A stretch of DNA of 64,000 bases, taken from assembly GCF_000015865.1 (NCBI RefSeq), contig NC_009012.1, positions 1,977,081 to 2,041,080 on the forward strand. Reading direction: 5' to 3'. Below are positions 1 to 64,000 of this stretch, one piece after another; positions within the stretch are counted from its first letter, which is position 1, and each line of letters starts with the position of its first letter. Origin of the DNA: Acetivibrio thermocellus ATCC 27405. GTDB lineage: Bacteria; Bacillota; Clostridia; Acetivibrionales; Acetivibrionaceae. The position numbers and the translations under genes were made by a program. Below the pieces are notes generated by a model. That model did no database searches. It had not been told where the DNA came from and worked only from the letters and a program-made list of their open reading frames with translations.

Positions 1-133
1 GAGCATCCAGAGCTGCACTTTTATCGTTCCTCCATTTATCGCGGGGTGACGTTTCAAAGTCGAAAGCAAATAGGACAGTGTTTTTCAGATACTCTTTTAT
101 TTCAGACAGCATATAAACACATTTGTATCCCAT
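1..133 (-). CDS. Family A DNA polymerase, phage type (partial, N-terminus only)
   Basis: The first 44 codons of a gene that runs off the left edge. The start is ATG at 133-131 with an AAAGGAG-like ribosome binding site just upstream. Residues 21-29 read LFAFDFETS, the Exo I motif (DxE, D25 and E27) of a 3'-5' proofreading exonuclease, as found at the N-terminus of phage-encoded family A polymerases. The neighbours on the same strand (Cys-rich protein, coiled-coil protein, SNF2 helicase) form a phage/element replication module, which supports the call. The polymerase domain itself is outside the window, so a stand-alone exonuclease cannot be excluded. Confidence 0.6.
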   Translation of the reverse strand, partial: MGYKCVYMLSEIKEYLKNTVLFAFDFETSPRDKWRNDKSAALDA

Positions 134-190
134 GCGGTTCTCCTTTCCGCCCTATCGGAGATGGAAGTTACTCTCCGATAGGGCCTTTGA

Positions 191-943
191 TCACTTAAGC
201 GGCTCAGTAATTTCACCTGATTCAGGGTCTACATTTATTACCTCTTCACCGGCAGGTTCAGTGTCATGGCCGACTCGGGTACTGAATGCTTTGACCTGCT
301 CGGAAAGCTTGGATATCAACGCATATTCGTCAGCGGTCAGATCCCGATCTACAGCAAACTGGGCCTGTGAATAGGTGATACCGCTTGAATTGGTCGCCTT
401 TTTCAATGAAAAGCGGGTAACTACGCTGTTCGACTTTTTACCTTTAGAAAGCAGCCTTTTGATGTAGCGGGAAAACTCTTTCAACGATCCTGTTGGCAAT
501 GAGAGTATCAACGGGAAAATCTCCCCTTCACGCAGTACATATATCCTGCGGCGGTTTTTGCAGGCTTTGCTGCCGTTTTCCCCCGAACCGAACTGATTAT
601 ATGGGCATTTGGCACAGCTTCCTCCGGGGTCTCCTTCGCCGGTTATACCATCAAAGCTTCCGCAATCCGGTGGGTTACTGCCTCCGGTATACTTGTCCTT
701 GTAGTATGCATAAAGTGGATGATGATAAAGGATTACCGCTGAGAATTCCTTGACAGTATCAGGTTCTCCGGGATTCTCACCAGGCACTTCAAATACTGTG
801 CTGCCTGCGGACGGGATTTTTATGCGTTCAAAAGTCATGTCAAGACCGTCAAGTTCTGATGCCATTGCCTCGTCAAGATTGAAATCAGCGAGCTGAAGAA
901 AACCTGTATTTTCGTTAATAGTTACGAGTTCATTGTTTTTCAT
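191..943 (-). CDS. Cys-rich replication-module protein, function unknown
   Basis: A 250-aa protein starting at ATG 943 behind GGAGGTATAAAAGC. It has a conserved-looking putative zinc site (C94, C110, C113, C128) around the motif CAKCPYNQFGS...KACKN, followed by a basic stretch. The last 40 residues are acidic (AGEEVINVDPESGEITEPL). Proteins with this Cys pattern and an acidic tail occur in phage replication modules beside SNF2 helicases and polymerases. A role in binding single-stranded DNA is plausible from the acidic tail and the context, but it is inference only. It is probably co-transcribed with the flanking genes on the minus strand. Confidence 0.55.
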   Translation of the reverse strand: MKNNELVTINENTGFLQLADFNLDEAMASELDGLDMTFERIKIPSAGSTVFEVPGENPGEPDTVKEFSAVILYHHPLYAYYKDKYTGGSNPPDCGSFDGITGEGDPGGSCAKCPYNQFGSGENGSKACKNRRRIYVLREGEIFPLILSLPTGSLKEFSRYIKRLLSKGKKSNSVVTRFSLKKATNSSGITYSQAQFAVDRDLTADEYALISKLSEQVKAFSTRVGHDTEPAGEEVINVDPESGEITEPLK

Positions 944-1064
944 GCTTTTATACCTCCGTAATTATGAATTTGGAATGTAATCTATATCATTGTTCTTTGA
1001 AGCATTGTTCTTCGAACAGTTATTCCTTGAACATTGATATTGGAGCATTGCTTTCTGAAGCTAT

Positions 1065-1481
1065 TTACCTTGCTGCTTTCCGCACAGTTACTGTTGTCTT
1101 TTCGAAGACATTCACAAGGCCTTTCAGCCAGTCCGGAAGCTCGTCCCCATTCTCCGCAATCTGTTCTTTAACAAATGCTGACAGGGAATTTGCATTTACT
1201 GTTTCATAGATGAGTTCTCCAAAGCCTTTACTGCGTAGTGCGTCAAACAGTTCCTCCTTCATGCCTGCGGCAGCACTGGCTCTTGTTGTCGTTGAAAGGC
1301 AGAACATTGTTCCTGCTCTTGTGAAGTTTTGCGTCTCACTGCTGATCATCAGCTCAGACAGACGGTATTCGACATCGTCAATCTCCGCATTTATGCTTTT
1401 CATTTCCTCTTCCGCGGCCTTTTTTGCATCGCGAAGCTCCTTAAGACGGTCAGCAAGTTCAAACATCGCATTATCGCTCAT
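1065..1481 (-). CDS. Coiled-coil phage/element protein, function unknown
   Basis: The start is placed at ATG 1481 (MSDNAMFEL) because GGAGGTGAAAGCT lies immediately upstream, which makes a protein of 139 aa. The first 50 residues are heptad-rich and charged (LADRLKELRDAKKAAEEEMKSI), predicting a coiled coil. The remainder has no motif I recognise. It overlaps the end of the SNF2 helicase frame by about 10 bases, indicating translational coupling in the same minus-strand operon. Similar short coiled-coil proteins beside phage helicases are often annotated as hypothetical or Gp157-like. I cannot assign a function. Confidence 0.6.
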   Translation of the reverse strand: MSDNAMFELADRLKELRDAKKAAEEEMKSINAEIDDVEYRLSELMISSETQNFTRAGTMFCLSTTTRASAAAGMKEELFDALRSKGFGELIYETVNANSLSAFVKEQIAENGDELPDWLKGLVNVFEKTTVTVRKAAR

Positions 1482-2978
1482 AGCTTTCACCTCCCTCTGG
1501 GGCAAAAGGATTTGCTCCTTTGCGGTAGTCGTCTATCAGCATTTTTGCAAGATCTGCCTTATTGCGTAGGGCAGTCAGGATTTTTGAATCCACAGTACCC
1601 TTGGCAATAAGGTAGATATATGTGCAGCCATTCTTCTGTCCAACTCTATGGATGCGGGCCTTTGTCTGCTCGAAATTCGACATGGAATAATCAAGGGAGT
1701 AAAATACCATTGTGCTTGCAGCAGTCAGCGTAATACCGAGTCCAGCGGTTGCAATCTGGCCTACAAACACCATGCAGTCGGGATCATATTGAAACCGGTT
1801 TACTTGTTCTTGGCGATCCTTAGTCGCACCATAAATACACGCATAGCCGATGTTCTTTTTCTCCAGCAACCTGCATATAGCATGAATTTCAGGGATAAAC
1901 CTTGCTATGACAACCAGCTTATGTCCTTCTTGAATACTGCTTTCAAGGATATCTTCAAGAGCTTTCAACTTGGCATCACTGACTTGCTCGATTTTCCCAC
2001 CGTCATCGCTTCCGATGAAGCCGCCGGTTAATTGCGAAAGACGAAGCAAGCGTGTCAGTATGTTTGTAGCTGTTACTTCTCCTGCTGACAGCTCAGTATA
2101 GCTTTGTTTGACAAGCTCTTTATATTTCTTTAAAGTGACAGGCTCAAGCTCAATATGGCGAATAATATCGGTGGTTTCCGGCAAATCCAGACACTCCGCT
2201 TTGGTCGCCCGGAATGCAATGCTGTGAATCCTTTTCATCAAATCCTGTTCCATTGATTTTTTCAGCACTGGCGTATGGTTGCCATAGCCAACCATATTGA
2301 AATACCGGTTTCTGAAGGCATAGAAGCTGTTACCAAAGATGCGTGGATCGAGAAACTTATATTGGCTGAATACATCTATGGCTTTGTTGGTTATAACCGT
2401 TCCTGTCAGTAAGAGCCGATACCGGGCAAGCAAGCCTAACCGGTGCATTGCCTTTGAAACAGAAGTATTATGAGTTTTAATTTTGTGTCCTTCATCAGCA
2501 ATGATAAGGTCAGGATGCCAATTAGCCAGTTCCTTTTCCATTCTCCATGCAGATTCATAGTTGACTACCACCACATGGACACCTTCGCCAGTTAAAAATC
2601 TTAGCTGTTGGATTTTCTTTTGAATCGTGCCATTAAGGACTATAAGCTGATATGGGAAATCTGCGAACCGTTTAAACTCGTCTTCCCACACTCCCAGAAT
2701 GGAAAGTGGCGCAACAATCAGCACACGTTTTATTCTTCCTGCAGCAAGCAATGCTCCTATAATGGCGATTGAGACAAGAGTTTTCCCGGTACTTTTCAGC
2801 CCATTTCCATCAGGAGCGCTGCACCCCATCCGGAAATGGCAGAAACACCACCACCCTTCAAAAGCCCAAATAGACTGCAGATGAAATTGAAAGCACGAAT
2901 CTGATGGTTGTATGGTCTGCCCTTTATGGGCATTGGAATTATTGACAGCGTTTTTGCATTGTTCATAGAGTCTTGCAT
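1471..2978 (-). pseudogene. SNF2-family DEAD/DEAH helicase, frameshifted in Walker A
   Basis: The reading frame starts at ATG 2978 (MQDSMNNAK, behind GGAGGATATAAG). It runs through an N-terminal helicase region ending ALLMEMG, then hits a stop near 2794. The rest continues one frame over as LKSTGKTLVSIAIIG and onward to 1471. Joining the frames with one extra base gives a perfect P-loop, GLKSTGKT. Later motifs are intact: DEGH (Walker B/DEAH), TGTVITNK (motif III), and QTKARIHRVGQK (motif VI) typical of SNF2 helicases. The full protein would be about 500 aa. The missing base is probably in the GGG run of ATGGGCTG, so a sequencing indel is possible; otherwise the gene is dead. It is part of the replication module. 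Confidence 0.8.
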
Positions 2979-3093
2979 CTTATATCCTCCATCCTTCAAT
3001 TTTGAGGGTTGGCCAACTCTCTGACTCAATGCTACCTAAAATGCAAAAGCATGTCTGGACATCTAAAGTCCATGTTTTGGGCAAAAAAATAGC

Positions 3094-3132
3094 CATTATG
3101 CAGTAAGGTTTTTGCACCTTTTTTGCATAATG
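3094..3132. promoter_or_regulatory. Nested inverted repeat upstream of the helicase operon
   Basis: CATTATGCA at 3094-3102 is mirrored by TGCATAATG at 3124-3132. Inside lies a second inverted repeat, AAGGT...ACCTT. The dyad sits between the helicase operon (read leftward) and the terminator of the ImmA-like gene. It could be an operator for the replication operon or a structured leader. No matching half-site was found elsewhere in the window. Confidence 0.4.
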
Positions 3133-3173
3133 CCTTAAAATCTCATTATAATAGCCGGTTTAAAATATAAAAA

Positions 3174-3203
3174 GTTGGACTTCAGAAGTCCAACAATTTT
3201 TTT
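3174..3203 (-). terminator. Bidirectional rho-independent terminator
   Basis: A perfect stem, GTTGGACTTC/GAAGTCCAAC with a one-base loop at 3174-3194, is flanked by a T-run on the right and by A/T-rich sequence on the left. On the minus strand it lies immediately after the ImmA/IrrE gene stop, followed by TTTTTATATTTT, so it should end that transcript. Confidence 0.7.
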
Positions 3204-5121
3204 AACTTATCATTTCTTTATATGCCTTTGCACAAAGAGGGGAAAGTCCCAAGGCTTCCAAAACTTCATTGCATTCATATATTGAATGCCCTCTATACGA
3301 ATGGATTAGCTTTTTATACGCCAATTGCTGTGGAGTGTTATTGAGAGTATATCCGGCAAGCCTTAATATTTCTTCACTGTATGTAGGGCTTAGCTCCAAT
3401 CCGATGCAGATTGCAACAACGGTTTCTAAAGTTGGATTGTTAAGTTCATTGTTTTTTATTCTGTCATATGTTTTTCCTGAAAGCAAAGTCTTTTCTATAA
3501 AAACAACCTTATTGTAGCCTTTCCTTTTGATATGTCCGTATACCGCTTGGGAAAATGTCTGGGTTGTACGGCTCAAATGCTGACCTTCTTCGACGAATTC
3601 TTCGTGAAACTTCTTTAGCTCTTCTGAACGATTAAATACTTCCATATTATGCTTGTCCGGATTAAATGTCGGCACTCTGTTATAATCCGGTGTAGCTTTA
3701 CGGAACATTATAGAATCGAGGTATACTACAATGTCCATTTTTGAGGCTTTATTTAATTTTAAATCAAACAGAAGGCAGCATTCATCTACATGCAGTTTTG
3801 CATAGTCTGTAAGATCAATGCTTCCATTTTCTAACTTTTTAATGTATTTGGAGTCGTTAATAACGTAATGACCATCAACATAAATAAAATTACCGCTGTC
3901 TATAATCTTTGCGAATTCCGGATTTGCATAGTATTCAAAAAAAGAATCACTTAGGCTAATACTGTATGTTTGATTCTTATGTAATGAGTCTGCCTTAAAT
4001 GAATAATTGCTGATAAAATGGTCATCTACGTAGGTATATACACCTTCAACTTCCTTATATCCAAGGTCAAGCATCCTTATTTTGGCCGCTATCCTTGACA
4101 CCTGGAAGAAGTCAGCTAATTCATACACGACATTTTCCATTATATTTAGCCTGTCGTAAGTACCAAAAAGGAGCTCATTCTTTTTAATTAGCTCCTCAAT
4201 CTTTTTAATGGTCATTGATCTAGGCATAAGGATTCGTGGTGCAATTCCGTTAGCATGCCATTCCATCCAGTCTTCTGGCGTCCATTGCTGTTTGTATTTA
4301 GTTGTTTCGTTTACCCTGCAGCTTATGAGCAAAGCATCGCTGTTATACGTCTTAACTAACTCATGGTATTTTCTATGCTTATACCAGTGGACACACTCAT
4401 GAATAATGGTATTGTTCATGCACCCTATGTTTCGCATGAAATACACATTAGGATCCACGAGAATTGTTCCTCTTGAAACTTCCAAAGGCTTATATGTTCT
4501 TTCATTTCTGTCGTAATACTCTATTGTGCAATCGCCAAAGACTATTTGACCAAATATAGTGAAATGCTTTGTAAGCTGGATTTCCTTAACCTTAAGCCCC
4601 ATTCTTTTCACTACTTCATCTACTGGAATGGGCATAGGAGTACTTAATGCTTCTGGGCAAAACTCATTTAGAAATTCAGTAGCAACATTGTCAAACTGTT
4701 CCTTTTCTATAATTGGTACTAAATACTCAGACAGTCTGCCTAATTTGCTTTCTCTGTACTTGTTGTATATTGAAACAGAGTTGATTTGAAAATTCTGAAT
4801 TCCGTCATCAAGGTCAGCTCTGCAGGAGATACGGAACCATTGTTCTATACCATCAGTCTCGCGATTCCTTCGTACTGTTTCTGCAATTTCAATTTCGGCA
4901 GAAACAATTACGTCAAATAAAATACTGTTACCTGGCGAGTCGGTTATATCTATCGTTATGATGTCAAAATCAGATAATGCTGCTTCATCCGGTGATTGCA
5001 CATGGTATGAGTTGGATTCAAGCTTATCCGGGTTGTCCTCTATATATTCAGACAATTCGTCAAAGAGATCATTGTAATACATATTTGCAATAACATCTCT
5101 GAACGAGCTGACGCTTGCCAT
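3202..5121 (-). CDS. ImmA/IrrE-type metallo-endopeptidase with C-terminal HTH
   Basis: A 639-aa protein. Residues 241-245 form HECVH within NTIIHECVHWYKHRKYHE, the HExxH zinc site of ImmA/IrrE (M78) peptidases that cleave phage or ICE repressors. It is much longer than typical ImmA (120-200 aa). About 170 N-terminal residues are unassigned, and the C-terminus (about 540-605) resembles an XRE-like helix-turn-helix (SGKTYDRIKNNELNNPTLETVVAICIGLE would be its core region). A peptidase fused to a DNA-binding domain, divergent from a small XRE repressor (5280-5486), suggests a one-protein sensor that could inactivate or co-regulate that repressor. The substrate is inferred from context only. Confidence 0.7.
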   Translation of the reverse strand: MASVSSFRDVIANMYYNDLFDELSEYIEDNPDKLESNSYHVQSPDEAALSDFDIITIDITDSPGNSILFDVIVSAEIEIAETVRRNRETDGIEQWFRISCRADLDDGIQNFQINSVSIYNKYRESKLGRLSEYLVPIIEKEQFDNVATEFLNEFCPEALSTPMPIPVDEVVKRMGLKVKEIQLTKHFTIFGQIVFGDCTIEYYDRNERTYKPLEVSRGTILVDPNVYFMRNIGCMNNTIIHECVHWYKHRKYHELVKTYNSDALLISCRVNETTKYKQQWTPEDWMEWHANGIAPRILMPRSMTIKKIEELIKKNELLFGTYDRLNIMENVVYELADFFQVSRIAAKIRMLDLGYKEVEGVYTYVDDHFISNYSFKADSLHKNQTYSISLSDSFFEYYANPEFAKIIDSGNFIYVDGHYVINDSKYIKKLENGSIDLTDYAKLHVDECCLLFDLKLNKASKMDIVVYLDSIMFRKATPDYNRVPTFNPDKHNMEVFNRSEELKKFHEEFVEEGQHLSRTTQTFSQAVYGHIKRKGYNKVVFIEKTLLSGKTYDRIKNNELNNPTLETVVAICIGLELSPTYSEEILRLAGYTLNNTPQQLAYKKLIHSYRGHSIYECNEVLEALGLSPLCAKAYKEMIS

Positions 5122-5172
5122 ACCGTACCTCCCTGATTACCATCATTTCAGACCAAATATTTCCTTATGTAA

Positions 5173-5256
5173 ATTATAGCATGAATTTCGCAAAACACAA
5201 TAATTAATTTGCGGGCTCAAATTTTTATTGTGTTTCAGCTTACTTTATGATATTCT
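5173..5256. promoter_or_regulatory. Divergent promoters with symmetrical operator
   Basis: An inverted repeat, AAACACAATAA (5193-5203) and TTATTGTGTTT (5225-5235), overlaps the -35 boxes of two divergent promoters. Leftward: TTGTGT (5200-5195), 16-bp spacer, TATAAT (5178-5173). Rightward: TTGTGT (5228-5233), 17-bp spacer, TATTCT (5251-5256). A dimeric repressor, most simply the adjacent XRE protein, could occlude both -35 boxes at once. Confidence 0.65.
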
Positions 5257-5279
5257 TTATAGCGAGCGAGGTGACAATT

Positions 5280-5486
5280 ATGGCCGTAAGCTATAAAAAA
5301 CTATGGAAACTCTTAATTGATAAAGATATGAAAAAGAAAGATTTAAGAGAAGCGGCTGGTATTAGTACATCTTCTATGGCAAAACTGGGTAAAAACGAAA
5401 ATGTTACGACCGATGTGCTTGTGAAGATTTGTAAGGCATTAAACTGCGATATTTCAGATATTATGGAGATTGAGCCAGATGAATAG
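5280..5486 (+). CDS. Small XRE/Cro-family repressor
   Basis: A 68-aa protein starting at ATG 5280 behind GAGGTGACAATT. It is a compact helix-turn-helix of the YozG/Cro-C1 type (KKDLREAAGISTSSMAKLGKNENVTTDVLVKICKALNCDISDI), with no other domain. It is divergent from the ImmA/IrrE-HTH gene and is probably autoregulated through the inverted repeats at 5193-5235. This is the usual repressor/protease arrangement of phages and integrative elements. Downstream, 240 bases of AT-rich DNA with no convincing gene lead to IS3 copy 1. Confidence 0.85.
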   Translation: MAVSYKKLWKLLIDKDMKKKDLREAAGISTSSMAKLGKNENVTTDVLVKICKALNCDISDIMEIEPDE

Positions 5487-5965
5487 GTATCAACAGCTTT
5501 TACTTAATAGTTAAGCAACAATGACGCTAATTGAATTATTATGAAAAAACTTAAATTAATAAAATTTTAAAAGTGAGGTTATAAAGATGTATAATCAATT
5601 TTTTAATACTGTTCTTGAAGTACTAAAATAAAGATGATAAAATGTATTCTGATTACTAAGAAGGTAAGTAATTATATATAGATTTCTTTGCTTACTAAAT
5701 TGGAAAGAGATTACAGCCCAGAGGTTGTATATAATGCTCCCCATTGTCAAGACAGTTTTTTAGCTTTTCTAAGTTAGTTCTCCTTTCTTAATTTTGTATA
5801 ATCTTTACAACTGTGCACTCTGTTGGAGGATGTCAAGGGCGAGCGTAAGCGAGTTCATCTTGACCCTTGACATCCTTTGGACATATATCCTTTTGCTTTC
5901 CGGTCTGTTATGACAGACCGGCTGCCTTCCGGTGAGGACGGGGTTTGGGGCGGAGCCCCATAATT

Positions 5966-6913
5966 CTATACAACTGCCAGTAGCTGGTCATATCCTCCAA
6001 AGTAATACTCTGCCGGTGTTTTGTAATCCAATGACTGGTGCGGTCTCCTATGGTTATAGTGCTCCACATATTCCTTTGTGATTTGTCTAAGTTGTTGTAC
6101 CGTTTCGCACTCTTCAAGATAAAGTTTCTCCCACTTGTAGGAACGGAAAAATCGTTCTATCCTTTGGTTGTCTAATGCTCTTCCTTTTCCATCCATAGAT
6201 ATTTTGATACCGTTATTTTTTAATAGATTTATGTAATCATCACTGGTAAACTGTGAGCCTTGATCACTGTTCATGATTTCAGGCTTGCCATATCGCTTTA
6301 TGGCCTTTTGGATTGCTTCTATGACGAATGTCTTATCAAGAGTGTTTGATAGTTCAAACCCAACAATATACCGAGAATACCAGTCTATTATTGCAACCAT
6401 ATACATGAAACCGCGTTTCATTCGGCAATAGGTCACATCTATGGACCATACCTGATTAGGATGATCAATTTTCAAGTTTCTCAACAGATATGGATACAAA
6501 TTCTTACCATGTATTCGTTTGCTGAGGTTGGGGCCAGGACAGAATCCATGTATGCCCATTTCCCTCATATAACGCCGGGTCCGTTTTCGATTGATATGAA
6601 TGTGATAATCCTTGTTCAATATACTTGTCATCCTGCGATAGCCATATTCCGGATAAGACGCGTAAATTTCATCAATGATACGCTTAATCAGGTATTCCTC
6701 CTCATTTACCGGAGCAGGCTTGTAGTAAACGCTCGTACGGTTTAAGCTCAATAATTCTGCTTGCCTTGTTATGCTGAGTTTCTTCTCATTTCTATCAATC
6801 ATTTTCATGCGGTCTTCTCGGGATTTAGAGGAGGCCAGATTTTTTTTTAAGCCAGGCAACCTCATATGATAGTTGACCAATTTGCTTAAGCAGTTCGTCC
6901 TTCTCCTTTTCAT
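5966..6913 (-). CDS. IS3-family transposase OrfB (copy 1)
   Basis: The catalytic half of the transposase, 315 aa. It has an rve/DDE core with WSIDVTY (first Asp), NSDQGSQF (second Asp) and RIERFFRSYKWE (Glu), and an HTH_21-like region (YPEYGYRRMTSIL) before it. Its frame overlaps orfA by about 90 bases. The overlap holds an A-run (CTTAAAAAAAAATCTGG), so OrfAB is expected to be made by -1 ribosomal frameshifting, as is known for IS3 elements. The ATG used here may not be the real entry point. Confidence 0.93.
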   Translation of the reverse strand: MKRRRTNCLSKLVNYHMRLPGLKKNLASSKSREDRMKMIDRNEKKLSITRQAELLSLNRTSVYYKPAPVNEEEYLIKRIIDEIYASYPEYGYRRMTSILNKDYHIHINRKRTRRYMREMGIHGFCPGPNLSKRIHGKNLYPYLLRNLKIDHPNQVWSIDVTYCRMKRGFMYMVAIIDWYSRYIVGFELSNTLDKTFVIEAIQKAIKRYGKPEIMNSDQGSQFTSDDYINLLKNNGIKISMDGKGRALDNQRIERFFRSYKWEKLYLEECETVQQLRQITKEYVEHYNHRRPHQSLDYKTPAEYYFGGYDQLLAVV

Positions 6914-7118
6914 ACGACTGTTTGACCTTCTCTACTTCATCAGTTTCCTTGCTGAATACTCTGCCCGCATTGCTTATGAATTCAGTCTTCCAGCGACTTA
7001 ACAGGTTTGGATGAATTCCATATTCTGCAGCAATCTCATTCAGCGTTCTTTCTCCCTTGATGACCTCAATCACTATTTTTGCTTTTTGTTCAGGTGTAAA
7101 ATGTTTTCTCTTTTCCAT
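6825..7118 (-). CDS. IS3-family transposase OrfA (copy 1)
   Basis: A 97-aa DNA-binding subunit with the HTH_Tnp_1 pattern FTPEQKAKIVIEVIKGERT...EIAAEYGIHPNLLSRWK, followed by a leucine-zipper-like coiled coil (VEKVKQSYEKEKDELLKQI). It ends AWLKKKSGLL just past the A-run where frameshifting into orfB is expected. Confidence 0.93.
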   Translation of the reverse strand: MEKRKHFTPEQKAKIVIEVIKGERTLNEIAAEYGIHPNLLSRWKTEFISNAGRVFSKETDEVEKVKQSYEKEKDELLKQIGQLSYEVAWLKKKSGLL

Positions 7119-7212
7119 AGTTCCATTCTAACTTATTTGGGCTGTTTTGTCTGTCTTAATTTTTGGTATCATTATAGTATGAGGCCGTCCTGCAGAAAAG
7201 GGAGGAAAAATT

Positions 7213-8565
7213 GTGAGAAAATATATAAGAAAACTGAAATCATTATCATACCCACAGATAATAGCACTTGGCTACTTTCTGATAATAATTGCCGGGACAT
7301 TTTTGCTGTCATTGCCGATAGCCAGCCGCAATAATTTATTTCCCGGATTAATTAATGCACTTTTTACAGCAACCTCTGCTACTTGTGTAACAGGGCTTGT
7401 TGTTTTTGACACCTATACACAATGGTCGCTATTTGGACAAGTAGTTATTTTACTGCTGATTCAAATAGGTGGCTTAGGGTTTATGACGGTTGTCACAATG
7501 TTTTCTATTTTTTTAAAAAGAAAAATCGGGCTGAAAGAAAGGGGACTTTTACGTGAAAGTATAAATGCTATGTATATCGGTGGGATTGTACGTCTGACCA
7601 AAAGAATATTGCTTGGCACTTTGCTGTTTGAAGGTATTGGTGCAGTATTGCTATCATTGAGGTTTATACCCAAAATGGGCTTGCTGGAAGGTATATATAA
7701 TGGCATTTTTCACTCGGTTTCAGCTTTTTGCAATGCCGGGTTTGACATTATGGGAAAGTACGGCAAGTATTCATCGCTAACAAATTTCGCCGGGGATGCG
7801 GTTGTTAACTTAACAATTATTTCACTCATCATTGTCGGAGGAATAGGGTTCTTTGTATGGGATGATATTGAGAAAAATAAATATCATTTTAGAAAATATC
7901 AGCTACATACAAAAATAGTTTTAACGATGACCGCAATTCTTATAGTGTCAGGGACGATATGCTTTTATATTTTTGAAAGAAATAACCTTCTTTATGGGAT
8001 GACTACAGGAGAAAAAGTTTTAGTCTCTCTCTTTGGCGCAGTTACGCCCAGAACAGCAGGCTTCAATACTGTTGACGTTGCATCATTAACCTCTGCAAGT
8101 AAACTTCTAACTATTGTGTTGATGTTTATAGGCGGCAGTCCCGGATCTACTGCCGGTGGGATCAAGACTACTACTTTAGCGGTTATTATGATTTCGCTGT
8201 GGTCAAGCTTGAAAAATAGGAAGGGTGATAATATATTTGGCAGGAGACTGGAAGATAATGCACTAAAGAGGTCGTCTGCCGTTGTGACAGTCAATATACT
8301 TCTTATACTGAGTGCGGCTTTACTTATTAGTGCTACAAATAAAGCTTTAGGACTTGACGCTGTTTTGTTTGAGGTTACATCTGCAATTGGTACTGTTGGT
8401 CTTTCTACGGGAATCACAGGTGGTCTGAATACCTTTGCAAAAATAATTATCATACTATTGATGTATAGCGGCAGAGTCGGAAGTCTTTCTTTTGCTTTGC
8501 TGTTTACAGAACATGGAGTGACGTCATCTATACAGAATCCGGTGGAAAAAATAAATATAGGATAG
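7213..8565 (+). CDS. ktrB: KtrB/TrkH-family potassium transporter, membrane subunit
   Basis: A 450-aa polytopic membrane protein that starts at GTG 7213 behind GGGAGGAAAAATT. The four pore loops of the SKT superfamily are visible: TSATCVTGL, AFCNAGFD, TPRTAGFNT and SAIGTVGLSTG, each with the selectivity-filter glycine. IQIGGLGFMT and GGSPGSTAGGIKTTT are typical TrkH/KtrB helices. The length fits KtrB (about 445 aa). It forms a two-gene operon with ktrA and should import K+ with Na+ coupling. IS3 copy 1 sits 37 bp upstream, so the native promoter and leader are separated from the gene. Confidence 0.93.
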   Translation: MRKYIRKLKSLSYPQIIALGYFLIIIAGTFLLSLPIASRNNLFPGLINALFTATSATCVTGLVVFDTYTQWSLFGQVVILLLIQIGGLGFMTVVTMFSIFLKRKIGLKERGLLRESINAMYIGGIVRLTKRILLGTLLFEGIGAVLLSLRFIPKMGLLEGIYNGIFHSVSAFCNAGFDIMGKYGKYSSLTNFAGDAVVNLTIISLIIVGGIGFFVWDDIEKNKYHFRKYQLHTKIVLTMTAILIVSGTICFYIFERNNLLYGMTTGEKVLVSLFGAVTPRTAGFNTVDVASLTSASKLLTIVLMFIGGSPGSTAGGIKTTTLAVIMISLWSSLKNRKGDNIFGRRLEDNALKRSSAVVTVNILLILSAALLISATNKALGLDAVLFEVTSAIGTVGLSTGITGGLNTFAKIIIILLMYSGRVGSLSFALLFTEHGVTSSIQNPVEKINIG

Positions 8566-8575
8566 GGGTATTGGT

Positions 8576-9229
8576 ATGAAATCATTTTTAGTTATTGGAA
8601 TTGGACGTTTTGGGAAACATTTGAGCCGTAAGCTGGTTGAGCTTGGAAATGAAGTCATGATTGTTGATAAAAATGAAGAAAATATAAGAGAACTTTTACC
8701 CATCGTGACAAATGCACAAATTGGTGATTGTACGAAAGAAGAAGTACTTCGTTCACTGGGCATTGATAATTATGACGTATGTTTTGTCTGTGTTGAAAAT
8801 GATTTTCAGAGCAGCCTTGAAATTACCAATCTGCTTAAGGATTTTGGCGCTAAATATGTAATAAGCAAATCCAGTCGCGATATCCAAACAAAATTCTTAC
8901 TACGTAATGGTGCCGATGAAGTTATAGATCCTGAACGGAATATTGCTGAAAAACTGGCGGTGCGCTGCAGTGCAAACCACGTTTTTGATTATATTGAGCT
9001 CACAAATGATATCTCCATCTATGAAATTCCGCCTGCAAAAAGCTGGATTGGGAGAAGTATAAAGGAGATAAATTTCAGAGTAAGATACCATGTAAGTATA
9101 CTGGCAACAAAAGCTGGGAATGATATTTCACCTTTACCTGTTGCCGATTATATATTCAAGCCCGAGGAACATCTTTTAGTTATAGGACGCCGCAAGGATG
9201 TAGAAAAGCTATTAAAACATATAAACTAA
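8576..9229 (+). CDS. ktrA: KtrA/TrkA RCK-domain regulatory subunit
   Basis: A 217-aa cytosolic gating subunit. The N-terminal RCK_N Rossmann fold has IGIGRFGKHLSRKLVELG (GxGxxG) and an acidic residue at the end of strand 2 (VDKNEENI), for adenine nucleotide binding. Residues from about 135 form the RCK_C domain (EIPPAKSWIGRSIKEINF...), which in KtrA relatives binds c-di-AMP. It lies 10 bp after ktrB with GGGGTATTGGT as ribosome binding site, so the two are co-translated. Confidence 0.93.
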   Translation: MKSFLVIGIGRFGKHLSRKLVELGNEVMIVDKNEENIRELLPIVTNAQIGDCTKEEVLRSLGIDNYDVCFVCVENDFQSSLEITNLLKDFGAKYVISKSSRDIQTKFLLRNGADEVIDPERNIAEKLAVRCSANHVFDYIELTNDISIYEIPPAKSWIGRSIKEINFRVRYHVSILATKAGNDISPLPVADYIFKPEEHLLVIGRRKDVEKLLKHIN

Positions 9230-9262
9230 AAATATGGTAAAATACTTCTACGAGGTGATAAT

Positions 9263-9619
9263 ATGAGCAGTAAATACTATTTACGGATGAAAAACCATCC
9301 TTATCTTGTTTTCCTTTGTATTGGCTCAGAACTCCGGATACACTGACAATATCATACTAGCACTACAAAAATTGAATATTTTCATGAGAAAATTAGAGAA
9401 ATTTTAGGCGAAGAGATGAATCAGGAAATTGAGCGTTTGCAGCAAATAATTGATCAATATGATAAAGAAATAAATCGCCTTAATAGAAAAATTAAAGAAA
9501 CTGGCTTAGCTAAGGAAATGTCAGAGAGAATACTATCACAGTGTGTTAATGTTCGTGGCATTACATCAAACGAGGAACTTGATAGAATTTTTGATACGGA
9601 TGCTGAGCGAGAAGATTAA
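9263..9619 (+). pseudogene. Degenerate coiled-coil gene with two frame changes
   Basis: An ATG at 9263 behind GAGGTGATAAT opens a frame (MSSKYYLRMKNHPYLVFL) that stops at 9346. A second frame (SGYTDNIILALQKLN) and a third (EYFHEKIREILGEEMNQ) then lead without a break into the intact 67-aa C-terminal part at 9416-9619. That part is MNQEIERLQQIIDQ..., a coiled coil ending NEELDRIFDTDAERED. Together they look like one roughly 115-aa gene with two indels. I do not recognise the family. The C-terminal part could still be translated from ATG 9416. Confidence 0.4.
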
Positions 9620-9642
9620 ATTATACATCCATCCTGTATCCT

Positions 9643-9672
9643 CAACCCCCTGTAAAAAAGGGGGTTATCTAA
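9643..9672 (+). terminator. Rho-independent terminator
   Basis: AACCCCC-TGTAAAAAA-GGGGGTT at 9643-9666 forms a strong G/C stem about 25 bases after the coiled-coil reading frame. The following sequence is only moderately T-rich. It probably ends the ktrBA/coiled-coil transcript. Confidence 0.6.
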
Positions 9673-9703
9673 TCTGGTAACTCAACTATTAATTTTCGGG
9701 ACG

Positions 9704-9982
9704 GTTGATATGTTCCCGCAAACAATAAAAATAAGGGTTTCCTGACATTGCCACATCCGGCAGATCGGCCTCGAGAAAAGCTAAACGTCTGGAAACCCTT
9801 TATTTACAAGCTTTTCAGTTTTTTATTTCTCAACCTTTGACATCAATACTACACACTCAACATGGCTCGAGCGGTTCAGATTGATGTCTTGAACTATTTT
9901 GAAAACTATCTGTTTGCGGAAACATATCTACGAACTTTCGACAATTTCTTCAAAAACCATCTGTTATCGGAAACATATCCAC
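9704..9982. repeat. MITE-like vestige bounded by inverted transposon-end repeats
   Basis: The 21 bases at 9704-9724 are the reverse complement of 9911-9931 at 19 of 21 positions (core TGTTTGCGGAAACATATC). A further direct copy (CTGTTATCGGAAACATATCCAC) lies at 9961-9982. Inside is a second inverted repeat, AAGGGTTTCC (9733-9742) with GGAAACCCTT (9791-9800). No gene is present. Multiple short repeats at termini are known from IS21-like elements, so this may be a deletion derivative. Related copies lie at 13827-13881. Confidence 0.5.
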
Positions 9983-10555
9983 CGCATTTTAGCATAAATT
10001 TAAATCTTCAAGGAAATTCTCCTACTGTTCCATGATGTTTCTATATAGCTGATTATCAACATATAAAGTACCCATTATATAATCTATAACCAACCTTTGG
10101 GCATTATTTGTAAATCATCTTATTTATACTTGATTTTTTTAATCCTGTATTTAATAGTGTTTTTATATTAAATCCTGATTTTCCGTAGCTTAATCTATAC
10201 CAATAGTAGTTTATATATTCAATTATTCCGAATAAAAATAACCCAATAGCAATAATCAAATCTTTATTGCTGCTTTTAATGATAGGTATTATCATACTTA
10301 GCGCCACTAATAAAATCATATTTAACTTTCTTAGAAATCTAAGGAATTTTATAGCCTTAGGACCAAAGCTTTCTTTTTTTTTTATCAATATATATCTATA
10401 AAACCAATAAATACTTCCTTGTAATAATATAAGAATAAGATATGAAAATGCTATGAAACTAGCCATTCCAATATTTAATGATCTATATACAAATATAAAT
10501 GTACATAGTATAATGCTCCCCATTGTCAAGACAGTTTTTTAGCTTTTCTAAGTTA

Positions 10556-11706
10556 ATCTGTTGTGCTACCTGATAGTTTACAGGCTCAAGGAATATTATG
10601 GCAACTCAAACACCTATAGTATTCCTACTGAGTTTGAGGAATTAAATTTTTTAACCAAATACTAACTCTTTGATCCTCGAAAAATTAATATCACGGCCTA
10701 TAAGCTTATTGATGTAATAACATAAGTTGTAGGCTAAAAGCTTGGTTTTTACCCTGGCTAAAAATCCCCAGTACGACTTTGCAAGCACCTTCTCTATATT
10801 GAGTTGCTGGGTAAGCTGAGAAGCCGAAGTCTCTATCCGGCGCCTTAATTTGAAGATTAATTGCCTTATAGCTTTCGGAAACTGTAACTTGCTGTTGCTC
10901 CTTTTAACAGGTAGGATCTCTATTTCCTTTTCCTCTTTTAGTTCAACAGCAAATTCTGTTCCAATATATCCCTTATCTCCAATTAAGGTTATCCGCCGGT
11001 AAGAATCAATCAGGTCCCATACACCAGCACGATCATCAACATTGGCAGGTGTAATTGCAAAATCAGTTATAAAACCATCCAGGGTTGCAAGCATATGCAG
11101 CTTATAGCCCAGATATATTTCTTTTTTGGAAGGACATTTTCCATAAGTTGCTCCGAAACCACGGAATGTTTTATGGAACTTGGCTCTTCCAAATTTGCAC
11201 ACCGGTATAGGAATACTATCTACTATCCGGTAAGGTTGCTGGGCATACCCTGTAAGGTTTGAGAGTTCTTTTCTGATTTCCTCAATTACTGCGTGCAGGT
11301 TTCTGCGGGTTCTATTGAACCTGGTCCTGTCACAGAATTTGGGAAACAGGTCTCTCATATTCTTCTTACAGAAACCCAACCAAGCTTTCTCAGAGTCGAT
11401 AGTGAGTAACTCTCCAACAATACATATGGTAATTATTTCACTATCGCTCATAACCGAATTATTGATGTTACAGCGATTTGCAATGTGTGGTGGAGTTACC
11501 TTCTGGTAAATGTCGTCAATTATGATGTAGGCGACAGTTACAAAGTCTTTTAAGTTTTCAATTTCTTTGATATAATAATTTTTATCAAGCTCCATCATAT
11601 ATTGTGACCTCCTATCATTAGTTTGGTGTTTAATGATAGGTTACAATATTATGTTGGAGTTTTTCATTCGCAATTTTTACCTGTAAAAAAAGCTAGCACA
11701 ACAAGT
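10556..11706 (-). mobile_element. IS982-family element, copy A
   Basis: 1151 bp. The terminal inverted repeats are ATCTGTTGTGCTA at one end and ACTTGTTGTGCTA at the other. It is flanked by the 7-bp duplication TAAGTTA (10549-10555 and 11707-11713) and has inserted into the non-coding right end of IS3 copy 2. It looks identical in coding sequence to copy B at 15525-16675, which is in the opposite orientation. Confidence 0.95.
10651..11598 (-). CDS. IS982-family DDE transposase (copy A)
   Basis: A 315-aa transposase of the IS982/DDE_Tnp_1 type. The N-terminal region has YQKVTPPHIANRCN, and the catalytic Asp residues lie in YRIVDSIPIPVC and LIGDKGYIG, with a C-terminal RRRIETSASQL segment typical of the family. 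It starts at ATG behind GGAGGTCACAATAT. Confidence 0.93.
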   Translation of the reverse strand: MMELDKNYYIKEIENLKDFVTVAYIIIDDIYQKVTPPHIANRCNINNSVMSDSEIITICIVGELLTIDSEKAWLGFCKKNMRDLFPKFCDRTRFNRTRRNLHAVIEEIRKELSNLTGYAQQPYRIVDSIPIPVCKFGRAKFHKTFRGFGATYGKCPSKKEIYLGYKLHMLATLDGFITDFAITPANVDDRAGVWDLIDSYRRITLIGDKGYIGTEFAVELKEEKEIEILPVKRSNSKLQFPKAIRQLIFKLRRRIETSASQLTQQLNIEKVLAKSYWGFLARVKTKLLAYNLCYYINKLIGRDINFSRIKELVFG

Positions 11707-11902
11707 TAAGTTAGCTCTCCTTTCTTAATTTTGTATAATCTTTACAACTGTGCACTCTGTTGGAGGATGTCAAGGGCGAGCGTAAGCGAGTTCATCTTGA
11801 CCCTTGACATCCTTTGGACATATATCCTTTTGCTTTCCGGTCTGTTATGACAGACCGGCTGCCTTCCGGTGAGGACGGGGTTTGGGGCGGAGCCCCATAA
11901 TT

Positions 11903-12850
11903 CTATACAACTGCCAGTAGCTGGTCATATCCTCCAAAGTAATACTCTGCCGGTGTTTTGTAATCCAATGACTGGTGCGGTCTCCTATGGTTATAGTGCT
12001 CCACATATTCCTTTGTGATTTGTCTAAGTTGTTGTACCGTTTCGCACTCTTCAAGATAAAGTTTCTCCCACTTGTAGGAACGGAAAAATCGTTCTATCCT
12101 TTGGTTGTCTAATGCTCTTCCTTTTCCATCCATAGATATTTTGATACCGTTATTTTTTAATAGATTTATGTAATCATCACTGGTAAACTGTGAGCCTTGA
12201 TCACTGTTCATGATTTCAGGCTTGCCATATCGCTTTATGGCCTTTTGGATTGCTTCTATGACGAATGTCTTATCAAGAGTGTTTGATAGTTCAAACCCAA
12301 CAATATACCGAGAATACCAGTCTATTATTGCAACCATATACATGAAACCGCGTTTCATTCGGCAATAGGTCACATCTATGGACCATACCTGATTAGGATG
12401 ATCAATTTTCAAGTTTCTCAACAGATATGGATACAAATTCTTACCATGTATTCGTTTGCTGAGGTTGGGGCCAGGACAGAATCCATGTATGCCCATTTCC
12501 CTCATATAACGCCGGGTCCGTTTTCGATTGATATGAATGTGATAATCCTTGTTCAATATACTTGTCATCCTGCGATAGCCATATTCCGGATAAGACGCGT
12601 AAATTTCATCAATGATACGCTTAATCAGGTATTCCTCCTCATTTACCGGAGCAGGCTTGTAGTAAACGCTCGTACGGTTTAAGCTCAATAATTCTGCTTG
12701 CCTTGTTATGCTGAGTTTCTTCTCATTTCTATCAATCATTTTCATGCGGTCTTCTCGGGATTTAGAGGAGGCCAGATTTTTTTTTAAGCCAGGCAACCTC
12801 ATATGATAGTTGACCAATTTGTTTAAGCAGTTCGTCCTTCTCCTTTTCAT
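11903..12850 (-). CDS. IS3-family transposase OrfB (copy 2)
   Basis: Identical to the copy 1 OrfB except Asn instead of Ser at residue 9 (TNCLNKL). All DDE residues are kept. Confidence 0.93.
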   Translation of the reverse strand: MKRRRTNCLNKLVNYHMRLPGLKKNLASSKSREDRMKMIDRNEKKLSITRQAELLSLNRTSVYYKPAPVNEEEYLIKRIIDEIYASYPEYGYRRMTSILNKDYHIHINRKRTRRYMREMGIHGFCPGPNLSKRIHGKNLYPYLLRNLKIDHPNQVWSIDVTYCRMKRGFMYMVAIIDWYSRYIVGFELSNTLDKTFVIEAIQKAIKRYGKPEIMNSDQGSQFTSDDYINLLKNNGIKISMDGKGRALDNQRIERFFRSYKWEKLYLEECETVQQLRQITKEYVEHYNHRRPHQSLDYKTPAEYYFGGYDQLLAVV

Positions 12851-13055
12851 ACGACTGTTTGACCTTCTCTACTTCATCAGTTTCCTTGCTGAATACTCTG
12901 CCCGCATTGCTTATGAATTCAGTCTTCCAGCGACTTAACAGGTTTGGATGAATTCCATATTCTGCAGCAATCTCATTCAGCGTTCTTTCTCCCTTGATGA
13001 CCTCAATCACTATTTTTGCTTTTTGTTCAGGTGTAAAATGTTTTCTCTTTTCCAT
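12762..13055 (-). CDS. IS3-family transposase OrfA (copy 2)
   Basis: Identical in protein sequence to the other OrfA copies: HTH, coiled coil, and frameshift A-run at its end. Confidence 0.93.
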   Translation of the reverse strand: MEKRKHFTPEQKAKIVIEVIKGERTLNEIAAEYGIHPNLLSRWKTEFISNAGRVFSKETDEVEKVKQSYEKEKDELLKQIGQLSYEVAWLKKKSGLL

Positions 13056-13310
13056 AGTTCCATTCTAACTTATTTGGGCTATTTTGTCTGTCTTAATTTT
13101 TGGTATCATTATATAGAGCTGCAAATTCACCTAATGCTAAATATAATAATTCTTTCTTTAGACTATTCAATTTATCACCTCAACAAACCTTACATCGCAT
13201 TATGTTACCATTATGCAATAATAAGCTATTTGCTGCATATGCTGTTTGAAGCCTTTCCTCCAAATCCTTGGGCATTGGATTAATTTTTCGTTTCAATTTG
13301 GAAGTATCCA

Positions 13311-13739
13311 TCATTCCATGCAATCCTCTCTTTCTTCAACTACAGCAATTGCATCAATTTCAATCAAGCATAAAGGATTTGTAAGACCAGCGACTTTGAG
13401 AACTGTGATCAAAGGAGGCTTTTCCATCTCGCCAATTGTTTCCTTAAATGATTTTAATCCGACTGCCGGATCGCACCCGTTAACCATGTAAATATTGAGC
13501 TTTATAACATCATTGAAAGTTGCATTTTCGGAAGCCAAAGCTATTTTAATATTTTCTAAAACTTGTTTTGTTTGCAGTTCTAAATTGTCCCGACCTATTA
13601 ATTGTCCCTCAGAGTTAATAGCATTTTGTCCACCGATATATATTGTCTTTGCATTACCGCTAACTGTAACCACTTGACTAAAAACTCTTGAATCAAATAA
13701 TCCCTCCGGATTACTATGTTTCACCTTTAACCTACTCAT
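13311..13739 (-). CDS. RidA/YjgF family protein (imine/enamine deaminase-like)
   Basis: A 142-aa protein starting at ATG 13739 (MSRLKVKHS) behind GGGGGGAG. The Rid fold motifs are present: TIYIGGQNAIN, LELQTKQVLENIKIAL, DVIKLNIYMVNG, and PPLITVLKVAGL ending LIEIDAIAVV. RidA proteins hydrolyse reactive enamine/imine intermediates. The canonical RidA arginine in the R-x-x-V motif is replaced here (PPLITVLKV), so this is more likely a Rid subgroup other than RidA proper, and the substrate is unknown. Monocistronic. Confidence 0.85.
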   Translation of the reverse strand: MSRLKVKHSNPEGLFDSRVFSQVVTVSGNAKTIYIGGQNAINSEGQLIGRDNLELQTKQVLENIKIALASENATFNDVIKLNIYMVNGCDPAVGLKSFKETIGEMEKPPLITVLKVAGLTNPLCLIEIDAIAVVEEREDCME

Positions 13740-13826
13740 CAGTACATCTCCCCCCAATATTCATTATAATCTCTAATATCGGATTATATAAATAATCTTT
13801 ACACACACTCTTTTAACTTGTCGGTA

Positions 13827-13881
13827 GTTGGAAACATATCGACGGCACCTTAAGCACTATCTGTAGATGTGAACATATCCA
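13827..13881. repeat. Transposon-end-like repeats related to those at 9704-9982
   Basis: GTTGGAAACATATCGACGG at 13827-13845 and CTGTAGATGTGAACATATCC at 13861-13880 share the (G)AACATATCnAC core with the units at 9911-9931 and 9961-9982. They lie in the gene-free gap between ridA and the MerR gene. Confidence 0.4.
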
Positions 13882-13892
13882 CTAAGCTTTAC

Positions 13893-14606
13893 TTATTTCA
13901 TTAACTCCATTAGATATTTGTATAGATCATCAGTAAGTCCATATCTAAGCTGGGAATTATCCAAAGAAGCATGAAATGAGAATATGGAATTCTTAAGTTT
14001 CTCATCTTCACCTATTGACTTGTTCATAAAATCTTTCCAGTAATTAATGCATTCAATTGCATTTAAATCTGTATTAGGCAATTTGTTCTTGTAACAATAA
14101 TTAAGTTTTGAAATGAATTCCAGCCATTCTGTTGCTCCTTCTGATTCTGCTTTATCTCTTTCTAAGTTATTTTTTATTTTATCTAACTGTTCTTTAGTAA
14201 TGTATTTGTCTGCTGAGGAATTAATAAATGGGACGATTGCTTTAAAATCATCTAATGAGATATTCTTATTATCTTTAAGCTCCTGTTTTAGTTTTAGTAG
14301 CTTACTGAAAAGTAACTGCTTCTGGGCAATTTCCTCTTGAACTTTTGAAATTTGGATCTCAACGAATTTTCGAATATCTATATATCTATCATGAATCAGA
14401 TCCTTTATCTCATCAAGGTTAAATCCCATGTCTTTCAAAGAAATTATTTGATATAATGTTGTAACACTCTGTATGTCATATAATCTATGCCCTGTTTCAG
14501 TAATCTTAGATGGTTTTAATAAACCGACTTCATCATAATAATGTAGAGTTCTGACAGTTATACCTGTCATACTTGCTAATTCCCCAATCTTAAGAAATCT
14601 ATCCAT
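13893..14606 (-). CDS. MerR-family regulator, TipA-like
   Basis: A 237-aa protein; start placed at ATG 14606 (MDRFLKIGELASM), 10 bases after AAGGAA. It has an N-terminal MerR winged HTH (ITVRTLHYYDEVGLLKPSKITETGHRLYD), then a dimerising coiled coil (about 80-120), and a C-terminal region of about 120 aa matching TipAS-type effector domains in length. The gene overlaps the end of the Hsp33 gene by 8 bases, so the two are co-translated. It probably controls its own operon through the dyad in the 19-bp spacer at 15469-15487. The effector is unknown. Confidence 0.85.
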   Translation of the reverse strand: MDRFLKIGELASMTGITVRTLHYYDEVGLLKPSKITETGHRLYDIQSVTTLYQIISLKDMGFNLDEIKDLIHDRYIDIRKFVEIQISKVQEEIAQKQLLFSKLLKLKQELKDNKNISLDDFKAIVPFINSSADKYITKEQLDKIKNNLERDKAESEGATEWLEFISKLNYCYKNKLPNTDLNAIECINYWKDFMNKSIGEDEKLKNSIFSFHASLDNSQLRYGLTDDLYKYLMELMK

Positions 14607-15441
14607 TTTGTTCACTTTCCTTCATTTTTACAATTATTTCTAAATCATTTGTTCTAAATATATACCTCTTACCACATATACCACATTCCAGTTCTTCATT
14701 TTTTCCAACTTTAATTGATTTTTTTAGCTCATCGGTTTCAACAGACATTAGGATACCAAAAAACATCTCTTTTGAACAATTGCATTCACTTTGCACGATA
14801 TATTCATCTACTACTGTTGCATATGGGAAAACCTTCAGGGGCAGTTCTGCCCATTGCTCTGTAACTATATATTTCTTTGCACTGTCGATACCATCCATTA
14901 CAAATTTTAAATTATCAATATTGTAAAAAGGCAGTGGTTGTATCAAACAACCTCTTGCAATTCCGTTTTCAATCCATGTTCGAAAAATTGTTTTTGTCTG
15001 CTCACTTTTAAAATAGAAATATGAAAAGCACGAATCTATAGAAGCAGACTTTAATTCTACCGTTCCAGTAAACATTCCTCCTGTCCAACTCCCTCTTGTA
15101 ATAGAGAGAGATGTCCCTTCTCCGACTAAATCGGCAAAATCACCATTAAAAGAAGCTAGTCGGGAAGAAAAAATACAATTAACATTGCCTCTTCCATTTA
15201 CATCACAGTAAGCCGTATACCCAGCTGGTTTAAACCGAATACTTACATTTATACGCTGATCGATTTCGGTTAAAAAGCCACGTAATAGACAACAATCTAT
15301 AAATATGTTCGTATAAAGCTGTCTTGCAAAATCTGTTTTCATATCTCTTAAATTGCTACGCTCCAGAATATTCGTTGCATCAACAATAAAAAGTCTTATT
15401 TCCTTATCTTTTGTTAATAATTTCACTAAATTCTTCTTCAT
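14599..15441 (-). CDS. Hsp33-family redox chaperone
   Basis: A 280-aa protein from ATG 15441 (MKKNLVKLL) behind GGAGGTAATGATT. It matches the Hsp33 layout: an N-terminal chaperone domain (YTNIFIDCCLLRGF..., FADLVGEGTSLSITRG) and a C-terminal redox switch with CNC (SECNCSKEMF) followed by CGIC (LECGICGKRY), the four zinc-binding Cys. Hsp33 unfolds on oxidation and holds client proteins. The sequence is divergent from housekeeping HslO, and the pairing with a MerR regulator suggests a stress-inducible paralogue rather than the core copy. Confidence 0.8.
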   Translation of the reverse strand: MKKNLVKLLTKDKEIRLFIVDATNILERSNLRDMKTDFARQLYTNIFIDCCLLRGFLTEIDQRINVSIRFKPAGYTAYCDVNGRGNVNCIFSSRLASFNGDFADLVGEGTSLSITRGSWTGGMFTGTVELKSASIDSCFSYFYFKSEQTKTIFRTWIENGIARGCLIQPLPFYNIDNLKFVMDGIDSAKKYIVTEQWAELPLKVFPYATVVDEYIVQSECNCSKEMFFGILMSVETDELKKSIKVGKNEELECGICGKRYIFRTNDLEIIVKMKESEQNG

Positions 15442-15462
15442 AATCATTACCTCCATGCACGC

Positions 15463-15493
15463 ATTATATAACATAACGTAACGTGAGGTTCAA
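15463..15493 (-). promoter_or_regulatory. MerR-type promoter with 19-bp spacer and dyad
   Basis: TTGAAC (15493-15488) and TATAAT (15468-15463) are 19 bp apart, the over-long spacer typical of MerR-activated promoters. The spacer holds ACCTCACGTTACGTTATGT (15489-15471), a dyad centred on one base with 7 of 9 pairs matching. It drives the Hsp33-MerR operon. IS982 copy B begins only 32 bp upstream. Confidence 0.75.
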
Positions 15494-15524
15494 GTGCCTT
15501 TTTATTAAATTCTTATATAATTTA

Positions 15525-16675
15525 ACTTGTTGTGCTAGCTTTTTTTACAGGTAAAAATTGCGAATGAAAAACTCCAACATAATATTGTAACCTATCATTA
15601 AACACCAAACTAATGATAGGAGGTCACAATATATGATGGAGCTTGATAAAAATTATTATATCAAAGAAATTGAAAACTTAAAAGACTTTGTAACTGTCGC
15701 CTACATCATAATTGACGACATTTACCAGAAGGTAACTCCACCACACATTGCAAATCGCTGTAACATCAATAATTCGGTTATGAGCGATAGTGAAATAATT
15801 ACCATATGTATTGTTGGAGAGTTACTCACTATCGACTCTGAGAAAGCTTGGTTGGGTTTCTGTAAGAAGAATATGAGAGACCTGTTTCCCAAATTCTGTG
15901 ACAGGACCAGGTTCAATAGAACCCGCAGAAACCTGCACGCAGTAATTGAGGAAATCAGAAAAGAACTCTCAAACCTTACAGGGTATGCCCAGCAACCTTA
16001 CCGGATAGTAGATAGTATTCCTATACCGGTGTGCAAATTTGGAAGAGCCAAGTTCCATAAAACATTCCGTGGTTTCGGAGCAACTTATGGAAAATGTCCT
16101 TCCAAAAAAGAAATATATCTGGGCTATAAGCTGCATATGCTTGCAACCCTGGATGGTTTTATAACTGATTTTGCAATTACACCTGCCAATGTTGATGATC
16201 GTGCTGGTGTATGGGACCTGATTGATTCTTACCGGCGGATAACCTTAATTGGAGATAAGGGATATATTGGAACAGAATTTGCTGTTGAACTAAAAGAGGA
16301 AAAGGAAATAGAGATCCTACCTGTTAAAAGGAGCAACAGCAAGTTACAGTTTCCGAAAGCTATAAGGCAATTAATCTTCAAATTAAGGCGCCGGATAGAG
16401 ACTTCGGCTTCTCAGCTTACCCAGCAACTCAATATAGAGAAGGTGCTTGCAAAGTCGTACTGGGGATTTTTAGCCAGGGTAAAAACCAAGCTTTTAGCCT
16501 ACAACTTATGTTATTACATCAATAAGCTTATAGGCCGTGATATTAATTTTTCGAGGATCAAAGAGTTAGTATTTGGTTAAAAAATTTAATTCCTCAAACT
16601 CAGTAGGAATACTATAGGTGTTTGAGTTGCCATAATATTCCTTGAGCCTGTAAACTATCAGGTAGCACAACAGAT
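15525..16675 (+). mobile_element. IS982-family element, copy B
   Basis: 1151 bp, opposite orientation to copy A, with the same terminal repeats (ACTTGTTGTGCTA / ATCTGTTGTGCTA). The 7-bp duplication is TAATTTA (15518-15524 and 16676-16682). The distinct duplications of copies A and B show independent insertions. Confidence 0.95.
15633..16580 (+). CDS. IS982-family DDE transposase (copy B)
   Basis: A 315-aa protein identical to that of copy A, catalytic motifs intact. Confidence 0.93.
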   Translation: MMELDKNYYIKEIENLKDFVTVAYIIIDDIYQKVTPPHIANRCNINNSVMSDSEIITICIVGELLTIDSEKAWLGFCKKNMRDLFPKFCDRTRFNRTRRNLHAVIEEIRKELSNLTGYAQQPYRIVDSIPIPVCKFGRAKFHKTFRGFGATYGKCPSKKEIYLGYKLHMLATLDGFITDFAITPANVDDRAGVWDLIDSYRRITLIGDKGYIGTEFAVELKEEKEIEILPVKRSNSKLQFPKAIRQLIFKLRRRIETSASQLTQQLNIEKVLAKSYWGFLARVKTKLLAYNLCYYINKLIGRDINFSRIKELVFG

Positions 16676-16747
16676 TAATTTAAGAAACCGCCAACCAAGA
16701 GAATATATCTCCTGAATGACGGTCTATCATGGAGGTAATGTTTCAAC

Positions 16748-17464
16748 TCAGTCCGAATCCCAGCGAAAAGTCAGGATTGCAGCTATCAGCGCAAGAACGC
16801 CGAAAGCAAGCAGGATAAACAAATTCGCCGCCGCTCCCCGTAAATCGAAAACTATCGTACTATGAAGCCCACTTACAAAATGGGAAAAAGGGTTGAGCCG
16901 GCTTAGCGTCTTAATCCAGGTAGGTGCTGTGTCCAGACTATAAAAAGCACTGCTCAAAAACAGCATCGGCATTGCGAAAATATTGGAATATATACTGGCT
17001 TGCCCTTCATTTTTGCTTATATTAGCCACTACAAAGCTTATTAAAGTAAAGCATATGGTTGCAGTCACCAGCGTTACATAAAAGATCAGCAAAGTCCCAA
17101 ACTGCATCCTGATGCCGAATAGCACCAGCCCCCCAATAAGCAGGATGGTAGCTACGGCCAGAGATACTACCGTCCATGCTAAGGTCAAGGCAATAATAAA
17201 CGAAAAAATTTTCATGGGAGTAACTCTTAACAACTTGTAAACGCCCCTGTTTCTTTGCTTCAAAATATAAAATACAGTGGTTTCCAATGCCCAAAAAAGG
17301 GCACTGGTGCCAATCACACCGGCGAGCAGGCGAACATGGTATTCCGGCGTGTTGAAATATAAACCCAGGCCAATTAACATGCCCAAGGGCAAAAGAATAG
17401 ACCAAAAAAGCAGATAGACATCACGCACTGCATTTTTAAGAAAAATTCGAAATATAGTCATCAT
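16748..17464 (-). CDS. ABC-2 type exporter permease
   Basis: A 238-aa membrane protein with six hydrophobic segments and the ABC-2 fold: cytoplasmic start, long hydrophobic hairpins, and FAMPMLFLSSAFYSLDTAPTWIKTLSRLNPFSHFVSG, the characteristic extracellular/amphipathic signature of drug or polysaccharide exporter permeases (LNPFxHxVxxLR-like). It starts two bases after the ATPase stop, so both are made from one mRNA and form the exporter. The substrate cannot be deduced. A TetR-type remnant upstream suggests drug efflux. Confidence 0.88.
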   Translation of the reverse strand: MMTIFRIFLKNAVRDVYLLFWSILLPLGMLIGLGLYFNTPEYHVRLLAGVIGTSALFWALETTVFYILKQRNRGVYKLLRVTPMKIFSFIIALTLAWTVVSLAVATILLIGGLVLFGIRMQFGTLLIFYVTLVTATICFTLISFVVANISKNEGQASIYSNIFAMPMLFLSSAFYSLDTAPTWIKTLSRLNPFSHFVSGLHSTIVFDLRGAAANLFILLAFGVLALIAAILTFRWDSD

Positions 17465-17465
17465 A

Positions 17466-18170
17466 TTATAATTCCTCCTTCACTGTCAGTTTAAGATAGA
17501 GTTCATCAAGGTTGGGAACCCGGAAGTCCTGGCATAGCTTATTCGGCGTGCCTTCTGCAAGCGCCTGGCCGTTGTTTATCATTACCACACGGTGAGCGAT
17601 TTTGGATACTTCCTCCATGTCATGGGAAGTAAACACAATCGCTGTACCGGATTGATTGAGGGAAGCAATCAACTGTCTGATTTCATGCCTTGCCCTGAGG
17701 TCAAGTCCCGCCGTCGGTTCATCCAGTACAATCAGATCAGGTTGATGCATTGTGGCGACAGCAATGGCAAGACGCTTCTGCTGCCCTGTAGATAACCGTA
17801 TGGCAGGTGTCTTACCGGCTTCAGTCAGGTTACATGCCTCCAGTTTTTCATGAAGCTGCGTTTTGCTCAACTTCACACGGTACATTGCAGCAAACAGCCT
17901 AAGATTTTCCTCCGCCGTACAGCCTTCAAAAAACGGCGTGGACTGAAGCTGAACGCCGATATGGGCCCGGTAATCCTCACGCCAATACGCGACGCTTCCG
18001 GCATCAGGCATTAAAATACCAATTAGTATTAAAATAGTGGTGGTCTTTCCGGCTCCGTTGGGACCAATCAGTGCCAATATCTCTCCCTGTTTAATCTCCA
18101 GATTTACCCCCCTTACAACCTCGCGATTACGGAAACGCTTGGTCAGGGCTTTTGCGGTGATAAGCTTCAT
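17466..18170 (-). CDS. ABC exporter ATPase
   Basis: A 234-aa nucleotide-binding subunit. Walker A is GPNGAGKTTT, signature LSTGQQKRLAIA, Walker B LIVLDEPTAGLD, and the switch His lies in FTSHDME. It belongs to the CcmA/DrrA-like exporter class and pairs with the permease encoded directly downstream. It starts at ATG 18170 behind AAAGGAGAGATAGTT. The region before it carries CAACGTTG and the partial palindrome AAACTACGTTT, candidate sites for the lost TetR regulator. Confidence 0.92.
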   Translation of the reverse strand: MKLITAKALTKRFRNREVVRGVNLEIKQGEILALIGPNGAGKTTTILILIGILMPDAGSVAYWREDYRAHIGVQLQSTPFFEGCTAEENLRLFAAMYRVKLSKTQLHEKLEACNLTEAGKTPAIRLSTGQQKRLAIAVATMHQPDLIVLDEPTAGLDLRARHEIRQLIASLNQSGTAIVFTSHDMEEVSKIAHRVVMINNGQALAEGTPNKLCQDFRVPNLDELYLKLTVKEEL

Positions 18171-18252
18171 AACTATCTCTCCTTTACTAAACGTAGTTTA
18201 TACAACGTTGACTATTTTGATATTTTTTTCTCCCCCACAAGGAGGGAGAAGA

Positions 18253-18405
18253 TTATTCTTGCGAATTCAACAGCAGCATTGCTTTCGAAATAAAATCCTG
18301 CTGCTGGCGGATGATTGCGAACATATTTTCAAAAATAAGCTTTGTCATTGAGGGGACATTGTCGTTCAGCGCTTTGCTTTTTGCTTTGAGGCCTTCCCCA
18401 AGAAC
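18253..18405 (-). pseudogene. C-terminal fragment of a TetR-like regulator
   Basis: An open frame of about 50 codons ends at TAA 18255-18253. It reads VLGEGLKAKSKALNDNVP... then LIFENMFAIIRQQQDF and AMLLLNSQE. This resembles the last helix of TetR-family repressors, and its position upstream of a two-gene ABC exporter on the same strand is where such a regulator is expected. The frame is lost at the junction with the recombinase fragment near 18405. Assignment rests on a short stretch. Confidence 0.4.
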
Positions 18406-18408
18406 TAG

Positions 18409-19041
18409 AACCGTTATCCCTTTTCAGGCAAAATCATCTGCGGCCAGTGCGGTGGCACATTTAAACGCAGAAGTCACTCAAGCGGAAGGCATCGAATTGC
18501 TTGGTGCTGTTCCACTCATATTGCAGACATCAAGAAATGCTCTATGAAATATGTGCCGGAGTCCGATTTCGAATACGCATTTGTCACCATGATGAACAAG
18601 CTCATTTTCGGACATGCGGTTGTTCTAAAACCATTGTTAGTCAGTCTGCGTAGAATGAGTTCCGATGATACTTTGGAGAGCATTCAGGCGATTGACAAGA
18701 AACTCGAAGAAAATGTGGAACAGCGAAATGTACTGGTTGGGCTAATGACCAAAAAATATCTTGAGCCTGCCGTTTACAATAAGAGCAATAATGAATTGTT
18801 GCAAGAGGCAGAACGCCTGCGCCGCCAAAAGGAATCCATAACGCGCTTCTTGAATAATGACTTCCAAAACCTAAGTGAAGTCAGTGCTCTGCTGCAATAT
18901 GCTACCAAAGCATCAATGCTGGAGGGCTTTGACGGTGAATTGTTTGCCCGTTTTGTGGAGAGGGTTCTTGTTTATTCACGAGCGGAAATTGGATTCGAAC
19001 TAAAATGCGGCATTACGCTAAAAGAAAGGTTGGTGGGATAA
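18409..19041 (+). pseudogene. Large serine recombinase, C-terminal fragment
   Basis: The frame is open from just after a TAG at 18406. It begins NRYPFSGKIICGQCGG, the start of the recombinase zinc-ribbon domain (CGQCGGTFKRR...WCCSTH...KKC), followed by a long coiled-coil region (about 80-160) and the usual C-terminal RVLVYSRAEIGFELKCGI strand. The N-terminal catalytic and recombinase domains are missing. The break abuts the TetR-like remnant, so the deletion or insertion joint is near 18405. The next recombinase gene starts directly after its TAA. Confidence 0.85.
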
Positions 19042-19473
19042 ATGAGCCATATACCATTTGGCTACCGTATTGAAAACGGAAAGGCCGTAATTGATAAAGA
19101 GGCTGCAGAACAGATTAAAACATTATTTGAATCTTACCTGAGCGGCGATTCCTTGGATACGGCCGCAAAGAAAGCAGGTATTAAAGCTTTCCATTCCGGT
19201 ATCGGAAGAATGCTACGAAATACCCGATACCTCGGTGATGAGTTTTATCCGCCGATTATTGACAACGACACTTTCAATACTGCCGAAGCAGAACGAATTA
19301 TGCGGGCGGAAAGACTCGGCCGTACCAAAAAGTTTATACAAGAAAAAGAGGTCGTTTATCCTACCACCTTCCGCATGAAAGAAGGAACAGAGGAACTCGA
19401 CGACCCCTTCGGGCAGGCGGAATACGCCTACAGTTTAATTGAAATGGAGGTGAACAAGAATGGCAGTCAGTAA
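19042..19473 (+). CDS. Recombinase-like protein lacking the catalytic domain
   Basis: A 143-aa protein that matches only the central Recombinase domain ([30 protein letters not shown]...[21 protein letters not shown]). It has neither the N-terminal resolvase domain with Ser nor the zinc ribbon. Such short proteins are typically found between two full serine recombinases in some Firmicutes integrative elements and may act as accessory or directionality factors (inference). Its end overlaps the next gene's start by 14 bases, and its start abuts the upstream stop, so all three are translated as one unit. Confidence 0.8.
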
Positions 19474-21028
19474 AAATGTCACAGTGATTCCGGCAAGAAA
19501 GCATACTCGCAAGAGCAAGGACGAGGAAAAACCGAAACTGCGCGTTGCTGCTTACTGCCGTGTTTCCACAGACAGCGAGGAGCAGGCTACCAGCTATGAC
19601 ACACAGATTGAGCATTACACTGCCTACATACAAGGGCACCCCGACTGGATGCTGGCAGGAATATTTGCTGATGACGGCATTTCCGGTACCAATACTAAGA
19701 AGCGTGAAGAATTCAACCGCATGATTGACGAGTGTATGGCCGGTAATATCGATATGATCATTACAAAGTCCATCAGCCGCTTTGCGCGAAACACGCTGGA
19801 CTGTTTGAAGTATATCCGCCAACTAAAGGACAAGAACATTCCGGTCTATTTTGAGAAAGAAAACATAAACACCATGGATTCCAAGGGCGAGGTTATGCTC
19901 ACAATTATGGCATCTCTTGCGCAGCAGGAAAGCCAGTCCTTAAGTCAGAATGTGAAACTGGGTTTGCAGTATCGTTACCAACAAGGCGAAATACAAGTCA
20001 ACTGTGCACGGTTCCTCGGTTATACCAAGGATGAGAATAAGCGCCTTGTGGTTGTGCCCGAAGAAGCTGAAATCGTAAAGCGCATTTATCGAGAATACCT
20101 TGAGGGTGCAAGTATGCTGAAGATTGCCCGTGGGTTAGAGGCCGACGGTATCTTAAACGGTGCAGGCAATGAGCGCTGGCACACCAGTAACATTAATAAT
20201 ATTCTGCGAAACGAAAAGTACATCGGAGATGCGCTCTTGCAGAAAACCTACACGGTTGATTTTCTTACAAAAAAGCGGGTTAAGAACAACGGTATCGTTC
20301 CGCAGTACTATGTAGAGAACAGCCATGAAGCCATCATCCCGCGTGAAGTTTTCATGCAGGTGCAGGAAGAGCTTATCCGCCGCCGTATTGTGCACACAAG
20401 CCCAAACGGAAAGACCAGAACCTTCAGCAGCAACCACGTCTTTGCTCAGATAATCATCTGCGGCAAATGCGGTGAGGTTTTTCGCAGGGTACATTGGAAC
20501 AACAGAGGTAAAAAGTCCATCGTCTGGCGCTGTGTCAGCCGGTTAGAAAACACCGGCCTATTCTGCGATGCCCGCACGGTACTGGAGAGCACCATCGAGC
20601 AAGTGCTAGTCACCGCCATTAATCAGACGCTTTGCGACAAAGACTCTTTCCTCACAACTCTACGGGATAACATCGCCACCATCATAAATCGTGAAAGCGA
20701 CAAGGCCTTAGCGGATATCGATAAGCGGTTGGAGGAGTTGCAAACGGAACTTCTAAAATTGGCCACTTCCAATGCGGATTATGAAAAGGTTGGCGATGAG
20801 ATTCACAGCCTGCGCGATCAGAAGCAAAAGCTGCAGGTTGAAAATGCCAACCGTGATGAACTCAAAAAGCAGATTGCTGATATGAGCACATTCCTAAAGA
20901 AGCAGTCCACCGCCCTCGCCGAATACGACAAGCAGCTTGTTCGGAGGTTGATTGATAAGGTCACGGTCTTCGAGGATAAATTCACCGTGGAATTCAAGTC
21001 CGGCGTGACGGTGGATGTGGATGAATAA
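19460..21028 (+). CDS. Large serine recombinase (site-specific integrase)
   Basis: A 522-aa intact recombinase. The catalytic serine is S36 in [12 protein letters not shown], with further resolvase motifs [13 protein letters not shown] and [13 protein letters not shown] Recombinase domain (about 190-290), a zinc ribbon ([10 protein letters not shown]...WRC), a coiled coil (about 395-480) and the C-terminal beta strand ([16 protein letters not shown]) follow. It probably excised or integrated the element that destroyed the TetR-like gene. A GGAGGTGAACAAG ribosome binding site precedes ATG 19460. Confidence 0.92.
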
Positions 21029-21044
21029 GCCTGAAAACAAACAA

Positions 21045-21085
21045 GGCACTCTACGAAATTAGAACGTAGGGTGCCCTGTTTTATT
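21045..21085 (+). terminator. Rho-independent terminator after the recombinase module
   Basis: GGCACTCTACG (21045-21055) pairs with CGTAGGGTGCC (21065-21075), with a 9-base loop, followed by CTGTTTTATTT. It ends the recombinase operon. Confidence 0.8.
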
Positions 21086-21109
21086 TGGATTTAGATTTGT
21101 GGTTAATCC

Positions 21110-21706
21110 TCACATTTCTTTGTTGAAAGCCCTTATTCTTTCAAGCATAAAAATCAACCAAACAAATGAAATAACAAAGATTGCCCTCTGCCATATGCCA
21201 GAGTAATTTGGCAGGCAACTCATTAGCACTGAAAGAATTGTTGCTGTAAACCCAACGGCTATGTCTATGATCCAATACCTCACGGCTTTTTCTATAAAAG
21301 CTGATGACACTGCATAAATAGCGAACGAAAATCCCACAATTGTTGCGAAAATCGAATGTAGTTTATCTTCAATAGAATTAAAAATAACACCTTCAATAAT
21401 TGGCGCATGCCGAAATATTCCTGTGAGCATGAGGCTCAATCCAAAAATGCTTAATAAAATTTTATGAAACAAAAATCTCCTCAAATGCAGCCAAGCTTCT
21501 AATATGCATGTAATTCCGACAAGTATAAAAGAGATATTCATAATCCATGCGTTAGGTGAACTCTGCGCCCCCAAATGACTTGTGGTATTTTTAATAATCG
21601 AATATGTATCAACACTGTAAAATGGAAGTGCAAACATGATCGTCAGCAGCAATAAGAAAGCATAAAGCAGATATCTAAAATCGGATAATTTACTTTTTCC
21701 CCTCAC
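21110..21706 (-). CDS. DUF998-family membrane protein
   Basis: A 198-aa protein with six predicted membrane segments. It matches DUF998 proteins in layout, with a conserved-looking TTSHLGAQSSPNAWIMN loop after helix 1 and GIFRHAPIIEGVIFNSIEDKLHSIFATIVG in the middle (the His and Asp/Glu residues of the family). The function of DUF998 is unknown. It is monocistronic on the minus strand. Confidence 0.7.
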   Translation of the reverse strand: MRGKSKLSDFRYLLYAFLLLLTIMFALPFYSVDTYSIIKNTTSHLGAQSSPNAWIMNISFILVGITCILEAWLHLRRFLFHKILLSIFGLSLMLTGIFRHAPIIEGVIFNSIEDKLHSIFATIVGFSFAIYAVSSAFIEKAVRYWIIDIAVGFTATILSVLMSCLPNYSGIWQRAIFVISFVWLIFMLERIRAFNKEM

Positions 21707-22097
21707 TGTTTTTTCTCCTTACTTAGAGTGAACTCCTTACAAGAACCTGTCTTGCTTGAAATTTTCCGGTCACTTTGTTACTGCAAAATCGTAAGCTTCT
21801 TTAATCCAATTCATGAGCTCGGTATCAATTTCGCTACGATTTTGGATGATGAGATGATGCATCCAGCGGTTTGGATATGGTTCCGTAGCTTCCACAATTC
21901 GAGGTGAATCAAGGTGATAGGACAGTCCAAATGATACAATGATATAGATATCCGGCCGGTCTTTCATCTTACGAATCGGTAGCCATACAAACGCAAATTG
22001 ATGCTTGTTGGAAAAAGAGATCTGCGATTTTTGAATCTTTATAATGATACCAAAAATTAAGACAGACAAAACAGCCCAAATAAGTTAGAATGGAACT

Positions 22098-22391
22098 ATG
22101 GAAAAGAGAAAACATTTTACACCTGAACAAAAAGCAAAAATAGTGATTGAGGTCATCAAGGGAGAAAGAACGCTGAATGAGATTGCTGCAGAATATGGAA
22201 TTCATCCAAACCTGTTAAGTCGCTGGAAGACTGAATTCATAAGCAATGCGGGCAGAGTATTCAGCAAGGAAACTGATGAAGTAGAGAAGGTCAAACAGTC
22301 GTATGAAAAGGAGAAGGACGAACTGCTTAAGCAAATTGGTCAACTATCATATGAGGTTGCCTGGCTTAAAAAAAAATCTGGCCTCCTCTAA
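22098..22391 (+). CDS. IS3-family transposase OrfA (copy 3)
   Basis: A 97-aa HTH protein, identical to the other copies; the frameshift A-run lies at 22367-22376. Confidence 0.93.
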   Translation: MEKRKHFTPEQKAKIVIEVIKGERTLNEIAAEYGIHPNLLSRWKTEFISNAGRVFSKETDEVEKVKQSYEKEKDELLKQIGQLSYEVAWLKKKSGLL

Positions 22392-23250
22392 ATCCCGAGA
22401 AGACCGCATGAAAATGATTGATAGAAATGAGAAGAAACTCAGCATAACAAGGCAAGCAGAATTATTGAGCTTAAACCGTACGAGCGTTTACTACAAGCCT
22501 GCTCCGGTAAATGAGGAGGAATACCTGATTAAGCGTATCATTGATGAAATTTACGCGTCTTATCCGGAATATGGCTATCGCAGGATGACAAGTATATTGA
22601 ACAAGGATTATCACATTCATATCAATCGAAAACGGACCCGGCGTTATATGAGGGAAATGGGCATACATGGATTCTGTCCTGGCCCCAACCTCAGCAAACG
22701 AATACATGGTAAGAATTTGTATCCATATCTGTTGAGAAACTTGAAAATTGATCATCCTAATCAGGTATGGTCCATAGATGTGACCTATTGCCGAATGAAA
22801 CGCGGTTTCATGTATATGGTTGCAATAATAGACTGGTATTCTCGGTATATTGTTGGGTTTGAACTATCAAACACTCTTGATAAGACATTCGTCATAGAAG
22901 CAATCCAAAAGGCCATAAAGCGATATGGCAAGCCTGAAATCATGAACAGTGATCAAGGCTCACAGTTTACCAGTGATGATTACATAAATCTATTAAAAAA
23001 TAACGGTATCAAAATATCTATGGATGGAAAAGGAAGAGCATTAGACAACCAAAGGATAGAACGATTTTTCCGTTCCTACAAGTGGGAGAAACTTTATCTT
23101 GAAGAGTGCGAAACGGTACAACAACTTAGACAAATCACAAAGGAATATGTGGAGCACTATAACCATAGGAGACCGCACCAGTCATTGGATTACAAAACAC
23201 CGGCAGAGTATTACTTTGGAGGATATGACCAGCTACTGGCAGTTGTATAG
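22303..23250 (+). CDS. IS3-family transposase OrfB (copy 3)
   Basis: A 315-aa DDE transposase, identical to copy 1. Confidence 0.93.
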   Translation: MKRRRTNCLSKLVNYHMRLPGLKKNLASSKSREDRMKMIDRNEKKLSITRQAELLSLNRTSVYYKPAPVNEEEYLIKRIIDEIYASYPEYGYRRMTSILNKDYHIHINRKRTRRYMREMGIHGFCPGPNLSKRIHGKNLYPYLLRNLKIDHPNQVWSIDVTYCRMKRGFMYMVAIIDWYSRYIVGFELSNTLDKTFVIEAIQKAIKRYGKPEIMNSDQGSQFTSDDYINLLKNNGIKISMDGKGRALDNQRIERFFRSYKWEKLYLEECETVQQLRQITKEYVEHYNHRRPHQSLDYKTPAEYYFGGYDQLLAVV

Positions 23251-23639
23251 AATTATGGGGCTCCGCCCCAAACCCCGTCCTCACCGGAAGGCAGCCGGTC
23301 TGTCATAACAGACCGGAAAGCAAAAGGATATATGTCCAAAGGATGTCAAGGGTCAAGATGAACTCGCTTACGCTCGCCCTTGACATCCTCCAACAGAGTG
23401 CACAGTTGTAAAGATTATACAAAATTAAGAAAGGAGAGCTAACTTAGAAAAGCTAAAAAACTGTCTTGACAATGGGGAGCATTATACTTTATCTGAACGT
23501 CAGGATATTCGGCTAAGACTTTTTCTGCAAACATTTTATACAACGGCAATGCCTGCGGTATCTTATCAAAAAACGAACCCGTATAATGATACCAAAAATT
23601 AAGACAGACAAAACAGCCCAAATAAGTTAGAATGGAACT

Positions 23640-23933
23640 ATGGAAAAGAGAAAACATTTTACACCTGAACAAAAAGCAAAAATAGTGATTGAGGTCATCA
23701 AGGGAGAAAGAACGCTGAATGAGATTGCTGCAGAATATGGAATTCATCCAAACCTGTTAAGTCGCTGGAAGACTGAATTCATAAGCAATGCGGGCAGAGT
23801 ATTCAGCAAGGAAACTGATGAAGTAGAGAAGGTCAAACAGTCGTATGAAAAGGAGAAGGACGAACTGCTTAAGCAAATTGGTCAACTATCATATGAGGTT
23901 GCCTGGCTTAAAAAAAAATCTGGCCTCCTCTAA
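23640..23933 (+). CDS. IS3-family transposase OrfA (copy 4)
   Basis: A 97-aa protein identical to the other OrfA copies. Confidence 0.93.
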   Translation: MEKRKHFTPEQKAKIVIEVIKGERTLNEIAAEYGIHPNLLSRWKTEFISNAGRVFSKETDEVEKVKQSYEKEKDELLKQIGQLSYEVAWLKKKSGLL

Positions 23934-24792
23934 ATCCCGAGAAGACCGCATGAAAATGATTGATAGAAATGAGAAGAAACTCAGCATAACAAGGCAAGCA
24001 GAATTATTGAGCTTAAACCGTACGAGCGTTTACTACAAGCCTGCTCCGGTAAATGAGGAGGAATACCTGATTAAGCGTATCATTGATGAAATTTACGCGT
24101 CTTATCCGGAATATGGCTATCGCAGGATGACAAGTATATTGAACAAGGATTATCACATTCATATCAATCGAAAACGGACCCGGCGTTATATGAGGGAAAT
24201 GGGCATACATGGATTCTGTCCTGGCCCCAACCTCAGCAAACGAATACATGGTAAGAATTTGTATCCATATCTGTTGAGAAACTTGAAAATTGATCATCCT
24301 AATCAGGTATGGTCCATAGATGTGACCTATTGCCGAATGAAACGCGGTTTCATGTATATGGTTGCAATAATAGACTGGTATTCTCGGTATATTGTTGGGT
24401 TTGAACTATCAAACACTCTTGATAAGACATTCGTCATAGAAGCAATCCAAAAGGCCATAAAGCGATATGGCAAGCCTGAAATCATGAACAGTGATCAAGG
24501 CTCACAGTTTACCAGTGATGATTACATAAATCTATTAAAAAATAACGGTATCAAAATATCTATGGATGGAAAAGGAAGAGCATTAGACAACCAAAGGATA
24601 GAACGATTTTTCCGTTCCTACAAGTGGGAGAAACTTTATCTTGAAGAGTGCGAAACGGTACAACAACTTAGACAAATCACAAAGGAATATGTGGAGCACT
24701 ATAACCATAGGAGACCGCACCAGTCATTGGATTACAAAACACCGGCAGAGTATTACTTTGGAGGATATGACCAGCTACTGGCAGTTGTATAG
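23845..24792 (+). CDS. IS3-family transposase OrfB (copy 4)
   Basis: A 315-aa DDE transposase identical to copy 1. Confidence 0.93.
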   Translation: MKRRRTNCLSKLVNYHMRLPGLKKNLASSKSREDRMKMIDRNEKKLSITRQAELLSLNRTSVYYKPAPVNEEEYLIKRIIDEIYASYPEYGYRRMTSILNKDYHIHINRKRTRRYMREMGIHGFCPGPNLSKRIHGKNLYPYLLRNLKIDHPNQVWSIDVTYCRMKRGFMYMVAIIDWYSRYIVGFELSNTLDKTFVIEAIQKAIKRYGKPEIMNSDQGSQFTSDDYINLLKNNGIKISMDGKGRALDNQRIERFFRSYKWEKLYLEECETVQQLRQITKEYVEHYNHRRPHQSLDYKTPAEYYFGGYDQLLAVV

Positions 24793-25186
24793 AATTATGG
24801 GGCTCCGCCCCAAACCCCGTCCTCACCGGAAGGCAGCCGGTCTGTCATAACAGACCGGAAAGCAAAAGGATATATGTCCAAAGGATGTCAAGGGTCAAGA
24901 TGAACTCGCTTACGCTCGCCCTTGACATCCTCCAACAGAGTGCACAGTTGTAAAGATTATACAAAATTAAGAAAGGAGAGCTAACTTAGAAAAGCTAAAA
25001 AACTGTCTTGACAATGGGGAGCATTATACCGTTTCTATATACATCTATTTTCACCACCGATAAATTAAATGTGTCTAACTGCCATCTACCAACGATATAA
25101 GTCCATCTATTCAACACCACGGCTAACAAAGATCAATGCATATTTCAGTCATGTTGATTTGCCTATTCTGCAACTTAATAATACCT

Positions 25187-25246
25187 ACATCCAAACCGAG
25201 CACACAACCTCGGCAAAATTAAAAAGCATCTTACTTGACCACTCGC
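25187..25246. repeat. Diverged unit of the ACATCYAAYCTGACCAC repeat
   Basis: ACATCCAAACCGAGCACACA followed by a second half ending CTTGACCACTCGC. It aligns over its length, with substitutions, to the well-conserved units at 26045-26107 and 28732-28793. It lies in the gene-free gap between IS3 copy 4 and the CPBP protease gene. Confidence 0.5.
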
Positions 25247-25316
25247 AACCCCGGGATTCTATTCTGCTCTGTCAGCAAGCACCAATAGCTAAGCTGAAAA
25301 CGGCTTTAGGATCTGA

Positions 25317-26003
25317 TCATAATATGGAAACCCATAATACAATCATGGCATCGTACACCCCATGGGCAATAATCAGCGAAAGCAGGGTACAACCTTTAAT
25401 TTTCTCTCTAAATATACAGTAGAGAAATCCAATAAATGCCGTCATAAAAATCTGAATAATATTTCCGTTGAATATATGAAACAACCCAAACAGCAAAGAT
25501 GATATAATGATAGCAAACCACTTAGAGTTTTTGATTGCCAATAATTTGTGGAATATGTAACCGCGAAAGACCAATTCCTCAGCAAGAGCAACTCCCAATA
25601 TTGCATAGATAAATTGATAAACGAATTGATATGTCTGCGTGTAAGTTGTGTTTCCAACCATATCTTTAAAGCCAAGTATGATGGGGAGAACAGTCAAAAC
25701 TAATGACATAGCTAAAGCAAGTAATACACCGATGCCTATTTGCGGCAGAATTTTTTCTTTTTTGAAGCCGATACTGCTGAGCTTTTCTTTGTTCACAATC
25801 ATTAATATCGCTGGAACGAGGAAAAGCAACCATTGCGTGACAATCATAAGAACCATACGCAATGGCAAAGGGAATGACATCAGTAAATATTGATTAAACA
25901 TCGACAGACCAAACACGGCAACAAATACACCGCAAACAGCTATAACAAGCTGTATCATTGACGATTTCACATTTGACTTAATTATCTCTGTGTGTTTTTC
26001 CAT
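25317..26003 (-). CDS. CPBP-family intramembrane glutamic protease
   Basis: A 228-aa protein with about eight membrane segments. The family motifs are intact: E142-E143-xxx-R147 (AEELVFRGYIF), H176 (FGLFHIF) and H214 (IIAHGVYD). Bacterial CPBP (Abi) proteases are linked to bacteriocin self-immunity and peptide processing, and the substrate here is unknown. It is flanked by repeat units at 25187 and 26045. ATG 26003 follows GAAACGGAGTTTAGTT. Confidence 0.9.
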   Translation of the reverse strand: MEKHTEIIKSNVKSSMIQLVIAVCGVFVAVFGLSMFNQYLLMSFPLPLRMVLMIVTQWLLFLVPAILMIVNKEKLSSIGFKKEKILPQIGIGVLLALAMSLVLTVLPIILGFKDMVGNTTYTQTYQFVYQFIYAILGVALAEELVFRGYIFHKLLAIKNSKWFAIIISSLLFGLFHIFNGNIIQIFMTAFIGFLYCIFREKIKGCTLLSLIIAHGVYDAMIVLWVSIL

Positions 26004-26044
26004 AACTAAACTCCGTTTCTAAAATATTGATATAAAAATTCAAA

Positions 26045-26136
26045 ACATCCAATCTGACCACACAACCTCAAAAACTTCCGAAAAAACATCTAACCTGACC
26101 ACTCGCGAGGATATGACATCCAACCTGACCACTTAA
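26045..26136. repeat. Three direct units of ACATCYAAYCTGACCAC
   Basis: Units start at 26045, 26086 and 26116 (spacing 41 and 30 bp). The first 58 bp match 28732-28789 with one difference (TTCCG/TTCTG), and the last unit ends ACTTAA just as at 28793. There is no coding potential. Together with 28732-28793 they bracket the Vat-methyltransferase-nucleotidyltransferase cassette. Confidence 0.65.
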
Positions 26137-26195
26137 TCGATGATGTAATTCTTGGTTGGCATAAATCTTTTTCGGTTTTTTAAAGTCGATTTGCA

Positions 26196-26381
26196 TTATT
26201 TCGACCTCATCTCTTTCTCAATAAGAGTTAGCGCAATCCGAAGTGCCTTTACCCGCCTGTCGTTTAAAGTTTTTTGTGAAGACTGTAGTCTGCCGCTTTC
26301 CTGCATCTTTTCGCACTTGTGTAACGTTGAAGCAAGGGCGGTCTTCGTCTCTTCCAGTTCCTGTTTTGTGTATTCGTTCAT
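26196..26381 (-). CDS. Small conserved hypothetical protein
   Basis: A 61-aa protein (MNEYTKQELEETKTALASTLHKCEKMQ... LNDRRVKALRIALTLIEKE). This short helical protein type, with the KCEKMQ and L-x-x-RxKALxI-x-x-LI motifs, is common in Firmicutes. Its function is unknown. It overlaps the acetyltransferase stop by 4 bases, so it is translationally coupled to it. Confidence 0.7.
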   Translation of the reverse strand: MNEYTKQELEETKTALASTLHKCEKMQESGRLQSSQKTLNDRRVKALRIALTLIEKEMRSK

Positions 26382-27013
26382 TTTATCTCCTTAATTCTTG
26401 AAAGGTTACCGCTGCACAGTACCTCAAGGTTATCAAATATTTTACGTGCTGGCCAATCCCACCATTTTAATTTCAGCAGATAGTCTATAAGGTCATCGTC
26501 GAATCTTTTCTTAGTAATTCTGACGGGGTTTCCGCCTGCAATATGATAAGCCGGTATGTCCTTTGTAACTACTGAATTGGCAGCTACAATTGCTCCATCA
26601 CCAATATGCACGCCAGGCATTACAGTGACATTTTGACCTATCCACACATCATTTCCTACAACAGTATCTCCTTTGAAAGGTAAATCCCCAAGTGTCGGAG
26701 TTGCCTTTTCCCAACCATGCCCCATGATGTTAAAAGGATAAGTAGTGACGCTGCACATTCTATGATTCGCACCGTTCATTACAAATTCGATACCTTTTGC
26801 TATAGCGCAGAATTTCCCGATGATGAGCTTATCACCTATAAATTCATAGTGATGTGTAACGTGCTCTTCAAATCGTTCCGCACCATTGATATCATCATAG
26901 TAGGTGTAATCGCCTACTATAATGTTTGGACGTGTGATTAAATTTTTAATGTAGCATATGCTTTTGATGTTTTCATTTGGATAAATGGAACTTGGATCTG
27001 GTCCATATTGCAT
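26378..27013 (-). CDS. Vat-type xenobiotic (streptogramin A) O-acetyltransferase
   Basis: A 211-aa protein, start at ATG 27013 (MQYGPDPSSIYPNE) behind GAGGAGGTTTAAT. It is a left-handed beta-helix hexapeptide-repeat acyltransferase of the Vat/CatB type: VMNGANHRM with catalytic H84, TYPFNIMGHGWEK, GDTVVGNDVWIGQNVTVMPGV, GDGAIVAANSVVTKDIPAYHIAGGNP and the C-terminal LKWWDWP helix. Length and motif order match Vat enzymes, which acetylate streptogramin A using acetyl-CoA. The identity to known resistance genes cannot be judged here, so resistance is inference. Operon with the flanking small gene. Confidence 0.88.
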   Translation of the reverse strand: MQYGPDPSSIYPNENIKSICYIKNLITRPNIIVGDYTYYDDINGAERFEEHVTHHYEFIGDKLIIGKFCAIAKGIEFVMNGANHRMCSVTTYPFNIMGHGWEKATPTLGDLPFKGDTVVGNDVWIGQNVTVMPGVHIGDGAIVAANSVVTKDIPAYHIAGGNPVRITKKRFDDDLIDYLLKLKWWDWPARKIFDNLEVLCSGNLSRIKEIK

Positions 27014-27071
27014 ATTAAACCTCCTCGCGCGTTGGCTTTCCGCTATCAACGCTTTCCCAACTCAGATGCTA

Positions 27072-27803
27072 TCAAGCTTGTTTCACAGACTTAATTAGCA
27101 GCATCATTGGGCGGCGCATTTCATCTGACATGCCCGGAATGTCCATCATATCGGCGCTTGGCATTGCTTCCTCAACAACGTCCAGCCGAAATCCGGCTTT
27201 TATAAGCCCCATTAGAATTTGCGTTAATGTATGATGTTGTTTCGTGACATCCAGTCCTAGGAAATGGGCAACTCGCTCTCCGGGATAAAAATAATCATCA
27301 ACAGGCCAGTGCTGTGATCTGCCATTCGAATCATAAATCCAGTCCTGGTTTACACCCGCTGTAAAAACAGGATGTTCAATGTTAAGAAGGAAAACGCCAT
27401 CAGCCTTTAGCGTCAAGTATATTTTCCTGAAAATCGTATCAATATCTGCAATATAATGAAGCACCAGATTAGAAACCACACAATCATATGAATTGGCGGG
27501 GTAATCATATTCCTCCAGTCCGCAAACCCGATAGGTAATTTTCGAGTCTGCGTTTTTTGCTTTTGCTTCATGTATCATTTTTTCACTCAGGTCAATACCC
27601 AATACCTGCTTTGCACCGCACTCAACTGCATATTTGCAATGCCAGCCATAACCGCATCCAAGATCGAGTACGCTTTTGCCGCTTAATTCAGGAAACAAGG
27701 CCTTGAACTGATGCCATTCACCTGCTCCGGATAAGCCTTGTTGACTGCGTGACATCTTCGAATACTGGTCAAAAAATTGTCTATTATCATAAATATTGTT
27801 CAT
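27072..27803 (-). CDS. Class I SAM-dependent methyltransferase
   Basis: A 243-aa protein with the Rossmann motifs VLDLGCGYGWHCKYA (motif I), GIDLSEKMI (motif II), YDCVVSNLVLHYI (motif IV) and LKADGVFLLNIEHP (motif V). This is the methyltransf_11/25 class; the closest well-known annotation is a generic class I methyltransferase acting on small molecules. The substrate is unknown. It lies between the Vat-like and nucleotidyltransferase genes on one strand with gaps of 31-58 bp, so they are likely co-transcribed. Confidence 0.88.
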   Translation of the reverse strand: MNNIYDNRQFFDQYSKMSRSQQGLSGAGEWHQFKALFPELSGKSVLDLGCGYGWHCKYAVECGAKQVLGIDLSEKMIHEAKAKNADSKITYRVCGLEEYDYPANSYDCVVSNLVLHYIADIDTIFRKIYLTLKADGVFLLNIEHPVFTAGVNQDWIYDSNGRSQHWPVDDYFYPGERVAHFLGLDVTKQHHTLTQILMGLIKAGFRLDVVEEAMPSADMMDIPGMSDEMRRPMMLLIKSVKQA

Positions 27804-27834
27804 ATTCTCACCTTCTTTGTGTAGTTAGAATCTT

Positions 27835-28680
27835 TCACCGGATATGTTCATCAGTCATTCGAATAATACCTTTCACTTCGTTAATCAATTGCTTTAGCTG
27901 CACACAGGCATTTGCTCCATCTGTTCCGGCTGCCGCAAAAATTGAATTTATTTTATCTTTGTATCCAAGCGGGTGAATGTTAAAATGCTCTATCATGCCG
28001 ACTGCCTTTTTTTCGTTCAGGCAGTACTCTTCATTTACTGCAAATAACACCTGGTTCAGCGCTGAAATCGCCCGTACAATATGAGCAGTAACATAATAAA
28101 CATCGTTTTTCCTGGCATTGTTTTCCGCGAACATTAAAGAAAACTCTGCTTCAAACGTAAAGAAACCAATAATAGCTCTTTTCAATTTCGGCGGGTATTT
28201 TTTCGCGACTTGCTTCAAAGCTGAAATATTACCCTGTTTATCCCACAATACCTTGCATACTGCTAATTCTCCCATATACATCACATTCATGTAGGCATGG
28301 GGATGTCCAGTTTGATAATGTGCGGAAATAATCCCTTCCTGACATTCTGAAATTACATTTTCCACACGTTCTATATCCCGTAGTATAAAGTCAACATGGT
28401 ATCCATCCATCATAAGCCAGCCACCGCCATTAACCCATTCTCCCCATGCACCAGGAGGAACGACCAAATTATCCCTGTGTTCATCATCCACAAGTTTGGC
28501 TGCCTTGTTCAAGGACACAAGGTCAAGTGTCTCCGTATTGTAATAAATACCGATATCAATATCTGAGTCAGGGGAATGCGTGCCCCTTGCGCGAGAGCCG
28601 CCAAGCACAACTGCTTGGATGCCTGACACATCTGCCAATGCTGATACAACTTCATCTAATACTGTTTTAATTTCATTCAT
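27835..28680 (-). CDS. Nucleotidyltransferase-domain protein (aminoglycoside-type)
   Basis: A 281-aa protein. The N-terminal polymerase-beta-like NTase motif is GGSRARGTHSPDSDIDIGIYY (G27-G28-S29, D40 and D42), followed by a helical C-terminal domain (PPKLKRAIIGFFTFEAEFSLMFA...). Relatives include aminoglycoside adenylyltransferases and many uncharacterised enzymes. The association with Vat-like and methyltransferase genes suggests drug modification, but specificity cannot be read from sequence. It starts at ATG 28680 and is the first gene of the cassette. Confidence 0.82.
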   Translation of the reverse strand: MNEIKTVLDEVVSALADVSGIQAVVLGGSRARGTHSPDSDIDIGIYYNTETLDLVSLNKAAKLVDDEHRDNLVVPPGAWGEWVNGGGWLMMDGYHVDFILRDIERVENVISECQEGIISAHYQTGHPHAYMNVMYMGELAVCKVLWDKQGNISALKQVAKKYPPKLKRAIIGFFTFEAEFSLMFAENNARKNDVYYVTAHIVRAISALNQVLFAVNEEYCLNEKKAVGMIEHFNIHPLGYKDKINSIFAAAGTDGANACVQLKQLINEVKGIIRMTDEHIR

Positions 28681-28731
28681 GTATGCTCACCTCATTAAAG
28701 CGATCTTTTTAAAATAGCTTGTTAATGCCCA

Positions 28732-28793
28732 CATCCAATCTGACCACACAACCTCAAAAACTTCTGAAAAAACATCTAACCTGACCACTTAAC
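28732..28793. repeat. ACATCYAAYCTGACCAC repeat bordering the Vat cassette
   Basis: Two units (28732 and 28773, 41 bp apart) nearly identical to 26045-26107, same orientation. The rest of 28794-29036 has no gene. It contains a weak terminator-like hairpin CCCT...AGGG followed by six T at 28883-28904, and a CTCCTT/AAGGAG stem near 29010. Confidence 0.65.
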
Positions 28794-29920
28794 TATCAAA
28801 AACCGCTCTTATGGACTTATTCCCTCGAAGCGATATTTTCATGATTTTACTCAATGGGTTTTACACCCATATGTGCTGAAAGCCCTGATATATAAGGGTT
28901 TTTTACGCTCTCACTCTTTCACCCTTGTTATCAATACAACCGTCTCCACATGTGTTGTGATAGAAAGATGATAATAATACGCAGAATTATTCGTTTTGTG
29001 TAAAGGTGAACCTCCTTAAATTAAAAGGAGTCGGGCTGACCCCCTAACTTTGGACACTATCATGAAATTTTGTGACTTATCATAGAATTACATGTATTTT
29101 CAGCTTCCTCCACGGTCTGCCCTTGACATTGAGCCTCTGCATATATGAGTAAGAGCCCTGACGGCAGCTGGCAATTCAGAGCTGCCATATAAAATGCTAT
29201 CATACATGCCCTCAATATCAATGGTACGCTGCGCCAGACCTTACATTATCTATAGTCTCATATTTACTGTTTCTCCAGATATTCTAAGATGTTCATAGAA
29301 CTCTGCCGGAGGCATGTATTTGGTTGAGGAATGAATTCGTTTTGTATTATACAATTTAATAAACTCATTAACTATTGTATAGGCCTCTGCAAAGCTCTCA
29401 AATTCATTGATGCTTAAGCATTCTTCCTCTAAAATTCTATGGTATGATTCTATATGTTCATTCATATTAGGTGTTTTGTAAGGTATTCTTTCATGTTCAA
29501 CCTAAAGACTCTCGCAGGCTTTTGCAAAAGCTTCACTTATGAACTGTGGACCATTATCTGAACGTATAACTGGTTTATTCTCAGCCTCGTAAAGCTGACG
29601 TTTTAAAAGAACTATCTTTAGAGTCCTTGAAACATCTTCCCCTGTACAGCTTAGCCCTATATGATGTGAAATAATATTTCTATCTGCAACATCAATAAAA
29701 CTAAGTATATAGAAAAATCTATTCTCTCCACTGATGTATCCGTACTTAATGTCGGTTTCCCAGAGCTGATTTGAAGCCTTTACAGTTCTGTTTCTGGCAA
29801 TCTTTTTTTAATGCTTTAGTTTGGTTTTTCTTTGTGGCTTTAGTATATTGAGCTCTTTGCAGTATAATGATACCAAAAATTAAGACAGACAAAACAGCCC
29901 AAATAAGTTAGAATGGAACT

Positions 29921-30214
29921 ATGGAAAAGAGAAAACATTTTACACCTGAACAAAAAGCAAAAATAGTGATTGAGGTCATCAAGGGAGAAAGAACGCTGAA
30001 TGAGATTGCTGCAGAATATGGAATTCATCCAAACCTGTTAAGTCGCTGGAAGACTGAATTCATAAGCAATGCGGGCAGAGTATTCAGCAAGGAAACTGAT
30101 GAAGTAGAGAAGGTCAAACAGTCGTATGAAAAGGAGAAGGACGAACTGCTTAAGCAAATTGGTCAACTATCATATGAGGTTGCCTGGCTTAAAAAAAAAT
30201 CTGGCCTCCTCTAA
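29921..30214 (+). CDS. IS3-family transposase OrfA (copy 5)
   Basis: A 97-aa protein identical to the other OrfA copies. Confidence 0.93.
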   Translation: MEKRKHFTPEQKAKIVIEVIKGERTLNEIAAEYGIHPNLLSRWKTEFISNAGRVFSKETDEVEKVKQSYEKEKDELLKQIGQLSYEVAWLKKKSGLL

Positions 30215-31073
30215 ATCCCGAGAAGACCGCATGAAAATGATTGATAGAAATGAGAAGAAACTCAGCATAACAAGGCAAGCAGAATTATTGAGCTTAAACC
30301 GTACGAGCGTTTACTACAAGCCTGCTCCGGTAAATGAGGAGGAATACCTGATTAAGCGTATCATTGATGAAATTTACGCGTCTTATCCGGAATATGGCTA
30401 TCGCAGGATGACAAGTATATTGAACAAGGATTATCACATTCATATCAATCGAAAACGGACCCGGCGTTATATGAGGGAAATGGGCATACATGGATTCTGT
30501 CCTGGCCCCAACCTCAGCAAACGAATACATGGTAAGAATTTGTATCCATATCTGTTGAGAAACTTGAAAATTGATCATCCTAATCAGGTATGGTCCATAG
30601 ATGTGACCTATTGCCGAATGAAACGCGGTTTCATGTATATGGTTGCAATAATAGACTGGTATTCTCGGTATATTGTTGGGTTTGAACTATCAAACACTCT
30701 TGATAAGACATTCGTCATAGAAGCAATCCAAAAGGCCATAAAGCGATATGGCAAGCCTGAAATCATGAACAGTGATCAAGGCTCACAGTTTACCAGTGAT
30801 GATTACATAAATCTATTAAAAAATAACGGTATCAAAATATCTATGGATGGAAAAGGAAGAGCATTAGACAACCAAAGGATAGAACGATTTTTCCGTTCCT
30901 ACAAGTGGGAGAAACTTTATCTTGAAGAGTGCGAAACGGTACAACAACTTAGACAAATCACAAAGGAATATGTGGAGCACTATAACCATAGGAGACCGCA
31001 CCAGTCATTGGATTACAAAACACCGGCAGAGTATTACTTTGGAGGATATGACCAGCTACTGGCAGTTGTATAG
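30126..31073 (+). CDS. IS3-family transposase OrfB (copy 5)
   Basis: A 315-aa DDE transposase identical to copy 1. Confidence 0.93.
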   Translation: MKRRRTNCLSKLVNYHMRLPGLKKNLASSKSREDRMKMIDRNEKKLSITRQAELLSLNRTSVYYKPAPVNEEEYLIKRIIDEIYASYPEYGYRRMTSILNKDYHIHINRKRTRRYMREMGIHGFCPGPNLSKRIHGKNLYPYLLRNLKIDHPNQVWSIDVTYCRMKRGFMYMVAIIDWYSRYIVGFELSNTLDKTFVIEAIQKAIKRYGKPEIMNSDQGSQFTSDDYINLLKNNGIKISMDGKGRALDNQRIERFFRSYKWEKLYLEECETVQQLRQITKEYVEHYNHRRPHQSLDYKTPAEYYFGGYDQLLAVV

Positions 31074-31955
31074 AATTATGGGGCTCCGCCCCAAACCCCG
31101 TCCTCACCGGAAGGCAGCCGGTCTGTCATAACAGACCGGAAAGCAAAAGGATATATGTCCAAAGGATGTCAAGGGTCAAGATGAACTCGCTTACGCTCGC
31201 CCTTGACATCCTCCAACAGAGTGCACAGTTGTAAAGATTATACAAAATTAAGAAAGGAGAACTAACTTAGAAAAGCTAAAAAACTGTCTTGACAATGGGG
31301 AGCATTATACAGAGCCTGTACACCTTTTTCTTATTAATGTTAAGTTCAAAATTTCTTCTAAGAGACTTTGTAAGTTTTAAGTATCCATAGAAAGCCCCTT
31401 TGTTTTCAGTAATTTGAATTATATATTCTTTTATCTGTTCATCTGGTACCTTATATCCCTTTTTATTAAGGGAATACCCAGCTATAAGTCTGCCAGTTGA
31501 TTTACCTTTTACATCTTTTAAACCTGATAAATTGTAATAATATGTTGAACGGTTTAGACCTACTATCCTAAGTACTTTTGCTTTTGGATAGCCAGCTTCA
31601 ATCCATTTATTTGCAATTTCAAGATCCTTTTCACCAAGAAGCTTCTTTAATGTTTCATTTTCTGTTTCAAGGGTCTTGAGAGAAGAACTATCTGTATTGA
31701 CTTTATTACTGTTAGTTTTAGATGTTTTATTTGTTTCCTTGCTCTGTCTTATCCATCTGTAGACTAATTCCTTAGAAATCCCATGTTGTCTTGTAATCAG
31801 GGCGGCATTGCCTGTTTCTATTGCTGCTTTAACTATTGATTCTTTGAATTCTTGAGTATATTTTTTTCTTGATTGTGTCATTATGATTCCTCTCGACAGT
31901 TATATCTTATCATATTAAGATACAATGTCCAAATTCTTTAGGGGGCTAAATAGGT

Positions 31956-33680
31956 CTATGCTAATATTTTCCTATAAAGCTTGCTGTATTCTCCCTCTTT
32001 CTCTAATAACTGAAGATGTGTTCCAGATTCTTCAATCCTTCCATTATTAAGAACAACTATCTTGTTTGATCCTTTTACAGTGCTTAATTTATGGCTTATA
32101 ACAAATATTGTTGAGTATTCTTTAAGCTTATTTATAGATTCTTGAATAAGCTCCTCACTTTCTGAATCAATAAAGGAGGTTGGTTCATCAAGTATTACAA
32201 TTTGAGGTCTTTGCAAAAATATTCTAGCCAATGCTATTCTTTGTAATTGACCCCCCGATAGGTTTCTCCCTTTGCTTCCTATTTGAGTCCAATAACCATC
32301 TTCAAGTTCTGATATGAATTCATGAGCATTTGCTAATTTAGCCGCTTCAATAATTTCCTCTTCGGTAGCATCACTTTTTCCTAGTAATATATTTTCTCTT
32401 ATTGAACCACTAAATAAAAAGCTATTTTGTAAAACAATTCCTACACTCTTTCTATAAGTATCTACATCTATATCTTTAATATTTACATCATCTAACAAAA
32501 TTTCTCCACTTGAAGGATCGAAAAATCTTGCTATTAATAAGCACAAGGTTGTTTTACCTGCCCCACTTCTTCCTATTATTGAGCATATCGTATTCTTTTT
32601 AACTGTTAGGTTAATATCTTTTAACACTTCTTTTCCATCATCATAGCTAAAGTTCAAATCTTTTATAGTGATTTCATCAACAATTTTATGCATCACCTTT
32701 ATACAATCATTACTTTGAATAATACTATTCTCCAACTTCATAACATCACTTATTCGTTTGGTACTAGATAGTGCATCTTGAAGCCCTGTTATAACACTTA
32801 CAATTGAATTTATTGGAGAATTTATTATATTTGCAACTAATAAAAAGGATATAAGCTCACCCATTGTAATTATCCCATTTATCACGAAATTTCCACCAAT
32901 CCAGATAGATCCAAAACCTATACATGACATAATTACACTAGATATCTCCGTAAACAATAGGTTCAGGTTTGCTTCTTTTATTTGCTTGTCCAAAACTTTT
33001 TCATTATTCTTATCAAATTTATCAATTTCGCTTTTTTCATTATTACAACCTTTTAATAGGTGAAATGAACTTATTACTTCTATTGTTCGGTTTAGGGTCG
33101 CTTCTGTGACAACCTTTCTCTCATATGTTATAGCTCTTATCCTTTTTGTAAAGTATATAATTATTGGTACCTGTATTAAATTCATGACCCCGACAAAAAT
33201 GGTCATTACAGAACTAATTGTAAACATATAAATAAAAATTATTATTAATAAAATAACATTAAATAACCCTCCAAACATAATTTGACCAAATGACTGTTTC
33301 AATAAATCTGAATCATTAAAAATTCTAAAGTTTATTTCTCCGACACTCATTTTTTTAGTAACTAATAAATCTAGTTTTACGATATGTTTGAATATCTTTT
33401 TCTTTATATCTAAACCCAAACTTAAGAATATTCTATTTAGTGAATAACTATAAATAAAATGTACGATAGAATTCACTATGGTAAAAGTAAAAATAAAGAT
33501 AATCACTTTATTTAATACTGAGAAATTTCTGCTGGTTAAAACACTATCTATTAATACGCGGGTTATTAATGGGTTCAATAATATAAAGAACATAGATACT
33601 AGAGATAACACACTTGCTGCTATAATTCTATTTCTATATTTAGAAACATTTTCTTTTAAAAATTTTATGTAATCCTTCAT
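31956..33680 (-). CDS. ABC exporter (permease-ATPase fusion) of the RiPP cluster
   Basis: A 574-aa half-transporter: six membrane segments (1-300) fused to an ATPase with Walker A GRSGAGKTTL, Q-loop LQNSFLF, signature LSGGQLQRIALAR, Walker B IVILDEPTSFID and H-loop ISHKLS. It has no N-terminal C39 peptidase, so any leader removal after the GG of the precursor would need another protease. As the last gene of the radical SAM cluster it most likely exports the modified peptide (inference). IS3 copy 6 separates it from the preceding gene, so its expression may depend on the outward sequences of that IS or an internal promoter. Confidence 0.9.
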   Translation of the reverse strand: MKDYIKFLKENVSKYRNRIIAASVLSLVSMFFILLNPLITRVLIDSVLTSRNFSVLNKVIIFIFTFTIVNSIVHFIYSYSLNRIFLSLGLDIKKKIFKHIVKLDLLVTKKMSVGEINFRIFNDSDLLKQSFGQIMFGGLFNVILLIIIFIYMFTISSVMTIFVGVMNLIQVPIIIYFTKRIRAITYERKVVTEATLNRTIEVISSFHLLKGCNNEKSEIDKFDKNNEKVLDKQIKEANLNLLFTEISSVIMSCIGFGSIWIGGNFVINGIITMGELISFLLVANIINSPINSIVSVITGLQDALSSTKRISDVMKLENSIIQSNDCIKVMHKIVDEITIKDLNFSYDDGKEVLKDINLTVKKNTICSIIGRSGAGKTTLCLLIARFFDPSSGEILLDDVNIKDIDVDTYRKSVGIVLQNSFLFSGSIRENILLGKSDATEEEIIEAAKLANAHEFISELEDGYWTQIGSKGRNLSGGQLQRIALARIFLQRPQIVILDEPTSFIDSESEELIQESINKLKEYSTIFVISHKLSTVKGSNKIVVLNNGRIEESGTHLQLLEKEGEYSKLYRKILA

Positions 33681-33865
33681 AAATACACCAACCCATATTT
33701 TTTTACTGAGGTCTCTAGCTCCATCCTCTGAATCTGTGTCGACCTAAAAGTTTCTCTTTAAATGTACGAGAGGTAACCTCATTATACCGCGGTTACCTTA
33801 GATTTATTATAATGATACCAAAAATTAAGACAGACAAAACAGCCCAAATAAGTTAGAATGGAACT

Positions 33866-34159
33866 ATGGAAAAGAGAAAACATTTTACACCTGAACAAAA
33901 AGCAAAAATAGTGATTGAGGTCATCAAGGGAGAAAGAACGCTGAATGAGATTGCTGCAGAATATGGAATTCATCCAAACCTGTTAAGTCGCTGGAAGACT
34001 GAATTCATAAGCAATGCGGGCAGAGTATTCAGCAAGGAAACTGATGAAGTAGAGAAGGTCAAACAGTCGTATGAAAAGGAGAAGGACGAACTGCTTAAGC
34101 AAATTGGTCAACTATCATATGAGGTTGCCTGGCTTAAAAAAAAATCTGGCCTCCTCTAA
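33866..34159 (+). CDS. IS3-family transposase OrfA (copy 6)
   Basis: A 97-aa protein identical to the other OrfA copies. Confidence 0.93.
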   Translation: MEKRKHFTPEQKAKIVIEVIKGERTLNEIAAEYGIHPNLLSRWKTEFISNAGRVFSKETDEVEKVKQSYEKEKDELLKQIGQLSYEVAWLKKKSGLL

Positions 34160-35018
34160 ATCCCGAGAAGACCGCATGAAAATGATTGATAGAAATGAGA
34201 AGAAACTCAGCATAACAAGGCAAGCAGAATTATTGAGCTTAAACCGTACGAGCGTTTACTACAAGCCTGCTCCGGTAAATGAGGAGGAATACCTGATTAA
34301 GCGTATCATTGATGAAATTTACGCGTCTTATCCGGAATATGGCTATCGCAGGATGACAAGTATATTGAACAAGGATTATCACATTCATATCAATCGAAAA
34401 CGGACCCGGCGTTATATGAGGGAAATGGGCATACATGGATTCTGTCCTGGCCCCAACCTCAGCAAACGAATACATGGTAAGAATTTGTATCCATATCTGT
34501 TGAGAAACTTGAAAATTGATCATCCTAATCAGGTATGGTCCATAGATGTGACCTATTGCCGAATGAAACGCGGTTTCATGTATATGGTTGCAATAATAGA
34601 CTGGTATTCTCGGTATATTGTTGGGTTTGAACTATCAAACACTCTTGATAAGACATTCGTCATAGAAGCAATCCAAAAGGCCATAAAGCGATATGGCAAG
34701 CCTGAAATCATGAACAGTGATCAAGGCTCACAGTTTACCAGTGATGATTACATAAATCTATTAAAAAATAACGGTATCAAAATATCTATGGATGGAAAAG
34801 GAAGAGCATTAGACAACCAAAGGATAGAACGATTTTTCCGTTCCTACAAGTGGGAGAAACTTTATCTTGAAGAGTGCGAAACGGTACAACAACTTAGACA
34901 AATCACAAAGGAATATGTGGAGCACTATAACCATAGGAGACCGCACCAGTCATTGGATTACAAAACACCGGCAGAGTATTACTTTGGAGGATATGACCAG
35001 CTACTGGCAGTTGTATAG
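34071..35018 (+). CDS. IS3-family transposase OrfB (copy 6)
   Basis: A 315-aa DDE transposase identical to copy 1. Confidence 0.93.
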   Translation: MKRRRTNCLSKLVNYHMRLPGLKKNLASSKSREDRMKMIDRNEKKLSITRQAELLSLNRTSVYYKPAPVNEEEYLIKRIIDEIYASYPEYGYRRMTSILNKDYHIHINRKRTRRYMREMGIHGFCPGPNLSKRIHGKNLYPYLLRNLKIDHPNQVWSIDVTYCRMKRGFMYMVAIIDWYSRYIVGFELSNTLDKTFVIEAIQKAIKRYGKPEIMNSDQGSQFTSDDYINLLKNNGIKISMDGKGRALDNQRIERFFRSYKWEKLYLEECETVQQLRQITKEYVEHYNHRRPHQSLDYKTPAEYYFGGYDQLLAVV

Positions 35019-35249
35019 AATTATGGGGCTCCGCCCCAAACCCCGTCCTCACCGGAAGGCAGCCGGTCTGTCATAACAGACCGGAAAGCAAAAGGATATA
35101 TGTCCAAAGGATGTCAAGGGTCAAGATGAACTCGCTTACGCTCGTCCTTGACATCCTCCAACAGAGTGCACAGTTGTAAAGATTATACAAAATTAAGAAA
35201 GGAGAGCTAACTTAGAAAAGCTAAAAAACTGTCTTGACAATGGGGAGCA

Positions 35250-36230
35250 TTATATATCTTCCTGATTGATTTTATTAATAATCTCACTTAAATCTCTACA
35301 GCTATAGATTTCCTTAGCAATTTCCTGGATTTTTTTATTAGACCATAGAGAATTTAATCCAGAATCCCAATATTCTCTTAATGACTTTACTTTTACATTC
35401 CCTACTGAAATAGGAATGCAATAAGATGGAAATATGTTTCCATCACTTTGTATCTCTATTACTGTATTCGCTTTATTTTCTCTGTAATAATAGATATGAC
35501 TTATAGGATCGTTAAATCCAATTTGAAACCCTATTCCCTTTCTTTTATATTTATTTATAGTTTTAACAACTTGTCTATAATCTTTTGAGGTTGGAGCTCT
35601 CAATTCATTCTTTACTGCCGCTGCTCCGATTTCCAGTAATGGTCTTATATTAAGCGCACTAATTTGCATATCCTCCAATTTTTCAATTATCGGCTCCACG
35701 TCATTTACATTCCATTTATTTAGAGTATAGGATACAGATGTTGTAACTCCAGCATAGCACAGATTTCTTATTCCCTTTAACGCTAAATTAAAACATCCTT
35801 TTACTTGTCTTAGTTTTTCGTGGGTATCCTCATTACATCCATCTAAGCTAACTTGTACTTCTTTTACTCCTAAAACATTTAGCATTTCAGCCGTTTGTTC
35901 ATCAATTAAAGTCCCATTTGTAACTATAGATGTTCTTACATTTCTCTGTCCTAACAGCATCAGACAATTAAATAGTACCTGCTTTCTAACCAAGGGCTCT
36001 CCACCAGAAAAACAAACGTTAGCAACTTTCATTTCTCCCAGTTCCTTTACTATTTTAATTATCTGATCATCCTCCAGCTCCTTACAAGCTGATTTTGTCG
36101 ATGTTGGACTATCATTAAAGCAATGCAAACATCTTAAGTTACACTTATTGGTTATGTTTAGGACAACATATAGCGGTGCACCTATACTACTCTGAAATTC
36201 TAAATTTTCTCCAAACATTATTCTTTCCAT
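35250..36230 (-). CDS. Radical SAM peptide-modifying enzyme, reduced C-terminal domain
   Basis: A 326-aa protein. The radical SAM cluster motif is C30-x3-C34-x2-C37 (TNKCNLRCLHCFND), with the SAM-binding CFSGGEPL and the VQVSLDG strand. After the barrel it has a SPASM-like spacer (IEIQSDGNIFPSYCIPISVGNVKVKSLREYW) with a single Cys, so no canonical auxiliary [4Fe-4S] set is encoded. IS3 copy 6 replaced the last seven residues (KSKVTAV, still encoded beyond the IS at 33807-33785) with one Ile and a stop; activity may survive. It follows the RRE/acetyltransferase-like gene by 9 bp. Confidence 0.9.
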   Translation of the reverse strand: MERIMFGENLEFQSSIGAPLYVVLNITNKCNLRCLHCFNDSPTSTKSACKELEDDQIIKIVKELGEMKVANVCFSGGEPLVRKQVLFNCLMLLGQRNVRTSIVTNGTLIDEQTAEMLNVLGVKEVQVSLDGCNEDTHEKLRQVKGCFNLALKGIRNLCYAGVTTSVSYTLNKWNVNDVEPIIEKLEDMQISALNIRPLLEIGAAAVKNELRAPTSKDYRQVVKTINKYKRKGIGFQIGFNDPISHIYYYRENKANTVIEIQSDGNIFPSYCIPISVGNVKVKSLREYWDSGLNSLWSNKKIQEIAKEIYSCRDLSEIINKINQEDI

Positions 36231-36239
36231 AAAAACACC

Positions 36240-37085
36240 TTATATACAATAGTTATATTCAACAACATTTTGGTTATATCCTAGCTCATCTTCTAATGTC
36301 ACACCTTTAACAAAATGTCCTTCTTTAAATATTGTATTTTCGATATTATCATTATCTGATAGATAAAGCCTAAACTTTTTTATTGATTTTTTTGATATCT
36401 GTGGTATCATGGAGAATACATATTCTAAAAATTTATCTTCCACATTTGTATCATCATCCATGATTACAGCTATAAGTGAATTAACATTTATTTTCATATT
36501 ATTCATGCTAAAGAATACACCTCTAATTTTGTCTTCTTTTTCTAATACAAATATAAATTGTGCTTTTGTTAAGAATCCTGATTTTAATGTTTCTGCATTT
36601 ACTAGGTTAACTACATCTACATAGGGGTTAATATATCTATACTGACTATTTCTTTTTTCTTCATCCATTATGTTAGCTTTCTTGAAGTAACCAATAATCT
36701 TACTTACATCCTTATAATCAGCTAAATATGCACTAAATCCATACCCTAATTCAAATTTATATTTATCTATAAAAGGATTAGTTCCTTCCCAAGTTAACAG
36801 TTGTAAATCCAAGAAATTCTGGATTATCGAAACAACATCATTATATACTACTTCCCTTGGAGCTTTATACTTTGTAACAAAATAATCAACTATATCCTTT
36901 AGCGTGGTTTCTCCATTAAGCAATTTGATTATTTCTACACAAGTCCAATTCAATATTGTTTCATTAGAAAGTGCCGGAGTTATAAACCTAAATGAAAAGT
37001 ATCCATCATTCTCTTCTCTGGAATACGCTATTAGGTTTGTTAAAAACTTTGGTTTAAACTCTAAAAGATTAACTTCATTATTCAT
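36240..37085 (-). CDS. PqqD-like RRE domain fused to an acetyltransferase-like domain
   Basis: A 281-aa protein. Residues about 35-100 have the PqqD/RRE pattern LNWTCVEIIKLLNGETTLKDIVDYFVTKY...VVYNDVVSIIQNFLDLQLL, the fold that binds RiPP leader peptides. The rest (YLADYKDVSKIIGYFKKAN..., TKAQFIFVLEKEDKIRGVFFSM) resembles a GNAT fold, with no clear acetyl-CoA P-loop. It lies between two radical SAM genes with 2-9 bp gaps and may present the precursor to them. Acetylation of the peptide is possible but not demonstrated by motifs. Confidence 0.65.
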   Translation of the reverse strand: MNNEVNLLEFKPKFLTNLIAYSREENDGYFSFRFITPALSNETILNWTCVEIIKLLNGETTLKDIVDYFVTKYKAPREVVYNDVVSIIQNFLDLQLLTWEGTNPFIDKYKFELGYGFSAYLADYKDVSKIIGYFKKANIMDEEKRNSQYRYINPYVDVVNLVNAETLKSGFLTKAQFIFVLEKEDKIRGVFFSMNNMKINVNSLIAVIMDDDTNVEDKFLEYVFSMIPQISKKSIKKFRLYLSDNDNIENTIFKEGHFVKGVTLEDELGYNQNVVEYNYCI

Positions 37086-38342
37086 AATTACCTCACATCA
37101 ATATATTTTAAATTCTTATTTTCTATAATGTCCAGTTCTATATCACTGTCTTTAAATGTTTTGGGCATACCTATATAATCCATATTAATTTCTCTAACAG
37201 ATTTAATCTTTCTAGATACCTTTTGAATAATGTCAAGTTTCCAAACTGCACCTAGTCCATTTTTCCAATACTCTATCAAGCTATGTTTTTTAACATTCCC
37301 AACCACTATCGGCAAATATATACTTGGAGCAATTCCGCCATCCGCCTTTATAGACACAAAGGGACAACACTCCTTATTATATTCAGAAAATCTTATAAAA
37401 TGGTCTACTGGGTCTCCCCATTCAAATCTTATTCCTCTGCCTCTATACAAAGATTTTCTTTTCCTCCTATTAAAAGATTTAATCATTCTTCTATACTGTA
37501 AACTATTAGGCAGTATTTCTCTATCGTTTTCTTCTCCTCTTCCAATAGGCATGGTGGCTTGTACCCTTATTTCTCTTACTGATAATTCTATACAAAAATC
37601 AACAATCTGATCAAATTCTTCTGTGTTCCAACTAGTTGGCGTAAATGCAACACCCGTTTCTATTTTTACATCTTTTAAATTCTGTAATGCTTCAGCTGCC
37701 TTTTCAAAGGCTCCTTCATGTCTTCTTAGCCTATCATGTGACTTCCCAATACCATCAATACTTATTTGTGCTCTTGATAAACCAGCTTCTTTTAACTGCT
37801 TTGATACTTCCGGTGTTAATAGTAATCCATTTGTAACAAATGAAACTTGTATATCTTCATCATTTAATATTTTTATGCACTTTAGAAGAATATCTTTTCT
37901 CAGTAATGGTTCACCTCCACAAAAGCATACGTTCAATGGCTTTATCGAAGCTATATCCTTAACTAAGGCTACTAGTTCTGAGTCTGTCATTTCCCCTTCA
38001 GTACATATATTATTTTCACCACTAAAGTTGTAGCAATGCAAGCATCTAAGATTACATCTATTTGTTATATCAACAGTCAATTGATAAGGTCCCTTTAATA
38101 TACTATTATAATGCTCCCCATTGTCAAGACAGTTTTTTAGCTTTTCTAAGTTAGCTCTCCTTTCTTAATTTTGTATAATCTTTACAACTGTGCACTCTGT
38201 TGGAGGATGTCAAGGGCGAGCGTAAGCGAGTTCATCTTGACCCTTGACATCCTTTGGACATATATCCTTTTGCTTTCCGGTCTGTTATGACAGACCGGCT
38301 GCCTTCCGGTGAGGACGGGGTTTGGGGCGGAGCCCCATAATT

Positions 38343-39290
38343 CTATACAACTGCCAGTAGCTGGTCATATCCTCCAAAGTAATACTCTGCCGGTGTTTTG
38401 TAATCCAATGACTGGTGCGGTCTCCTATGGTTATAGTGCTCCACATATTCCTTTGTGATTTGTCTAAGTTGTTGTACCGTTTCGCACTCTTCAAGATAAA
38501 GTTTCTCCCACTTGTAGGAACGGAAAAATCGTTCTATCCTTTGGTTGTCTAATGCTCTTCCTTTTCCATCCATAGATATTTTGATACCGTTATTTTTTAA
38601 TAGATTTATGTAATCATCACTGGTAAACTGTGAGCCTTGATCACTGTTCATGATTTCAGGCTTGCCATATCGCTTTATGGCCTTTTGGATTGCTTCTATG
38701 ACGAATGTCTTATCAAGAGTGTTTGATAGTTCAAACCCAACAATATACCGAGAATACCAGTCTATTATTGCAACCATATACATGAAACCGCGTTTCATTC
38801 GGCAATAGGTCACATCTATGGACCATACCTGATTAGGATGATCAATTTTCAAGTTTCTCAACAGATATGGATACAAATTCTTACCATGTATTCGTTTGCT
38901 GAGGTTGGGGCCAGGACAGAATCCATGTATGCCCATTTCCCTCATATAACGCCGGGTCCGTTTTCGATTGATATGAATGTGATAATCCTTGTTCAATATA
39001 CTTGTCATCCTGCGATAGCCATATTCCGGATAAGACGCGTAAATTTCATCAATGATACGCTTAATCAGGTATTCCTCCTCATTTACCGGAGCAGGCTTGT
39101 AGTAAACGCTCGTACGGTTTAAGCTCAATAATTCTGCTTGCCTTGTTATGCTGAGTTTCTTCTCATTTCTATCAATCATTTTCATGCGGTCTTCTCGGGA
39201 TTTAGAGGAGGCCAGATTTTTTTTTAAGCCAGGCAACCTCATATGATAGTTGACCAATTTGCTTAAGCAGTTCGTCCTTCTCCTTTTCAT
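38343..39290 (-). CDS. IS3-family transposase OrfB (copy 7)
   Basis: A 315-aa DDE transposase identical to copy 1. Confidence 0.93.
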   Translation of the reverse strand: MKRRRTNCLSKLVNYHMRLPGLKKNLASSKSREDRMKMIDRNEKKLSITRQAELLSLNRTSVYYKPAPVNEEEYLIKRIIDEIYASYPEYGYRRMTSILNKDYHIHINRKRTRRYMREMGIHGFCPGPNLSKRIHGKNLYPYLLRNLKIDHPNQVWSIDVTYCRMKRGFMYMVAIIDWYSRYIVGFELSNTLDKTFVIEAIQKAIKRYGKPEIMNSDQGSQFTSDDYINLLKNNGIKISMDGKGRALDNQRIERFFRSYKWEKLYLEECETVQQLRQITKEYVEHYNHRRPHQSLDYKTPAEYYFGGYDQLLAVV

Positions 39291-39495
39291 ACGACTGTTT
39301 GACCTTCTCTACTTCATCAGTTTCCTTGCTGAATACTCTGCCCGCATTGCTTATGAATTCAGTCTTCCAGCGACTTAACAGGTTTGGATGAATTCCATAT
39401 TCTGCAGCAATCTCATTCAGCGTTCTTTCTCCCTTGATGACCTCAATCACTATTTTTGCTTTTTGTTCAGGTGTAAAATGTTTTCTCTTTTCCAT
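39202..39495 (-). CDS. IS3-family transposase OrfA (copy 7)
   Basis: A 97-aa protein identical to the other OrfA copies. Confidence 0.93.
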   Translation of the reverse strand: MEKRKHFTPEQKAKIVIEVIKGERTLNEIAAEYGIHPNLLSRWKTEFISNAGRVFSKETDEVEKVKQSYEKEKDELLKQIGQLSYEVAWLKKKSGLL

Positions 39496-39602
39496 AGTTC
39501 CATTCTAACTTATTTGGGCTGTTTTGTCTGTCTTAATTTTTGGTATCATTATACTATTATGTGTACAAACTTTATTTTCCATAATGCCTCCATACTATAT
39601 TA

Positions 39603-40154
39603 TTATTTCATCTTTATTATCATTGTTGTTAATGCTACTCCGTTACCAACTTCGTTTTCCCTTGTAACTTCATGAGAGAAACCAGCTTCCATAAGTTTAT
39701 TTTTCCAGTACTCAGTAAATATGCCGTTCTCTCTTATATACGTTCTTATCTTTGTCGGTTCTACAATGGAGTATTCCGGTAATATTTCTGTAGCGAAAAT
39801 AAACATGTCCCTTAGCCTACTCATTTCACCCTCTTCACATATTATCAAGTTCAGATTGAGTACCTTTGATAAATTATTTCTGTTTATGTCTAGTGCTATC
39901 AAAGCAGCAATTTTGCCTTCCTTCTCCATAACTATGTATTCTTCATAAAAATTATATATACTGCTTCTTATGTTTATGTCATTATAACATTCTTGATTTA
40001 ATATTTGATCGCTCAAAAATATTCTTTTCGACATTTCAAATTCATGCTTGCTATTCATATATTTATTCATAAATTTTATAAGTCTTTTTGTATCTGCCTC
40101 TTCGATTAGCTTAATACTGTAAAGTTCATTTATACTTTTATTTTCCAGCATCAT
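39603..40154 (-). CDS. Acetyltransferase-like protein of the RiPP cluster
   Basis: A 183-aa protein starting behind GGAGGTACTCCTAT. The pattern (IVMEKEGKIAALIALDINRNNLSKVLNLNLIICEEGE... and a C-terminal WKNKLMEAGFSHEVTRENEVGNGVALTTMIIKMK) is suggestive of a GNAT fold, but the acetyl-CoA binding loop is not convincing. It follows the precursor gene and its hairpin and precedes the second radical SAM gene, so it is part of the operon. Its similarity in style to the C-terminal half of the 36240-37085 protein hints that both descend from one type of domain. Function unknown. Confidence 0.55.
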   Translation of the reverse strand: MMLENKSINELYSIKLIEEADTKRLIKFMNKYMNSKHEFEMSKRIFLSDQILNQECYNDINIRSSIYNFYEEYIVMEKEGKIAALIALDINRNNLSKVLNLNLIICEEGEMSRLRDMFIFATEILPEYSIVEPTKIRTYIRENGIFTEYWKNKLMEAGFSHEVTRENEVGNGVALTTMIIKMK

Positions 40155-40200
40155 ATAGGAGTACCTCCGAATTAATTCGATTTTTTAATGAATATTAAAA

Positions 40201-40234
40201 TGATTAAGTTCTTGTAAATACAAGAACTTAACCA
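40201..40234 (-). terminator. Attenuator/terminator hairpin after the precursor gene
   Basis: On the minus strand TGGTTAAGTTCTTG pairs with CAAGAACTTAATCA over 14 bp (one G-U) with a 6-base loop, followed by TTTTAAT. It starts 11 bases after the precursor stop. Such hairpins behind RiPP precursor genes often allow partial read-through and protect the abundant precursor mRNA. Confidence 0.7.
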
Positions 40235-40244
40235 TTTTCCTATT

Positions 40245-40427
40245 TTACCAGTATGGATCACACCAAACCCATGCTGCTCCATAAACTACAGCTGCTACTG
40301 CACCTGCAATTAGCGCAGCACCTGCAACAGCTAAAACTGCATAGCCCATTTTTATTAAGCTAACAGCATTTGCTGAGCTGCCTGATCCCCCAACTAGTTG
40401 AATTGATGGTGATTGATAATTCTGCAT
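40245..40427 (-). CDS. Putative RiPP precursor peptide, Gly/Ala-rich, YxxPxI-GG leader
   Basis: A 60-aa peptide from ATG 40427, with GGGGGGATACATA upstream as a strong ribosome binding site. The leader MQNYQSPSIQLVGG has a YxxPxI motif, like leader motifs bound by RRE domains, and a GG at 13-14. The predicted core begins SGSSANAVSLIKMGY, continues as a Gly/Ala/Val-rich hydrophobic stretch (residues 31-52, with small-residue spacing as in GxxxG helices) and ends WVWCDPYW with one Cys. It sits among three radical SAM genes, a PqqD-like protein and an ABC exporter. Cleavage after GG and the modification type are inference; I know no named family that matches. Confidence 0.75.
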   Translation of the reverse strand: MQNYQSPSIQLVGGSGSSANAVSLIKMGYAVLAVAGAALIAGAVAAVVYGAAWVWCDPYW

Positions 40428-40621
40428 TATGTATCCCCCCTTTCCTATTGCTTTAATCAAAAGCTAATGCATAACCTTTGATTAACCCTTAAACTTTGAT
40501 AATTTCTATAGATAATCTGCATTCCTGAAGATTAAGTTTTCTTTATTTGAATAGTCAAAAGACAACTTAAAAAAAGCAAAATATCATCATAATTAGTGAT
40601 TATCGGCATAAATAGCCCCTA

Positions 40622-41242
40622 TTAATTACATGAATACTCAAGAACTTGTCCCTTATTTACTGCTTTGATTAATTTTCTATCGGCGGAATTTGAATACAAT
40701 AGGAATTGCTTTTCTGTACAGTCAATAACCTTGGATAGTGATAATCTGGAACAAGAGTATACCTTATCTCCTAGCCTTACTTCTTCTAAACAACAATATG
40801 AAATTTCGTATTCCTCCACAATAGAAGTTTTAATATTTAAAATATTTATCTTATGTCTTTGTTCATTTGTAAAATCCAATTTACTAACTAAGTCGTAAAC
40901 CTGTAGATTATCATAGATGTTATCTCTATTTTTTAATTTCTTTTTATATATACCCTTTGGAGTTTTTGCAACTAACTCTATAGAGTTCTTTTTGTAATGA
41001 CACTCTATGTTAATATCCATATCACCAAACTTAGTAAAAACCTGCGATTTAATTGGCAGCAATGATTCTGAATTATAAAGTACCTGATTGCTTTCTAGCT
41101 CGGTTCCGTTTATCACAACTGTCGATTTAACTGTTCTTATTCCATTCTCCTCAACTATTTCGACTTTATACTCTCCTACCTTCTCATAGGCAGCTTTATC
41201 CGATACAACCTTTATATTGTAAATATATGTGTTTTTATACAT
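40622..41242 (-). CDS. Unknown protein of the RiPP cluster
   Basis: A 206-aa protein without signal peptide or membrane segment, rich in beta-strand-like alternation (VEIVEENGIRTVKSTVVINGTELESNQVLYN). It has a CC pair (SYCCLEEVRLGDKVYSCSRL) and a further Cys near each of those. Its start overlaps the end of the SPASM radical SAM gene by 8 bases, and the precursor gene follows after 195 bases. The layout resembles lipocalin/DUF3108-like beta-barrel proteins only loosely. It may be a scaffold, immunity or modification partner. No function is assigned. Confidence 0.6.
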   Translation of the reverse strand: MYKNTYIYNIKVVSDKAAYEKVGEYKVEIVEENGIRTVKSTVVINGTELESNQVLYNSESLLPIKSQVFTKFGDMDINIECHYKKNSIELVAKTPKGIYKKKLKNRDNIYDNLQVYDLVSKLDFTNEQRHKINILNIKTSIVEEYEISYCCLEEVRLGDKVYSCSRLSLSKVIDCTEKQFLLYSNSADRKLIKAVNKGQVLEYSCN

Positions 41243-42710
41243 AACCTACCTCACCACTTAATATTTCTTTCATTTTCAACTCATGTTTAAGTATTTCTTT
41301 TTTCCACCTACATTCAACTAAACTAGAATTTGTTATAGCTTGAGAAATACAGCCTAAACAATTGCTGACATAATCACAATTCTTACAAGTATTTAGGTCC
41401 GGACTCTCTAAATTTGAAAAACATTCATTGGTTGACTTGTTAATTATATTTACCATATCCTCACCATGATTTATTTTCCCTATTGTAAATGTACTCATCA
41501 TGCATGGTTTTATGTTTCCGTTTGCCTCAATAAACAACAATCTCGATCCCGCTCCGCACCCATTACAACTACATTTGACATTGTTATTTCTATATAAATA
41601 ATATTCTTCAAGACTTGGGCATTTATCCAGAAAACTACTTGTCCAATTTCCGTCCTCCTCATATGTAACCAAAAAATCTTTTCCTTTATAATCTCTCATT
41701 ATTTTATCTACTTTCTTTATTATTGAATCTAAATCACTTTCTCTTGCATCTTTCATTTCCCTAATTGCTCTTCCATGATTTACAACTCTGCCAAAACCTA
41801 TAGACTTCGCTCCATTTTCATATGCAATATCAGCAATAATATTTATATATTCTAAATTCTTTTTTGTTATCACAGTACCAATTGAAAAGCTTACTTTTGC
41901 ATTTTTTAGATATCCCATAGCAAGTATTACTTTTTCAAAAGCTCCCTTAACTCCCCTTAATTCATCATGTATTTCTTTGGTAGGGCCATCCAAGCTAAGC
42001 TTAACACGCTTTATTCCAACTTCTGATAGCCAATTTGCCCAATTTTGATTCAATCTCATACCATTCGTGATTAATGTTGTTTCAAATCCACGTGCTATGC
42101 TATACTTTATAATTTCTTTTATTTTAGGATGACACATTGGGTCGCCGCCGGTTATGCTTACACTATTACACCCATCACTTAATTTATCTAGAATAGAATA
42201 AATTTGTTCTTCTGTTAGCTGAGTGTTTCTCATAGCTCCTGCTTCACCATAACAATGTTTACATCTAAGATCACATTGCTTAGTTATTTCTATAGAACAG
42301 GAATAAGGTACATACCAGTCTCTGCTTCCGGTATTTTTGATTACTCTATTCTGCTTATATTCTAAAAAATCTATTATGTTTCTCCTGTACAGCTGCAAGA
42401 TAAACATTTTAATTGAAAAATACTTGCTCATATCCGACTGATCTAACTCTTTAAATGAATTAGACACAACTTCCTGTAATGTATGCTCTCCATTGAGCTT
42501 GTTTATTACTTCTGCCCCTTCAATATTTAACGATAAAACCTCGATGCCATTAAATATTAATAAAGTTTTATCTGGCCAATTATGTAAATGGTAATTTTCT
42601 TTTAGAATTATATACTTATTATCATCAATCATATCTAATCTAATATTAGAATTATAATTATATATTTGTGATACAAGATTTTCTCTTAAAATTATTGGAA
42701 CTTTCATCAT
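41235..42710 (-). CDS. RRE-radical SAM-SPASM peptide maturase
   Basis: A 491-aa protein, first gene of the cluster, with GGAGGATAGTAA before ATG 42710. Residues about 55-118 form a PqqD-like leader-binding domain (IEGAEVINKLNGEHTLQEVVSNSF...MFILQLYRRNIIDFL). The radical SAM motif is C146-x3-C150-x2-C153 (TKQCDLRCKHCYGEAG), with SITGGDP following. The C-terminal SPASM domain is complete: CSCNGCGAG, GNIKPCMMSTF, then CKNCDYVSNCLGC and a final Cys, sufficient for two auxiliary [4Fe-4S] clusters. This architecture is that of sactipeptide/ranthipeptide-type thioether or C-C bond forming maturases. The linkage type is not predictable here. Confidence 0.9.
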   Translation of the reverse strand: MMKVPIILRENLVSQIYNYNSNIRLDMIDDNKYIILKENYHLHNWPDKTLLIFNGIEVLSLNIEGAEVINKLNGEHTLQEVVSNSFKELDQSDMSKYFSIKMFILQLYRRNIIDFLEYKQNRVIKNTGSRDWYVPYSCSIEITKQCDLRCKHCYGEAGAMRNTQLTEEQIYSILDKLSDGCNSVSITGGDPMCHPKIKEIIKYSIARGFETTLITNGMRLNQNWANWLSEVGIKRVKLSLDGPTKEIHDELRGVKGAFEKVILAMGYLKNAKVSFSIGTVITKKNLEYINIIADIAYENGAKSIGFGRVVNHGRAIREMKDARESDLDSIIKKVDKIMRDYKGKDFLVTYEEDGNWTSSFLDKCPSLEEYYLYRNNNVKCSCNGCGAGSRLLFIEANGNIKPCMMSTFTIGKINHGEDMVNIINKSTNECFSNLESPDLNTCKNCDYVSNCLGCISQAITNSSLVECRWKKEILKHELKMKEILSGEVGYV

Positions 42711-42796
42711 TTACTATCCTCCAAAGTCGCTTTGCAGTACTCGTTTATTTGATTTTAATGTAAAATATAGATAAAATTCCATTTCTTATATATTCT

Positions 42797-42824
42797 ATTA
42801 TAAAATACTTTTTTTGGTAGTCAA
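42797..42824 (-). promoter_or_regulatory. Strong sigma-A promoter of the RiPP operon
   Basis: TTGACT (42824-42819), 16-bp spacer, TATAAT (42802-42797) on the minus strand, leaving a leader of about 80 nt before the first radical SAM gene. Confidence 0.75.
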
Positions 42825-42890
42825 GATGCTTTATATTAAATTTTAGTACTATTGTGTAACTACTTTATAATTTAATTAAGGATGACATAG

Positions 42891-42925
42891 AAAAGACCCC
42901 ATCCTAATACCGGATGAGGACTTTT
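42891..42925. terminator. Bidirectional terminator between SdpI and the RiPP operon
   Basis: AAAAGACCCCATCC pairs with GGATGAGGACTTTT around a 7-base loop, with two internal mismatches; T-rich on both strands. It lies about 100 bp after the SdpI stop and so insulates the RiPP promoter. Confidence 0.7.
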
Positions 42926-43029
42926 CACCACTTAGCTATAAGCAATATACTTCCGAAGAATATTGTAAAATAAAATATACATCCTTTTTTTACATTCTAA
43001 TGTAAAATATATCTTTTTTAGATATATCA

Positions 43030-43629
43030 TCAAATCTTATTCTTTTTACAATAAACACTAATATAAAAATCATTAATTATTGACCATAATACTACTCCTA
43101 CTAATAATAGCACGATCAAATATTTGCCTCTCATAAATAAACAAATTATGAATAATATTGTTCCAACAATTACTAAACTAATTCCTCCAATTGTATTAGC
43201 CTTTCTCCACACCTTCTCGTTACTTAATGCTTTTTTTGTTCTTACTCCAATTATAAAATTCTGTTTGATTTGCGGCATTATATTACCAATATAAATTAGC
43301 ATATACGAAATTATTATCGAAACAATTTTATAAGAATCTATTTTCGCATTAAAGTAACTATAAAGTAATACAAATTGTATAGTCATTAATACGATTGTAG
43401 AACTTATTAACACTTTATAATAGTATTTTTCAATAGCAGCCATATCTTTCGCCTTGCCTGCATACGTCCTAAAAATTACATACTGAATCAGAATACTAAC
43501 TGCAATTATTAGTGTGGCATATAGATTACTTGTTGAACTATTTTTATTAGCAATATAGTAAGAAACTGCAAATACAATATTTGCTAAAATAATAAATAGT
43601 ATCCCTCTATTCTTATTTTTATCCAACAC
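43030..43629 (-). CDS. SdpI-family membrane immunity/signalling protein
   Basis: A 199-aa protein with six membrane segments. The SdpI signature is present: IGNIMPQIKQNFIIGVRTKKALSNEKVWRKAN (compare GNxMPKIKPNYxxGIRTPWTLxxxxVWxKTH in the family). In Bacillus, SdpI protects against the SdpC toxin and sequesters the repressor SdpR. It starts at GTG behind GGAGGGAAGT, 9 bases after the SdpR-like gene. No sdpABC genes are in the window, so immunity to a different peptide, possibly the neighbouring RiPP, is a reasonable inference. Confidence 0.85.
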   Translation of the reverse strand: MLDKNKNRGILFIILANIVFAVSYYIANKNSSTSNLYATLIIAVSILIQYVIFRTYAGKAKDMAAIEKYYYKVLISSTIVLMTIQFVLLYSYFNAKIDSYKIVSIIISYMLIYIGNIMPQIKQNFIIGVRTKKALSNEKVWRKANTIGGISLVIVGTILFIICLFMRGKYLIVLLLVGVVLWSIINDFYISVYCKKNKI

Positions 43630-43638
43630 ACTTCCCTC

Positions 43639-43899
43639 CTACTTATTATCTCTTAGTCCCATAAACCAATTTATAATATACTGAATTGAAGACATCTTTA
43701 TAGAGTAAATTGAGAATTGCCCTTCTTTTCTAGATTCAACAATTCCTGCACTTTCAAGAACTTTTAAATGATGGGATATACATGGTTGCGTTTTATTAAA
43801 ATCCTTAGCAATTTCATTTACTGACATATCCTTTTCTACGAGCATACTAATAATCTTCCTTCTTGATTCATCAGATAATGCCTTAAATATTTTATCCAA
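43639..43899 (-). CDS. SdpR/ArsR-family autorepressor
   Basis: An 86-aa winged-helix protein. TTG 43899 is preferred as start (GAGGTGAGTT just upstream); a TTG 30 codons earlier is less well placed. IFKALSDESRRKIISMLVEKDMSVNEIAKDFNKTQPCISHHLKVLESAGIVESRKEGQFSIYSIKM is the ArsR fold, with the SdpR-like C-terminal IINWFMGL. It lacks the metal-binding Cys pair of ArsR sensors. It is probably an autorepressor of the sdpR-sdpI pair, relieved when SdpI binds it at the membrane. Confidence 0.85.
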   Translation of the reverse strand: MDKIFKALSDESRRKIISMLVEKDMSVNEIAKDFNKTQPCISHHLKVLESAGIVESRKEGQFSIYSIKMSSIQYIINWFMGLRDNK

Positions 43900-44209
43900 A
43901 AACTCACCTCTTCCTAATAGTACTTCCAAAGTTTTTCAAACTACTGATTTTTCACAATTGACTATCATGCAAGAATTATCTCAGAGTAAAATTCTTAGAA
44001 ATTTAATATCATATTAATTATTTCTCTGAATATTCGCAAATAAAGCTAAGTTTTTGGCACCTATAGATAACTTTGGGAGATTAAAATACCTTTTACCATT
44101 GCTTACTTATTTAGTTAATACTGTTTTATTAAAAACATATCAATTACTATTATATTCACCAATTTTTAATTATCGTTCCCCGGATATATTCTAAAACTGC
44201 CAAATAAAA

Positions 44210-44521
44210 CTATCTCTTTTCCCTATGCCAACCCCGCTTCCCACAATAAGGACACTTTAAATATTTTTTATCTACATTATGCGGAGAAATTAAATCAATA
44301 ACTGGAGATATTTTAAATTCCTTCTTGCACTCTATGCAAGTATATACAGCTCTTCTAGAATGCATTACGACTAATAAAATTAAACCAATTAGAGCAATCG
44401 ATACAAATATTCCTATTCCATTTTTCATGTCTTGTAAAAGGTAACCGCTAACTATTAATATAACCGCATATACCCCTATTGATATTAGTGTTTTGAAATC
44501 AATTTTTTTGTCTTCTTTCAT
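44210..44521 (-). CDS. Small membrane protein with C-terminal zinc ribbon
   Basis: A 103-aa protein: two membrane segments (about 12-28 and 35-52), then CIECKKEF...YLKCPYCGKRGWHREKR, a two-CxxC zinc ribbon. Function unknown. The upstream 100 bases are very AT-rich and contain repeated TATA motifs. Between it and the SdpR gene lie about 280 bases of AT-rich DNA with no gene. Confidence 0.6.
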   Translation of the reverse strand: MKEDKKIDFKTLISIGVYAVILIVSGYLLQDMKNGIGIFVSIALIGLILLVVMHSRRAVYTCIECKKEFKISPVIDLISPHNVDKKYLKCPYCGKRGWHREKR

Positions 44522-44649
44522 GACAACCCCTCCAAAAATATTAATATAAATATATATTTATATATTTATATTAATATTATATCACACTGTATTAAACTGT
44601 AAACACTTTTTTATATCAAAAAATTTTTCAATAAAATTTCCCAATTAAG

Positions 44650-44885
44650 CTTATTTTAATTCACGCTCAATTAATGTTATATTTCTCAGCAATGCAATGG
44701 CTCGTCTTCTCTCTATTTCAAGCTGTACTGCCTCCCACATTTCTTTATCTATTATTGCAGGATGACTCTCTTCTACATAATACATTGGAACTTCTCCGTT
44801 GTTTACTGCTCTCTTTTTGGTTAAAAAATCAACTGTATATGTCTTTTAAACAACGCATTCTCCTTTGCTTTTCTGTTCCAGCATA
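44650..44885 (-). pseudogene. Serine recombinase remnant
   Basis: Decoded on the minus strand it gives [20 protein letters not shown], then [20 protein letters not shown] and [10 protein letters not shown] before a frame break. This is about 60 residues almost identical to the middle of the recombinase at 45060-46469 (residues about 270-325). The nucleotide match runs from about 44650 to 44885. It is a leftover of a closely related integrase, next to the prophage end. Confidence 0.85.
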
Positions 44886-45059
44886 GACAACTTGTCTACA
44901 TTTGTAATTTTACCCCCCATAACAAAAATGTCAATAATTTCTTTGGTAAAATTTTACGACACCAAATGACAAAAAGTGATCTAATACCATGTCTTTATTT
45001 AAAATGAAAAATCTGTATAAAATTGCTACACCCTTCTCAACTTCCCTCAAATTCCTTTA

Positions 45060-46469
45060 TTAAATTGCAACTTCAATCTCCGTGCTATCAAGCAAACTCA
45101 CTATTATCTTTTTTCCATCAAATACTGTCATTTTCTCTATTATTCTAAAATACATATCAACATCAAACTCCTCTACTATCTTTGCATCCTTTAAAATTTC
45201 AATAAACTGCCTTGCCTTATATCTTTTAAGCAAGTTATCACTTTTAAGTCCTTCCTTCCACTTCTCCATAAAGTATTCCTTATTCTCCACCATAGCATTA
45301 AATGTATTTACAAAGGCATGATATAAAACCTTGTCATCTATATGCTTATTCTCACAGCTCTTTTTTCCCTTTACTTCATATTTTTTATTACATCTCCAAA
45401 CCACTCTTCTTAGCCTTTCATCAGTAGAATTCCATACCTTTCTTCCAAAGGCACTGCCGCAGTGTCCGCAGATAACTCTTCCTGCAAAGGGATTATCTAC
45501 TGTGGCATAATCAAGCTTACTGATGTTATATTTTTCAGCAAAAGCTCTTCTTCTCTCCATCTCTAGCTGTACCGCTTCCCAAATTTCTTTATCTATAATT
45601 GCAGGATGGCTTTCTTCTACATAATACATTGGAACTTCGCCATTGTTTACTGCTCTTTTTTTGGTTAGAAAATCAACAGTATATGTCTTTTGGAGAAGTG
45701 CATCTCCTTTATATTTTTCATTACTTAAAATCTTTCTTATACTGCTTTCATACCACTTAGGTTTTCCATTCCAGTTAGGAACACCTTCTTCTTCAAGTTC
45801 CCTTGCAATTCTGTTTGCACCTTTACCGTCAAGGTAATCCTTATATATTCTTCTTACAATTTTAGCCTGCTTTTCATTTATCACAAGATTTCCTTCTTCA
45901 TCTTTATCATAGCCTAAAAACTTTGTATGATTTATATGAAGCTTTCCCTGTTCAAACCTTCTCCTTATGCCCCATGTAGAATTTTCACTTATACTTCTTG
46001 ATTCATCTTGGGCAAGGGAGCTGAGGATTGTAAGCAGTACTTCTCCCTTTGAATCTAAAGTATTAATATTTTCCTTTTCAAATATTACTCCAATACCTAA
46101 TTCTTTAAGCTGTCTTACGTAGTTTAATGTATCAAGTGTATTTCTTGCAAACCTTGATATAGACTTGGTTATTATCATATCTATTTTCCCTGCTTTGCAG
46201 TCTTCTATCATTTTATTGAACTGTTCTCTCTTTTTAGTGTTTGTCCCTGAAATCCCCTCATCTGCGTAAATTCCTCCGAATTCATAATCTGGATGATTTG
46301 TTATATAAGATGTATAATAAGCTACCTGTGCTTCATAGCTTGATAACTGTTCTAATTGGTCTGTTGATACTCTGCAATAAGCTCCCATTCTCTTTTTCTG
46401 CGTCTGTATTTGCTCTGCCAGATTGTTTCTGTTTGCTCTTGCAGGTATAAGTGTAATATTTCTTGCCAT
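45060..46469 (-). CDS. Large serine recombinase 1 of the prophage
   Basis: A 469-aa protein. Catalytic S35 is in [20 protein letters not shown] and [12 protein letters not shown] complete the resolvase domain. The Recombinase domain (about 180-280), zinc ribbon (CGHCGSAFGRKV...WRCNKK) and a C-terminal region with VFDGKKIIVSLLDSTEIEV follow. It starts at ATG 46469 behind GGAGGAAGTTAAGG, and its first 45 codons lie inside the end of the upstream recombinase gene in another frame. It is expected to act in phage integration/excision. Confidence 0.92.
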   Translation of the reverse strand: MARNITLIPARANRNNLAEQIQTQKKRMGAYCRVSTDQLEQLSSYEAQVAYYTSYITNHPDYEFGGIYADEGISGTNTKKREQFNKMIEDCKAGKIDMIITKSISRFARNTLDTLNYVRQLKELGIGVIFEKENINTLDSKGEVLLTILSSLAQDESRSISENSTWGIRRRFEQGKLHINHTKFLGYDKDEEGNLVINEKQAKIVRRIYKDYLDGKGANRIARELEEEGVPNWNGKPKWYESSIRKILSNEKYKGDALLQKTYTVDFLTKKRAVNNGEVPMYYVEESHPAIIDKEIWEAVQLEMERRRAFAEKYNISKLDYATVDNPFAGRVICGHCGSAFGRKVWNSTDERLRRVVWRCNKKYEVKGKKSCENKHIDDKVLYHAFVNTFNAMVENKEYFMEKWKEGLKSDNLLKRYKARQFIEILKDAKIVEEFDVDMYFRIIEKMTVFDGKKIIVSLLDSTEIEVAI

Positions 46470-47622
46470 CCTTAACTTCCTCCCTTACAATTATTGGTTC
46501 TTCTATATTAAGCCTGCTTATAACCTCATCATCAATTGATGTTCCACTGCAGGCGTCTTTTCCGTTTTTAATATAATTACTGCACTGCCATACAATCTTT
46601 CTGCAATTTAATTTGCTGTTCCAAGTTCTTCTCCTTAGAGTAGAGCCGCATTTACTGCAGAAAAGCATTCCTGTTAATGGATATCTGTTTGTATATTTTT
46701 TTGTATCTCCTGCTTTATTTCCTTTTGCCTTTGCTCTTCTTGCAATTTCTATCTGAACCTGCTCCCACATTTCTCTTGAAACTATGGGAGAGTGATTATC
46801 TTCAATATAATAGCTGTCAATTACGCCTTCATTTCTAACACTTACTTTTCTCAGATGGTCTGGTGTGTAATACTTTTGAAGTATGGCATCTCCCTTGTAT
46901 TTTTCATTCTTGAGGATATTTAAAATTGTACTTTCCTGCCATCTGCCGCCTGCAACAGTAGGCACTTTATCTTCATTTAATTCTTTGGCTATGGTAAATG
47001 TTCCTTTGCCTTTTAAATAATCTTCAAATATTCTTTTAACTATTTCTGCTTCTTTTGGGTTTATAACTAAATCGCCGTATTCATCCTTGTCATAACCTAA
47101 AAATCTTGTGGTATTTATAATCAGCTCTCCTCGTTCAAACTTCTTTTTTACCCTCCACTTTAAGTTATCACTGATATTTTTACTTTCTTCCTGGGCAAAA
47201 GAAGAGAGGACGGTTAGCATAAGCTCTCCATCCCCTGATAAAGTTCTGATATTCTCTTTTTCAAATATTATTTCTACACCAATGTCCTTTAGTTCTCTTA
47301 CTACTTGAAGCATTATTGCTGTATTCCTTGCAAATCTTGAGATAGATTTGGTGATGATTAAGTCTATTTTCCCTTCTTTTGCAAGATTAAGCATTCTTTG
47401 AAACTCTGGTCTATTATCTGTAGTGCCGGTAATTCCTCTATCAGCAAATACACCTGCATATTCGTAATCAGGATTATTTGAAATCAGATTTTCATAATAC
47501 TGGATTTGATTTTCTAAAGATTCACCTTGAGCATCACTGCCGGTTGAAACTCTTGCATAAGCACAAACTCTTTTCTTTTTATTTTCCTTCTTTTTTACAG
47601 GTTCAATAATCCTAACACGCAT
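46333..47622 (-). CDS. Large serine recombinase 2 of the prophage
   Basis: A 429-aa protein. Catalytic S26 is in AYARVSTGSD; the resolvase motifs RGITGTTDNRPEF and [12 protein letters not shown] and a zinc ribbon (CSKCGSTLRRRTW...WQCSNY) are present. It ends VREEVKDGKKYYTYTCKSKQ plus 27 residues, shorter than recombinase 1 and without the C-terminal beta strand. It overlaps recombinase 1 by 137 bases. GAAGGAAGGATATAGA precedes ATG 47622. Together they may act as a pair, as in elements that need two serine recombinases. Confidence 0.9.
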   Translation of the reverse strand: MRVRIIEPVKKKENKKKRVCAYARVSTGSDAQGESLENQIQYYENLISNNPDYEYAGVFADRGITGTTDNRPEFQRMLNLAKEGKIDLIITKSISRFARNTAIMLQVVRELKDIGVEIIFEKENIRTLSGDGELMLTVLSSFAQEESKNISDNLKWRVKKKFERGELIINTTRFLGYDKDEYGDLVINPKEAEIVKRIFEDYLKGKGTFTIAKELNEDKVPTVAGGRWQESTILNILKNEKYKGDAILQKYYTPDHLRKVSVRNEGVIDSYYIEDNHSPIVSREMWEQVQIEIARRAKAKGNKAGDTKKYTNRYPLTGMLFCSKCGSTLRRRTWNSKLNCRKIVWQCSNYIKNGKDACSGTSIDDEVISRLNIEEPIIVREEVKDGKKYYTYTCKSKQKQSGRANTDAEKENGSLLQSINRPIRTVIKL

Positions 47623-47722
47623 TCTATATCCTTCCTTCTATCAATTTGGTACTACTATACATCACTCTAAAGGTGATAGAAGTCAAGCTAAACAAAAGAA
47701 AAGCCGCTACTTTAATTAACGG

Positions 47723-48413
47723 CTACTTATTAAATATCATAATTACAGCATCAAACCCTGCTGCCCTAAGCCTTTGCACCTGCTTTTCAGCATTTTCTCT
47801 TGACTTATATGAACCTGCCATAACCCTGTAAAGAGTCTGCTCGTTTTCTACTTGAGCTTTTGCTGAAGGTTCAATATAACCAATACCTAATTGTGCAAGA
47901 ACTGCTTTAGTTATAGCCTTAACTATTTCATTTCTCTTTGAATCAAATAAAATATTATCTCCTGTGTTATCAATAAAACCTATCTCTATTAACACTGCTG
48001 GAGCCTTGGTTTCTCTTAATACATGATAGTTAGCTTCCTTAACTCCTCTATCTGTAAATCCTAATGCTGCAAGTGATGTTTGTATCCTTTGTGCTAATGC
48101 TTTTGATTTTGCTCCTCCATTTAAATATGTGTATGTTTCAACACCTTTTGCCTTTTCTGGATCATAAGCATTCCTATGAAAAGAAATGAAGTAATCATAG
48201 TTATTCCTATTTTCAAAAGCACTTCTCTCATTAAGGCTTACTGTGGCATCTGAAGTTCTTGTTTCATCAACTGTAACTCCATGCCTTCTTACCTCTGCTG
48301 CTACAGCTCTGCCTATGCTTAGAACATCATTGCTTTCCTTTCTTCCCTTATATACTGCCCCTGAATCTTGGCCACCGTTAATGGCCAGGATCAATCATTA
48401 TAATCCTTGGCAT
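47723..48413 (-). pseudogene. N-acetylmuramoyl-L-alanine amidase with SPOR domain, frameshifted
   Basis: The native start is ATG 48413 (MPRIIMIDPGH) behind GAGGGGGTGG, but the frame stops directly after PGH. One extra T near 48379 separates it from the long frame (GGQDSGAVYKGRKESNDVL...). Removing it gives DPGHNGGQDSG, the Amidase_3 zinc site. Other catalytic residues are intact: ISFHRNA (zinc His) and VLIEIGFIDN (catalytic Glu). A C-terminal SPOR-like repeat (LYRVMAGSYKSRENAEKQVQRLRAAGFDAVI) binds peptidoglycan. The phage endolysin would be inactive unless the indel is a sequencing error. Confidence 0.82.
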
Positions 48414-48899
48414 TTAAACCACCCCCTCAATAAAACGACCCAAGGAATCTCTTCTCCTTGGGTGTAAAATATTGTTATGGCATCTAGCACATACAACTTG
48501 TAGATTATTTAAATTGTTATTATTTCTATTCTTATCTTTATGATGAATGTGCAGACGTGTACCTTCTTCTTCTTTCCCACAAACTTCACATCTTTTAGGC
48601 TTATTTGCAAGTGCTATCCTACGCCAGACATCACCTGAGATGAAACTGCGTCCATCTATATAACTAGGTGCTAAAGAACCTTTCTTTCCATACATAGGAT
48701 TATTTTTTCCTGATACATCTGCATGATTAACACTTATTTTTAATCTAACTTCTGATTGCCAAGCTGGATTATCTATTTTATTTCTATATGACATCCTACA
48801 CGACTTTGAACAAAATTTACCTCCATTATTTCGTATTTGGGACTTATATACATAGAACTCATCATCACACCATTGACAATATCTTTTTATCTTAGTCAA
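48414..48899 (-). CDS. HNH endonuclease with zinc finger and NUMOD3-like motif
   Basis: A 161-aa protein; TTG 48899 is preferred (GGAGG 9 bases upstream), because the ATG further upstream touches the Shine-Dalgarno sequence. N-terminal zinc finger (CQWC...CSKSC), then GKNNPMYGKKGSLAPSY, typical of NUMOD3 repeats in homing nucleases, then an HNH core CEVCG...LHIHHKDKNRNNNNLNNLQVVCARCHN. Wedged between holin and amidase with 8-base and zero-base junctions, it looks like a free-standing homing endonuclease that invaded the lysis operon. Confidence 0.85.
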   Translation of the reverse strand: MTKIKRYCQWCDDEFYVYKSQIRNNGGKFCSKSCRMSYRNKIDNPAWQSEVRLKISVNHADVSGKNNPMYGKKGSLAPSYIDGRSFISGDVWRRIALANKPKRCEVCGKEEEGTRLHIHHKDKNRNNNNLNNLQVVCARCHNNILHPRRRDSLGRFIEGVV

Positions 48900-49302
48900 C
48901 CTTATCATCCTCCTTATTTAGCTGTTTTAAAACATCCTTTAGTTTCTCTGGTATTGGTAAGCCTATCTTAGCAGAGTTCTCTATAATGCTTATTCCTTCA
49001 TTGGAAATGTAGAAAAAAATAACAGCAGTACGAATCGCACTACCGTTTTTAATCAAATGAACATCTACTATATTTCCTATGCCCACCATTACAAAAATTA
49101 AAACTTTCTTAAATATCCCTCTGAATCCTACCTCACTTGACAGCTTTCTTTCCAGCACTGCTACCATGAGACCTGTTACATAATCAATTACAACAAAGGT
49201 AATCAGTGCATACATAAAGCCATCAACCCCTCCTAAAAGCCAGCCAATATAGCCGCCAATGGCAGCAAATACTGCTTGAATAAAATTAATTGAATTTTTC
49301 AC
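48892..49302 (-). CDS. Phage holin (holin_4/TcdE-BhlA type)
   Basis: A 137-aa protein; the start is taken as GTG 49302 (MKNSINFIQAVFAAIGG) behind GGAGGGATTTACA. Three hydrophobic segments, the family motif FVVIDYVTGLMVAVLERKLSSEVGFRGIFKKVLIFVMVGIGN, and a charged C-terminus (KQLNKEDDKVD). It forms membrane lesions that release the amidase at lysis. Confidence 0.88.
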   Translation of the reverse strand: MKNSINFIQAVFAAIGGYIGWLLGGVDGFMYALITFVVIDYVTGLMVAVLERKLSSEVGFRGIFKKVLIFVMVGIGNIVDVHLIKNGSAIRTAVIFFYISNEGISIIENSAKIGLPIPEKLKDVLKQLNKEDDKVD

Positions 49303-49318
49303 TGTAAATCCCTCCACT

Positions 49319-51007
49319 CTAATAAAAATCTTCTCCATAGTTAATTAAATCTACTTCAAACATATACTGAACTTTCATTGTATTTGCTTCAGTTTTTTCA
49401 ACAGGCTGTGCAAGCTTGGTATGTGCTCCAATAGGTCTGCTTGTTAAAAGGGCTTGGATACATAATTGAACATAGTTGTTATAAGCATAAGTGTATCTGC
49501 TTATCCATCTGTCAGTACCAAGGATATTATGATAATAATAATTACCATAACCATTTGGAAAACTAAAATACATTTTATAGGCTTCCAGTAAATTCCCTTG
49601 AGGAGTTATAACTTGATAAAAGCTTGTACCCCCTTGAGTGCTTGTGTAATATAAATAAATTCTATTGGCACTTCTATAAAAATTATAAACATAGCATCTT
49701 CTCTCAATATTTCCACTATCCATACCCTTATTTCCAAACCAAGTGCTATTACCAATCTTAGGTTTAATATTCATATCCTGAACCTTGTTTCCTGCGGCAT
49801 CTACTCTAATCCATCTGTTTGTATAAACAGTTTCATTAAATTGGCTGTCTGTTCTTGAGGTGTATCCAATAATATCAATGCAACCATCAAGATAAATTCC
49901 ATCACTAGAAACTGTTCTATATGTGAAAGGTACGTTATATGCTGTATCCTTAAAACTTTGGCTCATATTTATATCAACATAGCTTAATTGAACTCCTACC
50001 TTTGTCCACTTATATATTCTCATATATCTTTCACTATTTATGCTGTAAAGGTAATACCCAATAAAAATAAGCTCTCCATCTGGTTGAATATACGGGCATA
50101 CATGACTAAGTCCATCGTATTTTCTTACTGCATGACTACTGTCAATATTTAAGGCATTTCCATCTGAATTTAAAAGTTTAACCACCTTATCCCAAAACAC
50201 AACATCATTTGTATTTATATCAAATGGAATCATAAGCCATTGTCCTTTTAAGCTGTCTGGAAATTGAATATAGCTTGACTGTGTTATGTTTGTATCCCTT
50301 GAATCTGCTAATATCCATCCCTTTGTTGGACTTGTAAATTTTATAGTTCTTGCATAAGAAAATAAAGTATTCACTGCCCAATACCTTTTAGGATTTGTAG
50401 TATTATATACAGCATAATCTGAATCTGCTGTTTCCCTTCCATAGATTGCGGTTCCCGCATAAAAATAATCCTTATTATCAGGGTCACCCTCTGCCCAGTA
50501 AATACTTTCAATTTTACCGTTTGCCGCATGGGTTGGAAAGTCAAATACAAAATTCATCTTTATTTTAGAATCTGTAACTTCAAATTTTGATTCTGCTCTA
50601 TTTATAGTTCCACGCCTTGTATCATTTCCAGAGTAAGTATTATTTCTATGGGCAAACCCTATAATATTTCCCATAACCCTTTGCTCATTAACATTTTCCG
50701 GCTTATCATTATCAGTTAAGTATAAGTATTCAAACCAGCTGTAATTATCACATCTTCTTGTATTTCCTGCACCCATAATACCTTGAACAAAATGTCCTAA
50801 AAATGTATCTTTAAAATATAAATCCGGTATTAAGTTTTCTGTGTATGCCTCTCTTATTTTCTCCTTAGTTTCTGCATTAAAAAGTTCTAATAAAACCTTT
50901 CCTTTAATGCCCCTCTGTCTTTTACTCTTTTTACTTTCAGAAATCTCACCTGTAAGCAAATCTTTATTGTAAGCAATACTTTCGTAAGGCTGTCCCTCAA
51001 TAAACAT
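49319..51007 (-). CDS. Phage baseplate/tail-fibre region protein, unknown
   Basis: A 562-aa protein between the holin and another tail-tip protein. It is rich in Tyr, Asn and Thr with beta-strand repeats (YRTVSSDGIYLDGCIDIIGYTSR), typical of receptor-binding or fibre proteins. The N-terminus (EGQPYESIAYNKDLLTGEISESKKSKRQ) is charged. No catalytic motif seen. The position downstream of the tail endopeptidase gene supports a host-recognition role (inference). Confidence 0.6.
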   Translation of the reverse strand: MFIEGQPYESIAYNKDLLTGEISESKKSKRQRGIKGKVLLELFNAETKEKIREAYTENLIPDLYFKDTFLGHFVQGIMGAGNTRRCDNYSWFEYLYLTDNDKPENVNEQRVMGNIIGFAHRNNTYSGNDTRRGTINRAESKFEVTDSKIKMNFVFDFPTHAANGKIESIYWAEGDPDNKDYFYAGTAIYGRETADSDYAVYNTTNPKRYWAVNTLFSYARTIKFTSPTKGWILADSRDTNITQSSYIQFPDSLKGQWLMIPFDINTNDVVFWDKVVKLLNSDGNALNIDSSHAVRKYDGLSHVCPYIQPDGELIFIGYYLYSINSERYMRIYKWTKVGVQLSYVDINMSQSFKDTAYNVPFTYRTVSSDGIYLDGCIDIIGYTSRTDSQFNETVYTNRWIRVDAAGNKVQDMNIKPKIGNSTWFGNKGMDSGNIERRCYVYNFYRSANRIYLYYTSTQGGTSFYQVITPQGNLLEAYKMYFSFPNGYGNYYYHNILGTDRWISRYTYAYNNYVQLCIQALLTSRPIGAHTKLAQPVEKTEANTMKVQYMFEVDLINYGEDFY

Positions 51008-51018
51008 ATCATCACCCC

Positions 51019-52176
51019 TCAGTTGTAAAGAATTTTCATCTTCCTTAATTTACACACATCATTTAATGTAGGTTTTTCTAAAATATAAGCAAACCTCAGT
51101 TTCCTATTTTGAGCAATCATTGTATTTAAAGCTGCATAATCTAAACTTGTAAGTATTGTAGGATTTATCCCATTTACAAGAAATGCAGCAGAATCTATAA
51201 TATCAATACTTTCAAAGCTTGATGTATTGATATTATAGGTAAGCCAGCTTAATCCCGAATCAACACTTAAAGCTATTCTAATTCTGCCATTGGTTGTAAC
51301 ATCATTTAAATTTGAATCTTTCTTAGTGTACTGAACAATTGCTTCAAGTTTATTTATGCTTTTCCCATCATGTATGTTAAAATCATAGTTTTGAATAATT
51401 ACCTTTGGCTTACTTGTTACTGTCTTTTCAATAAAGAATCTATTGCTATTTTTATTTGCCTTAACATCTGGATTATCAGTATAGATATAAAGAGCAGGTG
51501 AAGTGCCTGAAAGTCCTGCCATGGAAGCAGGAAGAGTATCAACGCCGTAGGTTTTAAACATTTCTTCTGTAAGAGGTAAATCTCCAATTTTAACCCATGT
51601 ACTACCTTGATAGTTTTTCACTCCTTCATTATCCACCATAAGAAATTTTGTTATACATGGAATATATGAACCTTCCTGCACTATGTAATTTTTACCCAGT
51701 GGGTCTGATGGAGTGAAAATATATGATTTTCCCGCTGTTAATGCCAATGATTGAGTGCCTACATTTGGATTTACAAAACTATTTGTGCCGTTATTAGGTA
51801 TCTTCTCAACAACAAGCCTTATTACTCCAGTTTCAAAAATAGAAAGTTCCCAAATAAGGTCATTGCTGCCCCAGTTGCTATAGGAACTGTTTCCTTCAAA
51901 CCTTATTCTGAAAAGCTTTGTGCTGTATTCTACTTCACTGGCATAATAAAGGTTATTATAGCTGGCATCTCTTCTGTTAATACAAAGATGTTCTGATGCT
52001 CCCCCAAAGCCTACCCAGGTATTACCGCTTGTGTAAAGCTGTCTTATGGCTAAACCATTGTAATTAAAGTTAAAACCAATGTCAGGAAGAGTTACTGTAC
52101 TATCATCATTTCTTGTACCATAAAGTGTCATTCCTGCATTTCCTTTTGGAAGGGACATTTGATTTATAACTGGCAT
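51019..52176 (-). CDS. Phage tail-tip/appendage protein, unknown
   Basis: A 385-aa protein. Its N-terminal third (LPDIGFNFNYNGLAIRQLYTSGNTWVGFGGASEHLCIN) resembles bacterial/phage carbohydrate-binding beta-sandwich segments with a W-x-G-F motif; the rest is beta-rich. It is in the tail module and separated by 12 bases from each neighbour, so it is likely structural. I do not recognise a named family. Confidence 0.55.
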   Translation of the reverse strand: MPVINQMSLPKGNAGMTLYGTRNDDSTVTLPDIGFNFNYNGLAIRQLYTSGNTWVGFGGASEHLCINRRDASYNNLYYASEVEYSTKLFRIRFEGNSSYSNWGSNDLIWELSIFETGVIRLVVEKIPNNGTNSFVNPNVGTQSLALTAGKSYIFTPSDPLGKNYIVQEGSYIPCITKFLMVDNEGVKNYQGSTWVKIGDLPLTEEMFKTYGVDTLPASMAGLSGTSPALYIYTDNPDVKANKNSNRFFIEKTVTSKPKVIIQNYDFNIHDGKSINKLEAIVQYTKKDSNLNDVTTNGRIRIALSVDSGLSWLTYNINTSSFESIDIIDSAAFLVNGINPTILTSLDYAALNTMIAQNRKLRFAYILEKPTLNDVCKLRKMKILYN

Positions 52177-52188
52177 TATCCTCTCCCC

Positions 52189-54092
52189 CTAACCTTGCTT
52201 AAGATATGCATTTATTGCAATCAAATCCTTATAAAGTGTTGTATCCCGCACATTTGCAGCATAAATTACGCCATTTCCTAAGTCCTCAATATATCCGCCT
52301 TCTCTTTTTAAAATGGGCTCCTTTATTGTTACCCTATTATAAAAGTCATAGGTTCCATCTTTGTTTTTATCGTAGTCAGAACTAAACTCAACCCAATCGG
52401 CGTCAAAAGCATAGCTGCTTGATTTACTGTTATTAAACTCTTCTATAATTCCCATTACATTTAAGGTTAACTTTGGGTTTCCATGAGATATAGCAGCAAT
52501 ATTAAATCTTGTATTGAAATTCTCAAGACTATAGCTATCTACTCCACTCACATTGTTGTCTAAATAATACTTAAAACTGTGTCCTGTATTAAAACTGTAT
52601 GTTCCAATCTTGATATTGAACAAATTATAAAGGAAAGTATAAACAATCTCTGCCCTTGGTATACTTGCACTTAGTCCACCCTCTAAGTCTCTTCCCTCAA
52701 TACTTACCTGCAGATTATTCTTTTCAATTGTAAATGTTCCATTTGAAACCTTCATCTCTACCATAAAAGTATGGTCTCCTGCCGTTACCTGTGGCATTGG
52801 AAGGGGCAATCCTATAACATTATCTCCTGATGCTAACTTTTGAATTGGCTTAAAATCGTAGTATTTTCCATCTAAGGAAAACAGAATTGTTAATGTGCAG
52901 TCTGCACTAGCTTTCCCTGTCATGGTGATATTACAATTTAAGTTTGTATCTGCTTTTGTTGTTATTCCTATAATCATTGCTGGATAGCTGCTAGTGCTGA
53001 TTGTTATAGTATCGCTGTTTTTCTTGATTATTACACTGCTTAAAGTACCGCTTATTGCACTGTTTATTTCCTCTAAAAGCTTACTGGTATCCAGCTTTTC
53101 AATAATTGTGTTTAAAGGATCACCAAGCTCTATCTTTGTATTTATAGGATTTATAAGGTCTGTCTTTTTCTTTATAACTCTTAAATCAGTAGTTACAGCT
53201 ATCTTTTCATTTCTTACCTTTACAAAATCACCAACACTTACTTTAGTAAGATGACTATAATTTTTATACTCTTCTGTCTTACTTAGCTCCATAAAATCTA
53301 TTGTTATAAATACCTTTGGACTTGCAGCCTTTTCAGCATATTCTTCTGCCCTTGCTCTAAGGCTTTCTACATCCTTGCATTCCTTAAACTCAACCCTTTT
53401 GGTTATGGGATAGGGAAGTAATTTTGCTCTTTCTCCCTCTACTTCTATATATCTTTCTGGCAACAATAAATTATTTGCTCCTACTGCATATATCCTTGTA
53501 GCAAGTTCACTGGTATCCTCAATAACCTTCATTCCATTTATGTTTTTACCGTATTTTATTAAAATTCCATTGTTTTCACCAATGGACTCTTTTATCTCTA
53601 TATTAAAGTTATCTCTAAAAAGTTCTCCACCATAAATTTCAATAAGTCTAAAAATAGCATCTACTGCATTAACCTCTTTAACAGCAAAAGGTGCTAAATT
53701 CTCTTCTAATGCCTTGAATAAAAACAACCCTTGAAGTTCGGGCGGTATGCTTGCTTCAAGAGCTTCTTTCATATTTGCATTAAGCACCTTTGCTGATTCT
53801 ATAAAATAAAAGGCAAGATCATAGAATATATGTCTTGCCCATACCTTAACTTTACTTATTTTATCCTGTGTTCTCTCTACTTTATATATTCTAAAAAGCT
53901 GTCCATCAGCTTTAATAATATTGAGTTCCTCTAAATACTGTGCTTTTTTAGATTGAGCAGGGTATTCAATTTCTAAACTATAATCTCCATTTAACTCTTC
54001 ATTTATCTCAGCCATAAGGCATTCATCTAAAACAGCAAGCCCATTATTGTCAAAGTTTCCTCTAGTTGTCTTCTTATCATATACATAGATCA
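52189..54092 (-). CDS. Phage tail endopeptidase/tail-spike protein (Tal-like)
   Basis: A 634-aa protein; ATG 54092 is used because it overlaps the Dit stop (TAATG). The N-terminal 350 residues match the Prophage_tail/siphovirus ReqiPepy6-like pattern: LDECLMAEINEELNGDYSLEIEYPAQSKKAQYLEELNIIKADGQLFRIYKVER, VWARHIFYDLA, TRIYAVGANNL, KVSVGDFVKVRNEK. The C-terminal part is a variable beta-rich region. It forms the tail tip downstream of Dit. Confidence 0.85.
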
Positions 54093-54797
54093 TTATAACC
54101 ACCGCCAATTTGGAACAATTTCTATTTTTGAAACACTACCTGTCCAATCAAATTTATTAGAACCTGTTTTTAATGTTATGAAATCACCATTTACTTTACT
54201 GTTTAAGTTATCTCCTGCATCATTATAGGCATCTTGAATGACTGAATCTAATATGATTTTTCCTGTTATATCATTCAAGTTTACAGTAGTTTCATTAACC
54301 TTAAGGCTTACCTTCCCAGAACCATAAACTGATATTATAGGTTCACTTTTAAGTGTTCCTGGATTTATTATTGAAGCTCCATTTTCAGTAATAGTAAATA
54401 TGTTATTCTGCACAGCGTATTTAAAGGGTCTGCAATTAAATATAATTGGAAAAACAGATGTGTATTTGAATACTTGTTTAAAATCTATAGCATTAACTAC
54501 TTGTGCTTTATATTTTTTATCATCTTGAAAACTAAATATTAAATCACTTTCTCCTGCTGAAAAAAGCCATGCCTTTATATTATCTAGCTTTTCAGCTATG
54601 TTATTACCTTTAATACTGCATTCAACTGCAATTGTTATATCTTCATAAGTTCCTTCATCATATCTTAAGCTTGAGTCTCGCCCTGGAATATCAATATATG
54701 ATACTCTTCTTTTAGGAGATGGCAGAGATGGTCTTTTAGAAATAATAATGCCATAATCACTATAACTATTTTTTCCACCAAAATTGAAACTAAGCAT
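54093..54797 (-). CDS. Distal tail protein (Dit)
   Basis: A 234-aa siphovirus tail component: FNFGGKNSYSDYGIIISKRPSLPSPKRRVSYIDIPGRDSSLRYDEGTYEDITIAVEC is the Dit N-terminal domain, followed by the FIFNCRPFKYA-like hinge (FPIIFNCRPFKYAVQNN) and a C-terminal galectin-like domain. It lies between the tape measure and Tal-like genes with one-base junctions, the standard order. Confidence 0.9.
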   Translation of the reverse strand: MLSFNFGGKNSYSDYGIIISKRPSLPSPKRRVSYIDIPGRDSSLRYDEGTYEDITIAVECSIKGNNIAEKLDNIKAWLFSAGESDLIFSFQDDKKYKAQVVNAIDFKQVFKYTSVFPIIFNCRPFKYAVQNNIFTITENGASIINPGTLKSEPIISVYGSGKVSLKVNETTVNLNDITGKIILDSVIQDAYNDAGDNLNSKVNGDFITLKTGSNKFDWTGSVSKIEIVPNWRWL

Positions 54798-57079
54798 TAA
54801 GCACCACCCCTTCCCATTGAAACTCTCTGCCTGTAAAATTCAAGCTCATAGGCAAGCTGCTCTATATCCTTATCTGAATTATTAATGAAATTTTCTATAT
54901 GAAGTGTTAATCCGCTTCCACTTCCTCCTTTTGCTTTTTCAATTGCCCTTGCCATAAGCTCATCTAACCTATCTATAGGAAGTACAGCTTCAGTTCCTGC
55001 TTCACCGACACCGATTATACTAGGTCTATTAAATATACCACCCTTCGCATACCAATCTACACCTAGGTAAGGTACACTTGGAGGTTTCAAACTAAACTCT
55101 CCCTCAATACTAAAATGAGGAAGTTTTATTTTAGGTATTTTTATTTCTGGTAAATGTAGATTGCTGAAAAATCCTTTAATTGCATTTATAGCATTACCTA
55201 CAGCATTCTTTGCTGCATTTATTGGATTTTCAATAGCTGATTTTATCTCATTCCAAACTGCTGAAGTTATTCCTTTAATGCCATTCCATATTCCTAAGAT
55301 TATGCCTTTGATAAATTCAAATTCTGTTTTTATAGTTCCTTTAACTAAATCAATGGCTGATTTTATCACATTCTTTATTCCATTCCATAAGTCAGAGGTA
55401 AGATTTTTTATTCCTTCCCATACACCCTTCCAATCACCTTTTATTGCACTGGTAACTATTTTTATAACATCTTGAATGGCTTTAAGTGTGGTATTTACAA
55501 TAGTTGCTACTAAATTAAAAGCAGTTGTTATTATCTTTACAAAATCATCACCATACTTTTTCCATATTTGATTTGCTAAGGTAATAAAGGCTTGAAACAT
55601 AGCCTTTAAGCTTTCAATGACACCACTTATTAAAGCTTTAACTCCATTCCATACTGTATTTACTGAATTCCTAAAGTCCTCATTATTTTTGTATAAGGCT
55701 ACAAAAATAGCAATAAGACCTGTAATAGCCGCTACTGCAATGCCAACTGGACCAGTTATTGCTGCAAAAGCAGCTCCTAAGGCTCCAGATGCACCACCTG
55801 CTGCTGCCATTGCTCCACTCACTGTTCCAATTACAGTAGAAAGAGTTCCTGCAATACTTATTACCTTACCTATAATCATGATTACTGGACCTATTGCTGC
55901 AACTACTAATCCGATTTTAATAATTGTTTCTTGCTGTTCCTTTGATAGCCCTTGGAACTTATCTAAAAGAGGTTTTATAGTGTTCATTAGTTTTTCAAGT
56001 ATAGGAATTAAAAGTTGTCCAAACTGAATGCCAAGCTGCTGTGTTTGCTCTTTCATAACTCTAAGCTTATTGGTTGGTGAATCCATAGTTCTTGCAAGGT
56101 CACCTTGAGCATTTTTTGTAGCTTCCATTATAGCACCATACCTTGCTTGAACCTTTTGTGCTTCAGTAAGCTGTTCACCCTGCTTTGCAATTCCATGAGA
56201 ATAAGCATAGGTTTTAATTGTATTATCATTAACTAATATACCTAAAGCTTTAAGTGGTTCTGCCTCTCCACTAATACCAGATTTTAATTTCTCAAATGCC
56301 TCTTCTGGTTTTAAGTTATAGAAAGAAGCCATATCATAGGAAAGCTGAGTTAATCCTTCTGACATCTTTAATGACTCTTGTGAAGTTAACCCCATAGAGG
56401 TAAGCATGGCATTATAAGTTGCTACATTTTTTCTTACATTGAAAGCATTGAGTCCTAGAGCTTTTGAGGTTTCTTCTGACCACTTTCTTGCATCGCCTGC
56501 CATTGAACCCATAGCTACTTCAAAGAGATTTTCAGATTCCACTGCATCCATAGCCATTTTTGTTGCAGCAGTTCCTATTCCAACTAAAGGAAGTGTTACA
56601 GCAGTAGAAAGCTTACTTCCTATAGAAGACATCTTATCTCCTACAGATTTCATCTTTTCTCCTGCACTATTCATGCTTTCAGACAGCTTATACCAAGCCG
56701 AGCTTTTTTCCTTAAGTTCTCTTGTTGCCTCTTTCAGCTCATTCTCCATTTTATTTAGTTCTGCTGTAGCATAATTAAGCTTAATTTTAAGATTTTCAGT
56801 AGCCTTTGCATCTTCACCCTTTGTTTCTACACTCTTTTGATATGCTTTTTCTAATGCCGCAACTTTATCCTTCTGAAGTTCTATCTGTTTATTTAAGGTA
56901 TCTGATTTAAGTCTTAGTCCTTCTTCAGATTTGCCAAAATCACCAAGCTTAGAAGAAGCTGCTGCAAATTCACTTTGAACAACCTTTAGACTTCTTTGAA
57001 TTTTTGCTACACCTTCTTGAAAACCTCTATCATCAAGTCCTACCCTTGCAACTACGGTATTTGCATCTCTTGCCATCAT
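54797..57079 (-). CDS. Phage tail tape measure protein
   Basis: A 760-aa protein: an N-terminal coiled coil (1-140), the TP901 core (MAMDAVESENLFEVAMGS...TYNAMLTSMGLTSQESLKMSEGLTQLSYDMASFYN), then hydrophobic membrane-penetrating segments (about 395-470) and tryptophan-containing repeats (IWNGIKGITSAVWNEIKSAIENP). It sets tail length. ATG 57079 follows GGGAGGTGAG. It is shorter than many tape measures, implying a short tail if length scales as known. Confidence 0.93.
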   Translation of the reverse strand: MMARDANTVVARVGLDDRGFQEGVAKIQRSLKVVQSEFAAASSKLGDFGKSEEGLRLKSDTLNKQIELQKDKVAALEKAYQKSVETKGEDAKATENLKIKLNYATAELNKMENELKEATRELKEKSSAWYKLSESMNSAGEKMKSVGDKMSSIGSKLSTAVTLPLVGIGTAATKMAMDAVESENLFEVAMGSMAGDARKWSEETSKALGLNAFNVRKNVATYNAMLTSMGLTSQESLKMSEGLTQLSYDMASFYNLKPEEAFEKLKSGISGEAEPLKALGILVNDNTIKTYAYSHGIAKQGEQLTEAQKVQARYGAIMEATKNAQGDLARTMDSPTNKLRVMKEQTQQLGIQFGQLLIPILEKLMNTIKPLLDKFQGLSKEQQETIIKIGLVVAAIGPVIMIIGKVISIAGTLSTVIGTVSGAMAAAGGASGALGAAFAAITGPVGIAVAAITGLIAIFVALYKNNEDFRNSVNTVWNGVKALISGVIESLKAMFQAFITLANQIWKKYGDDFVKIITTAFNLVATIVNTTLKAIQDVIKIVTSAIKGDWKGVWEGIKNLTSDLWNGIKNVIKSAIDLVKGTIKTEFEFIKGIILGIWNGIKGITSAVWNEIKSAIENPINAAKNAVGNAINAIKGFFSNLHLPEIKIPKIKLPHFSIEGEFSLKPPSVPYLGVDWYAKGGIFNRPSIIGVGEAGTEAVLPIDRLDELMARAIEKAKGGSGSGLTLHIENFINNSDKDIEQLAYELEFYRQRVSMGRGGA

Positions 57080-57091
57080 CTCACCTCCCTG

Positions 57092-57297
57092 CTAGAAAAT
57101 AATGTTATCTATATAATCAAGCTCCTCTTCTTCCTCAATTCCATTTACTCTCTTGTATACATTAAAAAGCGCTTGTAACTTCTTAGGTGTACTGTGCCAA
57201 AATTGCTCCTCTGTCATTTTTAAAAGGTTTGTTCCTAAATAGAAAAGCCACTCCCAATCCCAACCTTCGGAATCAGTGTGGCTTTCTATTCCCCCAT
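57092..57297 (-). CDS. Tail assembly chaperone, frameshift extension (gpT-like)
   Basis: An open frame of about 67 codons in the -1 frame relative to the 107-aa gene upstream: GIESHTDSEGWDWEWLFYLG, then MTEEQFWHSTPKKLQALFNVYKRV and an acidic end before TAG 57094-57092. TEExFW...TPxxLxxL is typical of gpT/XkdN-like extensions before tape measure genes. The GGGGG run at 57291-57295 immediately before the upstream stop is a good slip site, giving a gpG-T fusion as in lambda and many siphophages. Confidence 0.75.
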
Positions 57298-57609
57298 GTT
57301 TTCAGTTACTTCTGGCATTGCTATTACCAATGCTTCATTAATTGCAGTGCCTAATTTCTCCATATCACTTAAAGTTAACATTTTTCCTACTTCTTTTAAG
57401 GTTACACTTTCATCTGCAGCCTTAATTGCTGAATAAATAAGTGCTCTTATTGCCTTTAGTTTTCTATTCTGTAAATCTTCAAAAGCTTCATTGATATCTC
57501 CATAGATCTCTTCTAATTCACAGAATGTATTCATATCAAATTTAAGTTCATACTCTTTGTTTCCTATAGTAATTTTAATACCTTTATTTTTCAGTTCTGA
57601 TGCTTTCAT
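57286..57609 (-). CDS. Tail assembly chaperone (gpG-like)
   Basis: A 107-aa protein: KNKGIKITIGNKEYELKFDMNTFCELEEIYGDINEAFEDLQNRKLKAIRALIYSAIKAAD, matching Phage_TAC proteins in length and pattern, ends at TAG right after the G-run used for frameshifting. It should bind the tape measure protein during tail assembly. Confidence 0.85.
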   Translation of the reverse strand: MKASELKNKGIKITIGNKEYELKFDMNTFCELEEIYGDINEAFEDLQNRKLKAIRALIYSAIKAADESVTLKEVGKMLTLSDMEKLGTAINEALVIAMPEVTENMGE

Positions 57610-57737
57610 ATAATCAGCTCCTTTCTGGATTTTGGGTATAAAAAAACAGGGATGCTTATTTCCCTGCTAATTAAAAATACTTTAATGTTGATACATTAGT
57701 ATAAATATTGTTCTTAACTATGTATCAAAATAATTAC

Positions 57738-58190
57738 TTAAGCTTTTGTATCTCTATAACTAAAATAAGGACCGCACCACCCAGTTTCGTGTGTTTTTAC
57801 ATAAGTCCAGTTAAATTCTTTGTCTACAACATAAACATCAAATTCATTCAACAAATCATTTGCATTCAAGTTAGCTGCCTCTTCAACAATAAAAACATCA
57901 TCTGTATGTTGGTAAAAAATATAACAGGAATTTTTCCGTTCATTATTAAAAGCCGTTTCTGCTTCTTGCTCTTTCAAACAAACTCTTTTTTCGAAGCTGA
58001 ATACATGCCATAAATATCCACAAAAACCATCGTCATCGTACATAAAAATTTCTTTCTTTTCATTATGACTCAAATGATTTGCAAAAACATTCTCCCATTG
58101 CTTTCGTAAAAAAGTCCCCCATTTAGGAACTTCAATCACCTTAATACTTTTATTTTTAAGTATCTCATTTATACTCATATTAAGTTCCAT
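57738..58190 (-). CDS. DUF4275-family protein (prophage cargo)
   Basis: A 150-aa protein matching DUF4275: VPKWGTFLRKQWENVFANHLSHNEKKEIFMYDDDGFCGYLWHVFSFEK, CYIFYQHTDDVFIVEEAANLNANDL, and VYVVDKEFNWTYVKTHETGWCGPYFSYR. Known mostly from Firmicutes chromosomes, with no assigned function. Its place between the tail chaperone and the major tail protein genes, beside a GIY-YIG gene, marks it as cargo rather than a tail component. Any defence or host-benefit role is speculation. Confidence 0.8.
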   Translation of the reverse strand: MELNMSINEILKNKSIKVIEVPKWGTFLRKQWENVFANHLSHNEKKEIFMYDDDGFCGYLWHVFSFEKRVCLKEQEAETAFNNERKNSCYIFYQHTDDVFIVEEAANLNANDLLNEFDVYVVDKEFNWTYVKTHETGWCGPYFSYRDTKA

Positions 58191-58505
58191 CTCTTCACCA
58201 ACCTTTAGATTAACTCAATAATAAAATTGTAAATTTATCAGCCTTTTTTATTGTATTTAGGACGATATGCTAAGATAAAAGAGGATTCAAGTGCTTGTCT
58301 AGCAATAATATCAATTTTTTCATCTAACTTTATAATATGAATTAAATTACCTTCTTTAAACCAAGGTTTGTCCGACTCTTTTGGAGTATGCTTATAACAT
58401 CTATCGTTTAATGAAGTACCTGTTTCTCCAATATATAAACATTCAGAATTATTATAAAATAAGTATATGATATTTGAAACCGAAATTTCTTCTTTAAATT
58501 TTTGT

Positions 58506-59729
58506 TATAAATTGCAATATTAAATGCCGTGCAAAATTTGGTAAATCCATTGCTTACTGGAATAAATTCTATACATCATACCGCCATTTCTATGGCTGAC
58601 CTATAACCAAACATTCTTCTTGGATATTCATTAATCCATCTCTCTATACTTTTTATTTTTGCTTTACTTACTTTTGATATATCTGTTCCTTTTGGTATAA
58701 ATCTTCTTATCAGTTTATTAATATTTTCGTTCGTTCCTCTTTCCCAAGAACTATAAGGATGAGCATAATACACTTTCGTCCTGTCCTTGCCTGGCTCTGT
58801 TTTTGATTTCTCTATCCCTCTATAGTCCAAAAACTCTGTCCCGTTATCTACTGTTATCGTTTTAAACTTCTCCCTAAATTTCCTTCTATACTTCCTTTCT
58901 AATTCATCTATTGCTTTGATTACTGATTCCTGCGTTTTGTCTGGTAGTTTAAGAATTATTTCTTCTCTTGTCTTTCGTTCACTTAATACCAGTAATACTG
59001 CTGCGCTATTTTTTCTGCCTACTACACAGTCCATCTCCCAGTGTCCATATTCCTTCCTATCGTTAACTTCTTTCGGCCTTTCCTCTATGCTGCTTCCCTT
59101 AAGATTTTTCAGTGCTATCTTCTTTACCCTTTGATATATGCGTTTTTTACCATCCTTTTTCACTGGCAAATATTTATTCGTTAGTCTTAAAAATACATCC
59201 CCTCTATCAATGTAGTTATATAGTGTTTTCGTGCAGATACTCGTTTTAAACTTCAGTCCCTTTGCTTTTATTTGTCCAATAACAGCATCAGGAGAATATT
59301 TTTCATTTATTATCTTTGATTCTATATACCTCACTAATTCATGGTCATTTCCTATCTTTAACCGTGGACCTTTATTCTTCCCGTTCTCTACATATCTCCT
59401 TTGGGCTACATCTGCACAATACTCTTTTCTGTATGTTAAATCACTATTTTGTAAATATATTGTCCCACGGGTTATTTCTCTTTCTATTGTCCTTCTGTGC
59501 CTGCCCAACCTCTTTGCTATTTCCGTTACTGTATACTTTTCTTTTAGGTACAACTCTATGGCGTATCTTTCTCTTTCATTTAGGTGTTTGTTTTTTCTTG
59601 TTTCTGTGTTATTATTCATATATAACTCATGGTACTCCTTTGCTAATGTTTTTCTTTGGTTATTAAACATTTTACAATGGATTACCATGAGTTTTCTATA
59701 TATTACGGCATTTTATTTTACAACTTCCC
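58506..59729 (-). mobile_element. IS30-family element with 15-bp target duplication
   Basis: 1224 bp. The ends match as imperfect inverted repeats (core TTGYAANATNAAATGCCGT, both at the same distance from the tips). Flanking copies of TCTTTAAATTTTTGT are at 58491-58505 and 59730-59744. Confidence 0.9.
58576..59688 (-). CDS. IS30-family transposase
   Basis: A 370-aa protein. N-terminal HTH_38 (HLNERERYAIELYLKEKYTVTEIAKRLGRHRRTIEREI), then the DDE core: HWEMDCVVGRK (Asp), ITVDNGTEFLDY (Asp) and WERGTNENINKLIRRFIPKGTD (Glu), the IS30 signature. The real start may be the internal Met of MNNNTETRKNK; intact otherwise. Confidence 0.93.
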   Translation of the reverse strand: MVIHCKMFNNQRKTLAKEYHELYMNNNTETRKNKHLNERERYAIELYLKEKYTVTEIAKRLGRHRRTIEREITRGTIYLQNSDLTYRKEYCADVAQRRYVENGKNKGPRLKIGNDHELVRYIESKIINEKYSPDAVIGQIKAKGLKFKTSICTKTLYNYIDRGDVFLRLTNKYLPVKKDGKKRIYQRVKKIALKNLKGSSIEERPKEVNDRKEYGHWEMDCVVGRKNSAAVLLVLSERKTREEIILKLPDKTQESVIKAIDELERKYRRKFREKFKTITVDNGTEFLDYRGIEKSKTEPGKDRTKVYYAHPYSSWERGTNENINKLIRRFIPKGTDISKVSKAKIKSIERWINEYPRRMFGYRSAIEMAV

Positions 59730-59942
59730 TCTTTAAATTTTTGTATATCTTGTTTATTAGAAACTAGATTACAATAATTATATTTTACAGTTTTTAATTC
59801 CATTTTATCCCCCTTTGAATTATTATTTTATCTTTTAGTTAAGTAAATATCATTACTTCAAAACATTCTACAACGGTATACTAACTACATATTTTATTAT
59901 AACAAACATTTCCTTACAGTTAAATTAGCTTCATGTAATATT

Positions 59943-60515
59943 TTATGCTGTTACTACAGGCTCTTCAGGAACAGCAGTAAACCACGAACTAATAATTGTT
60001 GCATCTACCCCTTCAGCATCCTCATCTGCAATAAATCTATAATTACCATCAAAGTCCCTTGAATAAAACTTGCCTTTAAGCTTAGCACTTTGTGCCTTTG
60101 GCTTTTCTGCTTCAGTATCATATTCATCTGTTGCAAGTTCAAACTTTCCTTTTAAAAGCCATACATACCTGTACTTCCCGTTATTTTTCTTAGATTTAAA
60201 ACCAAGTGCTATAGTTGGAGGCATATCATCCTTGTTTTCTACTAATATACCCTTTACAACCTTTGATCCCTGCAGTTTTGCCCTGCTTGTAATTGATAGC
60301 TGATTTACTTCAATTTCTACATCCACACCTTCAAAAGCAGTTATTATATCTTCTACAGTATCATCTGAATAAATATTTTCTGAATTTGATTTTGGAGAAA
60401 GTTTAGCACTTATTGCTCTTTCTAACTTTTCCGGAGTGCTGTAAGTAACACCAGTACTGTCATCCTTTGTTAAAACAGCTATATGAATATCTCTAAGCCC
60501 TATCTGTCTTGCCAT
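59943..60515 (-). CDS. Major tail protein
   Basis: A 190-aa protein: IGLRDIHIAVLTKDDSTGVTYSTPEKLERAISAKLSPKSNSENIYSDDTVEDIITAFEGVDVEIEV is the N-terminal pattern of phi13-type major tail proteins. It forms the tail tube. The next gene downstream would be the tail chaperone, but the GIY-YIG/IS30/DUF4275 block intervenes. Confidence 0.88.
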   Translation of the reverse strand: MARQIGLRDIHIAVLTKDDSTGVTYSTPEKLERAISAKLSPKSNSENIYSDDTVEDIITAFEGVDVEIEVNQLSITSRAKLQGSKVVKGILVENKDDMPPTIALGFKSKKNNGKYRYVWLLKGKFELATDEYDTEAEKPKAQSAKLKGKFYSRDFDGNYRFIADEDAEGVDATIISSWFTAVPEEPVVTA

Positions 60516-60517
60516 AC

Positions 60518-60847
60518 TTATTCACCTTCCTCTAAATAATAAAATTTAAAGCCTTTATGATAGATTTTTGTATCTTCTTCATAAAGGTCTATTTCATTTA
60601 ATCTTTTGAACCCTGCTTTAAGCAAAAGTTCTTTTATATTTTTAACTATATCTGTATAATCAGCCTTTGACCACACATCTACTTGGATATAATGTGCTGT
60701 CAAAGCTTCTTCATCATCCTCATACTCTTCACCTGCAGTTAAATACTCATGAAAAGTAATATAGGTTTCTGTTTTTCCACTATACTTTTGAAAAGCTACT
60801 GGAATCTTAAGAGGTTTCAATGTATCCATAATCAACTTATTTATCAT
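60518..60847 (-). CDS. Tail completion/terminator-like protein
   Basis: A 109-aa protein (INKLIMDTLKPLKIPVAFQKYSGKTETYITFHEY...YIQVDVWSKADYTDIVKNIKELLLKAGF) with the DUF3168-like pattern. Its position between the HK97-gp10-like and major tail genes fits a tail terminator. Overlaps the upstream gene by 4 bases. Confidence 0.75.
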   Translation of the reverse strand: MINKLIMDTLKPLKIPVAFQKYSGKTETYITFHEYLTAGEEYEDDEEALTAHYIQVDVWSKADYTDIVKNIKELLLKAGFKRLNEIDLYEEDTKIYHKGFKFYYLEEGE

Positions 60848-61236
60848 TCCTCAAGTCCCCTTTGCAGTTCTTCCTTTATAATATTATTTATCTCTCTTTT
60901 ATTCTCAAGGACAGAGTTCTCTGCCCAATGCTGTGCAGGAATTTTACTTGTACCAAATTCAGTAAATTTTGAATAAAAGAACTCTGAATTATCTCCTTTA
61001 TTAGGACCTATCTCAATAAAATCTACGCCGTTTTCTTTTTCAATATCCGAAACCTTTATATTATCTGCCATATGTCTTTTTGTCTTGTTTGACCTTGGAG
61101 CATTTTTTTCCATGCTAGTTTTCACTAAATTCCCTGCTTTATCAAGTGCTCTTTTCTTTATTACATCTCCTCTTGCACCCAGCTTGTTTACCCTGTCTAT
61201 AAGCTCCTGCATTCCTTCAAGTTCTATTCTAGCCAC
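60844..61236 (-). CDS. HK97 gp10-like tail/neck protein
   Basis: A 130-aa protein; GTG 61236 preferred (GGAGG 9 bases upstream; MARIELEGMQELIDRVNKLG). HK97-gp10 pattern: ALDKAGNLVKTSMEKNAPRSNKTKRHMADNIKVSDI...FTEFGTSKIPAQHW. It links head and tail. Confidence 0.85.
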   Translation of the reverse strand: MARIELEGMQELIDRVNKLGARGDVIKKRALDKAGNLVKTSMEKNAPRSNKTKRHMADNIKVSDIEKENGVDFIEIGPNKGDNSEFFYSKFTEFGTSKIPAQHWAENSVLENKREINNIIKEELQRGLEE

Positions 61237-61555
61237 TGATATCAACCTCCATAGCCTTGATTTCTATGAATTTATTGGCATATTTTATGTTATCAATTGA
61301 AGTTATATTGTACTGCTTTCCTTTAAATAAAATCCTCATTGTTGTTTCAATATTTGGTACATACCGTATAGTAAATTTAACAGTATTTTCGGCATGAACA
61401 GCTGCTGCTTCAAAGTATTCTCTGCCATGAAGATTTGTAACAGCCGCCCATAACTCTTTAAAATCTGTCCAAGTTTCAGTTTCAAAGCCATTATCATCTG
61501 TTTGAACTGTATTTTTCTGCAATTTTATTCTATGTCTTAAATCTTCAGCCTTCAT
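61229..61555 (-). CDS. Phage head-tail adaptor (joining protein)
   Basis: A 108-aa protein: LRHRIKLQKNTVQTDDNGFETETWTDFKELWAAVTNLHGREYFEAAAVHAENTVKFTIRY is the SPP1 gp16/phage_H_T_join pattern. Overlaps both neighbours by 4-8 bases. Confidence 0.88.
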   Translation of the reverse strand: MKAEDLRHRIKLQKNTVQTDDNGFETETWTDFKELWAAVTNLHGREYFEAAAVHAENTVKFTIRYVPNIETTMRILFKGKQYNITSIDNIKYANKFIEIKAMEVDISG

Positions 61556-62124
61556 ATTGGAATCACCCTGTTCATAGAAAGAAGAGCATTTCTTGCTTCC
61601 TCTAACTTTGTTTTTTCCTCTGGTCTGTAATCATCATATAAAAGCTTCATTTGAAGTATCATTGCCCACTTTATTGCTTCAGGCACTTTATCTCCACTAT
61701 CTCCATAGCCTGCAATTAATCTTACTCTTACTGCATTTACTGACTGAAGTTCTACTGTAGGCCAATGCTTTCCTCTATTTAAAACAACTCTATTTACAAA
61801 GCCATCTAAATCAAAAATATAATTACTTTCATCAAATAAATACTCCTGTCTATTCTCATCATAATATTTTATACTTTCCACCTTTTGTATCGGTGAGCAG
61901 CTATCAAAAACTATAGCATTACCATTAGGGAAAGTATCCAAAACAAACTCTAATGTCTGAGTTATATATTTTCTATTTTGAAAGTTTTCACACCATTCCC
62001 TTGCCTGCTTTATAAGACTTTGTATTAGCAAATCATCATCATTACCATCTACTCTTAAATGCTGTTTTGCTTCTTCTAAAGTTATGGGTTCAACTATTGG
62101 TGGATTTATTATTTTGATTGCCAT
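61552..62124 (-). CDS. Head-tail connector (gp6-like) DNA packaging protein
   Basis: A 190-aa protein; ATG 62124 (MAIKIINPPIVEPITLEEAKQHLRVDGNDDDLLIQSLIKQAREWCENF) behind GGGGTGATAAG. This is the HK97 gp6/YqbG connector pattern (TLEEAKxHLRVD, LIxxAREW). It forms the ring below the portal. Confidence 0.88.
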   Translation of the reverse strand: MAIKIINPPIVEPITLEEAKQHLRVDGNDDDLLIQSLIKQAREWCENFQNRKYITQTLEFVLDTFPNGNAIVFDSCSPIQKVESIKYYDENRQEYLFDESNYIFDLDGFVNRVVLNRGKHWPTVELQSVNAVRVRLIAGYGDSGDKVPEAIKWAMILQMKLLYDDYRPEEKTKLEEARNALLSMNRVIPI

Positions 62125-62165
62125 CTTATCACCCCAAAAGAAAAGGAGCACTAAGGCTCCTTGAT

Positions 62166-62606
62166 TTAACTGCTGTATCTGCTGTCTATAATAACATCTG
62201 CACTTGCAAAATTAGCTGCTTGAGAACTTGCCCCGATTTTAATTCCGATACAAGTAAATCCTTCATTTATATCAAGCTTTGCAGGATCTATTTGAAAAAC
62301 AATCTGCTTATTTCCTGCTGTTTCTTCTACTGTATATCCTGCTCCATCTGTTTTTAATAAAGTATCTGCAGTCGTATTCTCATTTGCCCATACTGGTACA
62401 CTGCTGATTAATGCCTTTGAATCTGTTCCTTGTGTATCTTTTGCCTGATATATGGATATTTGTGTTTCATGAGCTGCTGCTTGAGTAAGATTTACAATTA
62501 CTACAGCATTTACTGCATTTTTTAAATTTACATATCTGCTTTCTATACCTTCATTTGTTGTCTTTGGTGAAATGATCTGTATTACTTTATATTTTTCAAT
62601 AAACAT
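62166..62606 (-). CDS. Phage head-region protein, probable accessory structural
   Basis: A 146-aa protein between the capsid and connector genes (YVNLKNAVNAVVIVNLTQAAAHETQISIYQAKD...CIGIKIGASSQAANFASADVIIDSRY). Beta-rich, no membrane segment or enzyme motif. By position and composition it could be a head decoration protein. Confidence 0.6.
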   Translation of the reverse strand: MFIEKYKVIQIISPKTTNEGIESRYVNLKNAVNAVVIVNLTQAAAHETQISIYQAKDTQGTDSKALISSVPVWANENTTADTLLKTDGAGYTVEETAGNKQIVFQIDPAKLDINEGFTCIGIKIGASSQAANFASADVIIDSRYSS

Positions 62607-62618
62607 AATTTTTACCTC

Positions 62619-63902
62619 CTACCTATCTGCTAAAGTTACAAAAGGACTTAGTGGATTTGCACCCTTGTAAGGCATAATTGGCTTATTCTTATAAGGCATT
62701 CCATTGAACTTATAGATGAATCTGAATACCTGCTCATCATATAAAAATCTTACATGGATAGATACATCAGAAGTTAAACCTTTTTTATCTATTCCAATAT
62801 ACTGGGTTGGGTCAGCTAAAATAATATCTCCCTTTTTACCAAGAGGTGAACACTGCTCTATTGGAATTATTGGTCTATTAAGTAAGGTACTGTACTGTGA
62901 TGCTGCAGCTCCACCGGAAGGCATAAACACAGGTGCTCCACCAGCTCCAATATTAAGAGCCATAGTGTAAAGCTGTGGTTCTATCTCTTGATTTATATAC
63001 CATACTGCATTTGCTCTAAGTCTTGCAGGCATTGAACTCCACATTTTAAGTATATTTTCATACTTAATTGTTCCTGCTCCTTGATCTTTTTCCTTGGGTA
63101 CTGTAACTAATGCATCAGAGTTTAATATTCCAAGGGGCATTCCAACACCAGTACCATTAATGATTGCATCATCTATTTTAAAACTCATTTCATCTGCATA
63201 AGCTTGCCTTACTATAGCTTCAAGTGCTGTAGTATCTTGTAAAAGGTCATCGGTTACATAGCAAAGTGCTAAAAGCTTTTGAAGTGACATTTCAATTTCC
63301 CTAAACTTTGGCTTGCTTTGAGCTGCTGTTTCTGCTTCAGCTACCCAGTAAGCCTGTACACCTCCCCATCTTGAGCCATTGGCTCTGCTGTTTTCATCAA
63401 TTCCAAGCGCCCTAAGTCTATTGGTATTAGCCCCTATTGGTATCATTCTTATTCTGTTTGCCACCTGACTTTGTGCCATCATGGATTCAAATAAGTCATT
63501 TATAAACTCATTTTCTAGTAAAAATCCTCCTTCTGAAGCTATGCTTTCATTAAGTCCTGTTGCTGAGTTCTGATAAGTTAATCTGTTGTCCATTCTTCCT
63601 CCGGGAGATGAAGCCTTTGCAACGGCACTTAAAAATTCTCCCATGCACTTCCACTTCTTTTCATTGTGATTCTTTGGCTGAGCATATATTGGTTCATTCA
63701 CTGGCGTCTTAGCCTGTTTTTCTCTTTCTGCATTTAATGCATCAATTTCTTTTTGTGCCTCAATTTTAGCTTTTAAAGCCTTAATTTCAGAAAGCTTTGC
63801 ATTAATTTCATCAGCTGTAGCCTCCTCTTTATTTATAAGGTTTTTAGATTCTGTTTCTAAATTTGATAACTGAGCTAATAATTCTTTCATTTTTTCTGAC
63901 AT
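62619..63902 (-). CDS. HK97-type major capsid protein with delta domain
   Basis: A 427-aa protein; ATG 63902 (MSEKMKELLAQLSN) chosen 8 bases after GGAAGG. Residues about 1-75 form a coiled-coil delta/scaffold domain, expected to be removed by the head protease. The capsid fold follows: SEGGFLLENEFINDLFESMMAQSQVANRIRMIPIG, LLALCYVTDDLLQDTTALEAIVRQAYADEMSFKIDDAIINGTGVGMPLGIL, FIYKFNGMPYKNKPIMPYKGANPLSPFVTL. Confidence 0.93.
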   Translation of the reverse strand: MSEKMKELLAQLSNLETESKNLINKEEATADEINAKLSEIKALKAKIEAQKEIDALNAEREKQAKTPVNEPIYAQPKNHNEKKWKCMGEFLSAVAKASSPGGRMDNRLTYQNSATGLNESIASEGGFLLENEFINDLFESMMAQSQVANRIRMIPIGANTNRLRALGIDENSRANGSRWGGVQAYWVAEAETAAQSKPKFREIEMSLQKLLALCYVTDDLLQDTTALEAIVRQAYADEMSFKIDDAIINGTGVGMPLGILNSDALVTVPKEKDQGAGTIKYENILKMWSSMPARLRANAVWYINQEIEPQLYTMALNIGAGGAPVFMPSGGAAASQYSTLLNRPIIPIEQCSPLGKKGDIILADPTQYIGIDKKGLTSDVSIHVRFLYDEQVFRFIYKFNGMPYKNKPIMPYKGANPLSPFVTLADR

Positions 63903-63935
63903 ATACATTACCTTCCTTTCAAAATAATAAAAGCC

Positions 63936-64000
63936 CTAAAGTTCACACTCTAAGGCAAGTTTTGCTTTTAATAATTTTATTTTTTCTTCATCTTTATAGG
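63936..64000 (-). CDS. C-terminus of the gene upstream of capsid (probable head protease)
   Basis: The last 21 codons (YKDEEKIKLLKAKLALECEL, TAG at 63938-63936) of a gene that runs off the right edge. A helical charged tail next to the capsid gene fits a ClpP-like or U35 head maturation protease, but the fragment alone is too short to prove it. Confidence 0.4.
   Translation of the reverse strand, partial: YKDEEKIKLLKAKLALECEL

Follow-up and report, generated by a model that had tools for sequence, protein, structure and literature searches.

Does a 60-residue open reading frame lying among radical SAM genes of Acetivibrio thermocellus ATCC 27405 encode the precursor of a modified peptide, and if so, which part of it would be modified, by which enzymes, and to what end? 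We addressed this in a window of 64,000 nucleotides (contig NC_009012.1, positions 1,977,081 to 2,041,080), the whole stretch of DNA that was analysed and to which coordinates refer unless another record is named.

A short leader-bearing precursor gene

The open reading frame (40427-40245, minus strand), its 60-residue translation and its tail residue counts were confirmed from the sequence, the translation being exactly the one given in a preliminary description of this DNA. The features of the gene are as follows.

40245..40427 (-), precursor peptide gene, 60 aa, with ATG at 40427 and stop at 40247-40245
40386..40427 (-), leader MQNYQSPSIQLVGG, with the lasso-type RRE motif Y4xxP7xI9xxxG13
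40272..40346 (-), hydrophobic small-residue segment (by hydropathy), precursor residues 28-52
40248..40271 (-), tail WVWCDPYW (from the sequence), precursor residues 53-60
40435..40443 (-), ribosome-binding site AAAGGGGGG (from the sequence), strong
40197..40238 (-), stem-loop of 19 pairs, beginning 6 nt after the precursor stop

The 14-residue leader follows the pattern Y4-x-x-P7-x-I9-x-x-x-G13-G14. Motifs of the form [Y/W]xxPx[L/V/I...] in leaders are bound by RREs, according to excerpts of PMC13381572 and PMC12710340, and the proposal that this leader belongs to the RRE-binding YxxP type is supported: its motif matches, a PqqD/RRE protein is encoded nearby, and the motif recurs at both sister loci described below. 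Behind the leader, residues 30-48 form the most hydrophobic 19-residue stretch (mean Kyte-Doolittle value 2.55), with small-xxx-small-xxx-small patterns starting at residues 33, 37, 38 and 42, and the tail combines three Trp with one Tyr, one Cys, one Asp and one Pro. The start codon is preceded, at 7 nt, by GGGGGG. Downstream, the stem has 19 pairs (one of them G-U) and a 4-nt loop; an 86-nt piece containing it folds at -24.6 kcal/mol (z -6.6), with none of 200 shuffles equally stable, and an Rfam scan gave nothing at the gathering threshold. A stem of this kind is what one would predict were the precursor message favoured relative to the downstream genes, and it probably serves as an intercistronic attenuator or stabiliser.

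The precursor is the only ATG-started frame of 35-110 aa in the window that combines an RBS-like stretch with Y..P.[ILVM]...G beginning among residues 1-21, and none of 60 dinucleotide-shuffled versions of the window yielded a match in the same small-ORF search. Neither Pfam nor NCBIfam matched the peptide at E ≤ 1. Among plasmids and phages there was no match at E ≤ 10, among viral contigs none, and in the PDB nothing better than E 0.84. Only the source genome was found among 14 genomes of the family; in 391 genomes of the class, 83 had a match at E ≤ 1, the source genome included (best other, 0.007). Inspection of 15 of these weak matches (E 0.007-0.11) returned mostly parts of larger frames or membrane-type segments, and no short peptide with the leader motif. 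This 391-genome search covered genome G022 yet missed the sister precursor that lies in it, so a lack of matches is weak evidence.

Genes around the precursor

Nine proteins and the precursor, spanning 31.9-43.9 kb of the window, were scanned against Pfam; NCBIfam results are those for the best 25 of 76, 90 and 104 models for the SPASM enzyme, rSAM1 and rSAM2, respectively. The neighbourhood comprises the following features.

43639..43929 (-), SdpR/ArsR-type repressor; SdpR model at 96.5 bits, just below the cut-off of 100
43030..43629 (-), SdpI-family membrane protein, candidate immunity gene; PF13630 at 7.8e-13, 48.8 bits against a cut-off of 28.2
42897..42919 (-), hairpin resembling a terminator, separating the SdpI-like gene from that of the SPASM enzyme
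42797..42824 (-), promoter-like TTGACT-16-TATAAT upstream of the SPASM enzyme gene, 11/12 consensus
41235..42710 (-), radical SAM/SPASM enzyme, 491 aa; Radical_SAM 1.1e-24, SPASM 3.8e-6
40622..41242 (-), orphan 206-aa protein; its gene and that of the SPASM enzyme share 8 nt
39603..40154 (-), 183-aa GNAT-like protein, modelled with low confidence (mean pLDDT 41)
38107..39556 (-), IS3-type insertion in rSAM1, missing from the L002 copy
37088..38107 (-), main part of rSAM1, radical SAM with no SPASM match at cut-off; N-terminus cut off by the IS
36240..37085 (-), PqqD(RRE)-GNAT-like fusion, 281 aa; PqqD 1.5e-7
35250..36230 (-), rSAM2, radical SAM with no SPASM match at cut-off; frame ends at an IS copy
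31956..33680 (-), ABC exporter with membrane and ATPase domains; no C39 match

Read leftward on the minus strand, the order is thus SPASM enzyme, 206-aa protein, precursor, GNAT-like protein, rSAM1, PqqD fusion, rSAM2 and exporter, with the SdpI- and SdpR-like genes upstream. The SdpR-like protein also scores above the cut-off of the ArsR/SmtB model. Across the region, promoter-like sites are no more frequent than chance predicts (31 found vs 32.7 expected), a limit that applies to the one listed here. PADLOC, run on the cluster proteins given to it, reported viperin-like radical SAM similarity only.

The SPASM radical SAM enzyme that had been placed near the precursor is present, and its closest PDB sequence is the sactisynthase SkfB (1.7e-23), with SkfB and CteB as the closest solved structures. 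On all of the best 25 of 76 NCBIfam models the enzyme stays below cut-off, the scores being 110 of 300 bits for SkfB, 98.6 of 850 for AlbA, 87.2 of 625 for StsB and 77.7 of 340 for PapB. Its N-terminus gives no Pfam match when taken alone and aligns with PqqD-matching proteins, e.g., at locus L047 (1e-8), suggesting a second RRE. Relatives of this enzyme, 26-33% identical, occur in 4 of 391 genomes of the class at 1e-30 and in 20 of 398 genomes of the phylum at 1e-28, the source genome included in both. Frames under 150 aa at 22 of these loci contained the leader motif in a chance-like manner in L006, L007, L060 and L065, with no believable precursor. Separately, L047 contains, at 2915-3052, a 45-aa frame that has CAAC plus one more Cys, a possible sactipeptide; a PqqD-rSAM-SPASM gene and an ABC ATPase-like gene are close by.

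The 206-aa protein was found in the source genome only among 58 genomes of the order, has no NCBIfam match and two Pfam matches, both below cut-off, and is mostly beta in a low-confidence AF2 model; a cytosolic beta-sheet helper is our guess. For the 183-aa protein, all 50 listed PDB matches of the model are acyl- or acetyltransferases, one of them at E ≤ 0.001, and the protein shows 28% similarity to the C-terminus of the PqqD fusion over 96 residues; it is predicted to be GNAT-like. rSAM2 is 33% identical to rSAM1. Among the best 25 of 90 and 104 models for rSAM1 and rSAM2, the top scores belong to heme-type models below cut-off, the WgkB model reaches 90.7 and 105 bits against a cut-off of 650, and no curated epimerase model appears. 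A search with rSAM1 gave 11 weak matches in phage records; 54 loci on viral contigs (23-36% identity), found with the rSAM alignment, were taken as generic radical SAM proteins and set aside. The PqqD fusion matched its own genome and, weakly and over the PqqD part, one other (G115) among 391 genomes, and an alignment of the fusion matched none of the viral contigs.

The cluster is prophage cargo with a second copy in a Fervidicella draft genome

The cluster is cargo of a 64.9-kb prophage integrated in rlmD, with 64,867 bp between the two attachment cores. Two features in the window mark this element.

45060..47622 (-), two overlapping large serine integrases, phrog_95 integrase
28944..28952 (-), attachment core CATGTGGAG, the cluster-side element end, followed by the probable displaced rlmD 3' end HVETVVLITRVKE and its stop

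The second end falls within CACGTGGAG, 29.8 kb past the edge of the window, where a gene of the rlmD type (U5 methyltransferase) has its 3' end. At one junction this gene reads HVECVALIEKK to its stop, and HVETVVLITRVKE with its stop follows the other junction; the latter is probably the displaced native end of rlmD. Between the ends, genes for terminase, portal, major head, tape measure, holin, endolysin and the two serine integrases are found, and the cluster sits between the integrases and the attachment end. In L077 (1958-4555), a large terminase has an internal LAGLIDADG domain, likely an intein or homing insert.

A second copy of the cluster region is found in the draft genome of Fervidicella metallireducens, where a 7,250-bp contig (L002) matches it at 99.9%. 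A further 13.6 kb of the phage part is matched there at 99%, and a third Fervidicella contig contains the cluster-side end (1.28 kb) without IS and then BREX genes, so that, with parts of the phage searched, about 22 kb of the prophage are matched at 99-100% in all. Window positions 35839-31673, including the exporter, had no high-identity match among the Fervidicella contigs of at least 3 kb. A TrkH search of the draft gave one match, 48% identical to the TrkH of the window, indicating that the two hosts are distant and that wholesale contamination of the draft by the window chromosome is unlikely; the Fervidicella copy may instead be a phage-only contamination. The cluster sits on a phage of which large parts are nearly unchanged in a distant host. 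Behind a phage end at rlmD in Fervidicella contig 46 (L075, 3478-16696) lie BREX genes for BrxC, a methylase, PglZ and BrxL, apparently from elements stacked at one attachment site. A virus contig, L008, matches window positions 46010-40988 at 98.7% and phage genes at 93%, and stops short of the precursor; at 30-5651 it has three further genes between two serine-integrase pieces, upstream of its SdpR and SdpI genes.

The two copies differ at rSAM1, which is open over 347 aa in L002 and split in the window by an IS of about 1,450 bp; an identical IS copy abuts the end of rSAM2. From 5964 to 39556, the window contains seven near-identical copies of this IS3-type element, and three of these copies lie within the cluster or next to it. 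Since rSAM1 is split, the full product may not be made in this A. thermocellus strain. Taken further, the cluster would no longer make its product in this genome and would only ride on the prophage, a possibility that we regard as doubtful though substantial. The IS copies in and beside the genes and across the window are what such decay would produce, and rSAM1 differs from its L002 counterpart at two residues besides; against it, the remaining frames are open (rSAM2 ending at the IS), and in Fervidicella the uninterrupted gene stands in a shared stretch that is 99.9% identical. The precursor DNA is identical in L002, which makes that copy uninformative on conservation.

Sister loci share the leader and not the tail

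More distant loci were reached through the shared enzymes. The rSAM2 search led to G022, from the same order (2e-50; 4 of 336 genomes at 1e-32, the source genome included), and the rSAM1 search to a record of Collinsella aerofaciens (L088, 1e-68). The G022 locus, L084, encodes on its minus strand a 270-aa and a 71-aa protein, a B12-rSAM, an rSAM, a 267-aa PqqD protein, a PrmC-like methyltransferase, a 55-aa peptide (MELINDYISPEIVVDDGKVEPQALVLVNVNVLVNANANVNANANANANANVNANV, 6781-6948) and an ABC protein. L088 encodes a 297-aa PqqD protein, an rSAM and a peptide, with an ABC gene nearby; read from the ATG at 10048, which lies 27 nt upstream of the annotated start and has AAGGAG before it, the peptide is MYETPEVEKMDSKTGPVPVVVNFAAVVDNVVAAVYDAVVAAYAFWYSADNDGTGTSAAQN. 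Three other loci, L085, L086 and L087, have radical SAM genes and no convincing YxxP precursor.

All three precursors contain Y-x-[ST]-P-x-[IV] within their first 12 residues. Across 143 sequences (1.16 Mb including overlaps), 441 RBS-led frames of 40-85 aa gave 375 distinct peptides, of which three contain this motif, each encoded next to genes for a PqqD protein and an rSAM1-type enzyme; because the motif was written after seeing the three precursors, this count shows its specificity and is not an independent test. The general motif [YW]xxPx[LVIAFY] occurs in eight of the 375, five of them unrelated. Pairwise comparison with shuffled sequences places the similarity in the leader: 20, 32 and 220 of 5000 shuffles reach the scores of the three leader pairs, vs 2025, 1968 and 4867 of 5000 for the core pairs, which are not alignable. 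The cores are nevertheless alike in composition, A, V, G, I, L, M and F making up 67%, 58% and 55%. The sister loci turn a single odd frame into a family that can be tested.

The preliminary description had centred modification on the aromatic tail and proposed that homologues be compared for invariance of the tail and its Cys. As a family feature this does not stand: Cys is missing from both sister precursors, and aromatic-x-aromatic occurs in one of the two (L088, as AAYAF after AA). The leader motif is what the comparison finds kept; a tail modification specific to this locus is the most that remains of the proposal. The double glycine assigned to the leader is missing from both sister precursors, and the exporter has no C39 peptidase match. 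Overall, the earlier reading is partly supported.

The enzymes divide in the same way. rSAM1 shares 35% identity with its counterparts at L084 and L088; C26, C30, C33 and C69 are invariant in all four aligned rSAM1/2-type enzymes, with Cys69 just before GGE, and all four have [DN]GxIxxSxx[IL]PxxxGN where the SPASM Cys is usual. When two further enzymes from L085 are added, Cys69 is found in five of six, one of the two lacking it. The PqqD proteins of L084 and L088 have a C-terminal extension similar in length to that of the window fusion and are 20-21% identical to it, and neither genome search nor tblastn at 0.01 linked the fusion to these loci, so that their kinship is argued from the PqqD domain, length and position. 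The GNAT-like domain resembles the C-terminal domains of the sister proteins weakly (hhalign probability 4.5, E 0.009). In L084, L085 and L088, tblastn at 0.01 found nothing for the 206-aa protein, and for the SPASM enzyme tblastn found only other radical SAM genes over partial length.

SdpI/DUF1648 genes are common in Firmicutes. DUF1648 proteins (PF07853) are also encoded at L084 (15059-15358, about 8 kb from the peptide) and L088 (11796-12422, about 1.6 kb), and tblastn at 0.01 matched neither the SdpI-like nor the SdpR-like protein of the window to these loci. The presence of SdpI/DUF1648 proteins at all three loci hints at a membrane-active product with SdpI-type immunity.

Two neighbouring systems were seen at these loci. 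At L084 1377-4942, a LanM-type enzyme (DUF4135, LANC_like) and a 61-aa Ser/Thr-rich peptide lie beside the sister cluster. At L088 12621-15557, a DUF5969 protein with NAN repeats, a YydG-epimerase-like protein (1.2e-20, below cut-off) and a PrmC-like methyltransferase make a second, epimerised and N-methylated peptide system possible.

A proposed two-part modification and its alternatives

The best explanation, to which we give slightly less than an even chance in full, is that the frame encodes the precursor of a phage-borne, membrane-active RiPP. The RREs would hold the leader, and the shared module, i.e., the PqqD-GNAT-like fusion with the rSAM1/2-type enzymes, would modify the hydrophobic A/V/G segment; judging from the architecture, C-alpha epimerisation is the likeliest change, and the GNAT-like domains might add acyl groups. 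A locus-specific module of the SPASM enzyme and the 206-aa protein would cross-link the W/C/D/Y tail. The ABC protein would export the product, which would insert into competitor membranes, and the SdpI-like protein would protect the lysogen.

Epimerisation would fit because the common target of the shared enzymes beyond the leader is an A/V-rich stretch, poor for cross-linking. Proteusin epimerases, according to excerpts of PMC8326336, have no more than the radical SAM cluster and an RRE, and need a Cys. The L084 core alternates N with V/A. Because of this core, a D-residue beta-helix may be an alternative to the alpha-helical glycine zipper for the hydrophobic segment of the window peptide. 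Together with its B12-rSAM and PrmC-like methyltransferase, we take the N-alternating core of L084 to resemble polytheonamide, so that L084 (6781-6948 and 7008-12671) has the look of a polytheonamide-type system whose leader is short and of the lasso type.

The tail is tentatively assigned to the SPASM enzyme and the 206-aa protein because of the tblastn results for these two at L084, L085 and L088, and because the W/C/D/Y tail, too, was seen only in the window. Alternatively, along the lines of the preliminary description, the SPASM enzyme would cross-link the tail as a cyclophane or ether (at W53-V-W55 or W55-C-D57), the rest being an unmodified membrane helix. The enzyme gene adjoins the precursor gene region, W-x-W is the ether-linked unit of darobactin in the available portion of PMC9055067, and AAYAF gives the L088 peptide an aromatic-x-aromatic as well. 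We nonetheless find this rather unlikely, given that the PapB model, like the rest of the best 25 of 76, stays below cut-off, that SkfB and CteB are the closest solved structures, that the L084 peptide has no such tail although its locus keeps a PqqD protein and an rSAM1-type enzyme, and that the shared module would be left without a task.

The kinship with SkfB could also point to a sactipeptide-like product, in which the SPASM enzyme would join Cys56 through one thioether to a C-alpha upstream of it. The SPASM part of the enzyme is Cys-rich, and the L047 relative (29% identical) is near a short frame with three Cys. The core of the window peptide has one Cys and the sister peptides have none, however, and the enzyme is far below the SkfB cut-off, making such a thioether unlikely in our view.

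A third alternative concerns the role of the product: instead of a weapon, it would mainly be a lysogen signal, with the SdpI-SdpR pair as its sensor. The adjoining SdpR- and SdpI-like genes recall B. subtilis, where SdpC acts as a toxin and also as a ligand, and SdpR is sequestered by SdpI (excerpts of PMC1626106). In that precedent, though, signal and toxin are not exclusive; here, a terminator-like hairpin parts the SdpI-like gene from the operon, and the SdpR-like protein is without a tblastn match at L084 and L088. We consider a mainly signalling role quite improbable. None of these alternatives, nor the decay considered above, is mutually exclusive with the others.

Extended to all three loci, the membrane-active RiPP reading becomes a new RiPP family in which a Y-x-[ST]-P-x-[IV] leader, an RRE-GNAT-like fusion and SPASM-less rSAM epimerases yield D-residue hydrophobic pore peptides, one branch being a phage-borne weapon that moves between distant hosts with SdpI-type immunity and an added tail-cross-linking rSAM. 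This broader proposal is speculative, and we think it fairly unlikely to hold as stated.

Comparison with known systems

As in RiPP systems generally, a short leader-bearing precursor here lies beside modifying enzymes with an RRE. Each of the classes considered, namely lasso peptides, sactipeptides, proteusins, linear polyphosphorylated peptides (LPP) and SDP, is nevertheless separated from the cluster by at least one tested feature, and a literature search that covered few subscription papers found no description of this gene combination.

Lasso peptides share the [Y/W]xxPx[L/V/I...] leader and a PqqD-type RRE (excerpts of PMC13381572 and PMC10368454), but neither a lasso cyclase nor a B2 leader peptidase is among the proteins scanned (31.9-43.9 kb), radical SAM enzymes being found instead, and membership was rejected. 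LPP, in the accessible part of PMC13381572, likewise have a YxxPxV leader, no cyclase and a Bacillota origin; their clusters, however, include an HprK-like kinase and an SpI-like peptidase, and since both are missing among the window proteins scanned, this assignment was rejected too.

The sactipeptide maturases SkfB, AlbA and CteB are among the closest relatives of the SPASM enzyme (best 25 of 76 models; PDB). The window enzyme, in contrast, pairs with an orphan 206-aa partner and a one-Cys substrate, and it is below the curated cut-offs of the SPASM sactisynthase models SkfB, AlbA and StsB. Proteusins and polytheonamide resemble the cluster in their A/V/G-rich hydrophobic core, an rSAM without SPASM at cut-off and an RRE in trans. 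They differ in the leader, which in the window is short and of lasso type, with no nitrile-hydratase-like or nif11 leader (Pfam and NCBIfam, nothing at E ≤ 1), and polytheonamide differs further in that no B12-rSAM or methyltransferase is among the window genes scanned. With the SDP/SdpI-SdpR system of B. subtilis, the window shares SdpI- and SdpR-like genes beside a hydrophobic peptide; SdpA, SdpB and SdpC are, by contrast, without a match among the scanned neighbours, where radical SAM genes are found instead.

Bacteriocin clusters carried by phages are known, e.g., sublancin in SP-beta, which is likewise a peptide weapon as prophage cargo; the window differs from it in peptide and enzymes and in having near-identical copies in two hosts. 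Set against these systems, the cluster combines a leader of the lasso type with radical SAM enzymes and a core that is purely hydrophobic, and three different precursors can now be used to test the role of such PqqD fusions.
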